NCBI GenBank assembly: GCA_902573755.1
Contig: CACGLD010000001.1
Location: 103,241-167,240 of the forward strand
Direction: 5' to 3'
Source: an uncultured Pelagibacteraceae bacterium
GTDB lineage: Bacteria > Pseudomonadota > Alphaproteobacteria > Pelagibacterales > Pelagibacteraceae
DNA: 64,000 bases
Notes under the pieces: generated by a model
Databases searched by the model: none
Told to the model about the DNA's origin: nothing
Seen by the model: the letters and a program-made list of their open reading frames with translations, nothing else
Position numbers and translations under genes: made by a program
Shown: one piece after another, positions 1 to 64,000 of the stretch
How positions within the stretch are numbered: the stretch's first letter is position 1
Layout of the letters: the number at the start of each line of letters is the position of its first letter

Positions 1-1
1 T

Positions 2-193
2 GAAATAACTTACAACAAAATGATCAATTTGATTATATTTAGAAAAAAGAGACTCTTAGAAAAAGGCGCTTTTAAAGATGAGAATGAAATCGATGATCAT
101 ATTAAACATATAGAAACTGAGAACAATAAATTAGATAAAGTTTCTAGAATGAGAGAATTAGAGAATTGGTTAGACTATTTAAATTTAGAATAA
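2..193 (+). CDS. 3' end of a hypothetical protein (truncated by window edge)
   Basis: Open frame from base 2: [63 protein letters not shown]; stop at 191-193, overlapping the convergent fhs stop. Confidence 0.6.
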
Positions 194-1870
194 ACCTTCT
201 ATTTCACCTTTTTTATTTAACTTAATCGAGTCAGCTGCTGGAACTCTAGGTAGGCCAGGCATAGTCATGATTGCTCCACAGATAACTACTATAAATTCTG
301 CACCAGATGATAGCCTTACCTCCCTTAATGGAAGAGCATGACCAGATGGAGCACCTTTTAAATTTGGATCAGTTGAAAAACTATATTGAGTTTTTGCAAC
401 ACAGATTGGTAAGTCACCGTATCCAGCTGCTTCAAAGTTTTTAAGCTGTTCTCTAATCTTAGTATCAGCAATTACCTCATCAGCTCTATAGATTTCTTTT
501 GCTATTGTCTCAATTTTTTTGAACAATGGTGTTTTACTTTCGTATAAGAATTTAAATTTTGCTTCATCTTTTTCACATAATTCGGCAACATGAGCTGCTA
601 AATCTTTTGTTCCTTCACCACCATTTGCCCAATGAGTGCAAAGACTTGCTTTAACTCCTAAATCATTACAAAAATCTATTAGTGCTTTTACTTCACTATC
701 TGTATCTTTAATAAAATGATTAACAGCAACAGCAACTGGTAACCCAAATTTTTTAACATTTTCAATATGCCTCTCAAGGTTAACCAATCCTTTTTTAAGT
801 GCATCTACATTTTCGTTTTTTAAATCTTCCTTTGCAACTCCACCATGCATTTTTAATGCTCTGATTGTTGCAACGATAACCACACAACTTGGTTTTAAAT
901 TTGATTTTCTACATTTAATATCTAAAAATTTTTCAGCACCTAGATCAGCACCAAATCCTGCCTCTGTCACAACGTAATCTGCAAGTTTTAATCCAGTTTT
1001 TGTTGCAATAACTGAGTTGCATCCATGTGCTATATTTGCAAAAGGTCCTCCATGTATAATTGCAGGATTGTTTTCTAATGTTTGTGTCACATTAGGTCTT
1101 ATAGCTTCTTTAAGAAGCACTGTCATAGGTCCTTGAGCATTTAAATCTTTTGCATAAACTGGTTTTTTATCTCGGTTATATCCAATTGTAATATTTCCAA
1201 TTCTTTTCTCTAAATCTTCTAGATCATTCGACAAACAAAAGATTGCCATTATCTCAGATGCTACAGTGATATCAAAACCATCTTCTCTTGGAAATCCGTT
1301 AGCAACACCACCTAAATTAATGTTTATTGATCTTAAAGATCTATCATTCATATCCATAACTCTTTTCCAAACAATTCTTCTAACGTCTATGTCTAATTTA
1401 TTTCCCCAATAAATATGATTATCAATTAATGCAGATAACAAATTATGAGCTGATGTGATTGCGTGGAAATCACCTGTGAAATGTAAATTTATTTGTTCCA
1501 TAGGAACAACCTGAGCGTATCCTCCTCCAGCTGCACCACCTTTCATTCCAAAAGAAGGACCAAGGCTAGGTTCTCTTAAACAAACAATAGATTTTTTTCC
1601 AATTTTATTTAATCCATCATTCAATCCAACAGAAGTAGTTGTTTTACCTTCACCAGCTGGAGTTGGAGTGATTGCAGTTACTAAAATTAATTTTCCATCT
1701 GGTTTATCTTTAAGCGTATCTAAATATTCTAAATTTATTTTTGCGATGTGTCTTCCCATTGGGCTGAAAGCTTCACTCTCATCAGGGACATTTATTTTTG
1801 CTAAAATATCATTTATTGGTTGCATTTTAGCTTCTCTAGCTATCTGAATATCTGACTTTACATCGCTCAT
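185..1870 (-). CDS. fhs: Formate--tetrahydrofolate ligase
   Basis: 561 aa; [15 protein letters not shown]-loop, [26 protein letters not shown] and other FTHFS signatures. Confidence 0.97.
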
Positions 1871-1994
1871 GAATAATCCTCTAAATTAAAACATTTACCT
1901 GTGACTTCTTATCCTTTTTTGAGATATTTGGAAACTTCTAAAAAATATATATAAAAAAAATAAGCACTATTTATATTCTTTGTTATAAAATTAC

Positions 1995-3254
1995 TTGATG
2001 CAGAAGTATTCAATATTTAATCTAGTTAAAAATGCTTTTTCTAATCATCAAAATTGGGATTTAGCATGGAAAGATCCAACTCCCAAAGAGGAATACGATG
2101 TTGTAATTATAGGTGGCGGTGGTCACGGATTAGCTACTGCATATTACCTAGCTAAAGAGCACAACATTACAAAAGTAGCTATTATCGAGAAAGGTTGGAT
2201 TGGTGGAGGAAATGTGGGACGTAACACTACAATTATTAGATCCAATTACATGCATGACGAAAATGGTTTGTTTAGTGAGTTTGGAATGGATCTATGGAGA
2301 AAGATGAGTCAGGATCTGAATTACAATGTAATGTTTTCTCCAAGAGGTATTATTAATCTTGCTCACTCTGATGCACAAATGAATGCTTATGCAAGAAGAG
2401 GAAATTCGATGAGGTTAAATGGAATTGATGCGGTTCTTTTAAATAGAGAGCAAGTAAAAGAAATTATTCCAATGGCTGATTTTTCTGAAAATGTAAGATT
2501 TCCAATTTTTGGTGGCTTGATGCAACCAAGTGCAGGTACAGCAAGACATGATGCTGTTGCATGGGGTTATGCACGTCAGGCAGATTCAATGGGGGTAGAT
2601 ATTATTCAGAATTGTGAAGTAATTGGATTTGATGTTTCAGCGGGAAAAATAAATGGCATTAGAACTTCACGTGGAAATATTAAAGCAAAAAAAGTTGGTT
2701 TATGTGTTGCTGGTAGCACAAATATTTTAGCAGAAAAATTAAACATGACTTTACCAATAGAAACTCATTTACTGCAAGCTTGTGTTTCTGAACCAATTAA
2801 ACCAGTGTTGGATAATGTAGTTACATTTGGTGCAGGACATTTTTATGTAAGTCAGTCAGATAAAGGTGAAATGGTGATGGGTGGAGATTTAGATGGGTAC
2901 AATAGTTATGCTCAAAGAGGAAATTTGCCAACATTACAACACGTTTTAACTGAGGGAATAGCGATGATGCCATTTTTGAGCAAATTAAAAATGTTGAGAA
3001 CCTGGGGCGGTATAATGGATATGTCAATGGATGGTTCACCAATTATTGACAAAACACATATTGAAGGATTGTATTTAAATTGTGGATGGTGCTACGGAGG
3101 ATTTAAAGCCACACCTGCATCAGGATGGACATTTGCACACACAATTGCACAAGATAGAGTTCACGAATTAAACGCTGGTTATAGTTTAAATAGATTTAGT
3201 ACTGGCCATCTTATTGATGAAAAAGGACTTGGAACAAAAACCTGGATATCGTAA
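1995..3254 (+). CDS. soxB: Sarcosine oxidase beta subunit
   Basis: FAD-binding VVIIGGGGHGLATAYYLAKEH; start of soxBDAG gene order. Confidence 0.95.
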   Translation: MMQKYSIFNLVKNAFSNHQNWDLAWKDPTPKEEYDVVIIGGGGHGLATAYYLAKEHNITKVAIIEKGWIGGGNVGRNTTIIRSNYMHDENGLFSEFGMDLWRKMSQDLNYNVMFSPRGIINLAHSDAQMNAYARRGNSMRLNGIDAVLLNREQVKEIIPMADFSENVRFPIFGGLMQPSAGTARHDAVAWGYARQADSMGVDIIQNCEVIGFDVSAGKINGIRTSRGNIKAKKVGLCVAGSTNILAEKLNMTLPIETHLLQACVSEPIKPVLDNVVTFGAGHFYVSQSDKGEMVMGGDLDGYNSYAQRGNLPTLQHVLTEGIAMMPFLSKLKMLRTWGGIMDMSMDGSPIIDKTHIEGLYLNCGWCYGGFKATPASGWTFAHTIAQDRVHELNAGYSLNRFSTGHLIDEKGLGTKTWIS

Positions 3255-3524
3255 ATGCTTTACATAAATTGCCCACACTGTGGAATGAGATCTCAAAATG
3301 AATTTTCTTATGGTGGCGATGCAAGCGTTAAAAGACCGGAACTTAATAAAGAAGTTTCTGATCAAGAATGGGATAATTTTGTTTACAATAGAAAAAGTTT
3401 AAGAGGAAAGCATTTAGAGCTATGGCAACATATTTCTGGATGTAGACAATGGATAAAGGTTGAGAGAGATACTGCAACCCATGAAATTTTTAGAACTTTT
3501 AAAGCTGATGAGGAAGTAGCTTAA
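3255..3524 (+). CDS. soxD: Sarcosine oxidase delta subunit
   Basis: 89 aa; INCPHCGMRSQNEFSYGGDA, C-terminal GCRQW, position between soxB and soxA. Confidence 0.95.
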   Translation: MLYINCPHCGMRSQNEFSYGGDASVKRPELNKEVSDQEWDNFVYNRKSLRGKHLELWQHISGCRQWIKVERDTATHEIFRTFKADEEVA

Positions 3525-6520
3525 TGACTCAAGCTTTTAGAATTGAAAATGAGGGATTAATAAATAGGGATAAAAAATTATCTTTTAAATTTAATGGTAA
3601 AACTTACTTTGGTTATGAGGGTGATACATTAGCTTCAGCTTTATTAGCAAATGGAGTTCATTTAGTAGGAAGAAGTTTTAAATATCATAGACCCAGAGGT
3701 TTTTTTGGAGCAGGTGTAGATGAACCTTATGCAGTTGTTCAACTTTATAGAAATGGTGAAACAGAACCTAATATCAAAGCAACAGAGCAGGAATTATTTG
3801 AAGGTTTAGAAGCAAAAAGTGTTAATTGTTGGCCAAGTGTTAATTTTGATATAGGTGCAATCAATAATTTTTTAAAAATTTTTTTACCGGCAGGTTTTTA
3901 TTATAAAACTTTTATGTGGCCAAAAAGTTTTTGGTATCGAATTTATGAGCCTTTCATAAGAAAAGCAGCTGGTTTGGGTGTAGCTTCAACTAAACATGAT
4001 AATGAAAGATATGAACATAAATACGAATATTGTGATTTATTAATTGCAGGTTCAGGACCTTCAGGTTTAGCTGGTGCATATGCTGCAGCAAAAAATGGAG
4101 CTAAAGTAATATTAGCTGAAGATAAACCAAGATTTGGTGGATCTTTACTTACTAGTGATGTCAATATTGGTAATCAATCAGGAAAAGATTGGGCTGATAG
4201 CATAGTTGCTGAGTTAAAAACAATGCCAAATGTTATTGTAAAAAATAGATCCCAAATTTTTGGATACTATGATCACAACATGCTTGTGATGTCAGAAAAA
4301 GTTAGTGATCATTTACCATCAACTAAAAAATATCACCCTAACAAAAGGTTATGGTACATCCGAGCAAAAGAAGTTTTGATTTCCTCAGGATCAATTGAAA
4401 GACCAATAGTTTTTGGAAATAATGATACACCAGGGGTAATGCTTTCTTCAGCTGCTAAAGAATATTTAAAAGTATATGGTGTTTTAGTTGGAAGAAAACC
4501 ATTGGTATTTACAAATAACGATAGTGGATACGAAACAGCAATTGAATTTAAAAAACATGGAGTAGATCCAATCGTTTTAGACTCAAGAAAAAATCCTGAG
4601 TCAGAAATAATTGATGAGGCAAAAAATTTAGGAATTAATATTAAAAATTCATATGTAGTTGTTGCAGCACAAGGATACAAAAAAGTAAAATCGGCAGATA
4701 TTGCAAGTATTTCTGAAGACAAAAAACAACTTGGTAAAATAGAAAATATACAATGTGATTGTATTTGTGTTTCTGGTTTTTGGACACCAACTATTCATTT
4801 AGCCTCACAATCAGGAAATAAAACAAAGTTTAAAGAAGAAATTGATGCATTTGTTCCAGGACAATCAAAACAAAATGAAATTACTTTAGGTGCAGCTAAT
4901 GGAGTATTTTCACTAGAGGAAACTTTAAAAACTTCATTTACAGCAGGAAGTAAATTATCAAAAAAAATTACTGAAAATGATAATGAGATAGCTATTCCAA
5001 ATGTTGTTGAAAAGAAGTCTTCTCAACATGATAAGTTTTGGTGTGTTCCATTGCCAAATGGTAAAAATTATAAAAGATTTTTAGATTTTCAAAATGATGT
5101 AGCGGTATCTGATGTAGAAATAGCTTTAAGAGAAGGGTATCGATCAATCGAACATGTTAAAAGATATACCACTCTAGGAATGGCAACAGACCAAGGAAAA
5201 ACAAGTAATTTAAATGGATTGCAATTAGTATCTGAAATTGAAAACAAAGTTGTTCCTGCAGTAGGTCATACAACTTTCAGACCCCCATATACTCCTATTT
5301 CTATTGGCGCAATAGTGGGAAGAGAGGTTGGAAAACATTCAAAACCAACAAGAAAATCTCCAATGCATTCATGGCATGAAAAAAATAATGCAGTTTTTGT
5401 TGATGCGGGTGTTTGGTTAAGACCTAGGTATTATAAAAGAGGAAATGAAAATTTATTTGAGGGATCAAAAAGAGAAGCAAAAAATGTAAGAACAAATGTA
5501 GGTGTTTGCGATGTAACTACATTAGGTAAAATAGATATTAAAGGACCAGATGCAGCGGAGTTATTAAATAGGGTCTATACAAATGCATGGTTGAAGTTAC
5601 CAGTTGGTAAAGCAAGATATGGTGTAATGTTAAGAGAAGATGGAATTGTAATGGATGACGGAACAACTACAAGAATTTCTGAAAATCATTATCATATGAC
5701 GACGACAACAGCTCAAGCAGCAAACGTTCTTTCGCATTTAGAATATTATTTGCAACTCGTTTGGCCTGAATTAAATGTGAATGTAGTTTCAACTACAGAA
5801 CAGTGGGCTGGAGCAGCTATCGCTGGACCCAAATCTCGAGATTTATTACAAAAATTATTTCCAAACTCTGATGTATCAAATGAAGGCTTACCTTTTATGG
5901 GCTATATGGAGGGAGATTTATTTGGTGTTAAAGCAAGAATATATAGAATTTCGTTTTCAGGCGAGCTTGCTTATGAGGTAAATGTTGAATCTGATTATGG
6001 AAATTTTATGTGGGAAAAAATAATTGAACTTGGTGAAGAATTTAATATCCAACCATATGGAACTGAAGCATTATCAACTCTTAGAATTGAAATGGGACAT
6101 GTTGCTGGATCAGAACTTGATGGCAGAACAATTCCATTCGATAACGCCTTAGAAGGTCTAGTTAGTAAAAAGAAAGATTTTATTGGAAAAAGATCATTAC
6201 AAAGATCTGCATTTATAGCTGAAGATAGACAAAGAATAGTAGGCGTAATTCCATTAGACAAACAAACAAGTATACCAGAAGGCTCTCACTTAGTTAAAGA
6301 TGATAAAGCACCGTTACCAAATCCAAAATTAGGTCATATCTCTGCATCTTGTTGGAGTGTTGAATATGATAATCCTTTTTCTTTGGCAATTTTGAAAGAT
6401 GGAAAAAATATGATTGGTCAAAAGCTTTTTGCGATGTCCCCACTTAAAAACAAAGTAATACCAGTTGAGATAGTTTCATCACATTATGTCGACCCGAAAG
6501 GTGAAAGAGTTAGATCATGA
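3524..6520 (+). CDS. soxA: Sarcosine oxidase alpha subunit (N-terminal 2Fe-2S/FAD part plus C-terminal GcvT domain)
   Basis: 998 aa; [42 protein letters not shown]-terminal aminomethyltransferase fold. Confidence 0.96.
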
Positions 6521-7104
6521 CATTAATTTCAGCTTTATCAAATGTTCACACAAAAGGTCAATTCGGAGATTATGAAGGTAAAAATGAAAATGATATACTT
6601 AAAATATCTGAAATCAAAAATTTATTAATTGTTCAAATAGTTCAGTACAAGAATTCTTCAGTTTCATTTGAGGGTATTGATATTGATGGTTTAAATTTAA
6701 AAAATGAACCTTTAACTGTAGTATTCAATGAAAATACAAGGATTATGTGGAATGGACCAAAAAACTGGCTTTTAGTTTCAACAAAAAAAGATTTAATAAA
6801 AAATGTAGTAGAAAAATTTAAAGATACAGATTTTGCTGTAACAGATTTATCTCATTCTAGAGCTATTATAGAAATCGAAGGAAATGATACAACAGAAGTT
6901 TTGAAAAAAGGATGTCCTTTTAATTTTAATAAATTTGATAAAAACAATTCAATTAACTCAACTTATAATGGAATAGCTTTTACTGTTGATAGGTTGAGCG
7001 ATGATCCAAATAAAGTAAGGATATTTGCGCTAAGAAGCTTTGGAGAGTCTTTATATCACTCTATAACAGATGCATCTCTAGAGTTTGGTTTTGAGACTAT
7101 ATAA
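6517..7104 (+). CDS. soxG: Sarcosine oxidase gamma subunit
   Basis: 195 aa, overlaps soxA stop by 4 nt, SoxG-like ([12 protein letters not shown]). Confidence 0.9.
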
Positions 7105-7114
7105 ACTTAAGTAT

Positions 7115-7963
7115 TCAATCTCTTGTTGCAATATAAACACCTATAGAAGTAATTAGAAATCCAATTAAATCTAAGCTAGTTAAACTTTCATTTAAGAAAA
7201 GCCATGCCATAAAAGCAGATGTTGCTGGAATTAAAAAAAATATAGAAACAGTTTTGCTAGCTGAATTATTTTTTATTAAAAACATCAATATTGTAAATGC
7301 ACCAAATGATACTAAAAATATTTGATGGCTCATTGCAATGATAAACGTTTGCGAGAAATCAATGTACGGATCAACAAACAAAATAATTATTAATGAATGA
7401 AAAAAGCATCCACCGAGAGCTTGATTCATATTGCTCACAGACAACGGTAAGTTGTTACTTAATTTTTTTTGCCATAAAGTTGAAAATGTAATTGCTAATA
7501 AAGCTATTATTGTTGCGATCAATCCTGTTACCGGTATTTTAGAACCAACATCAAAACCTAATACAAGTCCTGCTCCAGCAAATCCTAACAAAACACCTAT
7601 CCATTGTTTTGTAGATACTTTCTCATTTAAAATTGGTCCACTTAATGCATTTGTAAGAATTGGTTGAAGGGTTACAATTAACGCTGCAATTGCCGTAGGC
7701 ATACCTATTGAAATTGAGTAAAATACACCCCCAAGATAAAAACCATGAAATAAAACACCACTTAAAAAAGATTCAAAAAAATTTCTTTTGCATACTAGAA
7801 TTTTTTGTTTTGAATAAATTGAAAATAAAAAAAAACCGAAAGCAACTAATGCAAATCTAAAAGCTAGAGCAGCAAATGGATCACTGTTATCTATGATAGG
7901 TTTGGTTGTTATGAAAGCTGAAGACCATAGAAGTATAAATATGAAAGGAAATATTTTAATCAT
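7115..7963 (-). CDS. DMT (EamA) family transporter
   Basis: 282 aa, ~10 hydrophobic segments, EamA repeat features. Confidence 0.88.
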   Translation of the reverse strand: MIKIFPFIFILLWSSAFITTKPIIDNSDPFAALAFRFALVAFGFFLFSIYSKQKILVCKRNFFESFLSGVLFHGFYLGGVFYSISIGMPTAIAALIVTLQPILTNALSGPILNEKVSTKQWIGVLLGFAGAGLVLGFDVGSKIPVTGLIATIIALLAITFSTLWQKKLSNNLPLSVSNMNQALGGCFFHSLIIILFVDPYIDFSQTFIIAMSHQIFLVSFGAFTILMFLIKNNSASKTVSIFFLIPATSAFMAWLFLNESLTSLDLIGFLITSIGVYIATRD

Positions 7964-8066
7964 CTTGTTTAATAAACAAATAAATCAAATAAAATCAAAC
8001 AAATCGGTACCTATTATGAACAAATTAGAAGTGGAAATGAAATACCAAATCACCTAAGGTTCACCA

Positions 8067-8453
8067 ATGAATTTTAAATTGTTTAGAATTTTAACAGTTA
8101 TACTGTCTTTCTTCTTATTGACAGGCTTTGTGCCCATTCTTTCATTTGTTGGTCCAGGTGTTACCGCTCTTACATCAGGTAATATCTATAAAGCGAGTGC
8201 ACAATTTATAGTTAATCAACGTATAGAAAAAGAAACTGGAAAAAATTCTTTAGCTTTGATCAAAGAAACTTTAGTTGAAGAAAAAGATATAAAAATTAAA
8301 AAAAATTCTTTTGATGAGGACTTAAGACAATTAGTTGAAACAAGAATAAAAATGACCAGACAAAAACTAGATAATCAAAATTTACAAAAACTACTTAAGA
8401 AACGAATTGAGGTTACTAGATCGATACTTGATTTAAATAATATTACTCAATAA
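8067..8453 (+). CDS. Hypothetical protein with N-terminal signal/TM segment
   Basis: 128 aa ORF; hydrophobic N-terminus then charged helical region. Confidence 0.7.
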   Translation: MNFKLFRILTVILSFFLLTGFVPILSFVGPGVTALTSGNIYKASAQFIVNQRIEKETGKNSLALIKETLVEEKDIKIKKNSFDEDLRQLVETRIKMTRQKLDNQNLQKLLKKRIEVTRSILDLNNITQ

Positions 8454-8883
8454 TATTTAGATATATCAAATCTTTTTGATCAGTTTCATTACACCACATT
8501 TCATAGCTTTCACAAACTCTCCACAAATGATCAAAAGCTCGTTGTGAAATTTCTAATGGAAAATGACTTTTAGTATAATAAAGCTTTGGTATCTTCATTA
8601 AAAATTTTATCATAGAATCTTTTTGTAGTTCTAAAAGTCTTAAAGTTTCTTCATTGATTTTCTTTTTAGTTATTTTATCAATAAATTTATTATTCTTAAG
8701 TTCTAAAAACCATTTATCATGAAATTCTCCAGAACTTAGAATGTCAAATTCCTTAGTAGTCATGAAAATTTCAAAAGCTTGTATATTATTGATTTCAGGA
8801 TTTTGTTTTTTAATTTCTATTATATTTGAATAAACAAATTCAGCAGCTCTCAACACATATGGCTTTTCAGTCTTGATAGACAT
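8443..8883 (-). CDS. Hypothetical protein
   Basis: 146 aa ORF, convergent 11-nt overlap with preceding CDS. Confidence 0.65.
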   Translation of the reverse strand: MSIKTEKPYVLRAAEFVYSNIIEIKKQNPEINNIQAFEIFMTTKEFDILSSGEFHDKWFLELKNNKFIDKITKKKINEETLRLLELQKDSMIKFLMKIPKLYYTKSHFPLEISQRAFDHLWRVCESYEMWCNETDQKDLIYLNIIE

Positions 8884-8886
8884 AAA

Positions 8887-9633
8887 CTAGTTTTTATGTT
8901 TAACCATAGCTGAATGAGCCAAAATTAAATTAGGATCTAAGAAAACTTTTGAGGATTTAACATTTTTAAATGATTTAAATGCAAAAATTGCAATAGGGAG
9001 CTCTGTACAACCTAAAATGATTTTTTTACACTTCATTTTAATTAAGGAGTCAATTGCAGGTTTAATTGCTTTTGCTGCAGCCTTTACATTACCCATTTTA
9101 ACTAATTTAATTGCTTTATTAACTGACATTTTTTGTATTTTTTGAGATGGCTCAATTAATTGATAATCTTTATCAAAAAATTTTTTGTAAACTCCAGTTT
9201 TAAGAGTGCCCTCGGTTGCTAAGAGACCAACTTTGGAGTTTCTCTTGCATTTTTTTTTTGTAAATTTGAAAACTTCTTTTGGCATATTGATTATTGGAAT
9301 ATTAATTTTATTCTGCAAATCATCGAACCAATAATGAGCTGTATTACAAGGTATAACTATAAATTTACATTTATTCTTTTCCAAAAGTTTACAACCATTA
9401 AGCAAACTCTTTAAAACTTTGTTATATTTTGCTCTACTTATTTTATTTGTAGATTTGTTTGAAAGGTTTTTAGTTTGAGAGCCAATAGATTCAGGTCTAC
9501 CAGGAATATTTGATTTATTATAAAGTATAAATAATGGATACTCTTGATCTATTTTTCCTCTATTTAAAACTGCAAGTTTGTTGCAAAAATCAAGACCTGC
9601 TTGAGTTCCCATTCCACCTAAAATTCCAATCAT
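8887..9633 (-). CDS. Aspartate/glutamate racemase family protein
   Basis: MIGILGGMGTQAGLDF, VIPCNTAHYWFDDL and ILGCTELP motifs. Confidence 0.9.
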   Translation of the reverse strand: MIGILGGMGTQAGLDFCNKLAVLNRGKIDQEYPLFILYNKSNIPGRPESIGSQTKNLSNKSTNKISRAKYNKVLKSLLNGCKLLEKNKCKFIVIPCNTAHYWFDDLQNKINIPIINMPKEVFKFTKKKCKRNSKVGLLATEGTLKTGVYKKFFDKDYQLIEPSQKIQKMSVNKAIKLVKMGNVKAAAKAIKPAIDSLIKMKCKKIILGCTELPIAIFAFKSFKNVKSSKVFLDPNLILAHSAMVKHKN

Positions 9634-9710
9634 AATTTTGATTAATTTATTAATTTTTTATTTTAAATCTATAATTAATAATTGTGTTTAAAGATTGTTA
9701 TTAAATAAGG

Positions 9711-9761
9711 TATTGGCTGAATAATAAATTTTTTAAAGTTAAATAAATTTTTCAGCCAATA
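9711..9761 (-). terminator. Long-loop stem-loop downstream of cold-shock gene
   Basis: 11-bp perfect inverted repeat TATTGGCTGAA (9711-9721) / TTCAGCCAATA (9751-9761), just 3' of the minus-strand csp stop. Confidence 0.5.
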
Positions 9762-9773
9762 GGAAGTGTGAAA

Positions 9774-9980
9774 TTATGCAGTTTTTAAGTTAACTGCTGA
9801 AGGACCTTTAGGACCATCTTCAACATCGAAAGTCAAAGCTTGACCCTCATCTAAACCGTTCATACCAGCATCTCTTACTGCTGAAACATGTACAAACACA
9901 TCTTTTTCTTTATCTTCTCTTTCAATAAAACCAAAACCTTTGGTTGGATTGAACCACTTTACTTTACCTTGTAGACTCAT
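9774..9980 (-). CDS. cspA: Cold-shock domain protein
   Basis: 68 aa; [22 protein letters not shown]1 motif, VFVHVSAV. Confidence 0.96.
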
Positions 9981-10097
9981 ATTTATCTTCTTACTTTTTG
10001 TTATGTTTAATTATTACTTATAATTAAGTAATAATGGCTTTCTTTAGATTTTATTGGGTTTTGTCAACAAAATAGAACAACAATTAAAAATAATTTT

Positions 10098-10565
10098 TTA
10101 ATTATCGTCAATAAACATACTTAAATAAACAGAATTGATGTCTTCTTTATAGTGCGCAAAAGGTTCGCATACGGTGAAACCAGTTTTTTTGAAAAGTTTT
10201 CTTGCGGGTATAAAAAAATCACCTGCCCCTGTTTCGATACTTAATCTTTTTATTTTTAGCTTTTTAGCTTCATCGATTAAATGATTGATTACATGGATCC
10301 CTTTACCTTGTTTTCTAAAATCATCGTGAATTCTTATAGATTTAAATTCTCCATGTTCTTTATCTAAAAATTTTAAAGCACCACAACCGATCAATTTTTC
10401 ATCATCCCACAAACTCCAAAACTTAATTGATGAAACTTTTAATCCTGGAATATCAAGGACGTGAGCACTTCCCTCTGGAGAAGCAGCTCTAAGCTCAACA
10501 AAATGCTTAGCTAGAAGCTCATTAACTTCTGGATTATCAAAATTACCTTCTATTGATTTTAACAT
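10098..10565 (-). CDS. GNAT family N-acetyltransferase
   Basis: GCGALKFLDKEHGEFKSIRIHDDFRKQGKGIHVINHLIDEAK. Confidence 0.9.
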   Translation of the reverse strand: MLKSIEGNFDNPEVNELLAKHFVELRAASPEGSAHVLDIPGLKVSSIKFWSLWDDEKLIGCGALKFLDKEHGEFKSIRIHDDFRKQGKGIHVINHLIDEAKKLKIKRLSIETGAGDFFIPARKLFKKTGFTVCEPFAHYKEDINSVYLSMFIDDN

Positions 10566-11612
10566 TTATACTAAAGTTGTGATATGACCCATTTTTCTTT
10601 TTTCTTTTATATCTTTTTTCAAATAATCAAAGAAAAATTCATTGTCATTAAACTTTTGCATATTTCTATAATGAGTAATTTGATCACCAAGCAAATTCAT
10701 CATTTTAGCATTAGATATTTTTTTTAAAGGAATTTGTTCTAAACCACAAACAGCTCTTACGTGATTTTCAAATTGACTCACATTAAAAGCATTTATTGTT
10801 AGATGTCCTGAATTATGTACTCTTGGAGCAATCTCATTAACATAAAGATTATCATTTCTATCAATAAAAAATTCTACACACAAAGTTCCAACATATTTAA
10901 GTTCTTCAGCTATTAGCATTGCCCAATCTTTAGATTGATTAAAAATTTTTTCATTAATTTCAGCAGGTATTTTTGAATATTTTAAAATTTGATCTTCATG
11001 AGTGTTTTCTATTGGTTCATAAATTTCATATTTATTATTACTAAATCTTGTGATTATAATTGAAATCTCTTTTTTTAATTTTACAAATTTTTCAAGAATA
11101 TATCCTTTTGAAAAATCAATATTCAATGAATTAAGATCATCACCTGATTTAATTGGATATTGACCTTTACCATCATAACCAAGTGTTGTTGTTTTTAATA
11201 TTCCTGGCAAAAAATCTTCTAAAGCATCTATGTCAGATTTTTTTTCGATTGAAACATATCTGGTTGTTCTAATATTTAATTTATTAACAAAATCTTTTTC
11301 AGCCAATCGATGTTGAATTAATCTGTTGACAGAGGGCTTTGGCAAAACAGGTTTAAATTTGTTTATTTCATTTAATGTTTCATAAGGAATATTTTCAAAT
11401 TCATAAGTGACCAAATCAACCTGATTTATAAATTCTGATATCTTTTCTTTATTATCATAATTTCCATTAACAAATTGATTACAAAAATTTTGTGCTGGCG
11501 CATCTATGTCATCACAAAAAACAACAGTTTTAACATTTAATTTTTTAGCCGCAATTGCAAGCATACTTCCAAGTTGACCACCCCCAATGATACCAAGAGT
11601 AATTTCTGACAT
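10566..11612 (-). CDS. purK: 5-(carboxyamino)imidazole ribonucleotide synthase
   Basis: ATP-grasp; IIGGGQLGSMLAIAAK, VNEIAPRVHNSGHLTINA. Confidence 0.96.
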   Translation of the reverse strand: MSEITLGIIGGGQLGSMLAIAAKKLNVKTVVFCDDIDAPAQNFCNQFVNGNYDNKEKISEFINQVDLVTYEFENIPYETLNEINKFKPVLPKPSVNRLIQHRLAEKDFVNKLNIRTTRYVSIEKKSDIDALEDFLPGILKTTTLGYDGKGQYPIKSGDDLNSLNIDFSKGYILEKFVKLKKEISIIITRFSNNKYEIYEPIENTHEDQILKYSKIPAEINEKIFNQSKDWAMLIAEELKYVGTLCVEFFIDRNDNLYVNEIAPRVHNSGHLTINAFNVSQFENHVRAVCGLEQIPLKKISNAKMMNLLGDQITHYRNMQKFNDNEFFFDYLKKDIKEKRKMGHITTLV

Positions 11613-11613
11613 T

Positions 11614-12105
11614 TTATTTTGGAGATTTCTTTACAGATTTAGTTTGTGATGTTCTAAAATTTTTAAGTTTTTTTCGAACATTTGAATTATTATTAGCAAT
11701 TATTGCTGCAGCTAATAAAGCAGCATTAATAGCGCCATCCTCTCCTATAGCAAGCGTTCCTACAGGAATTCCTTTAGGCATTTGTGCAATTGATAACAAA
11801 CTATCCAAACCTTTAAGTTTTTTACTTTCAACAGGAACACCAAGTACTGGCACATGTGTAAGTGCTGATACCATACCTGGAAGATGAGCAGATCCTCCAG
11901 CACCCGCAATAATTACTCCTATATTATTTTGCTCAACTTTTGCAGCATATTCATACATTCTTTGTGGTGTTCTGTGAGCAGATATAATTTTTGTTTCAAA
12001 TGAAACTCCAATTTTTTTTAGGGTTTTTTCGGCTAGTTTCATTACTTTATAGTCAGATTGACTTCCCATTATGATTGAAACTTTTAATTTACTATTTTTT
12101 TTCAT
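11614..12105 (-). CDS. purE: 5-(carboxyamino)imidazole ribonucleotide mutase
   Basis: IIMGSQSDYKVM, SAHRTPQRM, IAGAGGSAHLPGM; adjacent to purK. Confidence 0.97.
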   Translation of the reverse strand: MKKNSKLKVSIIMGSQSDYKVMKLAEKTLKKIGVSFETKIISAHRTPQRMYEYAAKVEQNNIGVIIAGAGGSAHLPGMVSALTHVPVLGVPVESKKLKGLDSLLSIAQMPKGIPVGTLAIGEDGAINAALLAAAIIANNNSNVRKKLKNFRTSQTKSVKKSPK

Positions 12106-12199
12106 GAAAATTGATCAATCTGTTTATTTCAAAATTAACTTAAAATTTCAATAAAATTAATAGTATTTAAAATACATATTGATTAGAGTTAAGCATACT

Positions 12200-13165
12200 A
12201 TGAATTATAAAATTGATAATCTTCAATATTGTAATTGGTCTAGGAAAATCTTTGAGATCAATAGATCTGCTGGATTAGATGCTGTTCATGTTACCATTGT
12301 CTACCATGAAGATTTTGATGAATTACAACTTGAAATTAAAAAATGGGAAAAATTATTTCATGAAAATTCTGATTTAATTTTTCTTGGTAAGAATTTCCAA
12401 GATATTGAGAAAGCTAATAAAGAAAACAAAACTGCAATATTTTTTGGTTTTCAAAACTGTTCACCAATTGAAGATGACATAAATCTTGTTGAAAAGGTTC
12501 ATCAATTAGGATGCAGATTTATGCAACTTACTTATAATAACCAGTCTTTGCTAGCAACAGGTTGTTATGAAAAAGTAGATAGTGGAGTTACAAATTTTGG
12601 ACGTGAGGTTATAAGAGAGATGAATAGAGTTGGCCTTGTAGTTGATATGTCACATTCTGCAGAAAAAAGTACTATAGATGCAATTGAGTTTAGTCAAAAA
12701 CCAATTGCAATTACTCATGCCAATCCATCTTTTTGGCATCCAGCTAAAAGAAACAAATCCTCAGATTTATTAAAAATTTTAAGTGATAGTGGTGGTATGT
12801 TGGGTTTATCATTATACCCTCATCACTTAAAAGATAACACAAATTGTACTCTAGATAGTTTTTGTGAAATGGTGGCAAAAACATCTGAAATAATGGATGT
12901 AAAAAAAATAGGAATAGGATCAGATCTTTGTTTAGATCACCCAGATACTGTTGTTGAGTGGATGAGAAATGGTTCTTGGTCTAAAAGTAAAAATTATGGT
13001 GAAGGTTCGAAAAATAAACCAGGTTTTCCAAAACAACCTGACTGGTTTCTTGATGCAAGAGGGTTCTCAAATATTGAAAAAGGTCTAAAAAAAGCAGGTT
13101 TTTCAGAAACCGAGACACATGGAATACTTGGAAATAACTGGTACAATTTTTATAAAGCTATTTAA
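12200..13165 (+). CDS. Membrane dipeptidase (peptidase M19 family)
   Basis: MQLTYNN, VVDMSHS, ITHANP; ORF track starts at TTG 12179, ATG at 12200 preferred. Confidence 0.88.
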   Translation: MNYKIDNLQYCNWSRKIFEINRSAGLDAVHVTIVYHEDFDELQLEIKKWEKLFHENSDLIFLGKNFQDIEKANKENKTAIFFGFQNCSPIEDDINLVEKVHQLGCRFMQLTYNNQSLLATGCYEKVDSGVTNFGREVIREMNRVGLVVDMSHSAEKSTIDAIEFSQKPIAITHANPSFWHPAKRNKSSDLLKILSDSGGMLGLSLYPHHLKDNTNCTLDSFCEMVAKTSEIMDVKKIGIGSDLCLDHPDTVVEWMRNGSWSKSKNYGEGSKNKPGFPKQPDWFLDARGFSNIEKGLKKAGFSETETHGILGNNWYNFYKAI

Positions 13166-13167
13166 TT

Positions 13168-14829
13168 ATGAAAGTTGAATTAAGAGACCCAAACAAGATA
13201 ATGAAATTATCAAGGCTAGGATCTTTTCATCAATCAAAATTATCTTTTTTAAGAAGTTTTCTTAATGAATTTAAAGAGTGGGAGTATAAAAGAGATTTAT
13301 TTAATTTAAACGAAAATGGTTTTGGAGAAGCTGTTTATTCATTTAAAAAAAATAAAAGAGTTTATTCTTTAGTTTGTTTTGCAAATGAAATCAAAGATGA
13401 AGAAAGATCAGATAGAGTTATCGCAACAAAATGGGATGCAGCTTTTACATTACATGATGGAGTTCCTACAAAAAAAGATATTGAAAGATTAAAAAATGAA
13501 GTTCCAAAACAAGAAGTTGGTAGACTTTCTTATAAAGAATTAACCTTATCGAGAGCAAACAAATCAGTAAGAATTTATAATCACGTAGTTGAAAGTTTGA
13601 GCAAAGGTCAGCAGCCAGATTTAAACTTATTATCAAAAGTAGGCTATTTATATAGGACTACAGCAGTATATGGCTCTGGTAAGTTTGGTCTAGCAGATCG
13701 ATTTAGAATTAAAAATCGTGAAGAAATTAATGGCCCATTCAGATTAGAAATGATGTTGGTATATTTGGTAAGACAATTTACTTTTGATCAAGTTAATCAT
13801 GTTGCTTATTATAAAAATCCAAAAACAGCCGTTAAGTTAGATGATAATATTTGTAAAAACTTGGGAATAGGTAATTCCACAGGCTTAGGTATGGCTCCAT
13901 TTATAGTCAATCACCCAACTCTATTAAATAATTGGATTTTAAGTAGAGAAAAAGCACTTAAGAAAATTAGAGAAATCAAAGATGTAGAAAGTCAAGATAG
14001 TGATTTGTTTATAGATTGTGTAAAAAAATCTTTAAAAAATATAACAAGCTGGAATACTGATAGTGAATATCAGCAAACAAAAATCACATCATTACTAAAA
14101 GATGTTGAAAAATTTTTAAACTTTATAAACAAAGATTTTAATTTTGAGATCGAATATCCTTTTAACAAAATATATCAATGGCTGGAGGACAATACTTGCG
14201 AGGAATGCATTGAATACATTGTTTCAATAATGATGGAACCCTACAACAATATAGTAAATCCTTTGGTGAAAGAAATGAGTTCAGATGAAGAAAAATATTT
14301 CAATATTCCAACGTATCGAAAAGTTGAAGAATTGCAAAATATTATCGAAAAAAAGTATCCAAACATTTTAGATATTAATTTTGATGAAAAAGAAAATAAT
14401 AAAAACTTTTGGTTTATTTCAAAAAATAAAGAGGAACCTAGATTAGCGGATCGTTTTGAGGAGCATGGATCAGAATTAGAACAGCCGTTAGCAATAGCAA
14501 GAGATATAAAAAAACTTTATGATAAATTATTAGTCTCAAAAAATAGTTTAACTATTGCTGAATTTTTAACATCAAATTCTGAATTAAGACATGTTGTAAG
14601 GAGAGCATTCATTGTAGAAAAATTTCCTTATTCAGAAATACAAGATAATACAATTGGTAAAGATTTAATGCCAATTGATATGCTTAGACTAAAATTGTCT
14701 TTTTTTGGGGCATTAAAATTTGATCCACGATCTGACAAATGGTTAAGAATCTGTATGTTTCAAGGAGCGCCACTTCCAAATGAGCTAAAAAATTATGACG
14801 AGCAGTGGGTATATAAAACCAATATTTAA
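13168..14829 (+). CDS. Uncharacterised 553-aa protein
   Basis: Full-length ORF tightly spaced between dipeptidase and DUF3726-like gene. Confidence 0.75.
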   Translation: MKVELRDPNKIMKLSRLGSFHQSKLSFLRSFLNEFKEWEYKRDLFNLNENGFGEAVYSFKKNKRVYSLVCFANEIKDEERSDRVIATKWDAAFTLHDGVPTKKDIERLKNEVPKQEVGRLSYKELTLSRANKSVRIYNHVVESLSKGQQPDLNLLSKVGYLYRTTAVYGSGKFGLADRFRIKNREEINGPFRLEMMLVYLVRQFTFDQVNHVAYYKNPKTAVKLDDNICKNLGIGNSTGLGMAPFIVNHPTLLNNWILSREKALKKIREIKDVESQDSDLFIDCVKKSLKNITSWNTDSEYQQTKITSLLKDVEKFLNFINKDFNFEIEYPFNKIYQWLEDNTCEECIEYIVSIMMEPYNNIVNPLVKEMSSDEEKYFNIPTYRKVEELQNIIEKKYPNILDINFDEKENNKNFWFISKNKEEPRLADRFEEHGSELEQPLAIARDIKKLYDKLLVSKNSLTIAEFLTSNSELRHVVRRAFIVEKFPYSEIQDNTIGKDLMPIDMLRLKLSFFGALKFDPRSDKWLRICMFQGAPLPNELKNYDEQWVYKTNI

Positions 14830-14831
14830 TA

Positions 14832-15443
14832 ATGAAATCACTGAGTGAAATTGAAACTACTGTTAAAAGAGCTTCAAAGGCGGCAGGATATTCTTGGGGA
14901 GTTTCCGAGGAAACAGGAAAAAGTATAAGATTGTTAGAGCTATTTAGTTTACCGGGTATTAAGCACCTTAATGAATATTTAAATCAAAAAAATAAAAGTA
15001 AATTTGAAAGTTTAAGTTTAATTAGTGAAAATAACTCTTCATTGAAGAATCCTTACTGTCCAATTACTTTAGGTGTTAGTTTTTTAGATCAAATAAATGT
15101 TTTAGAAAATTTAAAAAAAATTGAGTTTAAAAATGTTGCTTATCCAATAATTTTTATTTCCTTCATAAGTCGTTCATCAGAAATTATTGGAAAAAAAATT
15201 AATGTAAAAATAGATGAAAAAAAAATGTTACTAAATCTAAATGTAAATATTTTTTCAAATTTTATTGATCAAGAATTTCCAAAGATAGCGAATACAATTG
15301 AGGTCAATCTACTTGAAAATGAAGATAACTTTACAGACGAAGAATGGAATAATTTATACAAGTTATCTGAAGAGACTTTTGTTGAAGAGAGTGACAGTTT
15401 AAAAGAGGGTGCGGCAGGTGCTGGTTTGACAGATAATGATTGA
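14832..15443 (+). CDS. DUF3726-like protein
   Basis: 203 aa; TVKRASKAAGYSWGVSEETGKSIRLLELFSLPG resembles DUF3726; 2 nt after preceding CDS. Confidence 0.7.
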   Translation: MKSLSEIETTVKRASKAAGYSWGVSEETGKSIRLLELFSLPGIKHLNEYLNQKNKSKFESLSLISENNSSLKNPYCPITLGVSFLDQINVLENLKKIEFKNVAYPIIFISFISRSSEIIGKKINVKIDEKKMLLNLNVNIFSNFIDQEFPKIANTIEVNLLENEDNFTDEEWNNLYKLSEETFVEESDSLKEGAAGAGLTDND

Positions 15444-15603
15444 TAAAATTGATGAAAAAAATCTAAAGGTAGATACTGAAGAATTAAACAATATTTGTGA
15501 TGAATGCAAAGAGGAAGACGAAAGTGTTACTCAAAATTTAATTCTTACCGGGTTTAAATTATGTAAATCTTGTAGAGTATCTAAGACTTTATTTCCACTT
15601 TAA
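15436..15603 (+). CDS. 55-aa mini zinc-ribbon protein (not in ORF track)
   Basis: MIDKIDEKNLKVDTEELNNICDECKEEDESVTQNLILTGFKLCKSCRVSKTLFPL*; two CxxC motifs, overlaps preceding stop by 8 nt. Confidence 0.65.
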   Translation: MIDKIDEKNLKVDTEELNNICDECKEEDESVTQNLILTGFKLCKSCRVSKTLFPL

Positions 15604-16145
15604 CTGATTTGACTTACTGGGAGCATATTCATTCTACTCATTACAAATGAGATAGATAAAAATGCAATAATTAAAAAGGATAAAAGTACAATCCCAAAAG
15701 ATTTAAAATTAGATTTTAAACTTAATATTTGTTTAGTTGAAATTATTAAACCTGCAAAAATCCAGAACTGAGTGAGAAAAATTATTGGTATCATTAAATC
15801 TGGTGTGACCGCAAAAAATCTTAATAAACCAGGGGCATGTGCAAATCCAACAGCTGTTAAAACTTTTTTGAACGAAACTTTAGTTTGCTTATCAGGAAAT
15901 AATTTAACTCCAATTACAAAAATAAAAATTGCCCATATTAGCCAAGTAACTATTGCAGTTAGACCAGACATTGCAATAGCTGTTTTAATAATGGTATTAG
16001 CTGCTACTGCGCCAGCGATACCATCTAGGATCATTATAATACCAGCAAAGTATATTGACGCTTCTCCAAAATTTTTATTATCCGAATAAAGAGTTTTGTC
16101 TAATTTTATTGACTTTAAAATTATATTTAAAAATTCAGCAAACAT
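15600..16145 (-). CDS. Yip1-like multi-TM membrane protein
   Basis: 181 aa, about five hydrophobic segments, Yip1-type pattern. Confidence 0.7.
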   Translation of the reverse strand: MFAEFLNIILKSIKLDKTLYSDNKNFGEASIYFAGIIMILDGIAGAVAANTIIKTAIAMSGLTAIVTWLIWAIFIFVIGVKLFPDKQTKVSFKKVLTAVGFAHAPGLLRFFAVTPDLMIPIIFLTQFWIFAGLIISTKQILSLKSNFKSFGIVLLSFLIIAFLSISFVMSRMNMLPVSQIS

Positions 16146-16255
16146 TAATTTTTTTTATTTTTATTTTTTTGAGCTTTATAAGAAACAATTAATGGAAATA
16201 TTATTAAAGCAATAGCAATGATAATGCAAACTGCTATTAGAAAACTTTTGGTCAT
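16145..16255 (-). CDS. 36-aa single-TM small protein (not in ORF track)
   Basis: MTKSFLIAVCIIIAIALIIFPLIVSYKAQKNKNKKN*; stop overlaps start of the Yip1-like gene by 1 nt (TAATG). Confidence 0.5.
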   Translation of the reverse strand: MTKSFLIAVCIIIAIALIIFPLIVSYKAQKNKNKKN

Positions 16256-16267
16256 TAGAATTGAAAA

Positions 16268-16289
16268 GGGGAGCTGAAATTAGCTCCCC
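16268..16289 (-). terminator. Intrinsic terminator downstream of dmdA
   Basis: GGGGAGCT-GAAATT-AGCTCCCC stem-loop; on minus strand followed by TTTT. Confidence 0.8.
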
Positions 16290-16300
16290 CTTAGTAAATT

Positions 16301-17659
16301 TTAGCCTTTTACAACTTCTCTTGTATTTGCGTTGAAAGACTCTTTGAATGGAATATCCACCACAACAGCATCTACAGGTGTTCCTGGAGTTTCTGAATAT
16401 TGTTCTGGTAGATGAACTTTATATTTAGTTCCCACTTTTCCTTTTGGAAAACCATTTGCATTTAACGTTCCATCGAAAGGAACATATCCCATTGCAATAT
16501 TTGTTTTCTTTTCAGGGTGCCACCATGGTGATGTTAAAAATCCTACTGGATCACCACCACTTTCTGGGGAAACTAACCAAAAGTCAGGTGCATAATTATC
16601 AATAGGTTTACCACCTAATTCCATACCAACTAATTGAAGTTTGTAAGGTTTTTTTCCTGCTTTTAATTCTTCTTTCATTTTTTCTAGTGCAGCCTTACCA
16701 ACATAATCAGCAGTTTTGTTCCATTCTCCTTTTCCAGACAAAGAAACTTGATAACCTAAATTACATTGGAACGGATTGTGTTGCTGATCCATGTCTTGTC
16801 CCCATGAAAGAATACCCGCTTGAATTCTTCTATGGTGAGCAGGAGCAATAACCATCAAGCTATGTTTTTTTCCAGCAGCAAGCACAGCATTCCACATATC
16901 CTCAGCATACAAAGTTGAATTTCTTAAATAAATCTCATAACCAGCTTCACCTGAGAAACCAGACTGAGAAATAACAACATCTCTTCCTCCAACTTTAGCA
17001 GCTGCTAAGCCGTAGAAAGGCATATTATCAAAATCAACTTGATCGCCACATAGATCTTTCATTAATGCTTTTGATTTAGGTCCTTGTATTTGAACTGGAC
17101 TGACATCAATTTCTTCAATAGTACAATTAAATCTTCCATCAGCATTAACACCTTGTAAATACATTCCAATATCAGAGTCTGATAATGAAAACCAAAACTC
17201 ATCATCTGAAATTCTTAAAAGAATTGGATCATTTAAAACTCCACCATAAGCGTTACATAAAATAACGTATCTTGCTCTCATTGGAGAAATTTTTGTTGCA
17301 TCTCTAGTGATTACATAGTCCGTAAATTTTTCTGCATCTGGACCCTTTACTCTTATTTGTCTCTCAACAGCAACGTTCCACATTGTTACGTGGTTTACGA
17401 TCGCATCGTATTCAACCATAGCTCCACCATCTTCAGGTTTTACATAACCTCTTGGATGATAAATTCGATTGTATACAGTTGCTCTCCAACAACCTGCCTG
17501 CATTGATAAATGCCAATAAGGTGATTTTCTTACCCTTGTTGAAATTAGCATTTCAACTTTTGTTGGCCCACTTTGTCTTAAGTTGTATGGTACTTCTCTA
17601 TCTGATTGATCAACAGAAGTAACATGTTTTAGTTTAGTATAGTCAAATTCATTAGACAT
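16301..17659 (-). CDS. dmdA: Dimethylsulfoniopropionate demethylase
   Basis: 452 aa GcvT-fold; SQSGFSGEAGYEIYLR, QAGCWRATVYNRIYHPRGY; close to recognised SAR11 DmdA. Confidence 0.95.
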   Translation of the reverse strand: MSNEFDYTKLKHVTSVDQSDREVPYNLRQSGPTKVEMLISTRVRKSPYWHLSMQAGCWRATVYNRIYHPRGYVKPEDGGAMVEYDAIVNHVTMWNVAVERQIRVKGPDAEKFTDYVITRDATKISPMRARYVILCNAYGGVLNDPILLRISDDEFWFSLSDSDIGMYLQGVNADGRFNCTIEEIDVSPVQIQGPKSKALMKDLCGDQVDFDNMPFYGLAAAKVGGRDVVISQSGFSGEAGYEIYLRNSTLYAEDMWNAVLAAGKKHSLMVIAPAHHRRIQAGILSWGQDMDQQHNPFQCNLGYQVSLSGKGEWNKTADYVGKAALEKMKEELKAGKKPYKLQLVGMELGGKPIDNYAPDFWLVSPESGGDPVGFLTSPWWHPEKKTNIAMGYVPFDGTLNANGFPKGKVGTKYKVHLPEQYSETPGTPVDAVVVDIPFKESFNANTREVVKG

Positions 17660-18380
17660 AACTATTCTCCTTCAACCACTTGTTAGTTTCCTTCAAGCCG
17701 CCGAATGTATAAATGTGGAAGTTATCAGTGTGCGATTTAACTTTCCCAATTAAATCATTAGGGTCTTTAGGTTTCAATAAATCTAATGCCTTAGTAAAAT
17801 TAGATTTAAGAAAGTTTAAGGAATTTTTTGCCCCTACAATATTAGCAAATTTAATTAAGCTAGATATTTTTAATGGCCCAGTAATTCCCACATGCACTGG
17901 TACGCTTTGCTTAGAAATAAAATCTATAATAGGCTGAGGATCAAGTAACCACTGCGTTACAATATAATCAGCATAAGGCTTTTTATCTATCATAGCTTTT
18001 TCTAATTCTGAATCGGATATATCAGGACTCCCCTCGGGATGTCCAGCAATTCCTATTTTCATTTTTTCAAAATAACCTGTCTCTAAAAGTTGAAAGGAAC
18101 TATCAAATTTTCCTGCTGGCTCTCTTCCGCCTCCAATAATCAAGGCTTGCTTTACCCCTCCATCTTTGCATCTAGAAACATAATCTTTAAGTTCGTTTTC
18201 ATCCTGCATTGATCTTGCTGGAAAGTGAGGTACCGGATTAAAACCTTTTTTTACTAGCTCTATGGCTTTTTCAGCTGTCTCTTTATAGTCTCCGCCAGGC
18301 AGCATTGTAATGTAAACGTCACTAACAGCAGGAACTGTTTCGATGTCAGTTTTAGGACCTATTTCCAAAGAAAAATTCAT
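17652..18380 (-). CDS. Methylenetetrahydrofolate reductase family protein
   Basis: 242 aa MetF-like TIM barrel; 8-nt overlap with dmdA. Confidence 0.85.
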   Translation of the reverse strand: MNFSLEIGPKTDIETVPAVSDVYITMLPGGDYKETAEKAIELVKKGFNPVPHFPARSMQDENELKDYVSRCKDGGVKQALIIGGGREPAGKFDSSFQLLETGYFEKMKIGIAGHPEGSPDISDSELEKAMIDKKPYADYIVTQWLLDPQPIIDFISKQSVPVHVGITGPLKISSLIKFANIVGAKNSLNFLKSNFTKALDLLKPKDPNDLIGKVKSHTDNFHIYTFGGLKETNKWLKENSYV

Positions 18381-18438
18381 TTTCTTGGATATTTATTTAT
18401 TTTGAAATATGAGTCTAGAAAATTCGATTGAGGTAAAT

Positions 18439-19326
18439 TTACTTCTTCAGTTGGCCTCTGTGCTTTTGAATTCTTTGTCCGTACTGCTGAGTTACTCTAT
18501 CAAAGATAATTGCTAGAGCCACAATAGCCAAACCATTCATCATTCCAAGGGCTAAATATTGGTTAGAAATGGCCTGTAAAATAGGAACTCCCAATCCTTT
18601 TACTCCTATCATTGAAGCAATTACTACCATTGCTAGAGCCATCATAATTGTCTGATTGATCCCTGCAAAAATGGTTGGTAGAGAAAGTGGTATTTGAACT
18701 GACCTTAATTTTTGCATTGGGGTTGCCCCAAAAGCTTCGCTAGCCTCTAAAGTCTCTTTATCAACTTCTCGAATTCCAAGGTTTGTTAATCTAACTATTG
18801 GAGGTAGAGCATAAATACAAACTGCGAGCAGTCCTGGAACTTTACCAATACCTAGAAGCATAATTATAGGTATAAGATATACAAAACTTGGAATAGTTTG
18901 CATCATATCTAAAACAGGTAAAATTGCTTTTTCTGCTCTTGCAGATTTTGACATGACAATTCCAATTGGAATTCCAACTACAATACAAACTAATGTTGAA
19001 ACAGAAATTATAGCAACTGTAGCCATACAATTTTTCCACATTCCGAAGTAGCCAATTACCAAGAAACAAACCACTGTACCAATAACAAGTTTAACACTTC
19101 TTGATCCAATCCAAGCTAATAAAGCAAATACACCGATTACTAAAGGCCAAGGACTATTTACTAATAATTTTTCTAACCAAATTAAAAAATGTAAAAGTGG
19201 ATCAAAAAAACCTTCAATACCATCACCATACGCTCTAGAAAATTCTTTGAAACTAGAATCAATTCCTTTTTTAAGCTCTCTAAGAGCCGTTCTATCCATT
19301 ACAGGAATTTTATTAAAGAAGTCCAT
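18439..19326 (-). CDS. Glycine betaine/proline-type ABC transporter permease
   Basis: ProW-like; MDFFNKIPVMDRTALRELKKGI, EAFGATPMQKLRSVQIPLSLPTIFAGINQTIM. Confidence 0.93.
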   Translation of the reverse strand: MDFFNKIPVMDRTALRELKKGIDSSFKEFSRAYGDGIEGFFDPLLHFLIWLEKLLVNSPWPLVIGVFALLAWIGSRSVKLVIGTVVCFLVIGYFGMWKNCMATVAIISVSTLVCIVVGIPIGIVMSKSARAEKAILPVLDMMQTIPSFVYLIPIIMLLGIGKVPGLLAVCIYALPPIVRLTNLGIREVDKETLEASEAFGATPMQKLRSVQIPLSLPTIFAGINQTIMMALAMVVIASMIGVKGLGVPILQAISNQYLALGMMNGLAIVALAIIFDRVTQQYGQRIQKHRGQLKK

Positions 19327-19338
19327 AATTTTTATTTA

Positions 19339-19364
19339 ATCAAACCCGCCTAGGCGGGTTTGAT
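19339..19364. repeat. 26-bp perfect palindrome / stem-loop between binding-protein and permease genes
   Basis: ATCAAACCCGCCTAGGCGGGTTTGAT; 12-bp arms. Confidence 0.85.
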
Positions 19365-19375
19365 AATATTTTTAA

Positions 19376-20386
19376 TTAAAGTGCTTTTTTGATTTTTTTT
19401 GCAGCATCACTTGAAACCCATTTACTCCAAACACTTTCTTGTGTTTTTAGGAATTCAATTGCAGCATCAGCACCTTCAGCTTGGTTTTCACCCATCCAAA
19501 CTAACATACCGTTCATAACTGGGCCTGGATACGTTCTTTTCTTAAAGTATTCCATACCAGCGTTTCCAGCTGTTTTTTTGAAATTATCAGTTACGATTGT
19601 GTAAACTTCAGATTTTGTCCATGAAGTTTTTTTAGGGTTAGCACATTCTTGCTCTGGTAAAACAATACAACCATCCCAGTTGTCTTTACCACCCCATTCA
19701 CCCATATCCACAGCTCTCATATCATATTTACCAATAATAGCTGTTGGTGACCAATAATAACCAAACCAGTTTTCTCCTCGCTCAGCAGCTTTAGCAATTG
19801 ATCCGTCAAGTCCTGCAGCAGAACCTGTTTCAACAATAGCCCAACCTTTAGCTTCCATGTCCCAAGCTCTAAAATGGTTTCTGTTACTTAATTCACAGTT
19901 CCAACCTGGAGGACAAATGTGGAAACCACCTTTTGATGGATCCTCTGGGTGAGGAAACAAATCCGGTCTTGCTAAAATAGCTTCAGCAGTTGTTAACTCA
20001 GGATGTTTTTTAAGTGTGTGAGGTAATACCCACCAACCTTCACCCAAACCAGTAATTGGCGCTTTATTAAGTGAGTGCATTTTTCCTTCATCAACAGCTT
20101 TATTCAAAGCGATGATAGCAGCGTTAGCCCAAAACTCAGGAGCAACATCTGGCTCACCTTTTTCTTGCATAGATGTAAACGTAGGCATTGTAGCACCAGG
20201 TACTAATTCTACTGAACATCCATAACCTTCTTCTAATATGATCTTATCAACCTCAGCCATAAAGTTTGCTGAAGCCCAGTTCATATTAGCAATCGTTATA
20301 TTTCCACAAGCTGCATTTGCAACACTTCCAAAAGAAGTAAGACCAAACACAACAGCTAGTGAAAGAAGTATTCTTTTAATCTTCAT
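19376..20386 (-). CDS. Glycine betaine/proline (or DMSP)-type ABC transporter substrate-binding protein
   Basis: Signal peptide MKIKRILLSLAVVFGLTSFGSVANA; OpuAC-like. Internal ATG at 20386 (RBS GGGAGA) preferred to track start 20410. Confidence 0.92.
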   Translation of the reverse strand: MKIKRILLSLAVVFGLTSFGSVANAACGNITIANMNWASANFMAEVDKIILEEGYGCSVELVPGATMPTFTSMQEKGEPDVAPEFWANAAIIALNKAVDEGKMHSLNKAPITGLGEGWWVLPHTLKKHPELTTAEAILARPDLFPHPEDPSKGGFHICPPGWNCELSNRNHFRAWDMEAKGWAIVETGSAAGLDGSIAKAAERGENWFGYYWSPTAIIGKYDMRAVDMGEWGGKDNWDGCIVLPEQECANPKKTSWTKSEVYTIVTDNFKKTAGNAGMEYFKKRTYPGPVMNGMLVWMGENQAEGADAAIEFLKTQESVWSKWVSSDAAKKIKKAL

Positions 20387-20430
20387 TATTTCTCCCAACA
20401 TTTGATTCATTTAAAAGTTAAATTGAACAT

Positions 20431-20625
20431 ATCGAGGCTTATAATGCAAATTTAATTCAACTATTGGTTGCAGTAAAATTGTCTTTAACTGGCCTAAATT
20501 TTTGTTTAGGGTTTTACCATGACTTTTTCTGCAAATTTTTTTTTCAAAGAATTTGTTTATATTTTAAATTGCAAAACTGTTTTTCAACAAATCATAATTA
20601 GAGAAAGATAATTTTAAGCCTCGAT
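20431..20625. promoter_or_regulatory. Pair of 11-nt motifs TAAGCCTCGAT, one in each divergent leader
   Basis: ATCGAGGCTTA at 20431-20441 (sense for the minus-strand gene reads TAAGCCTCGAT) and TAAGCCTCGAT at 20615-20625. Confidence 0.5.
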
Positions 20626-20657
20626 TAATTTTTTAATTAATTAAAAAAAGGAGGTTT

Positions 20658-21845
20658 ATGAATTTAAATAAAAAATTATCAGACATCTTAGATCCCAATA
20701 AAATAGAAGTTGTTAAAAATCCTATAGAGAAAGCTCATGGATTACCTAATGAATGCTATTTGAATAATGATTATTTAGAGTTTGAGAAAGAAAAAATATT
20801 TAAAAATAATTGGACGATGATTGGGGTTGCAAGTTCTGTACCAAATCCAGGCGATGCAAAACCTTTTAATCTTTTAGGAATACCAATACTAATAGTTAGA
20901 AACAAAGAGAATGAAGTAAAAGTTTTTCACAATGTTTGTAGTCATAGAGGTTTCAAATTAGTTGATCAGGAATGTAAATTAAAAAATGTAATAAGATGCC
21001 CCTATCATTCCTGGTCCTATGATTTTAATGGAAAATTAACTGTTACTCCACACATAGGAGGACTAGGAAAAAATGAGGTTGAAGGGTTCGATAAAAACAA
21101 GAGTAACTTAAAAGAAATTAAATCAAATATTTGGATGGATTTAATTTTTATTAATATTAATTCTAATGCAAAACCATTTGAAGATTTTATTAAACCTCTA
21201 GAGGATAGATGGTCTAAGTTTATTTCTAAAAAAGATCAAAAATTAATAAGACATTCGACTGATAACGGATATTTTAATATGACTGTAAATAGTAATTGGA
21301 AATTTGCAATTGAGAATTATTGTGAAAGCTATCATTTGCCATGGATACATCCAGAACTAAATAAAGTTTCAAATATTTCGGATCACTATCATATTGAAGA
21401 TGAGAATTTTAATTTTTCAGGACAAGGAAGTAATAAATATTCACAACAGTTTGATGGAAATATTAAATTTAAATGCTTTCCTAACTGGCCAACTGAACTT
21501 TCTGAAAAATCTGAATATGTATCATTATATCCAAACGTAATGTTAGGAATACATATTGATCATTTCTATGCATTTTGGTTAGAGCCAATTTCTAACAATC
21601 AAACTAAAGAACATTTTGAATTATATTATGTTGGAGACGAAAGTGCCTCCAGTGATGAGTTTAAAGATATAAGAGAAAAAAATTTTGCATTTTGGCAAGA
21701 AGTTATGAATGAAGATGTAACTGCAATAGAAGGAATGCAAAACGGGCGAAATTCCCCAGCTTACAATGGTGGGAATTTTTCACCTGTAATGGATACTCCT
21801 ACTTTGATGTTTCATAAGTGGGTTGCAACCAACTTAACAAAATGA
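20658..21845 (+). CDS. Rieske (2Fe-2S) aromatic-ring-hydroxylating-type oxygenase alpha subunit, glycine-betaine demethylase-like
   Basis: CSHRGFKL...CPYHSWSYD Rieske motif; ENYCESYHLPWIHPEL Fe site; AGGAGG RBS. Confidence 0.88.
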   Translation: MNLNKKLSDILDPNKIEVVKNPIEKAHGLPNECYLNNDYLEFEKEKIFKNNWTMIGVASSVPNPGDAKPFNLLGIPILIVRNKENEVKVFHNVCSHRGFKLVDQECKLKNVIRCPYHSWSYDFNGKLTVTPHIGGLGKNEVEGFDKNKSNLKEIKSNIWMDLIFININSNAKPFEDFIKPLEDRWSKFISKKDQKLIRHSTDNGYFNMTVNSNWKFAIENYCESYHLPWIHPELNKVSNISDHYHIEDENFNFSGQGSNKYSQQFDGNIKFKCFPNWPTELSEKSEYVSLYPNVMLGIHIDHFYAFWLEPISNNQTKEHFELYYVGDESASSDEFKDIREKNFAFWQEVMNEDVTAIEGMQNGRNSPAYNGGNFSPVMDTPTLMFHKWVATNLTK

Positions 21846-21856
21846 GAGGGTAAATT

Positions 21857-22897
21857 ATGAAAAAAGATCTAATTACAAGATTAAATGAAGGTCCAATAAT
21901 GTGTGCAGAAGGCTATCTTTTTGCAATGGAAAGAAGAGGTTATCTTTCAGCAGGTCCATTTGTTCCAGAAGTGGTTTTAGAACATCCAGAGGTAGTAACT
22001 CAATTACATCGAGAATTTATTAGAGCTGGTTCAGATGTTGTTCAGGCATTTACTTATTATGGTCATAGAGAAAAGTTGAGAATAATTGGCAAAGAACACT
22101 TGTTAGAACCAATGCAAAAAGGTGCTCTTAAAATTGCAAAAGATGCTGCAGCTGAGTTTAAAGATTTAGATCTTATGGTTTGTGGAGATGTGGCAAACAC
22201 CAATGTATTTGATCCAGGTGATGCCAATACTCATAAACAGTGTCAACAAATGTATGAAGAACAAGTAGCTTGGGCAAAAGAAGCTGGTGTTGATTTTGTT
22301 ATTGCTGAAACAATAAGTTGGACTGACGAAATGAAAATTGCATTAAAAGCAATTAAAGATGCTGGACTTATTGCAGTTTGTAATTTTGCAATCCCTAGAG
22401 GGGATAAAACTAGAGAAGGTCATAGTGCTGAGGATGCATGTAAGATGATGGAAGATCTAGGCGCTGATGTAGTTGGTTTAAATTGTTATAGAGGACCAGA
22501 GATGACAATGAAACTTTTAAAAAAAGTTAGAGACAAAGTTTCATGTCATGTATCAGGGCTTCCAGTTCCTTACAGAACTACAGAGGAAGAACCTGGTTTC
22601 TTGAATATCACAGATCATGGATGTGACTGTATTCCAGGTGGAAATGCATTCCCAGTTGCTTTAGATAATTTATTTTGTAACAGATTTGAAATGGCCGAGT
22701 TTGCAAAAGATTGTGTAAAAAATAAAATAAATTTTATTGGTATTTGTTGTGGAGCTGAAGCTCACCATGTTAGAGAAATGTCAGTTGCGATTGGTAAAAA
22801 ACCAATTTCAATGAAATATATGCCAGACATGAGCAAACATTTTCATCATGGAACAGACAAATCTCTTAAAAAAGTAAATAAGGAAATTAAATATTAA
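21857..22897 (+). CDS. bhmT: Betaine--homocysteine S-methyltransferase
   Basis: GADVVGLNCYRGP, FIGICCGAEAHHVREM zinc site. Confidence 0.93.
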   Translation: MKKDLITRLNEGPIMCAEGYLFAMERRGYLSAGPFVPEVVLEHPEVVTQLHREFIRAGSDVVQAFTYYGHREKLRIIGKEHLLEPMQKGALKIAKDAAAEFKDLDLMVCGDVANTNVFDPGDANTHKQCQQMYEEQVAWAKEAGVDFVIAETISWTDEMKIALKAIKDAGLIAVCNFAIPRGDKTREGHSAEDACKMMEDLGADVVGLNCYRGPEMTMKLLKKVRDKVSCHVSGLPVPYRTTEEEPGFLNITDHGCDCIPGGNAFPVALDNLFCNRFEMAEFAKDCVKNKINFIGICCGAEAHHVREMSVAIGKKPISMKYMPDMSKHFHHGTDKSLKKVNKEIKY

Positions 22898-25302
22898 TGG
22901 AAAAACATGCCAAAGTTGTAATCATAGGTGGTGGTGTAGTTGGATGTTCTATTCTTTACCATTTATCAAAATTTGGATTAAAAGATTGTATTTTACTTGA
23001 AAGAAATGAACTAACATCAGGTTCTTCATGGCATGCTGCCGGAAATGTTCATGTAATTTCTTCTGACCCAAACATCTCTCGGATGATGGCTTACACAATT
23101 GGTTTATATAAAGAGATTGAAAAAGAATCTGGTCATTCAACAGGATTTAAACCTAGTGGAGGTTTTTATTTAGCTTCAAATGAAGTGTGGGCTGATTATT
23201 TAAAGAGAGAAAGATCAAAAGCGAGATACATGGGGCTTGATCAAGAGTTTATTTCTCTAGAAGAAGTAAAAAAGAAACATCCGTTAATTGATCCATCTCG
23301 ATATTTGTTAGCTTTATGGGATCCTATTGATGGTGAAGTTGATCCATCAGGAGTTACTTATGCTTTTGCAAAAGCCGCAAAAGTTCATGGTGGAAAATAT
23401 TATACTCACACAGTTGTTAAGGATACGAAACAAAAAGAGGATGGAACTTGGGATGTCTTTACTGAAAAAGGAAACATCAATGCTGAAATAGTAATTAATG
23501 CAGGAGGACTTTGGGCAAGAGAAGTTGGTCAACTAGCTGGGCTTAATCTTCCAGTTCAACCAATGGAGCATCATTATTTGATCACTGAACCTATTCCAGA
23601 AATTGAAGCAATGGGTGACCAAAGATTACCAATTGGAACAGATTTTGAGGGAAATATTTACTTTAGACAAGAAGGAAAAGGAATGTTGCTTGGAACTTAT
23701 GAGCCAAAATCAACTCCTTGGAAAGTTGAAGGCACACCAATGAATTTTGGACATGAGTTACTTGAGCCAAAGTTAGATAACATTGAAGATAGATTGGCAA
23801 TTGGGTTTGAGAGAATGCCAGCATTAGAGCGGGCAGGAATAAAAAATATAGTTAATGGACCTTTTACTTTTGGTCCAGATGGAAGCCCTCTTATTGGTCC
23901 AGTACCAGGAATGAAAAATTATTGGGTTGCTGTTGGTGTTATGGCTGGATTTTGCCAAGGCGGTGGTGTTGGAAAATGTATAGCAGAATGGATTATTGAC
24001 GGAGAACCATCAATTGACGTTTGGGCAATGGATGTTGCAAGATTTGGAGATTATGCATCACCTCAATATGGAACAATAAAATCCTCAGAAAATTATGAGC
24101 GAAGATTTATTATGACTTTTCCAAACGAAACTTTACCAAAGGGAAGAAAACAAAAAACTACTGCACTGTATGATCGTTTTGTAAATCAAGGTGCTGTTAT
24201 GGGAGATAGCTTTGGATTAGAAAATGTTTTGTGGTTTGCAAATAATAAAGAAGATGCTCATGAAGAACCTACTATTAAAAGATCAAGATCACATGACTAT
24301 GTTTCAAAAGAAGTTATTAATGTAAGAGAAAATGTTGGTTTAATCGAAGTTGCCAACTTTTCAAAACACGAATTCAAAGGTCCTGATGCTAGAAAATTTT
24401 TAGATCATATAATGGCTGGAAGACTTCCAAAACCAGGAAGAATATCTTTATCTCCAATGTTGTCGTATAGAGGAAAATTATGTGGTGATTTAACGGTTGC
24501 TTGTTTAGATGAAAATGAATTTATGGTATTTGGTTCTGGAGCTGCTCAAGAAATGCATAGACGTTGGTTTGAGAGTCACATAGATAAATTTAATTTAAGT
24601 TATTCTAATAGATCTGATGAGTATCATGGTTTGTCTATTGCAGGACCAAATTCAAGGAAAGTCTTGGAAAAAATTGTAAGAGATGATGTTTCAAATGAAA
24701 AATTTAAGTTTAGAGATTCTAGAAGAATGTTTGTTGGTGGAGTTCCAGCTATAATAAATAGAATTTCATTTACTGGCGAACTCGGTTATGAAATTTATGT
24801 AGCACCTCACTATCAACTAAAACTTTATGAAGAATTAATGGAAGCTGGAAAAGAATTTAATATTAAACCTTTTGGTGGAAGAGCATTAATGTCAATGAGG
24901 TTGGAGAAAAATTGGGGAGCTTGGACTTTAGATTATAGACCTGATTTTACTGCAAAAGAGACAGGCTTAGATGCTTTTATAAATTGGGACAAAGAGTTTA
25001 TTGGTAAAGAAAGTGCACAAAAGGAAAATTCTTCAAATAAACTCGTACCATTAATTGTTGAAACAAATGAAATTGATGTAACAAATAATGAAGCCGTCTT
25101 GAATGGAGATCAAAGTATTGGCTATGTAACTTCAGGTGGGTTTGCTCATTTTGTAAACAAAAGTGTAGCGTTTACTTTTGTTGATCAAAAAAAAATTAAA
25201 TCTGAAAATAAAATTCAAGTAGAGATAAATGGAGATTTATTTAATTGTTCAATTATTAAAGAACCACTTTACGATCCAAGTGGTCAAAAAATGAGAAGCT
25301 AA
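22897..25302 (+). CDS. Dimethylglycine/sarcosine dehydrogenase-like flavoprotein (DAO + GcvT domains), copy 1
   Basis: 801 aa; VVIIGGGVVGCSILYHLSKFG, SGSSWHAAGNVH; C-terminal GcvT. Confidence 0.92.
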   Translation: MEKHAKVVIIGGGVVGCSILYHLSKFGLKDCILLERNELTSGSSWHAAGNVHVISSDPNISRMMAYTIGLYKEIEKESGHSTGFKPSGGFYLASNEVWADYLKRERSKARYMGLDQEFISLEEVKKKHPLIDPSRYLLALWDPIDGEVDPSGVTYAFAKAAKVHGGKYYTHTVVKDTKQKEDGTWDVFTEKGNINAEIVINAGGLWAREVGQLAGLNLPVQPMEHHYLITEPIPEIEAMGDQRLPIGTDFEGNIYFRQEGKGMLLGTYEPKSTPWKVEGTPMNFGHELLEPKLDNIEDRLAIGFERMPALERAGIKNIVNGPFTFGPDGSPLIGPVPGMKNYWVAVGVMAGFCQGGGVGKCIAEWIIDGEPSIDVWAMDVARFGDYASPQYGTIKSSENYERRFIMTFPNETLPKGRKQKTTALYDRFVNQGAVMGDSFGLENVLWFANNKEDAHEEPTIKRSRSHDYVSKEVINVRENVGLIEVANFSKHEFKGPDARKFLDHIMAGRLPKPGRISLSPMLSYRGKLCGDLTVACLDENEFMVFGSGAAQEMHRRWFESHIDKFNLSYSNRSDEYHGLSIAGPNSRKVLEKIVRDDVSNEKFKFRDSRRMFVGGVPAIINRISFTGELGYEIYVAPHYQLKLYEELMEAGKEFNIKPFGGRALMSMRLEKNWGAWTLDYRPDFTAKETGLDAFINWDKEFIGKESAQKENSSNKLVPLIVETNEIDVTNNEAVLNGDQSIGYVTSGGFAHFVNKSVAFTFVDQKKIKSENKIQVEINGDLFNCSIIKEPLYDPSGQKMRS

Positions 25303-25928
25303 TGGCTCAAAAAGACGTAGGAAACAAAATTCCAATTTATAAACTTAAAACCACAGATGAAGTTATGAAGTACTACGATGAGTGGGGAGACAAAGATAAA
25401 TATAATAAAGACATGGTTGATTGGAACTATACTGGACCCAAAGAAACCGCTGAAATATTTAATAAATATGAGAAAAATAAAGATACTTTAATTTTTGATG
25501 CTGGATGTGGAACAGGTTTAGTGGGATTAGAGCTTAAAAAATATAGTTTTAAAAATTTTCATGGAGCAGATTTATCTCAAACTTTATTAGACACTGTACC
25601 AAAAGATCTTTATCAAAAATTAGTAAAGGTTGATTTAAATAAATCAATAGAAGTTGAGGACAACTTTTATGGTGGAGTTATGTGTGTTGGAACATTTACT
25701 TTTGGGCATGTAAAACCAAATGCATTAGATGAATTTATAAGAATAACAAAACCAGGTGGTTTAATTTGTTTCACAATTAATGAAGGAATTCATGAAGAGT
25801 ATGGTTTTGATAAAAAAATTGATATACTCAAAGATAGCAAGAAGTGGGAAGAAGTAGAATTTTTTAAATCCGACTATATTGCAAGCAAAGATGTTAACGC
25901 ATGGTTAGGTTTGTATAGAGTATTATGA
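25302..25928 (+). CDS. Class I SAM-dependent methyltransferase
   Basis: LIFDAGCGTGLVGLELKKY. Confidence 0.88.
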   Translation: MAQKDVGNKIPIYKLKTTDEVMKYYDEWGDKDKYNKDMVDWNYTGPKETAEIFNKYEKNKDTLIFDAGCGTGLVGLELKKYSFKNFHGADLSQTLLDTVPKDLYQKLVKVDLNKSIEVEDNFYGGVMCVGTFTFGHVKPNALDEFIRITKPGGLICFTINEGIHEEYGFDKKIDILKDSKKWEEVEFFKSDYIASKDVNAWLGLYRVL

Positions 25929-27160
25929 GGTTTAGTAGAAAAATAGCTCCTGAGATAAAACCAAGACAAAATTTTATTACTAAAAAAAGATTAAGAGAAG
26001 ATGAAATTGATTTTGATAAGTTAAGATCATATCGTTTAGATAGAGTTAGAAAAGAATTAGTAAAAAACAATTTAGAAGCTTGTATTCTATTTGATCCAGT
26101 GAATGTTCGTTATGCTTTAGATACTGTAAACATGAGTGTCTATAACATGCATAACTTAACAAGATATTGTTTTGTACCGGTCAATGGACCAACCATTCTT
26201 TATGAGTATTTTAATTGTGAAATATTATCGAAGCATTTAAATCTAATTGACGAAATTAGACCTGCAATCACATGGGATTATTTTAGCAATGGAGATCAAG
26301 CAAATTTACAATTATCAAAATGGATAAATGAAGTTAAAGATTTATCAAAAAATTATTTTAAAACTAAAAAAATTGCAATCGATGTTTTAAATGGTCCTGC
26401 GGTTACAGCTTTAAATAAAGAAGGAATTGAAGTTGTAGATGCAAAATTGATTTTAGAACAAGCAAGAGTAATAAAATCACCTGATGAATTGACTTGTATG
26501 AAAGCTGCAATAGAAGTTGCAGAAAAAGGTGTATCAAAAATGAGATCAGATCTTAAGCCAGGAATGACTGAAGATGAATTGTGGTCAATTTTACATAAAA
26601 CGAATATTGAAAATGGAGGTGAGTGGATTGAGTGTAGGATTTTATCGTCTGGTGAAAGAACAAATCCATGGATGCAAGAGAGTAGTAATAAAGTTATGCA
26701 ACAAGGAGAAATTGTTGCTTTTGATACAGATATGGTTGGTCCCTATGGATACTGTGCTGACATATCAAGAGCCTTTGTAGTTGGACATAAATTTAATGAT
26801 GAGCAAAAAAAACTATATTCAATGGCTAGAAATCAAATTGAACATAATTTTAGATTAATAAAACCAGGAATGAGTTTTAAAGAATTTATAAAAAAATCTT
26901 GGGTTTTGCCTGATGAGTATTATGGAAATAGGTATTCATGTATGGTTCATGGAATTGGGTTGTGTGATGAGTGGCCTCAAATAAGATATCCAACTGATGG
27001 TGGAGAAGAAAGTGGAACTTTTGAGAAGAACATGACAATTACACTTGAGAGTTATATTGGTAAAGTTGGTGGTAAAGAAGGTGTAAAACTTGAACAACAG
27101 TATCTTGTAGGTGAAAATGGACTTGAATTAATGTCCCATCATCCGTTAGAAGATATTTAA
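25925..27160 (+). CDS. M24 metallopeptidase-fold protein, DddP-like (candidate DMSP lyase)
   Basis: HKTNIENGGEWIECRILSSGERTNPWMQES, FDTDMVGPYGYCADISRAF, MVHGIGLCDEWPQIRYP. Confidence 0.75.
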   Translation: MRFSRKIAPEIKPRQNFITKKRLREDEIDFDKLRSYRLDRVRKELVKNNLEACILFDPVNVRYALDTVNMSVYNMHNLTRYCFVPVNGPTILYEYFNCEILSKHLNLIDEIRPAITWDYFSNGDQANLQLSKWINEVKDLSKNYFKTKKIAIDVLNGPAVTALNKEGIEVVDAKLILEQARVIKSPDELTCMKAAIEVAEKGVSKMRSDLKPGMTEDELWSILHKTNIENGGEWIECRILSSGERTNPWMQESSNKVMQQGEIVAFDTDMVGPYGYCADISRAFVVGHKFNDEQKKLYSMARNQIEHNFRLIKPGMSFKEFIKKSWVLPDEYYGNRYSCMVHGIGLCDEWPQIRYPTDGGEESGTFEKNMTITLESYIGKVGGKEGVKLEQQYLVGENGLELMSHHPLEDI

Positions 27161-27570
27161 TGAAAATTATTTTAGTAATGGGTTTACCTGGAGCTGGTAA
27201 AACAACTCTAGCAAACGAAATGGCACCACTCTTAAATGCAAAAAGATTAAATGCAGACGAAGTAAGAAAAGCTGCAAATGATTGGGATTTTTCAGAAGAA
27301 GGAAGGGTAAGACAAGCAAAAAGAATGGCTGAAGCAGCTTTAAAATTAAAAGGAGAAGGTAATTATGTAATCGCAGATTTCATTGCACCAACCCCTGAAG
27401 CAAGAAGCTTATTTCCAGCAGATTTTAGAGTGTGGGTCGACACTATTAAAAAGGGAAGGTTTGAAGACACTAATCAAATGTTTGTTAATCCTAAGAATTT
27501 TGATTTTCATGTAACAACTCAGGATGCAAAAAATTGGGCACCAAAAATAATAAAGGAGATAAAAAAATGA
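27160..27570 (+). CDS. APS kinase-like P-loop kinase
   Basis: 136 aa; ILVMGLPGAGKTTLANEMAPLL Walker A. Confidence 0.8.
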   Translation: MKIILVMGLPGAGKTTLANEMAPLLNAKRLNADEVRKAANDWDFSEEGRVRQAKRMAEAALKLKGEGNYVIADFIAPTPEARSLFPADFRVWVDTIKKGRFEDTNQMFVNPKNFDFHVTTQDAKNWAPKIIKEIKK

Positions 27571-27941
27571 CATATAAATGGGATAACAAAAAACCAACAG
27601 CGCAAATGCTAGGCAGATGGCAACCTTTTCACGATGGACATTATACTTTGTTTAAAGAAATTATTAAAAAAACAGGACAAGTTTGTATTCAAATTAGAGA
27701 TGTGCAAGGTGTAGACGATAATCCTTTTGATTTCGAAACAGTAAAAAAAAACATTGAAGATAGATTAAATCCTGAATTTGAAGGACAATTTAAAATAATG
27801 TTAGTACCTAATATTACAAATATTTGTTATGGTAGAGGAGTTGGATATAAGATTGAGGAAATAGTTTTGGATGAAGAAACTCAAAAAATATCAGCTACTA
27901 AGATAAGAGCAAAAATGAGAGAAGAGGGAAAGTTAAAATAA
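27567..27941 (+). CDS. Cytidylyltransferase-like nucleotidylyltransferase
   Basis: GRWQPFHDGHYTLFKEII (HxGH-type) and ISATKIRAKM; ATG at 27567 overlaps previous stop (ATGA); track start 27534 is an upstream TTG. Confidence 0.82.
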   Translation: MTYKWDNKKPTAQMLGRWQPFHDGHYTLFKEIIKKTGQVCIQIRDVQGVDDNPFDFETVKKNIEDRLNPEFEGQFKIMLVPNITNICYGRGVGYKIEEIVLDEETQKISATKIRAKMREEGKLK

Positions 27942-27947
27942 ACTTAA

Positions 27948-28799
27948 ATGAACGATAGACTTAAGACTATTGTAGATTTAGAAAAATATCCAATATACGA
28001 TTTAAATTCACCAATAATTAAAAATCTTATTAAAAAATGTAAAGAAGAACTTGATCAATATAGTTGTTCAACAATTCCAAATTTTATTTTACCTAAATCA
28101 CTTAAGGTAATGAATTCTGAGTTAGAAAAACAATTAGATGAAGTTTATATGTCTAAAGAAAGTATAAATGCATACTTGTATGCGAAGGACGATCCTTCAT
28201 TACCAAAAGATCATCCAAAAAGAACTTTTATGAATAGATATAATGGATATTTAAATTCAGATTGTTTTCCAAAAGACTCTGAAATGAAATATCTTTACGA
28301 AACTGAAGAACTTTTAAAATTTGTATCTGCTTGTTTAGGCGTTTCACCTATTTACAGATGGGCGGATCCTTTAGCATGTCATGCGTACAATGTTATGAAA
28401 CCAGATGGGGTACTCCCATGGCATTTTGATAGTTGTGAATTTACACTCAGTTTAATGATACAAAAACCTGAGAAGGGAGGAATATTTGAGTACTGTCCAA
28501 ATATTAGAGAACCAGGAAATGAAAATTTCGAAGAAGTTCAAAAAGTTATAGCAGGAGATAGAACTAGAGTGAGACAATTGAAATTAGAGCCAGGAGATTT
28601 ACAAATATTTAAAGGAAGATTTACTTTGCATAGAGTAACAAAAGTTGAAGGTCAAAAATCAAGATATATGTGTATTCCTGCTTATGTTTTGGATCCATGG
28701 AGAGTTAATACACCAGAACATTCCAAAGCTATTTATGGCAAAGTTTTACCAATTCATATAGAAAGAAATCAGGCTAGATCTGACGGATTAACTGATTAA
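27948..28799 (+). CDS. 2-oxoglutarate/Fe(II)-dependent oxygenase, HalD/BesD-like
   Basis: PWHFDSCEFTLSLMIQKPEKGGIFEYCPNIR with intact HxD, distal H in FTLHRVTKVEG. Confidence 0.75.
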   Translation: MNDRLKTIVDLEKYPIYDLNSPIIKNLIKKCKEELDQYSCSTIPNFILPKSLKVMNSELEKQLDEVYMSKESINAYLYAKDDPSLPKDHPKRTFMNRYNGYLNSDCFPKDSEMKYLYETEELLKFVSACLGVSPIYRWADPLACHAYNVMKPDGVLPWHFDSCEFTLSLMIQKPEKGGIFEYCPNIREPGNENFEEVQKVIAGDRTRVRQLKLEPGDLQIFKGRFTLHRVTKVEGQKSRYMCIPAYVLDPWRVNTPEHSKAIYGKVLPIHIERNQARSDGLTD

Positions 28800-29579
28800 A
28801 TGACAAGCAATATAAAAATTAAAAAAAATAACAACGAAGTTTCATCAATTATTATTGATGAACCAAAAACTTATAACTCTTTATCATTCAAAAATCTTTC
28901 AGATTTATTAAAGACATTAAAAAAATTAGATGCTGATAAAAAAGTTAAAGTAATAATATTAGAGGGTGCCGGTAAAGGATTTAGTGCAGGTCATAATTTA
29001 AAAGAAGTTAGAGGTTTAAAAAAGAAAGATAAATATTTAAAATTATTTAATCTTTGTTCAAAAGTAATGCTTCAGATTGTTGAAGGTAGGAAACCTGTAA
29101 TTGCTAAAGTTCATGGAGCAGCATTTGCAGCTGGATGTCAATTGGTTGCAAGTTGTGATTTAGCTTATAGTACTAAAGACGCATTATTCGCTACTCCTGG
29201 TGTCAATATTGGTTTGTTTTGTAGTACACCTATGGTGGCTGTCAGTAGAAAGATAAATCGAAAACCTATGATGAAAATGCTTTTAACTGGAGAACCTATC
29301 AATGCAAATTATGCAAAAGAAATAGGGTTGATAAATGATAATTTTTCAAAAGCCAAATTAAACAAAGAAGTGTTAAAAGTAGCAAATAAAATTGCTTCTA
29401 AATCTAATTTAACAATAAAAATTGGAAAGCAAGCTTTTTACAAACAATTAGAAATGCCATTAAGTAAAGCTTACGCTTATACAAGTAAAATGATGACCCT
29501 TAATATGATGGCAATGGATGCAAAAGAAGGAATTTCTGCTTTCCTTGAAAAAAGGAAACCTAAATGGAAAAATAAATAA
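28800..29579 (+). CDS. Enoyl-CoA hydratase/isomerase family protein (ECHDC3-like)
   Basis: FSAGHNLKEV, HGAAFAAGCQLVASCDLAYS. Confidence 0.9.
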   Translation: MTSNIKIKKNNNEVSSIIIDEPKTYNSLSFKNLSDLLKTLKKLDADKKVKVIILEGAGKGFSAGHNLKEVRGLKKKDKYLKLFNLCSKVMLQIVEGRKPVIAKVHGAAFAAGCQLVASCDLAYSTKDALFATPGVNIGLFCSTPMVAVSRKINRKPMMKMLLTGEPINANYAKEIGLINDNFSKAKLNKEVLKVANKIASKSNLTIKIGKQAFYKQLEMPLSKAYAYTSKMMTLNMMAMDAKEGISAFLEKRKPKWKNK

Positions 29580-29764
29580 TGATAAAGAATATTTTAACAG
29601 TTGTTTTTCTTATTGTTGCAATGTTTGTAATTTATAATTTTAAAGATCATAATCAAAAAAGAGCAATAGATGCATGTATTGCTGGTAGCCAAAAACTAGA
29701 AAAACCAATGACAGTTCCTGAAGCTAAAATATTTTGTGAAGAACAAATTAAAAATAATAAATGA
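29579..29764 (+). CDS. Small membrane-anchored hypothetical protein
   Basis: 61 aa, N-terminal TM; overlaps both neighbours by 1-4 nt. Confidence 0.65.
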   Translation: MIKNILTVVFLIVAMFVIYNFKDHNQKRAIDACIAGSQKLEKPMTVPEAKIFCEEQIKNNK

Positions 29765-30195
29765 GTGATATTAAAGAAGTTCTTTCTAAATATAAATCAA
29801 TTGCAATGGTAGGAGTTAGTAACGATCCAACAAAAGCATCAACTATAGTTATGAAATATATGCAAAAATATGGATTTAAAGTTTATCCTGTCAATCCTAG
29901 AGCTGAGGGTCAAAAAATTTTAGGAGAAGAAGTTTTTGCTAAAATATCTGATATTAATGATCAGGTTGATATTGTAGATGTTTTTAGACCATCAAAAGAA
30001 GTTTATGCTATTGCAGAAGATACAGTTAAAATTGGAGCTAAAGTTTTATGGTTACAGCTCGGTATACGAGACGAAAAGGCAAAAGAATTGATGGAAAAAA
30101 ATGATATTAAGTATATTGAAAACAAATGTACTAAAATGGAATATCAAAAATACTTTTTAAAAGTTAGACAAGCTTTTCCAGTTTTAAGTGACTAA
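29761..30195 (+). CDS. CoA-binding domain protein (YccU-like)
   Basis: SIAMVGVSNDPTKASTIVMKYMQKYGFKVYPVNPRAEGQKILGEEVFAKISDI. Confidence 0.9.
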   Translation: MSDIKEVLSKYKSIAMVGVSNDPTKASTIVMKYMQKYGFKVYPVNPRAEGQKILGEEVFAKISDINDQVDIVDVFRPSKEVYAIAEDTVKIGAKVLWLQLGIRDEKAKELMEKNDIKYIENKCTKMEYQKYFLKVRQAFPVLSD

Positions 30196-31805
30196 TGAGC
30201 AAAATAATTAAATTTTTAGACAGCACATTTTTAGATTTGGGTCGTCAATTTAAATGGACTTATCTACCTCCATTAATGGTTTATATGGCTGCGGGTATTT
30301 CTGGTTTAACAGGTATTGTTGGTACATTTTTTGTTAAAGATTATTTAAATTTATCAGCAGCATTTTTAGCAGGCCTAGGGTTTTGGGCTGGAATTCCTTG
30401 GGCATTAAAAATGCCATTAGGACATTTAGTAGATCTAATCTGGGAGAGAAAAAATTATATGGTCTACTTTGGAGCTTCATTGATAGCTCTTAGCTTACTA
30501 ATTATGTATGGATTGATTATTCATACTGAAGATATGTCCCAGATATTTTCGGTAGAAACATGGTTTGTGATAAGCGTGATTTTAGCTCCAGTTGGTTATG
30601 TGGTTCAGGACGTCGTAGCCGATGCTATGACAGTTGAGGCAGTTCCTTTGGTTGATGAAACAGGAAATGATTATTCTAAAGATCAAATAAAAATAATGCA
30701 TACAACAATGCAGACACTTGGAAGGTTTGCAATTATTGGCGGTACAGTACTTGTTGCATTAGTTAATGTAATATTGTTTAGAGATGTGGAAAGCCTTGAG
30801 CAGGCCGATAAGATAAATTTATATGGAACTATCTACATTTATGCTCTTGTAATACCTTTAGTTTCTATACTAGGTGTAATTTTAGCAAATTATTTAAGAC
30901 ATAAAAAAATACAAACTTTAAAATCTAAAGGTCTAGAATTTAAAGATGAAAGAGGTAACGAAAAAACAAAAATAAACTGGTGGATATTAGGAGGAAGTTT
31001 AGTTTTTGTTATTTTCACATTGTCTATTGGTTCCTTTAAGGTTCCGTTTGCACAAGAAATTGTGTTTATTGGCTCAGTCATAATCATTTTGTTTTTAATG
31101 TTTAAACTTATTAAGGAATTACCTGAGGAACTAAGATTAACAATTGTAGGTACAGCAGTAATTATTTTTGTATTTAGAGCTATGCCAGGTCCTGGACCAG
31201 GATTAACTTGGTTTGAAATTGATGAGCTTGGATTTAATGAACAGTTTTTTTCTGTTCTATCATTATTGGCATCAATTTTAACATTAGCAGGAATTGTATT
31301 ATTAAGACCTTTTATGGCAAATAATTCAATTGCTAAAATAATTGTAGTTCTAAGTATTGCGGGTGCGATTTTGTTTTTACCCAGTGTTGGAATGTATTAT
31401 GGTTTTCATAACTGGACATCCTCGTTAACAGGTGGAGTTGTTGATGCTAGGTTTATTGCATTAATTAATACTGCGTTGGAGTCTCCGCTTGGCCAAGTAT
31501 CAATGATACCTTTACTTGCTTGGATAGCAAAAAATGCTCCAGCACATTTAAAGGCAACCTTTTTTGCAGTTTTTGCATCGTTTACAAATCTAGCATTATC
31601 AGCGAGTGCGTTAGGAACAAAATATTTAAACGAAATATTTACTGTAACAAGAGAGGTTAAAGATAAGGTTTCTGGCGAAATACAAACCACAGCAGATTAT
31701 TCTGAACTTGGAATTTTATTGATAGTTGTAACACTTTTAACTTTAATTCTTCCAATTGTATTTGTATTTATAATTAATAATAGTAAATACAAAACTACAG
31801 AATAA
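30195..31805 (+). CDS. Multi-TM MFS-type transporter, possibly folate-biopterin (BT1) related
   Basis: 536 aa; GFWAGIPWALKMPLGHLVDLI, VVQDVVADAMTVEAVP. Confidence 0.75.
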   Translation: MSKIIKFLDSTFLDLGRQFKWTYLPPLMVYMAAGISGLTGIVGTFFVKDYLNLSAAFLAGLGFWAGIPWALKMPLGHLVDLIWERKNYMVYFGASLIALSLLIMYGLIIHTEDMSQIFSVETWFVISVILAPVGYVVQDVVADAMTVEAVPLVDETGNDYSKDQIKIMHTTMQTLGRFAIIGGTVLVALVNVILFRDVESLEQADKINLYGTIYIYALVIPLVSILGVILANYLRHKKIQTLKSKGLEFKDERGNEKTKINWWILGGSLVFVIFTLSIGSFKVPFAQEIVFIGSVIIILFLMFKLIKELPEELRLTIVGTAVIIFVFRAMPGPGPGLTWFEIDELGFNEQFFSVLSLLASILTLAGIVLLRPFMANNSIAKIIVVLSIAGAILFLPSVGMYYGFHNWTSSLTGGVVDARFIALINTALESPLGQVSMIPLLAWIAKNAPAHLKATFFAVFASFTNLALSASALGTKYLNEIFTVTREVKDKVSGEIQTTADYSELGILLIVVTLLTLILPIVFVFIINNSKYKTTE

Positions 31806-31817
31806 AAATTTTATAAA

Positions 31818-32387
31818 ATGAAAAAAATTTTCCTGGTGTATGGGCATTACAATGACAATTCATTTAATGCAGCAATTCGAGACGAATTCGTTAAGCAATC
31901 AAAAGCAAATGGAAATCAGGTAGATGTTGTTGATTTATATAAAGAGAAATTTGATCCTGTTTTTGCTGGAGAGGAACCTGATCAAGAAGTTTTAGATCAT
32001 AGAAAAAGAATTGAAGATTGTGATACTATTGTACTAATTGCTCCAATTTGGAACTTTAGAATGCCAGCAATAGTTGAAGGTTGGATTGATAAAGTATTGG
32101 CACCACCTTGGGCTTTCAAATTTAAACAGTTAGTAGGAAACTACGGTTATCCAATCGGAAACTTAAAAGCTAAAAAAGCTATAATTTTTTGCACATATGG
32201 TTCACCAAGATTGGCAATCACTACATTTTTCTTAAACTTGCCAATTAGAAGGTTAAAACGAGGAGTGTTTCATATGTGTGGCATATATAACATTGTCTAT
32301 AGAAGATATTTTGCAGTACCCTTTGTAAGTGATGCAAAGAGACAAGAATTTTTAAGCGATGTTAGAAAAACTGCTAATAATCTCTAA
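31818..32387 (+). CDS. NAD(P)H dehydrogenase (quinone)-type flavodoxin-fold oxidoreductase
   Basis: FLVYGHYNDNSFNAAIRDEF, IAPIWNFRMPAIVEGWIDKVL. Confidence 0.88.
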   Translation: MKKIFLVYGHYNDNSFNAAIRDEFVKQSKANGNQVDVVDLYKEKFDPVFAGEEPDQEVLDHRKRIEDCDTIVLIAPIWNFRMPAIVEGWIDKVLAPPWAFKFKQLVGNYGYPIGNLKAKKAIIFCTYGSPRLAITTFFLNLPIRRLKRGVFHMCGIYNIVYRRYFAVPFVSDAKRQEFLSDVRKTANNL

Positions 32388-32832
32388 AGTTTTAATATTA
32401 TTTTTTTTCTCTATTTCATTTTCTAAAGCTGAATTATTAAGCCCAAATAGTACAATAAGCCCTAAAGAAGTTGTTAAAATTCAACTTAGTGGACTTCAGC
32501 AAAATGATCTTGATTACAAAGATAGTGGTATCGAACAAACTTGGCAATTTGCACATCCAAACAACAAAAGGGTTACGGGGCCATTAAATAACTTTAAGAT
32601 GATGATAAAAAGTGACTCTTATAGCATGATGATCAATCACCTAAGTCACACAATAACTGAACTTGGAAGTAGTGACAAATGGGCTCAATTTGAAGTTATC
32701 ATTCTTGATAAAGATAAGATTTATCACAAATTCAATTGGCAAGTCGAAAAGTACACCTCCGAGGGCACTTTAAAAGACTGTTGGTTAACCACAATGGTAT
32801 CTAGCCCAATCCCCCTTGGAAGCTCAATCTGA
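32359..32832 (+). CDS. DUF4864-like secreted protein
   Basis: 157 aa; N-terminal signal sequence, SPKEVVKIQLSGLQQND; 29-nt overlap with upstream CDS. Confidence 0.7.
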   Translation: MLEKLLIISKVLILFFFSISFSKAELLSPNSTISPKEVVKIQLSGLQQNDLDYKDSGIEQTWQFAHPNNKRVTGPLNNFKMMIKSDSYSMMINHLSHTITELGSSDKWAQFEVIILDKDKIYHKFNWQVEKYTSEGTLKDCWLTTMVSSPIPLGSSI

Positions 32833-32889
32833 TTGTTAACAGATACATTTTTGTTTCGTAACAATTAAAAATTTAGTAGGAATCGCAGA

Positions 32890-35322
32890 ATGAAAACAAA
32901 AACTAAAGTTGTAGTAGTTGGCGGAGGAGTTGTAGGGGTTAGTGCCCTTTATCACTTAGCAAAAAAAGGCTGGTCTGATGTTGTTCTAGTTGAAAGAAAA
33001 GAATTAACATCAGGATCAACTTGGCATGCTGCAGGTTTGTTACCATTATTTAATATGAGTTATTCAGTTGGACAACTTCATAAATATGCAGTTAATCTTT
33101 ATAAAACATTAGAGGAAGAAACTGGGAAAAATGTTGGCTTTAGTGTTGTTTCAAATATTCGTCTAGCAAGCACAAAAGATAGAATGGATGAATACCATCA
33201 ATACGCAGGCGTCGCTCGAACTATCGGAGTAGATGTTAAATTTTTGAAACCAGAACAAGTAAAAGAAATTTGGCCATTATGTCATACAGATGATTTAGTT
33301 GGCGCAATACAACACCCTGAAGATGGATATATTCAACCAGCAGATTTAACACAAGCATTAGCAACAGGTGCAAGAAATAGAGGAGCAGAAATTTATAGAA
33401 ACACAACTGTCCTATCAATGAGGCAAACTAAAGATGGATGGATTGTGGAAACAGATAAGGGATCAATAGAGTGCGAACATGTTATTTCTTGTTCTGGAAA
33501 TTTTGCGAGACAAACAGGTGAAATGGTAGGATTAGATATTCCAGTCATACCTGTTGAACATCAATACATTGTTACAGAACCGCATCCCGCAATTCAAAAA
33601 AGAAAAAAAGATGGATTACCAGAAATGGGTGTCTTAAGAGATAGTGATAGTAGATGGTATATGAGGGAGGAAGCTGGAGGATTAATTTTAGGTCCTTACG
33701 AAGATGGTGCACCAGCTTGTTATGTAGAAGGGCCATCAAAAAATTCAGAATATGAATTATTTCAAGAAGACTTAGACAGATTAGCTCCACACATTGAAGG
33801 TGCAATTCATAGAGTGCCTGCGTTTGGAGAAGTTGGAGTTAAGAAAGTTTATAATGGAGCAATCTGTTACACTCCTGATGGAAATCCAATTGTTGGACCA
33901 GCTTGGGGACTTAAAAATTTTTGGATTAATGAAGGACATAGTTTTGGAATAACAGCAGCAGGTGGTGCAGGCTGGCAGTTAGCAGAGTGGATCGTTGATG
34001 GCGAACCTACAATTGATATGTTAGGAGTTGAACCAAGACGTTACGGAAACTACGCAACTAAATCTTATTTGAAAGCAAAAAATGAAGAAGCATACAGCCA
34101 TGTATTTATTGTTCACTATCCAGATGAAGAAAGACCAGCGGCAAGACCATTAAGAACAGCTCCTTGTTATGAACGAATGAAAAATTTAGGTGCTGTGTTT
34201 GGTCAGAAGTTTGGATGGGAAAGACCTAATTTTTTTGCAACAGACGGAATGGAACAAAAAGATGATTGGTCATTTAGAAGATCGAAATGGTTTGATGCTA
34301 TTAAAAAAGAATGTCAAAATGTTAAAGAAAACGTAGGTCTTTTAGATATGACTGCGTTTGCAAAATGCAGAATTAGGGGACCTAAAGCAGAGGAATTTTT
34401 AGATTATTTAGTTGCAAACAAGCTTCCTAAGAAAATTGGAAGAATAAATTTATGCCATGCTTTGAACACTAAAGGTGGAGTGCATTCAGAATTTACAATA
34501 ATGAAAGAAGCGGAAAATAGTTATTATCTAGTTTCTGCTGGAGCAAATTTAAGATTAGACCATGATTGGATACAAAAATGGATGCCAGATGATGGGTCTG
34601 TAATATTTGAAGATCTAACAAATAGCACAGGAGTTCTGGTAGTAGCTGGTCCAAAAGCAAGACAATTAATGCAAAAGGTTTCAACAGACGATTTTTCTAA
34701 TGAAAATTTCAAATGGTTGACTGCTAAAAATGTTAATGTTGGCTATGCTCCAGTAAATGCAATGAGAGTAAACTTTGTGGGTGAGCTTGGTTGGGAACTA
34801 CATCATCCAATTGAATATCAAAACCATATTTTTGATAAATTAATGGAAGCAGGAAAAGATTTAGGAATTAAACCTTTTGGAATTAGAGCTATGAATAGTT
34901 TAAGAGTTGAAAAATCTTACAAGCTAGTTGGAACAGAATTATCAATTGAATATTCACCATATGAGTCTGGTCTTGATAGATTTGTTCATCCAAATAAAGG
35001 AAACTTTATTGGATTAGAAGCTCTTAACAAATGGAGAGAAAAAGGTTTTGATAATAAATTGGTCACTTTAGAGGTTCATAATACGAAAGATGCAGATGTA
35101 TTAGGAAATAATCCTATTTTCAAAAATGGAAAAGTTGTTGGAAGAGCAACCGGGGGTGAATTTGGTTTTAGATTAGATAAATCAATAGCGCTCGCGATGG
35201 TTAAACCAGATTGTTCGAATGTGGGCGACAAATTACAAGTTGATATATTAGGTGAAATGTACGACGCTACTGTCTTAGATGAAAGTCCATACGATTCAGA
35301 AAATAATTTATTGAGAGCTTAA
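32890..35322 (+). CDS. Dimethylglycine/sarcosine dehydrogenase-like flavoprotein (DAO + GcvT domains), copy 2
   Basis: 810 aa; [33 protein letters not shown]; followed by etfBA. Confidence 0.93.
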
Positions 35323-36071
35323 TGAAAATTTTAGTAGCTGTAAAAAGGGTTATTGATTACAACGTTCAAATCAGAGTTAAAGAAGATGGAACGGGTGTAG
35401 TTACTGACAATGTTAAAATGTCAACCAATCCTCCTGATGATAATGCAATAGAAGAGGCTGTAAAAATTAAAGAGGCTGGTAAAGCTACAGAGGTAGTTGC
35501 AGTAACTGTCGGTGAAGAAAAAGCTCAAGAAACTGTTAGGAAAGCTTTAGCGGTTGGTGCAGACAGAGGTGTTCATGTGAAAGTTGATGGAATTTTAGAA
35601 CCACTCGCTGTTTCAAAAATTTTACAAAAAATAGTAGATAAAGAAAAACCAGATTTAGTATTTATGGGTAAACAAGCAATAGACGATGATTGTAATCAAA
35701 CAGGCCAAATGTTGAGCGCTTTATTAAATTGGCCACAAGCAACATTTGCCTCTAAGATTGATGTTAAAGATAATAAATTAGAAGTAACTAGAGAAATAGA
35801 TGAAGGTCTTGAAACAATTGAAATAAATGTTCCAGCTATTGTAACTTGTGATCTTAGGCTGAATGAACCAAGATATGCATCACTACCAAATATAATGAAG
35901 GCTAAGAAAAAACCTATAGAGGAAATTGCTGCTTCTGATTTAGGCGTGGATGTATCACCAAGATTAGAACAATTAAAAGTAGAGGATCCTCCAAAAAGAA
36001 AAGCAGGTATAAAAGTAGCAAATGTTGCTGAATTAGTTCAAAAGTTAAAAAATGAGGCGAAGGTAATTTAA
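35322..36071 (+). CDS. etfB: Electron transfer flavoprotein beta subunit
   Basis: [40 protein letters not shown]. Confidence 0.97.
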
Positions 36072-37024
36072 TGGCAGTTTTACTTATAGCGGAACACAAT
36101 AATAAAGAATTAAGACCATTTACTCTTAATGCAGCTACAGCAGCATCTCAAATTGATTCAGATGTTCATGCCGTAATTATTGGTCAAAATTCTGCAGATG
36201 CTGCAAAACAATTATCTGAACTTCCAGTAGTTAAAAAGGTATTGAGTGTAGAAGCAGCTCATTATGAAAACTTTACAGCAGAAAATTTTGCTCCAGTGAT
36301 TGTTAAACTTGCAGAAAAATATTCTCACATTGTTAGTTCAGCAAATACATTTGGAAAAAATTTGATGCCACGAATTGCTGCTCATCTTGATACGTCGCAA
36401 GTAAGTGACATTATTAAAGTGATATCGCCAGATACTTTTTTAAGACCTATTTATGCAGGTAATGCTTTTGCAACAATTAAGAGTAACGATGCTAAAAAGT
36501 GCGTAACAATCAGACCTACTTCATTCGATCCATGTGAGAGCACAGGTGGGTCAGCCGCAATTGAAAAAGTGGATGCTAGTGAAGAGTTTTCAAATACAAA
36601 ATTTATTAAAAGAGAAGAAATTAAATCTGATCGACCCGAGCTTGGAACAGCAAGAATTGTTGTATCAGGTGGGAGAGGAATGCAAAGTGGGGACAATTTT
36701 AAATTAATTACAGAAATTGCTGATAAACTAGGTGCAGCAATTGGAGCATCAAGAGCTGCTGTAGACGCTGGATATATAAGTAATGATCACCAAGTGGGGC
36801 AAACAGGAAAAGTGGTAGTACCAGATCTATATATCGCTGTTGGAATTTCAGGTGCTATTCAGCATTTAGCAGGAATGAAGGAAAGTAAAGTTATAGTTGC
36901 AATTAATAAAGATGGTGAAGCTCCAATCTTTAGTGTTGCAGATTATGGACTTGAAGCTGATTTATTTGAGGCATTGCCTCAGTTCATGGAAGAGCTGAAC
37001 AAATTAAACACTATACAAAAATAA
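36071..37024 (+). CDS. etfA: Electron transfer flavoprotein alpha subunit
   Basis: [51 protein letters not shown]. Confidence 0.97.
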
Positions 37025-37047
37025 TCCTTACAGTTAAAAACTAGATT

Positions 37048-38668
37048 ATGTCTAGAGAATCAATGGAATATGATGTTGTAATCATTGGTGGAGGACCATC
37101 AGGATTATCAACTGCAATAAAGTTAAAACAATTAGATTCAAATTTAAATATTTGTTTATTAGAAAAAGCATCAGAAATTGGAGCTCATATTTTAAGTGGA
37201 AATGTATTTGAAACTCGTGCATTAGATGAATTATTACCAAATTGGAGAGAATTAAATGCTCCAATCAAAACAAAAGTAACTAAAGAAAAATTTTTATTTT
37301 TAGGAAAAACCAAATCTTTAAGTTGGCCAACTTGGCTCCTACCTACTGTACAGCAAAATCATAAAAATTATATTATAAGTCTTGCAAATTTATGTAGATG
37401 GCTTGCAGAACAAGCTGAGAATTTAGGTGTAGAGATTTTTCCAGGATTTCCAGCAAGTGAAATTTTATATAACGAAGATGGATCTGTTAAAGGTGTTGCA
37501 ACTCAAGATATGGGTATAGATAAAGATGGTAATAAAAAAGATAGTTTTGAACCAGGTATTGAGCTTTTAGGTAAAGTAACTGTTTTTGCCGAAGGGTGTA
37601 GAGGTCATTTAGGAAAACAGTTGATTGAAAAATTTGAATTAAATAAAGGTAAAGATCCACAACAATATGGAATTGGTTTTAAAGAAATATGGGAAATAGA
37701 GGATAAAAATCACGAAGAAGGCTTAGTTATGCATACAGCTGGATGGCCATTAGATAACAATACATATGGTGGTAGTTTTATGTATCATGCAGAAAATAAA
37801 CAAGTTTTTTTGGGCTATGTAATTGGTCTAGATTACAAAAATCCACATTTATCACCTTATGATGAATTTCAGAGGTTTAAAACACATCCAGCAATAAAAA
37901 AAATTATAGAAGGAGGAAAAAGAATTTCTTACGGTGCAAGGGCTTTAATTGAAGGCGGATTTCAAAGTTTGCCAAAAATGTTTATGCCCGGAGCTTTGTT
38001 AGTTGGTTGTGATGCTGGAACTTTAAATATGCCAAAAATTAAAGGTTCTCATACAGCGATGAAAAGTGGGATCATTGCAGCCGAAACTATTAATGAACAT
38101 TTAAAAGAAACCAAAGATTTATCAATTTATGAAAATAAATTTAAAAATAGTTGGTTATATAAAGAGCTTTATGAAGCTAGAAATGTAAAACCTAGTTTTA
38201 GTTGGGGGGCTAATTTTAGGAATTATTTTTACAGGAATAGACCAAATTTTATTTAGAGGAAAACTTCCTTTTACCCTTAAACATAAACATGCTGATCATG
38301 AAACATTAAAACCCGCAAACCAAATGCCTAAAATAGATTATCCAAAATATGATAATGTGATTACTTTTGATAAAACAAGTTCAGTGTATTTAACAGGAAC
38401 TAATCACGCAGATAATCAGCCGGTTCATTTAAAACTTAAAGATCCTGATTTACCAATCAATTATACTTTAGAAAAATTTGATGAACCTGCTCAAAGATAT
38501 TGTCCTGCAGGAGTTTATGAAGTTCAAAAAGAAAATGATGTAAATAAATTTGTAATTAATTCTCAAAATTGTATTCACTGTAAAACATGTGATATCAAAG
38601 AACCTTCTCAAAATATAACTTGGGTTACACCAGAAGGAAGTGGTGGTCCAAGATATGGAAATATGTAA
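37048..38668 (+). CDS. Electron transfer flavoprotein-ubiquinone oxidoreductase, split into ORFs 37048-38256 and 38324-38668 by an apparent +1 frameshift at G6 tract 38204-38209
   Basis: FAD motif N-terminal; removing one G gives ...SFSWGLILGIIFTGIDQILFRGKLPFTLKHKHADHETLKPANQMPKIDY... continuous to the ferredoxin-like C-terminus (RYCPAGVYE, NCIHCKTCDIKEPSQNI). Confidence 0.9.
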
Positions 38669-39043
38669 TTAAGATAAATCTATTGCAAACTTTTTTAAAG
38701 TTTCAATAGGTACATATTTAAGAGTGTTTTCGTGAGTTCTTTTCAAAAATATTGGACATCCTTTACCGGCTTCAACTGCTCTTGCATACCAACTAGCACA
38801 CAAACACCATCCATCTCCATCTTTTAAACCTGGAAACCCAAATTCAGGATGTGGAGTAATTAAATCGTTACCTGCTTCTTTCATCCACTCTAAGCATTCA
38901 GTAGTAACTTTAGCACAAACTGTATGAAGTCCATGATCATTCTCGTCAGTGTTACAACAACCATCACGAAACCAACCTGTTAAAGGATCATTTGAACATT
39001 CTTCTAGATCTTCACCTAGAACATTTTTTTGTTTCTCGCTCAT
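38669..39043 (-). CDS. DUF2237 family protein
   Basis: NVLGEDLEECSNDPLTGWFRDGCCNTDENDHGLHTVCA. Confidence 0.9.
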   Translation of the reverse strand: MSEKQKNVLGEDLEECSNDPLTGWFRDGCCNTDENDHGLHTVCAKVTTECLEWMKEAGNDLITPHPEFGFPGLKDGDGWCLCASWYARAVEAGKGCPIFLKRTHENTLKYVPIETLKKFAIDLS

Positions 39044-39511
39044 TTAAATTTTTGTAGGATTTGGTTGACCTTTATAAACTTCTTCAGGGTCGAATTTTTT
39101 TTCTTTTTCAAGAAATTCCATTTCAACTTTTCTTCCGTTTTCTATTGGTCCCATAGGAATTGATCTATAAAAACATGATCTATAACCAACATGACAACTA
39201 GCTCCATCGCCGATATCAACTGTTAACCATATTGAGTCTTGATCATCATCAATTCTTATTTCAGTAACCTTTTGTGTAAAACCACTTGTTTTACCTTTGT
39301 GCCAGATAGCTTTTCTCGATCTACTAAAATAGTGCGCCTCTTTAGTTTCAATTGTCTTTTTAAGAGCTTCTACATTCATATATCCATGCATTAAAATATC
39401 TTTAGTTTTTGAGCACATAGTAATAACAGGGATCAACCCATCATTATCAAATTTGGGTGAAAGAAGATTTCCCTCTTCAATATCATAGATATTTTCTCTT
39501 TTTTTGAACAT
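39044..39511 (-). CDS. hisI: Phosphoribosyl-AMP cyclohydrolase
   Basis: MHGYMNVEALKKTIETKEAHYFSRSRKAIWHKGKTSG. Confidence 0.94.
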   Translation of the reverse strand: MFKKRENIYDIEEGNLLSPKFDNDGLIPVITMCSKTKDILMHGYMNVEALKKTIETKEAHYFSRSRKAIWHKGKTSGFTQKVTEIRIDDDQDSIWLTVDIGDGASCHVGYRSCFYRSIPMGPIENGRKVEMEFLEKEKKFDPEEVYKGQPNPTKI

Positions 39512-39588
39512 AAGAGGTGATTATGTAGCACATATCTAAATATATTAAATATTTTTAAATTAAGGTAATTACTGTATAAAAAGGCGCT

Positions 39589-40209
39589 ATGAAATTAGTA
39601 AAAGACTCAGACGACAAAAATATAGATACAAAAAAAGTCTCAGATAAAGAAGCTGAAGAGGCTATCAGAACCATTTTATCTTGGATGGGTGAAGATCCTA
39701 AAAGAGAAGGGTTGTTAGAGACTCCTAAAAGAGTTGTAAAAGCATTCAAAGAATATTTTCAAGGTTACAATGAGGATGCAAAAAAAGTATTAGATAAAAC
39801 TTTCGGTGATGTTGAAGGTTATAGTGACATGGTTGTTCAAAAAAATATATCAGTTCAAAGTCACTGTGAACATCACATGGCTCCAATTATAGGTAAAGCT
39901 CATGTTGCCTACATACCCAATGAAAGAGTTGTAGGATTAAGCAAAATTGCAAGAGTAGTTGAAATATTTTCAAAGAGATTACAAACGCAAGAAAGATTAA
40001 CAGTTCAAATAGCAAATACTTTAATGGAAGCTTTGGATGCAAAAGGTGTAGCTGTTACAATAGATTCAACTCATCAGTGTATGACTATGAGAGGTATTAA
40101 AAAAGAACAAGCAACAACAGTAACTAATTTTTACTTAGGCCAATTTAAAGAAGATTTAAGTTATCAAAATAGATATTTACGATTTATCAGCACTACGTTA
40201 AAAGATTAA
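39589..40209 (+). CDS. folE: GTP cyclohydrolase I
   Basis: SHCEHHMAPIIGKAHVAYIPNERVVGLSKIAR, RLQTQERLTVQIA. Confidence 0.97.
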   Translation: MKLVKDSDDKNIDTKKVSDKEAEEAIRTILSWMGEDPKREGLLETPKRVVKAFKEYFQGYNEDAKKVLDKTFGDVEGYSDMVVQKNISVQSHCEHHMAPIIGKAHVAYIPNERVVGLSKIARVVEIFSKRLQTQERLTVQIANTLMEALDAKGVAVTIDSTHQCMTMRGIKKEQATTVTNFYLGQFKEDLSYQNRYLRFISTTLKD

Positions 40210-40210
40210 A

Positions 40211-41212
40211 GTGTCCGATCAATTCAAAGCAATAGTCCTTAACCAAGAAGGCGAAAATTTTTCGCGAGAAGTAAAGTCTTTAGATAAAAGTTTTTTAAAA
40301 CATGGGGATGTAACAGTAAAAGTAGAATATTCAGATTTAAATTTTAAAGATGGAATGATTCTAAAAAATGGAGGAAGATTAGTAAAAGAATATCCTCATA
40401 TTCCAGGAATTGATTTTTCAGGAAAAGTTATTGGAAGTGATAATCCTAAATTTAAAGAAGGTGACGAAGTAATACTTACTGGCTTTAGAGTAGGGGAAGT
40501 TTTTTTTGGAGGGTTTTCTCAAATTGCAAAAGTAAGTGGAGATTTTTTAGTTAAAAAACCAGATAGCTTGACAAGTAAACAAGCAATGATTTTAGGAACA
40601 GCAGGTTTAACTTCTTTAATGAGTGCTTTTGCTATTCAAGCAAGAGAAAGTATTTTGTTAGGAGAAAAAGTTAACGATGTTTTAGTAACTGGTGCAACAG
40701 GTGGGGTTGGTAGTGTAGCTGTGATGGCTTTAACTAAATTAGGATATAATGTAACTGCAGTAACTGGAAAAGACTCTAAATCAGATTATTTAAAATCATT
40801 AGGAGCTAAAAATATTATAAATAGGGCTGAATTTGATAAAGACCCAAGACCAATAGATAAGGGTTTATGGGATGGAGTAGTTGATACTGTTGGTGGAAAA
40901 ATTTTAGCAAATGCAATTGCTCAAACAAAATCAAATGGAATAATTGCAGTTTGTGGAAATGCAAACAGCAATGAGCTTAATACAAATTTACTTCCTTTTA
41001 TGTTAAGAGGTATAAAAGTTTGGGGAATGGACTCTGCTAATTGCAGTATTAAAAGAAGGGAGTTTATTTGGGCAGAGGCTCCAAAATTATTAGATTTTGA
41101 CTTACTAGAAAAATCAGTTTTAACAGTAAATTTGGAAGAGTTGATTGAAACTTATCCAAAAATTTTAAAAGGTGAAATTTCTGGAAGAGTATTAGTTGAT
41201 TTAAATAAATAA
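40211..41212 (+). CDS. acuI: Acryloyl-CoA reductase / YhdH-type MDR oxidoreductase
   Basis: SDLNFKDGMILKNGG, VTGATGGVGSVAVMALTKLGYNVTAVTGK; GTG start. Confidence 0.87.
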   Translation: MSDQFKAIVLNQEGENFSREVKSLDKSFLKHGDVTVKVEYSDLNFKDGMILKNGGRLVKEYPHIPGIDFSGKVIGSDNPKFKEGDEVILTGFRVGEVFFGGFSQIAKVSGDFLVKKPDSLTSKQAMILGTAGLTSLMSAFAIQARESILLGEKVNDVLVTGATGGVGSVAVMALTKLGYNVTAVTGKDSKSDYLKSLGAKNIINRAEFDKDPRPIDKGLWDGVVDTVGGKILANAIAQTKSNGIIAVCGNANSNELNTNLLPFMLRGIKVWGMDSANCSIKRREFIWAEAPKLLDFDLLEKSVLTVNLEELIETYPKILKGEISGRVLVDLNK

Positions 41213-42099
41213 TGGATTGGGACAAATTAAAAATTTTTCATGCAGTAGCCGAGGCTGGAAGTTTTACAAATGCTACTGTTAACTTAAATCTTAGTCAATC
41301 AGCAATTAGCAGACAAATTCAATCATTAGAGCAAGATTTAAAAGTACAACTGTTTGAAAGACACGCAAGAGGATTAACACTTACAGAAAATGGTGAATAT
41401 GTTTTTAAAACAGCTCATGAAGTAATAAGTAAACTGAAAGAAGTTGAAACTTCATTAGGGGATCAAAAAAATAAACCTACAGGCAAATTAACAATTACGA
41501 CCGTAAGAAGTTTCGGAACTCACTGGTTAACACCAAGAATTCAAGAATTTATGAGACTAAACCCTGAAATTGAAATCGAATTAGTTTTTGATGACAAAGA
41601 ATTAGATTTAAGTACTCGACAAGCTGATATTGGAATTTTCATGAGAAGACCAAAACAGCTTAATTATATTCAGAAAAAATTAGTAGATATTAAGTACTAT
41701 ATTTATGGATCAAACAAGTACTTAGAAAAAAATGGAATGCCAAAAACAATAGGTGACTTAAATAAACATAAATTCATTTCTTTTGGAAAAGGCGCCCCTT
41801 CACCAGTTTATAATCCAGATTGGGCACTGAAAATTGGAATGCATGATGGAAAGAAAAGAAAAACAATAATGAAAGTAAATAGTGTAATGGGATTATTGTT
41901 AGCTGTTGAATCTGGAGTTGGATTAGCAGCTCTTCCAGAATATTTAGTATCAAATTCTAATAACGTAATTAAAGTGCTTCCAAAAGTAGAAGGACCTATA
42001 ACAGAAGCACACTTTGTTTACCCGCAATCCTTAAAAAACACAGCTAGAGTTCAAGCTTTCAGAAATTTCCTATTCAGTAAAATTGGCGACTGGAAATAG
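41212..42099 (+). CDS. LysR family transcriptional regulator
   Basis: N-terminal HTH FHAVAEAGSFTNATVNLNLSQSAISRQIQSLEQDLKVQLFERHARGLTLTENG. Confidence 0.95.
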   Translation: MDWDKLKIFHAVAEAGSFTNATVNLNLSQSAISRQIQSLEQDLKVQLFERHARGLTLTENGEYVFKTAHEVISKLKEVETSLGDQKNKPTGKLTITTVRSFGTHWLTPRIQEFMRLNPEIEIELVFDDKELDLSTRQADIGIFMRRPKQLNYIQKKLVDIKYYIYGSNKYLEKNGMPKTIGDLNKHKFISFGKGAPSPVYNPDWALKIGMHDGKKRKTIMKVNSVMGLLLAVESGVGLAALPEYLVSNSNNVIKVLPKVEGPITEAHFVYPQSLKNTARVQAFRNFLFSKIGDWK

Positions 42100-42151
42100 A
42101 AAAATAGCCAAAACCTCCCTAAATTATTAATAAATTTAAATCTGCGACACT

Positions 42152-42195
42152 ATTGCGATTGATAATCATTCTCATTGCGAATAGTTATCATTCTC
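42152..42195. promoter_or_regulatory. Tandem Fur-like operator (two 22-bp direct repeats)
   Basis: ATTGCGATTGATAATCATTCTC / ATTGCGAATAGTTATCATTCTC, 18/22 identical, immediately upstream of iron-binding protein gene; contains GATAATCATTCTC Fur-like core. Confidence 0.75.
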
Positions 42196-42223
42196 AAAAA
42201 TAACGTAATAATTAAGGAGTTTA

Positions 42224-43252
42224 ATGAGAAAATTAGCAATTTTAGCGTTAATTACATCTTTATTTGTATCAACTTTTGCGATTGCGAATGAGGTAAATGT
42301 ATTTAATGCAAGGCATTATAAGGCTGATGCTGAAATGTATGGAAAATTTACAGCAGCTACAGGAATTAAAGTAAATTTAATTAATGGAAAATCAGGAGCT
42401 TTAGAAAAAAGAATAGCCGAAGAAGGAGCAGATTCTTCAGCTGATCTTTATATTACTGCGGATGCTGGAAGATGTGGCGCAATGGATGCCAAAGGTTTGC
42501 TTCAACGTGGTTTATCATCTGCAACAATTAAAGCATCTGTTCCACAAAACTTTAGAACCAACAAATGGGTTGGAGTAGCAAAAAGAGCAAGAATTATTTA
42601 TTACTCACCTGAAAGAGTTAGTGGAGCTGAATTATCAGGTTTGACTTATGAAAGTTTAGCTGATCCAAAATGGAAAGGTAGATTGGTAATAAGAAAATCT
42701 AGCAATATTTATAATAAATCTCTTGTAGCTTCATTAATTGCAAATAATGGAAAAAAAGCTACAGCTGAATGGGCAAAAGGTGTTGTTGCTAACATGGCTA
42801 GAGATTCTAAAGGAAACGATAGAGCTCAAATTATGGCAGTAGCAGCTGGCGAAGCTGATATTGCAGTAGCTAACACTTATTATTTAGCACTTATGCTTTC
42901 AGGTAAAAAAGGTGCTGAACAACAAGCAGCTGCAAAAAAAGTTAAAGCGTTTTTTCCAAACCAGCAAGGTAGAGGAACACACATGAATATTAGTTGTGCT
43001 GCTTTAGTTAAAGGTGCACCTAATAAAGCAAACGCAATTGCACTTGTTGACTTTTTGTTATCACCAGAGTCTCAGGAACACTTTACGAATAATACGTTTG
43101 AGTTTCCAATGATTGATGGTGTTTCTCCAAGTCCACTAGTTGTGAATAATTTAGGGTTAGATTTTAAACAAGATTTAGCAACTAAAGTTTCAACTTATGG
43201 AAAAAATCAAGCTGCTGCATTAGAAGTTATGACAGCTGCTGGTTGGAAGTAA
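42224..43252 (+). CDS. Iron(III) ABC transporter substrate-binding protein
   Basis: Signal peptide, EVNVFNARHYKADAEMYGKFTAATGIKVNLINGKSGALEKRI (FutA/FbpA-like). Confidence 0.94.
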   Translation: MRKLAILALITSLFVSTFAIANEVNVFNARHYKADAEMYGKFTAATGIKVNLINGKSGALEKRIAEEGADSSADLYITADAGRCGAMDAKGLLQRGLSSATIKASVPQNFRTNKWVGVAKRARIIYYSPERVSGAELSGLTYESLADPKWKGRLVIRKSSNIYNKSLVASLIANNGKKATAEWAKGVVANMARDSKGNDRAQIMAVAAGEADIAVANTYYLALMLSGKKGAEQQAAAKKVKAFFPNQQGRGTHMNISCAALVKGAPNKANAIALVDFLLSPESQEHFTNNTFEFPMIDGVSPSPLVVNNLGLDFKQDLATKVSTYGKNQAAALEVMTAAGWK

Positions 43253-43258
43253 CAAATA

Positions 43259-43444
43259 GTGAAAAAGAATTTATTCAATTTTGATTTAAGTAATTCTTCT
43301 GTCATGAGCGGTTCACTTGAGGGTCAGATAACATGTGAACCATGCTCATCAGAGTGTGAAAAGATTAAAAGAAAAATAAATAATAGAAAATTATCTGAGA
43401 TTGAAAAAGACGAGGCTCTAGACATCCTCACTCCTTTTAAATGA
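43259..43444 (+). CDS. Small Cys-motif hypothetical protein
   Basis: 61 aa, GTG start, CEPCSSEC motif; 6 nt after the iron-binding protein gene. Confidence 0.55.
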   Translation: MKKNLFNFDLSNSSVMSGSLEGQITCEPCSSECEKIKRKINNRKLSEIEKDEALDILTPFK

Positions 43445-43466
43445 TGATATATTTCTTTTTAGACGG

Positions 43467-43522
43467 TGCCCACGTCACTCTCCTTTAGGATCTTTACCCT
43501 TTCCTAAAAATTGTCGTGGGCA
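43467..43522. ncRNA. Nested stem-loop in intergenic region (structured RNA element candidate)
   Basis: Outer TGCCCACG (43467-43474)/CGTGGGCA (43515-43522); inner TTTAGGA (43484-43490)/TCCTAAA (43502-43508). Confidence 0.5.
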
Positions 43523-43532
43523 TTAAAAAAAT

Positions 43533-44078
43533 ATGATTGAAGGATTTAAAATACCCCAAGTAACTTTTAGAATTAGAGAAGGTGATACTTCGGATAATGA
43601 AATTGCATGTGCAATTGGTGGGAAGTGGACAAATAAATCTACTGATGATTTTTTTAAAAATAAAAGAGTAATTTTATTTAGTTTACCTGGTGCATTTACA
43701 CCAACATGTTCATCTCAACAATTACCTGGATTTGAAAAAAGTGCTGATGAATTAAAAAAACATGGTATTGACGAAATTTATTGTTGTTCAGTAAATGACT
43801 CATATGTCATGAATGCTTGGTCAAAAAAAATGGGTATTTCTAATGTTAAAGTAATACCAGATGGATCAGGACTTTTTACAAAATATATGGGAATGTTAAT
43901 CTCCAAAGACCATGATGGATTTGGCCAAAGAAGTTGGAGGTATATGGCAGTTATTAATGATGGTATTGTTGAAAAATGGTGGCAGGAGCCTGGAATTAAT
44001 AATTCAGGCTCAGATGATGACCCGTATATAGAAACCACACCAGAAAATACACTAAAATACCTTTCTGAGTCAAAGTAA
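43533..44078 (+). CDS. Peroxiredoxin (Prx5/glutathione-type)
   Basis: VILFSLPGAFTPTCSSQQLPGFEK. Confidence 0.93.
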   Translation: MIEGFKIPQVTFRIREGDTSDNEIACAIGGKWTNKSTDDFFKNKRVILFSLPGAFTPTCSSQQLPGFEKSADELKKHGIDEIYCCSVNDSYVMNAWSKKMGISNVKVIPDGSGLFTKYMGMLISKDHDGFGQRSWRYMAVINDGIVEKWWQEPGINNSGSDDDPYIETTPENTLKYLSESK

Positions 44079-44118
44079 AATCATATTAAAAAAATTTTTT
44101 TATATTATAAAACTCTTA

Positions 44119-45738
44119 ATGTTAAAGAATTTAAATATCTGGTTTCTATCCTCTTTATTGGTGTCTATAGGCGTATTAATTCCAATCGTTACAGTTTTTT
44201 TTAGTTTTTTTGAAGAGACTTCAAATTATTATCAAGTATTAAAAGATACTTTTTTATTTGAGTATATTTTTAATTCTTTCTCACTACTATTCTGTGTCTT
44301 GATCTTAACATTTATAATAGGTACTGCATCTGCATACTTGGTTTCATTTTATAAATTTCCTTTAAGTGATTTCTTTAAATGGGGTCTTATACTTTCTTTC
44401 GCTGTTCCACCTTACATTTATGCATATTCTTTGACGGCCTTTTTTGAAAATTATGGTACAGCTTTTACAATCTTGACAAATTTATTTGGAGAAGGGGAAT
44501 ACAACAAACATATCCCAAAGTTCGATGGTGTTCTTGGAGCGGTACTTTCCCTTTCATTTTCATTATACGCTTATGTATATATTCTTTCTAGAGCATCATT
44601 TTTATATCAATCTCAAAACTTAATTGACTTAGGAAGAAGTTTAGGTTTTTCAAAATTTAAATCTTTATATTCTTTGATATTACCAGCTGCTAGGCCAGCT
44701 ATAGTCGCTGGATTATCTCTTGTTGCGATGGAAACATTAGCGGAATTTGGTGCAGTTGATTTTTTTTCAATAAACACCTTAACCACTGGAATTTATAATT
44801 CATGGATTACATTTGATGACTTGGCTTTTTCAAATAGATTGTCCTTTTTCTTACTAATATTTATATTTACATGTTTTATAATTGAAAATTTTTCTAGAAA
44901 AAAAGCTAAATATCATTTTAATTCAAGAGGTGGATTTAAACAAAAAGAAAAAATTATATTGTCTGGAAAAAAATCTTTTTTTGCATTTTTGTTTTGTTTT
45001 ATTATTTTCTTTTTAAGTTTTTTATTTCCTTTAAGCCAAATGTTATATTGGACAATTAAATTTCCAGAAAATCTCTTTGATATTGATGTAATTTCACTTA
45101 CTTTAAATACAATTTATTTGGTGATTTTATCTAGCATAGTCTTGATTTTATTTTCTTTAATTTCAAATTATGGAAATAGAGTTTCTAGAAACAAAGTTTT
45201 AAATTTTTTATCAACTATATCCATATCAGGTTATGCTATTCCAGGTGTTATTTTAGCTGTAGCATTTATTACTTTTATTGCTTGGTTTGATGAAAATATT
45301 GTTAAAACTCTAGGATTTTTGTCTATTAAAAAAATCTTTATTGGTTCTGTTCTTGGTCTTGTTTTAGTTTATTTTGTAAGATTTTATTCATTAGCATTTA
45401 ATGGAATTAAGTCAGGCTATGAAAAAATAAATATTTCAGTTGATGAAAGTTCATATCTACTTGGTTACTCCAAAAAGAAAACCTTCATGAATATTCACGT
45501 TCCTTTCTTAAGAAATTCTCTTTTATTTGTAGCTATATTGATTTCTTTAGAAATAATAAGAGAGTTACCAATAACCCTTATTTTAAGACCATTTAATTTT
45601 GAAACTTTTGCAACAACCGCTTATATATCTGCATCTGAAGATTTGTTAGAAGCTGCAGCAGTTCCATCATTATTTTTAATTTTAATTGCAACTATATTTA
45701 TTATGTTTACATCTAAATATATTCTTAGAGAAAAATGA
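44119..45738 (+). CDS. Iron(III) ABC transporter permease (FbpB-like, fused)
   Basis: 539 aa, two permease modules (EAA loops LGRSLGFSKFKSLYSLILPAARPA; LGYSKKKTFMNIHVPFLR). Confidence 0.92.
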   Translation: MLKNLNIWFLSSLLVSIGVLIPIVTVFFSFFEETSNYYQVLKDTFLFEYIFNSFSLLFCVLILTFIIGTASAYLVSFYKFPLSDFFKWGLILSFAVPPYIYAYSLTAFFENYGTAFTILTNLFGEGEYNKHIPKFDGVLGAVLSLSFSLYAYVYILSRASFLYQSQNLIDLGRSLGFSKFKSLYSLILPAARPAIVAGLSLVAMETLAEFGAVDFFSINTLTTGIYNSWITFDDLAFSNRLSFFLLIFIFTCFIIENFSRKKAKYHFNSRGGFKQKEKIILSGKKSFFAFLFCFIIFFLSFLFPLSQMLYWTIKFPENLFDIDVISLTLNTIYLVILSSIVLILFSLISNYGNRVSRNKVLNFLSTISISGYAIPGVILAVAFITFIAWFDENIVKTLGFLSIKKIFIGSVLGLVLVYFVRFYSLAFNGIKSGYEKINISVDESSYLLGYSKKKTFMNIHVPFLRNSLLFVAILISLEIIRELPITLILRPFNFETFATTAYISASEDLLEAAAVPSLFLILIATIFIMFTSKYILREK

Positions 45739-46796
45739 AAAATAATTTTTTAGAAATTAAAGGTGTTGATTTTATAATTGGTGGAAAAACCAAAGTTAAA
45801 AACGCATCATTTGCAATTGAAAATGAAGGAGAAACTTTGTGTATTTTAGGTCCTTCAGGAATTGGAAAAACAACAATCTTAAGAACAATTGCTGGCTTGG
45901 AGAATGTTGAAAAAGGTTCAATTAAATTAAATGGAAAATTAATATCTTCCAAAGATAAACATGTTGAGCCTGAAGACAGAAATGTATCTTTAGCTTTTCA
46001 AGATAATAGCTTGTTTCCACATTACACTGTTGAAAAGAATATATTGTTGGGCACTGAGAGAAATAAAGCAAAAAAGAAAAAAAAACTTACTTTTAAAGAG
46101 ATTATTGATTTACTGGATATTTCAAAAATACTTAAAAAATATCCACATGAAATAAGTGCTGGAGAGGCACAAAGAGCATCTCTTGCAAGATCTTTACTTA
46201 CACAACCTGATCTTTTGTTGTTAGACGAACCGTTATCGAATGTCGATCAAAGCTTTAAAGAGGAAATTCAAGTAAGATTAAAAAAAATTTTAACCAAATT
46301 AAAGATTACAACAATAATCGTAACTCATGACTCATACGAAGCTTTTTATTTGGGACACAAATGTGCAATTATATTAGATGGTCAAATCAAACAATTTGAT
46401 GATCCTTATAATGTTTATCACTTTCCAAATTCAGTCGAAGTAGTAAATTTTTTAAATCGTGGAATTTTAATTCCAGCAAAAGTTACAGGAGAAAATTCAC
46501 TAGAAAATGAGGATCTTGGAACAATTAAAGGTAATTTTATTAAGCATTATCCAAAAGGTTCAAATGTACAATTATTATTGCAACCAGAAGATCTTGAGCA
46601 CGATGATAAAAGTAATTTAAAACTAGAAGTAGTTGATCGAAAATTTAGAGGTACCAACTTTATTTATACTTTAAAAACTAATAGCGATTTATTAATACCA
46701 GTTTTTGTTCATTCTCATCACGAACATCAACATGAAGCTGATGAAAAGTTCGGAATTAAAAGACCGATTAATATTGATCACATAGTTTGTTTTTAA
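45735..46796 (+). CDS. Iron(III) ABC transporter ATP-binding protein (FbpC-like)
   Basis: Walker A LGPSGIGKTT, signature ISAGEAQRASLARSL, Walker B LLLLDEP. Confidence 0.93.
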   Translation: MKNNFLEIKGVDFIIGGKTKVKNASFAIENEGETLCILGPSGIGKTTILRTIAGLENVEKGSIKLNGKLISSKDKHVEPEDRNVSLAFQDNSLFPHYTVEKNILLGTERNKAKKKKKLTFKEIIDLLDISKILKKYPHEISAGEAQRASLARSLLTQPDLLLLDEPLSNVDQSFKEEIQVRLKKILTKLKITTIIVTHDSYEAFYLGHKCAIILDGQIKQFDDPYNVYHFPNSVEVVNFLNRGILIPAKVTGENSLENEDLGTIKGNFIKHYPKGSNVQLLLQPEDLEHDDKSNLKLEVVDRKFRGTNFIYTLKTNSDLLIPVFVHSHHEHQHEADEKFGIKRPINIDHIVCF

Positions 46797-46808
46797 TAAA
46801 ACAAGCGA

Positions 46809-47495
46809 ATGCTTACAAAAAAACAATTATTTACTCGAGGGATGTTGGATATTTCTCCACATATGCTTTCAGTAATTCCATTCGGAATAATTTGTGGAGC
46901 AATCGGTGTTGAACTCGGATTTCACCCATATTTAGTTTACGCAATGTCTTTCATAATTTTTGGAGGAGCTTCACAGATAGTATTTTTACAATTGTTATCA
47001 GGGGGCGCGTCTAGTTTGGTTGCAGTTGCTTCTGTTGGAATTATAAATTCCAGACATTTATTATATGGAGCTGTTTTATCTGAATATTTAGAAAAATTAT
47101 CTTTTATAAAAAAATTATTAATTTCTTATGTTGTTGTAGATCAAGGGTTTGCTGAGTCTAATAAGTTTTTCAAAAAAAATAGAAGTGAAGAATTTTTACA
47201 TTATCATTTAATTGGTACTGGTTGTACAATGTGGGTTTGTTGGCAAATTGCAACCTTATCAGGTATTGTTTTAGGTTCATTTGTTCCAGAAGAACTTGGG
47301 TTAAAATTTGCAATACCTTTAACATTTATAGCAATTGTTGTTCATGATTTAAAAAAATTAGATCATGTAATTGTAATGATTACTTGCGGTTTAAGTTCAC
47401 TATTATTTTTTGATGCTCCATTTAAATCTTACATAATTATTTCACCTATAATTGCTTTATTTGTAGCTGCACTATTGTTGAGGTTAAAAAAATGA
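46809..47495 (+). CDS. azlC: Branched-chain amino acid permease AzlC family
   Basis: AzlC pattern FIIFGGASQIVFLQLLSGGASSLVAVASVGIINSRHLLYGA. Confidence 0.92.
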   Translation: MLTKKQLFTRGMLDISPHMLSVIPFGIICGAIGVELGFHPYLVYAMSFIIFGGASQIVFLQLLSGGASSLVAVASVGIINSRHLLYGAVLSEYLEKLSFIKKLLISYVVVDQGFAESNKFFKKNRSEEFLHYHLIGTGCTMWVCWQIATLSGIVLGSFVPEELGLKFAIPLTFIAIVVHDLKKLDHVIVMITCGLSSLLFFDAPFKSYIIISPIIALFVAALLLRLKK

Positions 47496-47809
47496 CCCTT
47501 ACATCAATTATTTTTGCTGGAATATTAACTTACCTTACCAGAATGACTATGATCGCTTTAATTAGCAGGGATATGTTGGGAGACAAAATTAAAGCAGTGC
47601 TAGAATATGTTCCTTCTGCGGTATTTCCAGCAATAATATTTCCAGGAATATTTATAAATGATTTTGGAACTTTTATAGAAATGAATGATCCCAAAATTTT
47701 TGGAGCATTAGTTGCTGTTATTGTAGGTTATTTTTCAAAAAATATTATTGCAACAATTTCAGCTGGATTAGTTTCTTATTGGTTTTTAATATTTGTAGTA
47801 TTTAATTAG
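47492..47809 (+). CDS. azlD: AzlD family protein
   Basis: 105 aa, TYLTRMTMIAL...YVPSAVFPAIIFPGI; 4-nt overlap with azlC. Confidence 0.92.
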   Translation: MTLTSIIFAGILTYLTRMTMIALISRDMLGDKIKAVLEYVPSAVFPAIIFPGIFINDFGTFIEMNDPKIFGALVAVIVGYFSKNIIATISAGLVSYWFLIFVVFN

Positions 47810-48485
47810 CACCTAATTTTATATTTTTACTTACATTGATATCTATTAATTTTGGTTTTGCTAAATTAAGATTTGACATTAGCTCGACATACTCATCAAC
47901 ATTTTTAACCTGCAATCTTGGATTAAATTTTTTTTCATTACCGATTGTACTAGATTCCTTACCGTTATAATCATGACCAGGATACAAAATGGTATCTTCA
48001 GGTAATTTTAACAATCTGTTAAAGATCGAGTTATAAGCATCCTTCGAACTACCGTTTTGAAAATCAGTTCTACCAGTTCCATTTATTAAGAGGGTATCTC
48101 CTGAAAATAAATATTTATTCATCAAGAAACTATAGCTGTCAGAGGTGTGTCCTGGAGTATACATTGCTTTAATTTCTAATTGATCAATTTTAATTATATC
48201 GTCATCTTTTAGTTTTATATCTACTGTATCTGCAGGTGTGTGTTCACCCATAATAGTAGAACAATTTGTTGATTGTTTTAATTTTGATGCACCTGTAACA
48301 TGATCTGCGTGAATGTGTGTATCTATTACTTTGACTAGTTTTAATTCTAATTCATTTAGAATACTTATATAGCTTTCAACATTTTCAATTACTGGATCGA
48401 TTATAACGGCCTCGCGACCTTTTGCCGAAGCGATAATATAAGTATATGTTGAAGATTTTTCGTCAAATACTTGTTTAAAGATCAT
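47802..48485 (-). CDS. MBL-fold hydrolase, ETHE1-like persulfide dioxygenase family
   Basis: DTHIHADHVTGASKLK, MYTPGHTSDSYSF, FSGDTLLINGTGRTDFQ, LYPGHDYNG. Confidence 0.88.
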   Translation of the reverse strand: MIFKQVFDEKSSTYTYIIASAKGREAVIIDPVIENVESYISILNELELKLVKVIDTHIHADHVTGASKLKQSTNCSTIMGEHTPADTVDIKLKDDDIIKIDQLEIKAMYTPGHTSDSYSFLMNKYLFSGDTLLINGTGRTDFQNGSSKDAYNSIFNRLLKLPEDTILYPGHDYNGKESSTIGNEKKFNPRLQVKNVDEYVELMSNLNLAKPKLIDINVSKNIKLGAN

Positions 48486-48507
48486 TAAATATTATTATCA
48501 AATAATT

Positions 48508-48945
48508 ATGAGTACCTCTACATTTCATTGGTCTTGTAAACACACTTGGAAACGCAGCGCAAAAAATACTATGTGGTGTGTAATTGGTTGTTCTATAGGT
48601 GATTTTGGGACAATTTTATTTTTTCAATTAACACAAATACCATTTCCTATTTTAGCGATTATGATTTTAGCTATTATTAATGGCTTAATCACAAGTATAA
48701 TCCTTGAAACTATTATTCTTATTAAGCAAGGTTTCTCATTTAATGGAGCTTTAAAAACTGCGTCAGGTATGAGTTTGATTTCAATGCTAAGCATGGAAAT
48801 AATGATGAACCTTACAGACTATTTATTAACTGGTGGAGCAATTTTAACATGGTGGGTTGTACCGATAATGTTGATTGTTGGGTTTTTAACTCCATGGCCA
48901 TATAATTATTGGCGTCTTAAAAAATTTGGAATTAATTGTCATTAA
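48508..48945 (+). CDS. DUF4396-like membrane protein
   Basis: 145 aa, multi-TM, HWSCKHTWKRSAKNTMWCVIGCSIGDFGTILFF. Confidence 0.75.
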   Translation: MSTSTFHWSCKHTWKRSAKNTMWCVIGCSIGDFGTILFFQLTQIPFPILAIMILAIINGLITSIILETIILIKQGFSFNGALKTASGMSLISMLSMEIMMNLTDYLLTGGAILTWWVVPIMLIVGFLTPWPYNYWRLKKFGINCH

Positions 48946-48950
48946 TAAAT

Positions 48951-49478
48951 TTAAAGCATTCTTTTTAATAAATTATCATTAAAAAAAATTTTATGTACTA
49001 TCACAGCCAGTATATGAATTGAAATTAGAGCGATCATAAAATAATTAGATAAAATATGAATTTCATAAAATTGATCAGCTAATCCAAAATTATCTTGAAT
49101 TTTTATTTCTTTAAATAAAATTATTAATGTTTCTCCATTAAATAATTTTTTTAAAATCCCTGAAATTGTGATTGATAAAATTGTCACATATAAAAGTAGA
49201 TGATTTAATTTTGCTAAAAACTTTTGTCCTTTAAAAATACTAGGTTCTAATTTTGGTGTAGGATTAAATATCTTAATAAGTAATCTTATTATTACTATGT
49301 AAAATAAAGACAATCCTATTATGATATGGATATTTTCAATATTAATTCTTTGTTCACCAAAGTCTAAATCTACAAGATAGAAACCAAGTGGAATTTGAAT
49401 AAATAGTAGTAACGCACTAACCCAATGCAAAATCTTTGAAATAACACCATACTCTGTTATGGTATTTTTTATATGCAT
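48951..49478 (-). CDS. Cytochrome b561 family protein
   Basis: 175 aa, KILHWVSALLLFIQIPLGF, four hydrophobic helices with His residues. Confidence 0.88.
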   Translation of the reverse strand: MHIKNTITEYGVISKILHWVSALLLFIQIPLGFYLVDLDFGEQRINIENIHIIIGLSLFYIVIIRLLIKIFNPTPKLEPSIFKGQKFLAKLNHLLLYVTILSITISGILKKLFNGETLIILFKEIKIQDNFGLADQFYEIHILSNYFMIALISIHILAVIVHKIFFNDNLLKRML

Positions 49479-49940
49479 ACTTTAGTTAAACACATAAACA
49501 GTTCTTTTAAAATATTTTTATTATCAACAATTATTTTATTAATTGGGTTTAATTCAAATGCAGAGATGACTGCTGAGGAAATCATTAAAAATAGACAAGC
49601 CTTGTTTAGTAAAAACTATCGAACAGCAAAAAAAGTTAAGTCATTAGCTTCAAATCTTGATTTTGAAGATGCTGTATTATTAATGAATGAAATGAGTGAA
49701 AATTATAGAGTGTTATCTGAATTATTTCCTGATAATACAAAAGAAGGATTTGATACCGAAGCGTTACCCATAATATGGGAAGAAAAAGATAAATTTACCA
49801 AATTAATGCTAAAGGCTTCTGATGATGTGACACAACTTGCGTCTATAATTGAAGATGCTGACGATGTGGGGGGCGTCCTTACTAAATTGATGTGGAGTAA
49901 TTGTAAGGCTTGTCATAATAGGTACAGAGAAGAACATTAA
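49473..49940 (+). CDS. Cytochrome c'/c556-type protein
   Basis: Signal peptide and C-terminal CKACH heme motif. Confidence 0.88.
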   Translation: MHTLVKHINSSFKIFLLSTIILLIGFNSNAEMTAEEIIKNRQALFSKNYRTAKKVKSLASNLDFEDAVLLMNEMSENYRVLSELFPDNTKEGFDTEALPIIWEEKDKFTKLMLKASDDVTQLASIIEDADDVGGVLTKLMWSNCKACHNRYREEH

Positions 49941-49953
49941 GTACTAAGTTAGA

Positions 49954-50481
49954 ATGATACCTCAAAAAGTTAAAGATCATATTGAAGAATATATTAGCCA
50001 AGAAGTTTACGTTCAAATAGCTATAATTAAGGGCAAAGAAAAGGTTTCAACAGAAACAGCTATTGATAAATATTTTAATACAAATCACTTTAAAGATTTT
50101 TCTGAAGGTAAACCTTATTTTCATTTCATTGATGGATTAAGAGATAAATGCCTTGGAAAACTTAAGAATTCTCCCATGAGAGATAAGAAAACAGAGGATG
50201 AGACTATAAAATTATTACAAAAAAAATTAAACGATTTAACTGATGATGAGCTTGGAGACACTTATTGGGAAATAGAAACAGGAGAATTTTTTTCAGGAGA
50301 GCAAATAAAAGAATTAGAAAAAAATTGCAGAGAATTAATTAAAGACCTTAATCTTTCAAATAAAAATAAAAAAGAAGTTCAAAAAACTATTTTGAGTTTT
50401 TGTGAAAACTATGAAAAGTTGTGTCAAAAAAAATACCCAGAAGCTCCACTTCCACTAGAAATATTAAAATCTGTAAATTAG
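49954..50481 (+). CDS. Hypothetical protein
   Basis: 175 aa charged helical ORF. Confidence 0.65.
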   Translation: MIPQKVKDHIEEYISQEVYVQIAIIKGKEKVSTETAIDKYFNTNHFKDFSEGKPYFHFIDGLRDKCLGKLKNSPMRDKKTEDETIKLLQKKLNDLTDDELGDTYWEIETGEFFSGEQIKELEKNCRELIKDLNLSNKNKKEVQKTILSFCENYEKLCQKKYPEAPLPLEILKSVN

Positions 50482-50487
50482 TTTTTA

Positions 50488-50527
50488 AAGGGTTCGCTCT
50501 TTAAGTGTATACCTAAAGAGCTCCCTT
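50488..50527 (+). ncRNA. Strong stem-loop in long convergent intergenic region
   Basis: AAGGG(TTC)GCTCTTTA - 10-nt loop - TAAAGAGC(T)CCCTT. Confidence 0.5.
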
Positions 50528-50533
50528 GTATCG

Positions 50534-50573
50534 CCTCTTTGGCATTATAATTCCGAGAGGAATTTATTTTTTG
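50534..50573 (+). terminator. Rho-independent-like terminator
   Basis: CCTCT...AGAGG hairpin with inner GG/CC, followed by AATTTATTTTTTG. Confidence 0.5.
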
Positions 50574-50743
50574 TTATATTTTTGAAATATGAGCTGTTCA
50601 GCTAAGTATCAGGTGGTGAAAGTATTAACATAAACCTCCTTCCATAAAAAAGGTAATTATAATTTATACAATTTCAATTTATTTATTTTAATTTTGAGTA
50701 AATATATTTATTGAATACAACCTAGTGCTTTAGTAGATTCCCG

Positions 50744-50757
50744 GTAACTTAAGTTAC
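50744..50757. repeat. 14-bp perfect palindrome
   Basis: GTAACTTAAGTTAC just 3' of the minus-strand stop at 50766. Confidence 0.6.
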
Positions 50758-50765
50758 TTCTTAAA

Positions 50766-51623
50766 TTATTTTTTATTTATTAATTCACTAATAAAATTTT
50801 CACCGTAACCATCATCAACAGCTTTTTGAAAATAATTTTTATTTACCTCTGCAACTTTTTCTGCTTCAGGAAAATCTTTTAACAAGTCTTGAATATAAGT
50901 TAAATCTTTTACAGAATTACTTGCCGTAAATTTAAATCCAGTAAAATCACCTTTTAAAAGATTGTCAAAAACTCTATTGAGTGCTGCAGAATTTCCAGAA
51001 CCAAGTTTTGCAACATCAAATACTTTTTTTAAATCTAAACCCAATTCTGTAGCACTTTTAGCCAAATGATTAACTAATGCAGCATTTCCAAGGGATAAAA
51101 AATTATTTAAAAGCTTAGATTTTGCCCCCATTCCAACAGTCCCAAAATGAAAATATTCTTTACAGAAAAAATTAAAGTATGGTTTAGCAATTTTAAAATT
51201 TTCATCTGACGCTCCAACAATTCCTCCCAATATACCTTCCTCTGCTTGAACAGGTCCTCCCATCACAGGACATTCAACATAATTAATATTTTTTACTTTG
51301 AATATTTTCTCAGTTTCCATTGAGCCAGTTTTATTGTGAGTAGTGATATCAATAATTAAAGTTTTACTATCTAAAATATCAGATATTTTTTCTGATATTG
51401 ATTTTGCTATAGGAGTGTTGGTAACACACATAAACATCGCATCTAAATTTTTACTAGAAAAGTCTTCAAAAGATTTTACTTCCTCAGCTCCATCGCTGAT
51501 AATTTTCTCAATTGGTTTTCTATTTTTATTAGCAATGACAAAAAGCTTATTTTTATGTTTTAAAATATTTTTAGCTATTCCATAGCCCATATACCCAACA
51601 CCAATAAAACCAATATTTTTCAT
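50766..51623 (-). CDS. NAD-binding 3-hydroxyisobutyrate dehydrogenase-family protein
   Basis: NIGFIGVGYMGYGIAKNIL, YVECPVMGGPVQAEEGILGGIVG, KLLNNFLSLG. Confidence 0.9.
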   Translation of the reverse strand: MKNIGFIGVGYMGYGIAKNILKHKNKLFVIANKNRKPIEKIISDGAEEVKSFEDFSSKNLDAMFMCVTNTPIAKSISEKISDILDSKTLIIDITTHNKTGSMETEKIFKVKNINYVECPVMGGPVQAEEGILGGIVGASDENFKIAKPYFNFFCKEYFHFGTVGMGAKSKLLNNFLSLGNAALVNHLAKSATELGLDLKKVFDVAKLGSGNSAALNRVFDNLLKGDFTGFKFTASNSVKDLTYIQDLLKDFPEAEKVAEVNKNYFQKAVDDGYGENFISELINKK

Positions 51624-51637
51624 TCAAACCTCACTAT

Positions 51638-52504
51638 TTAACTTTTCTTTTTACCTTCTGTTCTTATAAACATTATACCAAAAACAATAATTCCTATTAC
51701 ACCAACAATTTTATTATAATCAAACGGTACACCAAAAATTAAGAAATTAATAATTGTAGACCAAACTAATTGTGAGTATTGAAAATTAGTTACAAATGAC
51801 AAATTAGAAAGTTGTATTGCGTATATAATCAAAGAATGACTTACAAAACCTGCCACACCAAGAATTACTAAATAAAGCCAAAAGATATTTTTCTCTAATG
51901 GCACCCAATTAAAAAATATAAAAATACTAAAAATTATTGCACCTAAAATTGAAGTATAAAATATAGCAGCAAATGGATCGTTATCACCTGATACAACTTT
52001 AGTAAAAAATTGATAAAGAGCCCAGCAAATTGGAGGAACAATAGGGAATATTAAATCTAAACTAAATATTCTCATACTTGGACCTAACGAATAAACAATT
52101 GAACCAAAACTTAGCAGCATTAGAAATATACCCTTTGTACTTAAGATATCTTTTAGAAAGTATGCTGAAAGCAACGAGACGATTAAAGGCGCTGTGAAGA
52201 AAACAACATAAATATCTACCAAATCAAATTTCTGCAAAGAATAGAACATGAACGAGGTAGCAGTAACCATTAATATTGATCTAATTATTTGGACTTTAAA
52301 ATTTTTTTTTAAATTTACTTTTGGCTTAAAAATTAAAAAAAATATAATTAAAGATACCAAGTGAAAAAAAAACCTCCCCCAAATTGCTTGAGTAACCGGC
52401 ATTACTGTTCCAAGATATTTTGCTGTAGAGTCCATACAAACAAACATAAAAAAACCACCAGCGGCTAATAAAATTACATTAATTAAGGATGTTTGTTGAG
52501 GCAC
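51638..52504 (-). CDS. DMT (EamA) family transporter
   Basis: 288 aa, about ten TM segments. Confidence 0.88.
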   Translation of the reverse strand: MPQQTSLINVILLAAGGFFMFVCMDSTAKYLGTVMPVTQAIWGRFFFHLVSLIIFFLIFKPKVNLKKNFKVQIIRSILMVTATSFMFYSLQKFDLVDIYVVFFTAPLIVSLLSAYFLKDILSTKGIFLMLLSFGSIVYSLGPSMRIFSLDLIFPIVPPICWALYQFFTKVVSGDNDPFAAIFYTSILGAIIFSIFIFFNWVPLEKNIFWLYLVILGVAGFVSHSLIIYAIQLSNLSFVTNFQYSQLVWSTIINFLIFGVPFDYNKIVGVIGIIVFGIMFIRTEGKKKS

Positions 52505-52516
52505 AGGAGAAATTAA

Positions 52517-54022
52517 TTACATTACAACGCCAACTTGCCAAGGATTAAACTCCTCGTCACCGTAGCCGTTGATTTCACTTTTCGATTTATTTCCTGAAGC
52601 AGTATTTACAACTAATTCAAATATTTTTTGACCAACTTCTTCAACTTTTTCTTTTCCTTCAGCAATTGTGCCACAATTAATATCCATATCTTCTGACATT
52701 CTTTCAAACATCGCTGAGTTTGTTGAAAGTTTTAAACTTGGAACTGGTTTGCAACCAAAGCAAGACCCACGTCCTGTTGTAAAACAAATAATATTAGCAC
52801 CTGATGCAACTTGACCAGTTACAGATACAGGGTCATAACCAGGAGAATCCATAAAATTAAAACCTTTATTTTTTAAAGGTTCAGCATAATGCAATACATC
52901 TTGAAGGATTGAGTTTCCTCCTTTTGCAACAGCACCTAAGGATTTTTCTAATATAGTTGTAAGGCCACCTTTTTTATTTCCTGGCGCAGGATTGTTGTCC
53001 ATAGAACTATTATTAATTGAAGTATAATGTTTCCACCATTCAATTCTTTTTATAAGTTTATCAGCAGTCTCTTGTGAGCTTGCTCTATTAATTAATAAAT
53101 GTTCAGCTCCATAAATCTCTGGAGTTTCTGATAAAATTGAACTTCCACCTTTTTTAACCAAGAGATCTGCTGCAACTCCTAGTGCAGGATTTGCAGTTAT
53201 TCCTGAATATCCGTCCGACCCACCACATTGAAGAGCTAAAGTTAGATGACTTACTGGTTGTGAAGTTCTTTGAACATTATTAGCTTCTGAAAGCAAATTT
53301 TTAATTTGAGATAACACTTTTTCGACTATTTTTTTAGTTCCACCTTCATCTTGGATTGTTAGAAAATGAATTCGGTTATGTTTCTTTAAAGACTCATCAA
53401 ATAAACTAACTTGCGCACATTCACATCCTAAACCAATAACAAATACATGAGAAAAATTGGGATGATTTTTAAATCCATCTATAGTTCTTTGAAAAATTTG
53501 CATTCCTTCACTTTCAGTATTCATTCCACATCCTGTTGAGTGAGTAATTGGTACTATGCCATCAATGTTTGGGTAATCTTTTAAAATGTCAGAATATTTA
53601 ATCTTCTCAACTATCATTTTAGTGACAGTAGCTGAGCAATTTACTGTACTTACAATTCCAATGTAATTTCTAGTAGCAACCTGTCCATTATCTCTTAAAA
53701 TTCCATTAAAGAAGGTGTCTGCTTTTTCATCAATAACATGTTTTTTATCTGTAACTTTAAAATCTCTTTTAAATTCTCTAAATTCTAAATTATGAGAATG
53801 AACATGTTGTCCTGGTTTAATATCATCTAAAGCAAATCCAATAATTTGATCATATTTTATGATTGGATCACCTTTTTTAATAGTTTTTAAACAAACTTTG
53901 TGTCCAAAAGGGATTGGATCGATAGTACTGATCTCATGACCCTCAATTTTAGTTTTTTCTGGAATAATAAATTGGCTAACACCCACATTGTCATTCTTGT
54001 TTAAAACTATTAGATTATTCAT
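52517..54022 (-). CDS. Altronate/galactarate dehydratase (UxaA) family protein
   Basis: SAF N-terminal plus THSTGCGMNTESEG, LALQCGGSDGYSGITANPALG, GRGSCFGCKPVPSLK; start at MNNLIVLNK preferred to track start 54058. Confidence 0.9.
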   Translation of the reverse strand: MNNLIVLNKNDNVGVSQFIIPEKTKIEGHEISTIDPIPFGHKVCLKTIKKGDPIIKYDQIIGFALDDIKPGQHVHSHNLEFREFKRDFKVTDKKHVIDEKADTFFNGILRDNGQVATRNYIGIVSTVNCSATVTKMIVEKIKYSDILKDYPNIDGIVPITHSTGCGMNTESEGMQIFQRTIDGFKNHPNFSHVFVIGLGCECAQVSLFDESLKKHNRIHFLTIQDEGGTKKIVEKVLSQIKNLLSEANNVQRTSQPVSHLTLALQCGGSDGYSGITANPALGVAADLLVKKGGSSILSETPEIYGAEHLLINRASSQETADKLIKRIEWWKHYTSINNSSMDNNPAPGNKKGGLTTILEKSLGAVAKGGNSILQDVLHYAEPLKNKGFNFMDSPGYDPVSVTGQVASGANIICFTTGRGSCFGCKPVPSLKLSTNSAMFERMSEDMDINCGTIAEGKEKVEEVGQKIFELVVNTASGNKSKSEINGYGDEEFNPWQVGVVM

Positions 54023-54068
54023 AAATTTATTATATAACCAATAACTTAAACAAACCATTATATTAATT

Positions 54069-55853
54069 ATGCCTAAAAAAAGAAAAAAGAGTTTCCGAAG
54101 TCAACAATGGTTCAATAATCCAAAAAACCCTGACATGACGGCTTTATATCTAGAAAGGTATTTAAATTATGGTCTTACAAGAAAAGAATTACAATCTGGA
54201 AATCCAATTATAGGAATAGCACAATCTGGTAGTGATCTTTCTCCATGTAATAGGCATTTTATGTCTCTAAGCAAAAGAATTAAAGATGGAATTAGAAGAG
54301 CAGGTGGTATACCAATGGAATTTCCTACTCACCCAATTCAAGAAACTGGAAAAAGACCAACTGCAATGTTGGATAGAAATCTTTCTTATTTATCACTAGT
54401 TGAGGTTTTGTATGGATACCCTATTGATGGAGTTATACTAACAACAGGATGTGATAAAACTACGCCAGCAGCTTTGATGGCAGCTGCAACTGTAAACATT
54501 CCTGCAATAGTTTTATCAGGCGGTCCAATGTTAGATGGAGTTTACAAAGGAAAATTAGCTGGTTCAGGAATGGTAGTTTGGGAAGCAAGAAAAATGTTAG
54601 CCAAAGGAGAAATTAAATACGAAGAATTTATGGATATGGTTGCATCTTCCGCACCGAGTGCTGGACATTGCAATACAATGGGAACAGCTTCTTCAATGAA
54701 CTCTGTTGCTGAAGCGTTAGGTATGTCTTTACCAGGGGGCGCTGTTATTCCAGCTCCTTATAGAGAAAGAGAACAAATTTCTTATGAAACAGGAAAAAGA
54801 ATTGTTGGAATGGTTCATGAAGATTTAACTCCATCAAAAATTATGACACGTAAAGCATTTGAAAATGCAGTCGTTGTTGCAAGTGCAATTGGTGGATCTA
54901 GTAATTGTACTGCTCATCTAAGTGCTATTGCAAAACATATGGGAATTAAATTTGATCTTTCTGATTGGCAAAAACTTGGGCACAATATTCCTTTATTGGT
55001 AAATTGCCAACCTGCAGGTGAATACTTAATGGAAAGTTTTCATAGAGCTGGAGCAATACCTGCGGTAATGAAAGAATTAATTAAAAACAAAAAAATTCAT
55101 ACAAACATAAAGACAGTTACAGGAAAAACTGTAGGAGAAAATTTAAGAAAGAAAGTTGATGTAGATAACAAAGTAATTAAAACATTTAAGAACGCATTGA
55201 CTGAAAAAGCTGGTTTTTTAGTTATGAAAAGTAACTTTTTCTCATCTGCTATTATGAAAACATCAGTAATTAGTAAAGAATTTAGAGATCAATATTTATC
55301 AAATCCTAAACACCCAAATGTTTTTGAATGTAAAGCTATAGTTTTTGAAGGTCCTGAGGATTATCATAAAAGACTTAATGATAAGAAGTTAAAAATAGAC
55401 GAAAACTCTCTATTAATTATTAGAGGCTGCGGACCTGTTGGTTATCCTGGATCAGCCGAAGTAGTTAACATGCAACCACCAGATAGATTATTAAAAAAAG
55501 GAATAAGACATCTACCAACTTTGGGTGATGGAAGACAAAGTGGAACATCAGAAAGTCCATCAATTTTACATGTTTCACCAGAGTCTGCAGTAGGTGGAGA
55601 TCTTGGAATTGTTAAAACTTACGATAAAATAAAAATAGACTTAAATAAAAGAAGAGTTGATTTATTGATTTCTCAAGCTGAGTTTAAAAAACGAAGAAAA
55701 AATAAAAAAGTATTTAAACCAAATAATCAAACTCCTTGGCAGGAAATATTTAGAAATACTGTTGGTCAATTGGATGATGGTGCATGTATTAACTCTCGAG
55801 GTAAATATTTAGACGTATCACATACCAAAGGTTTACCAAGAGATTCTCACTAA
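54069..55853 (+). CDS. IlvD/Edd family dehydratase (sugar-acid / dihydroxy-acid dehydratase)
   Basis: 594 aa; LTTGCDKTTPAALMAAATVNIPAIVLSGGPM, AGHCNTMGTASSMNSVAEALGMSLPG. Confidence 0.93.
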   Translation: MPKKRKKSFRSQQWFNNPKNPDMTALYLERYLNYGLTRKELQSGNPIIGIAQSGSDLSPCNRHFMSLSKRIKDGIRRAGGIPMEFPTHPIQETGKRPTAMLDRNLSYLSLVEVLYGYPIDGVILTTGCDKTTPAALMAAATVNIPAIVLSGGPMLDGVYKGKLAGSGMVVWEARKMLAKGEIKYEEFMDMVASSAPSAGHCNTMGTASSMNSVAEALGMSLPGGAVIPAPYREREQISYETGKRIVGMVHEDLTPSKIMTRKAFENAVVVASAIGGSSNCTAHLSAIAKHMGIKFDLSDWQKLGHNIPLLVNCQPAGEYLMESFHRAGAIPAVMKELIKNKKIHTNIKTVTGKTVGENLRKKVDVDNKVIKTFKNALTEKAGFLVMKSNFFSSAIMKTSVISKEFRDQYLSNPKHPNVFECKAIVFEGPEDYHKRLNDKKLKIDENSLLIIRGCGPVGYPGSAEVVNMQPPDRLLKKGIRHLPTLGDGRQSGTSESPSILHVSPESAVGGDLGIVKTYDKIKIDLNKRRVDLLISQAEFKKRRKNKKVFKPNNQTPWQEIFRNTVGQLDDGACINSRGKYLDVSHTKGLPRDSH

Positions 55854-55854
55854 T

Positions 55855-56823
55855 ATGAAGCCGAAAATATTAGTTTCTAGAAAAATCTCAGATTTAGCAG
55901 AGGAAAAACTTCAAAAAGAATTTGAAGTAACTCTTAATCCAAAAGACGAACCTATTCCAGAAAGTGAATTAATTAAAATTGTTAATGATTATGATGGAAT
56001 GATATCAACAGGTTTTGATAAAATTGGTGAAAATTTTTTTAAAAATTTAAATGGCAAATTAAAAATTATAGCTCAGGTTGGTGTTGGCTATGATAATATT
56101 TCAATTAAATCTGCTGAAGAAAAAAAAATTAAAGTAACAAATACTCCAGATGTATTAAATGAGGCGGTAGCTGAAACTACAATACTTTTGATTTTAGCTG
56201 CATCTAGAAGAATTGGTGAAGCTTACAATTTAGTTAGAGCTGATGATTGGAAAAATCAAAAACCAGATTTAACTAAATTCATGATTGGAAATTCTGTTAC
56301 AGGTAAAACCTTAGGTATCATTGGCATGGGGCGTATCGGAAGAATGGCTGCAAAATGTGCTAAAGCTTTTGGAATGAAGATTATTTATTATAACAGAAAT
56401 AAATTATCTGATGATTTAGAGGATGGGGCTAAATATTTTTCTGATATTAAAACTATGCTACCAGAGTGTGACTTTGTAAGTATTCACACTCCCGCAACTG
56501 CTGAAACTAAACATATTCTTAATTCTTCTACAATTAGCTTGTTACCGAAACATGCTGTAGTTATAAATACTTCAAGAGGATCAACAATTGATGATGATGC
56601 TTTGATAGATGCATTAGAAAATAAAAAAATTTATGCAGCAGGTCTAGATGTTTTTAACAATGAACCAAATTTAGATAAAAGATATTTAAAATTAGATAAT
56701 TGTTTTGTTTTACCTCATATTGGAAGTGCAACACACGAGACAAGATTAGCCATGAGTATGATGGCTGTTGATAATATTTATTGTTTTTTCAATAAAAAAC
56801 CACTTATTTCAGAAGTAGTTTAG
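55855..56823 (+). CDS. D-isomer 2-hydroxyacid dehydrogenase (glyoxylate/hydroxypyruvate reductase-like)
   Basis: GKTLGIIGMGRIGRMAAKCAKAFGMKIIYYNR, VVINTSRGSTIDDDALIDAL. Confidence 0.93.
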   Translation: MKPKILVSRKISDLAEEKLQKEFEVTLNPKDEPIPESELIKIVNDYDGMISTGFDKIGENFFKNLNGKLKIIAQVGVGYDNISIKSAEEKKIKVTNTPDVLNEAVAETTILLILAASRRIGEAYNLVRADDWKNQKPDLTKFMIGNSVTGKTLGIIGMGRIGRMAAKCAKAFGMKIIYYNRNKLSDDLEDGAKYFSDIKTMLPECDFVSIHTPATAETKHILNSSTISLLPKHAVVINTSRGSTIDDDALIDALENKKIYAAGLDVFNNEPNLDKRYLKLDNCFVLPHIGSATHETRLAMSMMAVDNIYCFFNKKPLISEVV

Positions 56824-56948
56824 AACAACTATAAGTTGTCTGTTTAGAGAATATATATAATTTCTATATATAAAAGTTAAACGAAATTATTGATCTCAAA
56901 AACCATTTATGATTAACTTTCAAAAAAAACATAAACGAGAGGAAGATA

Positions 56949-57965
56949 ATGTTTAAACTTATATCTAAAACTATAGCAGCTGTAGCTATTGTTTCAGTTG
57001 CTTTATTTGGCTCTGCAAATGCAAAGACTTTAAAGATTGAAACACACTTTACTGCTAGTTCACCTAATGGTGAAGTTGCGGCTCAATTTGCTAAAAATGT
57101 AGAAATGTTTTCTGGCGGAAGCTTAAAAATAGAAATGTTCTACTCATCATCAGTAACAGGAAAATCTGCTGAGGTGTTTAACTCTGCACAAACTGGAATT
57201 ATCGATTGTGATATGACTGGTGCTGGTTACCAAACTGGTAAAAATGCAGCGTTCCAATTCGCAGGTGATGTAATGGGTGGATACGATAACCCTTATCAAC
57301 AATATGAATTCTTGAATTTCCCAGGAGCTCAAGAAGCTGTTGATGCACTTTACAACAAATATGGAATGACTTTAATTGGTTGGTGGATACCAGGACATGA
57401 GTCTCTAATTTCTAGCAAACCAATTCCAGATGTTGCATCTATCAAAGACTTTAAATTTAGATCACCTCCAGGAATGGAAAGTATGATCTTTACAGCATTA
57501 GGTGCTAAGCCAATAGTAATGGACTTTGGTGAAGTTCCAACTGCTTTACAAACTGGTCTAATCGATGGTGCTGACTATTCATCTTTAGCTACTAACTATG
57601 CAGGTGGACACTATGAGCAAAACAAATATGCTACATACCCAGGTTTCCACTCTATGCCAGCTGACCATTTAGCTTGTAATACAAAAGTATGGAAAAAGCT
57701 AAAACCTCATGAAAGAGGAGCGATGAAAGCAGGTATTGAGATTGCTGGTAGAACAATCACTAGCTTGGTTGAGAGAAAAAACGCAGAAGCAGTTAAAGCT
57801 TTAAAAGAAATGGGTGTTACACTTCATGACTGGTCTAGAGAAGATAGACTTAAGTTCAGAAATGCTGCACTTAATGCTTGGCAGGAATGGAAAAAGAAAT
57901 CTCCTGAAGCTGCTGCTCTTATAGATATACATACAGCTTATATGAAAGCTAACGGTATCCTATAA
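56949..57965 (+). CDS. TRAP transporter substrate-binding protein (DctP family)
   Basis: Signal peptide; FRSPPGMESMIFTALGAKPIVMDFGEVPTALQTGLIDGADYS. Confidence 0.94.
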   Translation: MFKLISKTIAAVAIVSVALFGSANAKTLKIETHFTASSPNGEVAAQFAKNVEMFSGGSLKIEMFYSSSVTGKSAEVFNSAQTGIIDCDMTGAGYQTGKNAAFQFAGDVMGGYDNPYQQYEFLNFPGAQEAVDALYNKYGMTLIGWWIPGHESLISSKPIPDVASIKDFKFRSPPGMESMIFTALGAKPIVMDFGEVPTALQTGLIDGADYSSLATNYAGGHYEQNKYATYPGFHSMPADHLACNTKVWKKLKPHERGAMKAGIEIAGRTITSLVERKNAEAVKALKEMGVTLHDWSREDRLKFRNAALNAWQEWKKKSPEAAALIDIHTAYMKANGIL

Positions 57966-57989
57966 ATTAAAAGCATATAATAAAATCTT

Positions 57990-58011
57990 GAAGGGCCTGA
58001 AAAGGCCCTTC
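57990..58011 (+). repeat. Stem-loop between TRAP binding-protein and small-permease genes
   Basis: GAAGGGCC-TGAAAA-GGCCCTTC. Confidence 0.8.
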
Positions 58012-58039
58012 TTATAAAATAAAAAGAATTTTTTAGCTT

Positions 58040-58609
58040 ATGCTTGATAAAGAATTACAAGAACAAAATGAAAAAGTTGCAAGTAAAGATGATTTTCCAA
58101 TAAATTGGATTGATAGAATTTCCTTATTTTTAAGCCACACAATCAAATATTTAATCCCGATAATAGTCCTTGTAATGATGTACGAAATTTTTATGAGGTA
58201 CGTTGTATTTAAACCAACTTTGTGGGCTAATGAACTATGCCTGTGGCTAGCTGGTGTTTGTTATTTGGTTGGTGGAATATATGCAACAAGGTTAAGAAGC
58301 CATATTAGAATAGTATTGTTATATGATTGGGTTAGTAGACCAACACAGAGAATTTTTGATCTAATAAGTACAATTATTATTGTTCTTTTTGCTGCAGCTG
58401 TAATTTATGGTGGTGTGGAAGATGCATACAGATCTTTTATAAATTGGGAGAGGTTTGCTACTTATTGGGATCCACCAATTCCTGCTACTATGAAGCCGCT
58501 TACGCTAATATGTGTATTTCTTATTGCTGTTCAATCAGTAAATAACTTAATAATTGATTGGAAAAATCCTAAAGAAAAACAATACGACCCTTCTAAAGAA
58601 TTAAAATAA
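58040..58609 (+). CDS. TRAP transporter small permease (DctQ family)
   Basis: 189 aa, four TM; MYEIFMRYVVFKPTLWANELCLWLAG. Confidence 0.92.
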   Translation: MLDKELQEQNEKVASKDDFPINWIDRISLFLSHTIKYLIPIIVLVMMYEIFMRYVVFKPTLWANELCLWLAGVCYLVGGIYATRLRSHIRIVLLYDWVSRPTQRIFDLISTIIIVLFAAAVIYGGVEDAYRSFINWERFATYWDPPIPATMKPLTLICVFLIAVQSVNNLIIDWKNPKEKQYDPSKELK

Positions 58610-58610
58610 A

Positions 58611-59927
58611 ATGGAAATAGGATCACTTTCGATAATACTTATAGTTGGATTATTATTGCTTATATCTATTGGTGTTCCAATGGGTTTTGCCTCAGGTTTT
58701 ATGGGGGCAGTACTTGTATTTTTATATATAGGTGAACACGCTTTAGGGATCTTACTTTCAAGATATTATTCTCTAGTTGTTACTTATTCTTTTTTGTCGG
58801 TGCCATTATTTATATTTATGGCCTCCTTGCTTGAACGCTCGAACATAGCTAGAGATTTATATGATGCCTTAAATGCGTGGCTAAGAAAAACTCGAGGTGG
58901 AGTAGGAGTGGTGACTGCCATCATGGCAACAATTATGGCTGCTATGAGTGGAATTATTGGAGGAGAAATAGTTTTATTAGGATTGATTGCACTGCCTCAA
59001 ATGTTGAGATTAAAATATGATCAAGATATGTCGATTGGTATTATCTGTGCATCAGGTTCATTAGGAACCATGATACCTCCTTCTATTGTTTTAATTATCT
59101 ATGGATTGACAACAGAAACTTCAATTACAATGTTATTTCAAGAAGCAATAGTTCCAGGTTTGATGATTTCAGGTTTGATAATTACTTACATTTTAATTAG
59201 AACAAGATTGCAGCCACATCTTGCACCATTAAGTGATGAGCCGCCATTAACTTTAAAAGAAAAAATTTCTTATCTACCAGGTCTTTTGCCACCAATTGGA
59301 ATAGTGATAATTGTTTTAGGTTCAATCTATTCAGGAATAACAGGTATTACAGAAGCTGCTGGTATGGGTGTTGTTGCTACATTAATTATAATTTTTGCTA
59401 GAAAAGAATTAACATGGTTTTTGTTTAAAGATGCATTAACCAGAACATTTAAAGCTTCAGGAACTATTTTAACAATTACTTTTGGTGCAACAGTTTTAGC
59501 GGGTGCTTATTCTCTTGCTGGTGGTCCAAAATATGTTGCAGAAACTATTTTGGCTTATGATTTAAAACCAATGTATTTAATCTTCATGATGCAGATAATG
59601 TTCTTAATAATGGGAGCATTTATGGATTGGGTTGGAATTGTATTGTTAGCAATGCCAGTATTTTTACCAATAGTTATAGCTCTTGGTTTTGATCCTATTT
59701 GGTTTGGAATATTATTTTGTGTAAATATGCAAGTTTCATTTTTAAGTCCACCTTTTGGACCCGCCGCTTTTTATTTAAAATCAGTTGCTCCACCACATAT
59801 CTCCTTAACAGATATATTTAGAGGTTTTGCTCCATTTATAGTAATACAATTAATAGTATTAGCATGTGTTATGTTCTTTCCTGAAGCAATGACGCAAAAC
59901 TTCCACGAGTTTAAACCGAAACCATGA
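58611..59927 (+). CDS. TRAP transporter large permease (DctM family)
   Basis: 438 aa; GVPMGFASGFMGAVLVF, CASGSLGTMIPPSIVLIIYG, MQVSFLSPPFGPAAFYLK. Confidence 0.95.
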   Translation: MEIGSLSIILIVGLLLLISIGVPMGFASGFMGAVLVFLYIGEHALGILLSRYYSLVVTYSFLSVPLFIFMASLLERSNIARDLYDALNAWLRKTRGGVGVVTAIMATIMAAMSGIIGGEIVLLGLIALPQMLRLKYDQDMSIGIICASGSLGTMIPPSIVLIIYGLTTETSITMLFQEAIVPGLMISGLIITYILIRTRLQPHLAPLSDEPPLTLKEKISYLPGLLPPIGIVIIVLGSIYSGITGITEAAGMGVVATLIIIFARKELTWFLFKDALTRTFKASGTILTITFGATVLAGAYSLAGGPKYVAETILAYDLKPMYLIFMMQIMFLIMGAFMDWVGIVLLAMPVFLPIVIALGFDPIWFGILFCVNMQVSFLSPPFGPAAFYLKSVAPPHISLTDIFRGFAPFIVIQLIVLACVMFFPEAMTQNFHEFKPKP

Positions 59928-60793
59928 TGAAAATAGGCTTTATTGGAACAGGTCTTATGGGCCTGCCAATGGCTAAAAATTTATTAAAATCAGATTTTAA
60001 ATTAAAAGTATTCAATCGTTCAATTAATAAAGCAGAACCTTTGAAAGAGTTTGGTGCTGAAATATCAAAAACATTAGGTGAAGTTGTAAAAGATAATGAC
60101 TTTATTATAACAATGTTAACAGATGATAGTGCTGTTGACGCAATAATGAATAATTCAGATTTGTTAGAGAATTTAAAATCTGGATCAACTGTTATTGATA
60201 TGAGTTCTGTTAAACCAACGACAGCAACAAAATATGGAAATAATCTAAAATCAAAAAATGTAAATTACTTAGACGCACCGGTTTCAGGAGGAACAATTGG
60301 AGCTGAAGAAGCTTCATTAGCCATAATGGTTGGAGGAGAACAAAGTGTTTTTGATAATTCTGTAAATATTTTAAAAGCAATGGGAAATCCAACTTTGGTA
60401 GGTCCTATTGGTAGTGGACAAGTTTCAAAGTTAGCAAATCAAATTGTAGTAGGAGTTACAATAGGAGCGGTTGCGGAGGCAATAACTTTATGTGAAAAAG
60501 CTGGAGCTGACCCAGTAAAATTAATTAAAGCTCTATCTGGAGGTTGGGCAGATAGTAAAATTTTACAAACTCATGGAAAAAGAATGATAGATAAAGATTT
60601 TACACCAAAAGGTAAAACATCTACCCATTTAAAAGACATGAATAACATTTTGGAGTGTGCAAATTCATATAATACACATTTACCTATTTCAAATTTAGTG
60701 AAAGAAATGTATAAAACCCTTGTCGATAATGGTCATGGAAACACTGATCATAGTTCACTTTATAATGAAATCGAAAGGATAAATAAAAAATGA
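59924..60793 (+). CDS. NAD(P)-dependent 2-hydroxy-3-oxopropionate / 3-hydroxyisobutyrate dehydrogenase-family protein
   Basis: KIGFIGTGLMGLPMAKNLL, YLDAPVSGGTIGAEEASLAIMVGG. Confidence 0.92.
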   Translation: MMKIGFIGTGLMGLPMAKNLLKSDFKLKVFNRSINKAEPLKEFGAEISKTLGEVVKDNDFIITMLTDDSAVDAIMNNSDLLENLKSGSTVIDMSSVKPTTATKYGNNLKSKNVNYLDAPVSGGTIGAEEASLAIMVGGEQSVFDNSVNILKAMGNPTLVGPIGSGQVSKLANQIVVGVTIGAVAEAITLCEKAGADPVKLIKALSGGWADSKILQTHGKRMIDKDFTPKGKTSTHLKDMNNILECANSYNTHLPISNLVKEMYKTLVDNGHGNTDHSSLYNEIERINKK

Positions 60794-61533
60794 GTGGAAG
60801 ATTAGAAGGTAAAAAAATTCTCGTAACAGCAGCGGGCCAAGGGATTGGAAAAGCAACAGCAATAGCATTCCATAAAGAAGGTGCTCATGTCACTGCAACT
60901 GATTTAAATGATAAAACTTTAGCTGATTTAAATAAAGAATATCCTGATATAAAAGTGCAAAAGTTAGACTCGACAGACAGCAATGCAATTTTAGAATTTA
61001 CTAAAACTTTAGATAGAGTTGATGTTTTATTTAATGCTGTCGGATTTGTTCATCATGGAACAATATTAGAATGTGATGAAAAAGATTGGGATTTTTCTTC
61101 TAATGTAAACGTCAAGTCGATGTATTTTATGTGTAAAGCTATTTTACCTTTAATGATTAAACAAAATGGTGGAAGTATTATTAATATATCTTCATGCGCA
61201 TCTAGCTTTAAAGGTTTTCCAAATAGATTTGTTTACGGAACAACTAAGGGCGCAGTGATTGGCTTAACAAAGGCGATTGCAGCAGATTTCGTTAAACAAA
61301 ATATTAGATGTAATTCAATTGCGCCAGGTACAGTTTATTCACCTTCTTGGCAAGATAGAGTCAATCAAAGTCCAGATCCTGTTCAAGCAAAAAAAGATTT
61401 TATAGCAAGACAACCTATGGGAAGATTAGGTACCGCAGAGGAAATAGCAGCTGTGGCTGTTTATTTAGCTAGCGATGATGCAACATTTACAACAGGAAGT
61501 ACAATTCATGTTGATGGTGGAATTTCAATATAA
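60790..61533 (+). CDS. SDR family oxidoreductase
   Basis: GKKILVTAAGQGIGKATA, YGTTKGAVIGLTKAIAADF. Confidence 0.93.
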   Translation: MSGRLEGKKILVTAAGQGIGKATAIAFHKEGAHVTATDLNDKTLADLNKEYPDIKVQKLDSTDSNAILEFTKTLDRVDVLFNAVGFVHHGTILECDEKDWDFSSNVNVKSMYFMCKAILPLMIKQNGGSIINISSCASSFKGFPNRFVYGTTKGAVIGLTKAIAADFVKQNIRCNSIAPGTVYSPSWQDRVNQSPDPVQAKKDFIARQPMGRLGTAEEIAAVAVYLASDDATFTTGSTIHVDGGISI

Positions 61534-61554
61534 TTAAATAACAAAAGGATAAAT

Positions 61555-62397
61555 ATGAAATTATTAAGAGTAGGAAATAAAGGAAACGAAAAACCAGCTG
61601 TTTTAGACAAAGATGGTAAAATCAGAGATATTAGTTCTCATGTTAAAGATTTAAATCCTGATCATTTAAATTTTGAGACTATTTCCAAATTACAAAGTGC
61701 TGATTTATCTTCTTTACCAGAATTATCTGCAAGTGATCGAATAGGATCTTGTATTACTACGCCAGGTAAATTTGTTGCAATTGGATTAAATTATTCTGAT
61801 CACGCAGCTGAAACAGGTGCAGAGGTTCCATCTGAACCAATTACTTTTATGAAAGCTACAAGTTCAATTAATGGACCAAACGATGATATCGAAATAGTTT
61901 CAGGATCAAAAAAACTTGATTGGGAAGTTGAATTAGGAATTGTTATTGGAAAAGAAACAAAACATATCTCAGAAAGCCAAGCTCAAGATCATATTTTGGG
62001 TTATTGTTTAGTAAATGATATCAGTGAAAGAGAATGGCAAATTGAAAAAATGGGTCAATGGGTTAAAGGAAAATCTCATGATACTTATGGACCAATTGGG
62101 CCTTACTTGGTTACAAAAGATGAAATTGCAGATGTTAACAATTTAAAAATGAGTTTAGATGTTAATGGTACAAGAATGCAAACAGGTAACACAAGCACAA
62201 TGATATTCAATGTTGATATAATTGTATCTTATTTAAGTAAATTCATGTCTCTTCAAGCTGGCGATATAATTACAACTGGAACACCTCCAGGAGTTGGAAT
62301 GGGTATGAAGCCTCAACAATTCTTAAAAGCTGGTGATACAATGAAATTATCAATAGAAAACTTAGGAGAGCAAAACTCGAAGGTAGTTGCTTTATAA
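61555..62397 (+). CDS. Fumarylacetoacetate hydrolase family protein
   Basis: FVAIGLNYSDHAAETGAEVPSEPITFMKA, DIITTGTPPGVGMGMKP. Confidence 0.93.
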   Translation: MKLLRVGNKGNEKPAVLDKDGKIRDISSHVKDLNPDHLNFETISKLQSADLSSLPELSASDRIGSCITTPGKFVAIGLNYSDHAAETGAEVPSEPITFMKATSSINGPNDDIEIVSGSKKLDWEVELGIVIGKETKHISESQAQDHILGYCLVNDISEREWQIEKMGQWVKGKSHDTYGPIGPYLVTKDEIADVNNLKMSLDVNGTRMQTGNTSTMIFNVDIIVSYLSKFMSLQAGDIITTGTPPGVGMGMKPQQFLKAGDTMKLSIENLGEQNSKVVAL

Positions 62398-62403
62398 TTA
62401 ATT

Positions 62404-63576
62404 GTGAAAATAACTTCTATTAAAAGTCATGTACTTAGATATGAGTTAGAAAAAGAACTTGGTTACTCACAACAGTATTATAAACATCGTACAGCCCATC
62501 TTGTAGAAGTTCAAACAGACGAAGGAATAACAGGTTGGGGTGAATGTTTTGGTCCTGGAAATATAGCTTTAGCAAACAAATTTATTGTTGAAAAGGTTAT
62601 ACAGCCTTTAGTAATTGGTGAAGATCCTTTAAACAAAGAACACATTTGGCAAAAAGTATACAATCTTTTAAGAGATAGTGGTCAAAAGGGAATGCCAATT
62701 CAAGCATTATCAGGAGTGGATATTGCTTTATGGGATATTCTTGGAAAGAAAACAAATGCTCCTCTTTACCAACTTGTTGGTGGTAAATGTAATAATGAAG
62801 TTCCAGTGTATGGATATGGAATGATGTTACAAAAAAAATCAGTTGATGAATTAATCACCTTATTCAAAGAAGAGTCTAAGCAAATAAAATCAAAAAATTT
62901 TAAAGCTATGAAAATGAAAGTTGGATTAGGTCCAAACGAAGATTTAAAGTTGGTTCAGGCTGTAAGAGACACTGTTGGAAAAGATTTTAAATTAATGGTT
63001 GATGCAAATCATGCATATAATTTAAAAGACGCTCTTTATGTCGGAAAAGGTTTAGATGAACTTGATATTTATTGGTTTGAAGAACCTGTGGCCCCTGAAG
63101 ATTATGAAGGTTACAGAGAATTAAAACAAAAAATCTCTACTAGCATTGCAGGAGGAGAAGCTGAATTTACCAAATATGGTTGGAATAAATTAATATCAAA
63201 TAAATGTATTGATATAGCTCAACCAGAGGTTTGTGGACTTGGCGGAATTACGGAGTATTTAAAAGTTGCAGCATTAGCGCAAGCAAATTTTATACCAGTA
63301 ATTAATCATGTATGGGGCTCTGCAGTTAGTATCGCAGTTAATCTTCATTTGTTGACAGCACAACCAGATATGCCAGGTGGATTATTTCCATCTAAATCTA
63401 TGCTTGAGTTTGATACAACAGAGAAAAATATTTTTATTACAGATTTGCCAAAGGAAGAATTTTCAATTTTAGATCAAGTTAAAAACAATAACGGTTTTGC
63501 ATCAGTAACAGATAATATAGGTATTGGTATTAACCCTGATCAAGACTTTATAGAGGAGTTTGAAGTAAATGAATAA
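62404..63576 (+). CDS. Enolase-superfamily (mandelate racemase/MLE) protein, D-galactarolactone cycloisomerase-like
   Basis: ALSGVDIALWDILGKK, MKMKVGLG, MVDANHAY, WFEEPVAPED, NHVWGSAVSIA; GTG start. Confidence 0.85.
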   Translation: MKITSIKSHVLRYELEKELGYSQQYYKHRTAHLVEVQTDEGITGWGECFGPGNIALANKFIVEKVIQPLVIGEDPLNKEHIWQKVYNLLRDSGQKGMPIQALSGVDIALWDILGKKTNAPLYQLVGGKCNNEVPVYGYGMMLQKKSVDELITLFKEESKQIKSKNFKAMKMKVGLGPNEDLKLVQAVRDTVGKDFKLMVDANHAYNLKDALYVGKGLDELDIYWFEEPVAPEDYEGYRELKQKISTSIAGGEAEFTKYGWNKLISNKCIDIAQPEVCGLGGITEYLKVAALAQANFIPVINHVWGSAVSIAVNLHLLTAQPDMPGGLFPSKSMLEFDTTEKNIFITDLPKEEFSILDQVKNNNGFASVTDNIGIGINPDQDFIEEFEVNE

Positions 63577-64000
63577 AATAAAAACCTCAGAACCAAAACC
63601 TCTTTGGAAAATAAGATGTACCTTAGGTGAAGGAACATTATGGGTTGGTGAACATAATTCAATTTATTTTGTAGATATTAAAAAAAAGAAAATTTGTTCT
63701 TTCAATATTAAAAATAAAAAAAAGAAAATTTTTAAAGTAAATAAAGAAATTGGTTTTATCGCTCATATCAAAGATCATATTTTTATTTTAGGCCTTCAGG
63801 GTGAGTTAAGAATTCAAAATCTAAAATCAAAAAAAATTTTAAAATCAATTAAGATAGAACCAAACTTGAAACTAAATAGAATTAATGATGGAAAAACAGA
63901 TCCTGCTGGAAATCTTTGGTTTGGCACAATGGACAACTTAGAGAGAAAAATTGAAAAAGGTTCTTTATATAAATTAGATAAAAATTTTAAATTAATAAAA
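63569..64000 (+). CDS. SMP-30/gluconolactonase family protein (3' truncated by window edge)
   Basis: MNKIKTSEPKPLWKIRCTLGEGTLWVGEHNSIYFVDIK...RINDGKTDPAGNLWFGTMD; overlaps previous stop by 8 nt; not in ORF track. Confidence 0.85.
   Translation, partial: MNKIKTSEPKPLWKIRCTLGEGTLWVGEHNSIYFVDIKKKKICSFNIKNKKKKIFKVNKEIGFIAHIKDHIFILGLQGELRIQNLKSKKILKSIKIEPNLKLNRINDGKTDPAGNLWFGTMDNLERKIEKGSLYKLDKNFKLIK

Follow-up and report, generated by a model that had tools for sequence, protein, structure and literature searches.

The DddP-like M24 gene of this Pelagibacteraceae contig encodes a protein that, judged by its sequence, belongs to a sister subfamily of DddP rather than to DddP proper, with its own Pelagibacteraceae clade. 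With moderate confidence, we propose that it is a two-metal M24B ('pita-bread') enzyme with DddP-like action that takes part in betaine-type osmolyte catabolism by cleaving a betaine-type zwitterion. As for the substrate, we favour a betaine or the oxygenase product of one, on an evenly balanced judgement, while DMSP is possible with a clearly lower probability. The original prediction had read the gene as a candidate DMSP lyase and had named another betaine-like substrate as its alternative; it is this alternative that fits the gene context better, i.e., a quaternary-amine operon with Rieske and HalD-like neighbours, though context alone names no substrate for the M24 enzyme. Throughout, the window refers to the whole 64,000-nucleotide stretch of DNA that was analysed.

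The predicted M24 reading frame proved to be real (see Table 1), and every motif originally quoted from it was found in its translation. Among Pfam families, PF00557 (M24) matched the protein with 117 bits, while the match to the creatinase N-domain was marginal. The best phmmer matches among solved structures were those of DddP (4rzy, 4s00, 4s01 and 4b28; E 6e-85 to 5e-82, residues 29-409), and the next structure was the prolidase-like 2zsg (E 1e-19). With DddP so far ahead of prolidase, the resemblance is not due to chance, which bears out the earlier statement that the protein resembles DddP rather than a generic Xaa-Pro peptidase. That the window comes from a Pelagibacteraceae (SAR11) genome is borne out by 80 named Pelagibacteraceae loci that match at 88-100%. 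An AlphaFold model built with 26 close orthologues as input had a mean pLDDT of 56, and the values fell below 50 in several stretches of the active site.

Table 1 Features of the M24 locus, with window coordinates.
Feature	Coordinates	Strand	Remarks
ProW/OpuA-type glycine betaine transporter permease and putative substrate-binding protein	18439..20410	-	Divergent, upstream
Rieske oxygenase alpha subunit, GbcA/CntA-like	20658..21845	+	Quaternary-ammonium type
Betaine-homocysteine methyltransferase (BHMT)	21857..22897	+	Human-BHMT-like
Dimethylglycine dehydrogenase-like protein (DMGDH)	22897..25302	+	FAD and GcvT domains
Class I SAM methyltransferase	25302..25928	+	4-bp overlap with M24 start
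DddP-like M24B metalloenzyme (subject gene)	25925..27160	+	411 aa, uninterrupted ORF, ATG start
Tyr73 codon	26141..26143	+	Position of RlDddP Trp95, by alignment
Asp348 codon	26966..26968	+	RdDddP/RlDddP Asp377, proposed catalytic base, by alignment
Small P-loop kinase, APS-kinase-like	27160..27570	+	Directly downstream of M24; stop/start overlap of 1 base
Small nucleotidyltransferase-like protein	27534..27941	+	GRWQPFHDGH motif; first in-frame ATG near 27568
HalD-family Fe(II)/2OG oxygenase	27948..28799	+	HxD (hydroxylase-type) motif
Enoyl-CoA hydratase family protein	28800..29579	+	End of conserved block

We found that the protein falls outside DddP by both model score and phylogeny. Specifically, it scored 352 bits (E 4e-105) against the curated DddP equivalog NF043017, for which the cut-off is 600; members of the DddP clade score 627-788 bits on the same model. 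The window clade was split from the DddP clade in each of three maximum-likelihood trees (support 99/95, 97/93 and 99/97), where we relied on splits and not on the root because the outgroup (the genome's other M24 proteins) was very long and itself split. Forcing the Pelagibacter clade and the DddP clade together was rejected (AU p 7.8e-5), also when family f32 was added (AU p 5.8e-4), although these p values are somewhat optimistic as the groups were named with a first tree already in view. The tree sampling does not extend to the DddP sequences of fungi and Oceanimonas. The identification as DddP was thus overturned by phylogenetic placement. Low identity does not by itself exclude lyase activity, given that a fungal DddP only 32% identical to RdDddP reportedly produced DMS in E. 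coli (PMC4108388). Hence DddP membership fails as tested, while DMSP lyase chemistry is possible for a protein of this sequence.

The active-site residues present a more ambiguous picture. The six dinuclear metal ligands, defined for RdDddP (PMC4108388), are all kept in the window protein (RlDddP D295, D297, D307, H371, E406 and E421 correspond to D267, D269, D279, H342, E375 and E390), as are the proposed catalytic residues Y366 and D377 (Y337 and D348). All of these are invariant in 26 Pelagibacteraceae orthologues. The ligands and the catalytic Asp named in the original prediction were indeed present, with no loss of the Asp in the alignment. However, these residues fail to discriminate DddP, the metal ligands and Tyr366 being invariant or nearly so across the wider family. 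In a DddP-like alignment of 73 rows, Tyr366 was found in every row, W277 and the metal ligands were conserved family-wide (D297 in all but one row), and Asp377 was retained by most sister clades; clades without Asp377 still have Tyr366, W277 and the metal ligands. The ligands and Tyr366 are therefore weak evidence for DddP membership. As a separate observation, the DddP-like M24 proteins of five loci (L161, L163, L160, L158 and L164) retain the metal ligands and Tyr366 while Gly replaces the catalytic Asp377. Position 378 is Glu in all DddP-like rows, and the window protein reads HGIGLCDEW in place of the Xaa-Pro peptidase motif HGxGLxxHE, in which M24 peptidases carry the catalytic His at this position; the one canonical M24 outgroup has His within the corresponding motif.

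Two features of the alignment did discriminate: an N-terminal E-x-GPT motif, and the residue at the position of the DMSP-sulfur-binding Trp of DddP, which we take to be number 95. The motif was present in all full-length DddP-clade rows and absent from the window protein and from every non-DddP clade among the 73 rows; an N-terminal loop-helix extension of DddP has been described (PMC4108388). At the second position, where a Trp acts together with a Tyr in contacting the DMSP sulfur in DddP (reviewed in PMC5395565), the conserved Trp was matched neither by the window protein, which has Tyr73, nor by L136 and family f32, which have Phe.

The neighbourhood of the gene points to quaternary amines. 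The nearest relative of the Rieske protein was carnitine monooxygenase CntA among solved structures and GbcA among models. Each of the 46 Pelagibacteraceae loci with full flanks (46/46) carries, together with the M24 gene, those for the Rieske protein, BHMT, DMGDH, the methyltransferase, the kinase, the HalD-like protein and the enoyl-CoA hydratase, and also encodes a transporter protein of the glycine betaine type. The HalD-like gene was absent at some orthologue loci (L136 and L137), and in the distant family f32 (L140), too, the methyltransferase gene adjoins that of the M24 protein. In the HxG/D motif of the facial triad, the window HalD-like protein aligns an Asp with the Gly of the halogenase, making it hydroxylase-type. 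We also observed that the kinase lies directly 3' of the M24 gene in 79 of 80 loci; in the window, the kinase and the small nucleotidyltransferase with the GRWQPFHDGH motif together occupy 27160-27941. Elsewhere in Pelagibacterales, a bona fide DddP directly adjoins BHMT and DMGDH (family f2; locus L139 of genome G040, 6162-11095); this DddP has 65% identity to RlDddP, and a near-identical copy in G048 scores 788 bits. Such a context consequently does not exclude DMSP.

Relatives of the M24 protein beyond SAR11 were found in Pseudomonas, Paraburkholderia, Caballeronia, Rhizobium, Sinorhizobium and others, with 43-49% identity among the matches listed, in plasmid records. In Rhizobium, Paraburkholderia and Caballeronia, the DddP-like M24 gene is accompanied by genes for a Rieske oxygenase and a reductase. 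The Rieske protein of Rhizobium anhuiense matches 3vca and 4qup (E ~1e-101), which we take to be stachydrine demethylases, and the same M24/Rieske locus has genes for 4-hydroxyproline epimerase and for a glycine betaine transporter nearby. In the roseobacter Parasedimentitalea, the M24 relative sits between a DMGDH-like gene and a gene of the trimethylamine-methyltransferase family. The gene immediately before the M24 relative of Pseudomonas MPC6 encodes a protein with 52% identity to the window HalD-like oxygenase. Among 385 alphaproteobacterial genomes, six HalD-like/M24 pairs no more than 250 bp apart were found in five genomes besides that of the window, compared with about 0.1 expected by chance (a rough estimate assuming uniform placement). 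These Rieske and HalD-like neighbourhoods thus show members of the DddP-like family repeatedly encoded together with quaternary-amine oxygenases, for which a DMSP lyase has no need. A literature search for betaine or stachydrine pathways that involve an M24 enzyme returned nothing on point.

Several of these loci merit mention in their own right. The recurrence of a HalD-family oxygenase beside a DddP-like M24 gene (L158, L164 and L210) marks a candidate unrecognised two-enzyme pathway, and a LysR-type or other regulator is found on the opposite strand upstream of the HalD-like/M24 genes in L158, L164 and Pseudomonas MPC6. In Rhizobium sp. AB2/73 (L216, 10245-18765), a DddP-like/Rieske cassette adjoins a formaldehyde oxidation set and ETF genes, as well as a protein annotated as a DMSP lyase.

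Most probably, the window enzyme works like DddP, using two metals and Asp348 as the base on a carboxylated onium zwitterion. In such a mechanism, the metal pair held by D267, D269, D279, H342, E375 and E390 would hold the carboxylate of the substrate, Tyr337 and the aromatic Tyr73 would embrace the onium group, and Asp348 would take the alpha proton, upon which the onium group would leave. The substrate would likely be a nitrogen betaine, or the product made from it by the Rieske or Fe/2OG oxygenase of the operon, rather than DMSP.

One alternative is that the protein is a genuine, divergent lyase of DMSP (or DMSOP), i.e., the SAR11 counterpart of DddP that replaces DddK in these lineages; we regard this as possible but doubtful. 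The original prediction had set it within a DMSP gene set of DddP, DmdA and AcuI spanning about 25 kb. That set falls, because the genome's true DmdA (582 bits) lies on a separate contig (C4:25968-27071) and AcuI is below its equivalog cut-off, with the M24 protein itself outside the DddP clade. The window ORF at 16301-17659 (-), taken for dmdA, encodes a GcvT-like protein, longer by about 80 aa, that scored 234 bits against a DmdA equivalog cut-off of 410 and was rejected as DmdA. It is of some interest in itself: at 16301-18380 (-) this DmdA-like GcvT protein of 452 aa overlaps a MetF-like gene (called by sequence) and is easily mis-annotated as DmdA; in its position beside such a gene it is like the GcvT-like aminomethyltransferases of unknown function described from SAR11 (PMC3160333). 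The claim of acuI at 40211-41212 stood at the level of the broad YhdH/acrylyl-CoA reductase model (396 bits; cut-off 297) but not at that of the AcuI equivalog (340 bits; cut-off 440). An AcuI/YhdH-family gene 13 kb from the M24 gene nonetheless speaks for a DMSP lyase, as do the conservation of all published metal and catalytic residues and the bona fide DddP beside BHMT-DMGDH in another SAR11 family.

A further argument for this alternative comes from DddK. Across 399 Pelagibacter genomes, the M24 gene was present in 116 (~29%) and DddK, whose query identity was confirmed against 5tfz/6a53, in 26 (~7%), with both together in none (Fisher p 1.7e-4). This exclusion fits functional replacement but may also reflect nothing more than different subclades, and with genomes that are related and incomplete it is suggestive only. 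In the genome of the window, which is only 69% complete, no cupin DMSP lyase of PF16867 was found; DddK, for which this model is unproven, was searched separately. Against a DMSP lyase stand the score under the curated DddP cut-off, the position outside the clade (AU p 8e-5), the missing N-terminal motif and the change of Trp95 to Tyr, together with closer relatives that adjoin N-betaine demethylases in plant- and soil-associated bacteria.

We consider it improbable that the protein is instead a metal-dependent C-N hydrolase (not a lyase) of an osmolyte, feeding sarcosine or dimethylglycine to DMGDH. Both creatinase and ectoine hydrolase do belong to the M24 superfamily, there is a weak match to DoeA models (41.6 bits) and the neighbours are amine demethylation genes; however, the DddP match is far stronger than that to DoeA, and the Asp at 377 and the complete set of metal ligands speak for the DddP type. 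Creatinase is not known to need the metals. Finally, an ordinary Xaa-Pro dipeptidase or aminopeptidase, as the M24 fold, a PepQ model match of 74 bits and the automatic annotation of relatives as 'Xaa-Pro peptidase family protein' might suggest, is highly improbable given a prolidase similarity ~65 orders of magnitude weaker than that to DddP, the altered HGxGLxxHE motif, the operon context and the lack of Val-Pro activity in RlDddP (PMC5395565).

Returning to the cleavage of a betaine-type zwitterion as the preferred reading, we tentatively suggest, leaning slightly to the side of doubt, that an enzyme widespread in SAR11, which ocean surveys with loose thresholds are likely to count as DddP, instead cleaves a nitrogen betaine on which an oxygenase has first acted. 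This would be an unrecognised step of betaine catabolism that plant-associated bacteria have as well. Estimates of DMS production draw on counts of dddP, and SAR11 is the dominant group among ocean heterotrophs. Published surveys have used dddP cut-offs of 1e-30 (PMC8520302) and 1e-70 (PMC5395565), and the E-value of the window protein against the curated DddP model suggests that its gene would pass both. If the enzyme is not a DMSP lyase, the DMS potential of SAR11 has been overcounted; if it is, most of the SAR11 lyase potential has been assigned to the wrong gene. Pending an assay, the M24 gene is best left out of DMSP lyase counts.

Compared with known systems, the window protein shares with DddP (RlDddP 4rzy, RdDddP 4b28 and the f2 DddP) an M24B fold predicted by homology, the six metal ligands, Tyr366, Asp377, the HGxGxCDEW motif and a similar length. 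It differs in having 35% identity and a separate clade, in lacking the N-terminal GPT motif, in carrying Tyr (or Phe) for Trp95, and in its quaternary-amine operon, which also encodes a methyltransferase and oxygenases. DddK, the characterised SAR11 DMSP lyase, comes from the same genus but is an unrelated cupin never found in the same genome (399 sampled). The HalD-like/M24 pairs (Pseudomonas sp. MPC6, G219, G075, G088, G223 and G349) involve the same two protein families as in the window, although the genes are directly adjacent there and three genes apart here, and the M24 members of G219 and G075 lack the Asp377 that the window protein has. The uncharacterised DddP-like M24 proteins of rhizobia and Burkholderiaceae likewise have Asp377, no N-terminal motif, a Rieske partner and an amine or proline catabolic context. 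By contrast, they show 42-45% identity to the window protein by alignment, lie on a different branch and retain Trp95, and their Rieske partner, as tested for R. anhuiense, belongs to the Stc2 type, whereas that of the window is of the GbcA/CntA type.

Follow-up and report, generated by a model that had tools for sequence, protein, structure and literature searches.

Two short, overlapping genes in the window (the whole stretch of DNA that was analyzed, 64,000 nucleotides) probably encode a small PAPS synthetase. We put the probability at roughly 0.8 that NT, an HxGH nucleotidylyltransferase, is a minimal ATP sulfurylase of a third type and that KIN, a P-loop kinase, is a compact APS kinase working with it, NT in SAR11 probably running in reverse. 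NT would catalyze ATP + sulfate <-> APS + PPi on an NMNAT-type HxGH fold, independently of Sat and CysDN, and KIN would catalyze APS + ATP -> PAPS + ADP; the two, whether separate or, as in relatives, fused, would together form the synthetase. We drew on family membership, gene order, fusions, co-occurrence, and the absence of canonical enzymes. In terms of family, the pair does not belong to the canonical APS kinases, to Sat, or to CysDN; "candidate PAPS synthetase" describes the function that we infer for it. The features discussed are the following.

20658..21845, + strand: Rieske oxygenase (GbcA-like), the usual upstream neighbor of KIN-NT in the genus Pelagibacter (profile matches, locus maps)
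27160..27570, + strand: KIN, compact APS-kinase-like P-loop kinase with a shortened lid, 136 aa (Pfam APS_kinase, fold match, CysC alignment)
27181..27204, + strand: Walker A motif of KIN, GLPGAGKT, from the sequence; G8, L9, P10, G11, G13, and K14 are invariant in the alignment
27567..27941, + strand: NT, HxGH nucleotidylyltransferase and proposed minimal ATP sulfurylase, 124 aa (family match, model, context, clade)
27630..27641, + strand: HDGH catalytic motif of NT, residues 22 to 25; H22, G24, and H25 are invariant in 51 sequences
27828..27848, + strand: signature YGRGVGY of NT, residues 88 to 94; G89, R90, V92, and G93 are invariant in the NT alignment
27888..27908, + strand: ISATKIR motif of NT, residues 108 to 114; S109, A110, T111, I113, and R114 are invariant in the NT alignment
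27948..28799, + strand: 2OG-Fe(II) oxygenase, HalD-like hydroxylase, accessory passenger, 283 aa (PF23169, 6.6e-12; HxD)
28800..29579, + strand: enoyl-CoA hydratase (ECH) family gene downstream of NT (PRK08139, 351.7 bits against a cut-off of 313)

The preliminary description had reported three contiguous genes, for an APS-kinase-like P-loop kinase, an HxGH nucleotidylyltransferase starting inside the kinase stop codon, and a 2OG/Fe(II) oxygenase. A check of the open reading frames of the window confirmed all three at these coordinates, and the ATG of NT at 27567 does overlap the TGA of KIN, in the tetranucleotide ATGA at 27567 to 27570. KIN and NT are real genes: among 61 related genomes NT was found in 44 and KIN in 48, mostly at high identity; in four of the KIN-positive genomes (G038, G039, G049, and G050), the match was weak and fell in the APS-kinase portion of a longer protein. 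In the window, BHMT-type (homocysteine methyltransferase), DMGDH-type, methyltransferase-type, and M24-type genes separate the Rieske gene from KIN-NT; the upstream M24 protein is DddP-like, at 352 bits under the DddP cut-off of 600.

Contiguity in the window did not translate into a conserved three-gene unit. Seventy-seven SAR11 loci were taken from named genomes, and counts use those with enough flank (denominators of 73 and 67). ECH directly follows NT in 72 of 73 loci and KIN stands together with NT in 67 of 73; no more than 5 of 73 have the 2OG oxygenase next to NT, and for that reason we do not count it in the unit. The unit is the KIN-NT pair, and the oxygenase is an occasional passenger outside it. 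Rare co-location of the three genes was what the preliminary description had named as evidence against itself, and this is what we found for the oxygenase; its proposal of a three-gene cassette activating an osmolyte as an NDP derivative is rejected on that count. A Rieske gene lies within 7.5 kb upstream of KIN-NT in 42 of 67 loci. The constant ECH neighbor and the usual Rieske neighbor of the pair in Pelagibacter are left unexplained by the sulfate reading. KIN is missing at the locus in 6 of 73 cases; in five of these (L104, L107, L126, L127, and L131), NT is intact and KIN gives no tblastn match in the locus. Genome G036 (77% complete) likewise contains NT and AprA, with no KIN found. Outside SAR11, fused KIN-NT proteins occur in Alphaproteobacteria and on many viral contigs. 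The scan of the genome collection gave almost exclusively close SAR11 relatives, and a phylum-wide search beyond the window genome and one alphaproteobacterium gave only weak matches, to NMNAT/Nudix-type frames of 343 to 417 aa.

The oxygenase assignment itself was upheld, with 45.8 bits against Pfam HalD PF23169 (cut-off, 26) and an iron site, WHFDSCEF, in which HxD is intact (H159-F-D161). The iron site of a halogenase is HxG, which leaves room for the halide, and HxD is typical of hydroxylases. Since HxD is intact, the protein is of the hydroxylase type, and a halogenase reading of the gene was rejected.

KIN was correctly described as APS-kinase-like. It scored 42.5 bits against Pfam APS_kinase PF01583 (cut-off, 21.1; E 9e-11) and 35.2 bits against NCBIfam TIGR00455 (apsK; cut-off, 138.7). 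Its AlphaFold model has a pLDDT of 94.9, and the 10 best Foldseek matches of the model in the PDB are all APS kinases (TMq 0.74 to 0.85, E in the 1e-7 range). Alignment with CysC extends over the P-loop, DxxR, the F-S/T..R motif, and the P..R that follows strand 3, as well as an F...P remnant of the lid. NAD replaces the DGD of APS kinases in 156 of 160 KINs, so that the first Asp of DGDN is lost, and the lid is cut down to GRFEDTNxxFxxP, compared with the full RDPKGLYKKAR...FTGIDxPYE, most of it being missing. Because the DGDN motif and the full lid of a canonical APS kinase are absent, KIN was not filed as one. Twenty-four invariant columns are nonetheless kept across phage and bacterial copies.

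NT is a relative of NMN adenylyltransferase that falls in a clade of its own. It matched Pfam CTP_transf_like at 22.4 bits (cut-off, 21), with the motif string GRWQPFHDGH...ISATKIR; the invariant residues include GR-QP-H-GH, R44, the YGRxVGY core, and SATxIR. The solved folds nearest to its model (pLDDT 93.3) are NMNATs and PPATs, and ATP sulfurylase is absent from the top 50. Against Sat PF01747 there was no match, CTP_transf_like being the only family found, and we do not claim homology to Sat, hhalign having given inconsistent local matches (probability of 41% against one Sat sequence). NMNAT models gave 23.8 bits (TIGR01527; cut-off, 181) and 27.6 bits (PRK01153; cut-off, 127). At 117 to 124 residues, NT is about 40 to 50 residues shorter than NMNAT; the sulfurylase part of the candidate synthetases spans 117 to 155 residues. 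In the tree, NTs group in a single clade whether their partner is a compact KIN or a canonical APS kinase, and NMNATs fall outside it (support, 100/99); the YGRxVGY-type signature is found in most, but not all, of the NTs linked to a canonical APS kinase.

Several known systems resemble the pair in part. Bifunctional PAPS synthetases (human PAPSS1/2 and Aquifex Sat-APSK) also combine an APS kinase with an HxxH ATP sulfurylase; in human PAPSS the kinase is likewise N-terminal, and the HNGH of PAPSS1 is paralleled by the HDGH of NT. Sulfurylase activity of human PAPSS1 requires H425 and H428 of HNGH, residues 425 to 428 (PMC11697783). In contrast to these enzymes, the sulfurylase part of KIN-NT is an NMNAT-like domain without a Sat match, and in the window the two parts are encoded by separate genes that overlap, the kinase being compact. 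CysD-CysN(C) occupies the same genomic slot as NT, with APS kinase and CysH/CysI, and in the Pelagibacterales checked the two excluded each other (three with CysN, all without NT). CysD is a PP-loop enzyme and CysN a GTPase, whereas NT is an HxGH nucleotidylyltransferase for which no GTPase partner was seen. Archaeal-type NMN adenylyltransferase (NadM, 1ej2) shares with NT its fold and the GRxQPFHxGH and ISxTxIR motifs, but NT lies far under the family cut-offs, is shorter, has its own YGRxVGY signature and clade, and stands in a sulfur context. Closest in layout is the phage "kinase" of PHROG 10255 (230 residues), a two-domain KIN-NT whose first half matches KIN (5e-31) and whose second half matches NT (7.5e-22), although it is annotated only as "kinase," without a pathway.

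In relatives, KIN-NT is linked to APS kinase and to makers or users of APS and PAPS, as befits a sulfate-activating locus. Among viral NT loci, a sulfotransferase is present in 34 of 80 (the family representative matches Pfam Sulfotransfer_3), and in 24 of the 80 it immediately adjoins KIN or NT; within-locus permutation gave a mean of 7.3, and none of 2,000 permutations reached 24. Background sulfotransferase density was controlled only by this permutation and by a reciprocal scan that started from sulfotransferases and met NT in 11 of 80 loci; viral contigs scanned with a phage DNA ligase as a control returned nothing. Canonical APS kinases provide a second link. L294, part of a 464-kb viral contig, has an NT homologue whose gene overlaps that of a full-length APS kinase (TIGR00455, 229 bits; cut-off, 139), with a sulfotransferase three genes away. 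Viral contigs scanned with an APS-kinase alignment yielded 39 loci, 19 of them with NT (15 adjacent or fused, 4 one gene away), 1 with CysD and CysNC, and none with Sat. In three loci (L368, L372, and L373), a single ORF encodes a complete APS kinase followed by NT; the L368 and L373 fusions matched Pfam APS_kinase at E ~1e-66 as well as CTP_transf_like, and a sulfotransferase lies just upstream of the L368 fusion. When the 28 proteins with canonical APS-kinase motifs were clustered at 90% identity, NT accompanied 14 of 18 clusters. Some phage KIN-NT pairs stand among methyltransferase, glycosyltransferase, and 2OG genes. In Stenotrophomonas phage Bhz60, which carries a fused KIN-NT, no sulfotransferase or CysH was detectable in 50 of its 56.6 kb; a NADAR gene adjoins KIN-NT there.

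Bacterial relatives place the pair beside enzymes of sulfur assimilation. The order cysG-type SUMT, CysI, CysH, DUF2061, KIN, NT is shared by four genomes (G392, G313, G215, and G083) from a single alphaproteobacterial family; in G392, by NCBIfam models, CysI scored 707 bits (cut-off, 457), CysH scored 248 (cut-off, 154), and SUMT was also above its cut-off. Among these four, Sat was found in G083 only, together with NT, and CysN above cut-off in none. In three incomplete genomes (68 to 89%) with CysH and CysI, KIN-NT is the sole visible candidate for sulfate activation. G441, G246, and G175 each have a sulfotransferase no farther than 10 kb from the pair. Across 33 genomes checked, Sat was found in 1 and CysN above cut-off in 4, namely, G038, G039, and G158 (Pelagibacterales), which have no NT, and G246, which has both. 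Where CysH/CysI or sulfotransferases occur, the pair would run in the forward direction.

SAR11 also includes a second family, in which KIN-NT and an AprMBA-type gene run are convergent. The run includes AprA (TIGR02061, 991 bits; cut-off, 642), and we read its 154-aa ferredoxin-like product as AprB and its 265-aa membrane protein as AprM. The AprA and NT status agrees in 24 of 24 genomes of that family, 16 with both and 8 with neither (Fisher p 1.4e-6, the genes being linked and not independent). Over the 61 relatives, 41 have both, 3 NT only, 7 AprA only, and 10 neither, i.e., 51 of 61 agree (p 4e-5); all disagreements are in the genus Pelagibacter, in genomes at most 92% complete. The 51 include genomes of Pelagibacter, where the two loci are unlinked. 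In the window genome AprA lies on another contig (G000:C16), and there was no PF01747 match for Sat. Most SAR11 genomes checked contain TPR-type sulfotransferases, so that a PAPS user exists there; in two SAR11 genomes (G043 and G048) a sulfotransferase is present and NT, KIN, CysN, and Sat were all not found.

These contexts contradict the earlier view that a sulfate role is unlikely, since relatives of KIN-NT keep company with cysI/cysH, aprBA, sulfotransferases, and bona fide APS kinases. The absence of cysND and cysH on which that view had leaned is correct for the Pelagibacter genomes checked but argues in the opposite direction, as NT apparently takes the place of an ATP sulfurylase. Nor did a dedicated osmolyte substrate find support. 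The pairing of kinase and nucleotidylyltransferase stands, and the idea that it activates a small acid as a nucleotide derivative is probably right, the acid most likely being sulfate.

We infer the reactions of NT and KIN, their direction in SAR11, and the PAPS consumer from context and fusions. In SAR11, AprBA would make APS from sulfite, and NT would probably run in reverse, APS + PPi -> ATP + sulfate. The role suggested for AprBA in SAR11 is the removal of sulfite (PMC12636525); reverse NT would therefore yield sulfate and ATP, completing cytoplasmic sulfite oxidation with ATP formation. The loss of KIN from several SAR11 loci that keep NT fits this direction. Where present, KIN could channel APS into PAPS, for use by the TPR sulfotransferase. 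A broader proposal, that NT represents a third ATP sulfurylase family, very small, unrelated to the other two, and spread by phages, and that in SAR11 it draws ATP from organosulfur-derived sulfite by acting in reverse on AprBA-made APS, is more tentative, and we hold it at slightly short of even odds.

The same KIN-less loci bear on a variant that leaves the NT part of our explanation intact: NT may form or consume APS while the SAR11 KIN, decaying or repurposed, is not a working APS kinase and no PAPS is made. At least five SAR11 loci keep NT without KIN, G036 has NT and AprA with no KIN found, and KIN itself no longer has the first Asp of DGDN, with most of the lid gone as well. Yet the 24 invariant columns are shared by phage and bacterial copies, KIN persists at 67 of 73 SAR11 loci, and the sulfotransferase of most checked SAR11 genomes would need PAPS; we consider the variant unlikely, though a serious contender. 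Less probable still is that NT activates some other small acid or phosphate (an NDP-linked alcohol, an osmolyte, or a surface-polymer precursor), with KIN making or modifying that compound and the sulfur contexts coincidental. The divergence of KIN from canonical APS kinase would suit this, as would the position of the Pelagibacter pair among Rieske, methylamine, and CoA genes with its constant ECH neighbor and that of some phage pairs among methyltransferase, glycosyltransferase, and 2OG genes. It would have to dismiss sulfur contexts of four separate kinds, one of which includes NT fused directly with a canonical APS kinase, and an NT fused to a kinase of the adenylyl sulfate 3'-OH most simply makes APS.

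A NadR-like module for NAD salvage, in which NT would be an NMN adenylyltransferase and KIN a nicotinamide-riboside kinase, we regard as very improbable and reject on scores, clade, and context. NMNATs are indeed the closest folds and weak profile matches of NT, and a NADAR gene adjoins the pair in Bhz60, but NT reaches 27.6 bits where PRK01153 demands 127, lacks some 40 to 50 residues, and is separated from NMNATs with 100/99 support; KIN matches APS kinase by sequence and fold; and no NAD genes were noticed around KIN-NT outside Bhz60. Several observations count against the sulfate-activating reading that we prefer: NT coexists with Sat in G083 and with CysN in G246; Bhz60 has no visible PAPS user; NT shows no clear homology to Sat, and its nearest solved folds are NMNATs and PPATs; KIN stays under the apsK cut-off, has NAD for DGD, and is missing most of the lid; the ECH and Rieske neighbors do not fit in; and G043 and G048 have a sulfotransferase although none of NT, KIN, CysN, and Sat was found there.

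SAR11 are the ocean's most abundant bacteria and are heterotrophs. Their aprAB are core genes, among those under the strongest purifying selection, and their sulfate pathways have been described as incomplete (PMC12636525). Our searches of the open-access literature did not turn up an account of KIN-NT as a pair that activates sulfate. The pair could explain how SAR11 and many phages handle activated sulfate without a recognized enzyme, a question that can be tested with two small proteins. If our reading is correct, a genome without Sat or CysND cannot be read as one without sulfate activation, and many phage genes annotated "kinase" or "hypothetical" would be PAPS synthetases serving phage sulfotransferases. 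For SAR11, a dedicated and hitherto unnamed ATP sulfurylase would close the gap in the sulfate pathway, and sulfite oxidation could yield ATP.

NT, the proposed minimal ATP sulfurylase (window 27567-27941), is retained in five SAR11 loci from which the compact APS-kinase-like kinase KIN (window 27160-27570) is missing (L104, L107, L126, L127, and L131, around positions 7900-8400); in each, NT lies upstream of the enoyl-CoA hydratase family gene, and at least two distinct gene arrangements are represented. In the near-complete SAR11 genome G357 the NT reading frame is broken near residue 47 (L060:9525-10305), which reflects either loss of the gene's function or an error in sequencing. The SAR11 genome G013 has an additional, divergent KIN-NT pair at a site other than the usual one (L068:9061-9965); its NT shares 45% identity with the window NT, and its kinase has the P-loop GLSGAGKT, nearer to that of the usual APS kinases. 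Genome G083 encodes a true Sat ATP sulfurylase (L151:1480-2544), besides a KIN-NT pair adjoining cysHI. In the Stenotrophomonas phage Bhz60, a fused KIN-NT has a NADAR protein on one side and a DNA methyltransferase on the other (L033:5157-6983); no detectable sulfotransferase, the candidate PAPS user, accompanies it in the 50 of 56.6 kb examined.

The complete SAR11 genome G012 encodes a PAPS-reductase-family protein (495 aa) adjoining a DGQHR-motif protein (L160:679-3241), which together look like a DndC/DndB DNA phosphorothioation pair. The M24/creatinase protein at window 25925-27160 has the DMSP lyase DddP as its top NCBIfam match, but it scores only 352 bits where the model requires 600; it is a paralogue rather than a confirmed DMSP lyase. 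Directly 3' of AprA, the APS reductase subunit, two SAR11 families carry a conserved protein of 116-117 aa, and searches of Pfam and NCBIfam with the L065 copy gave zero matches.

Conserved protein downstream of AprA
L065:9519-9869, conserved protein after AprA
L185:3350-3703, conserved protein after AprA

A small DUF2061 membrane protein is a repeated neighbour of KIN-NT or of canonical APS kinase.

DUF2061 proteins and basis of assignment
L056:7285-7551, DUF2061 protein (Pfam)
L371:4580-5011, DUF2061 protein (Pfam)
L376:3767-4939, DUF2061 protein fused to APS kinase (Pfam)
L294:6813-7271, DUF2061 protein (assigned by eye)

Given this recurrence, the DUF2061 protein may take part in handling sulfate.
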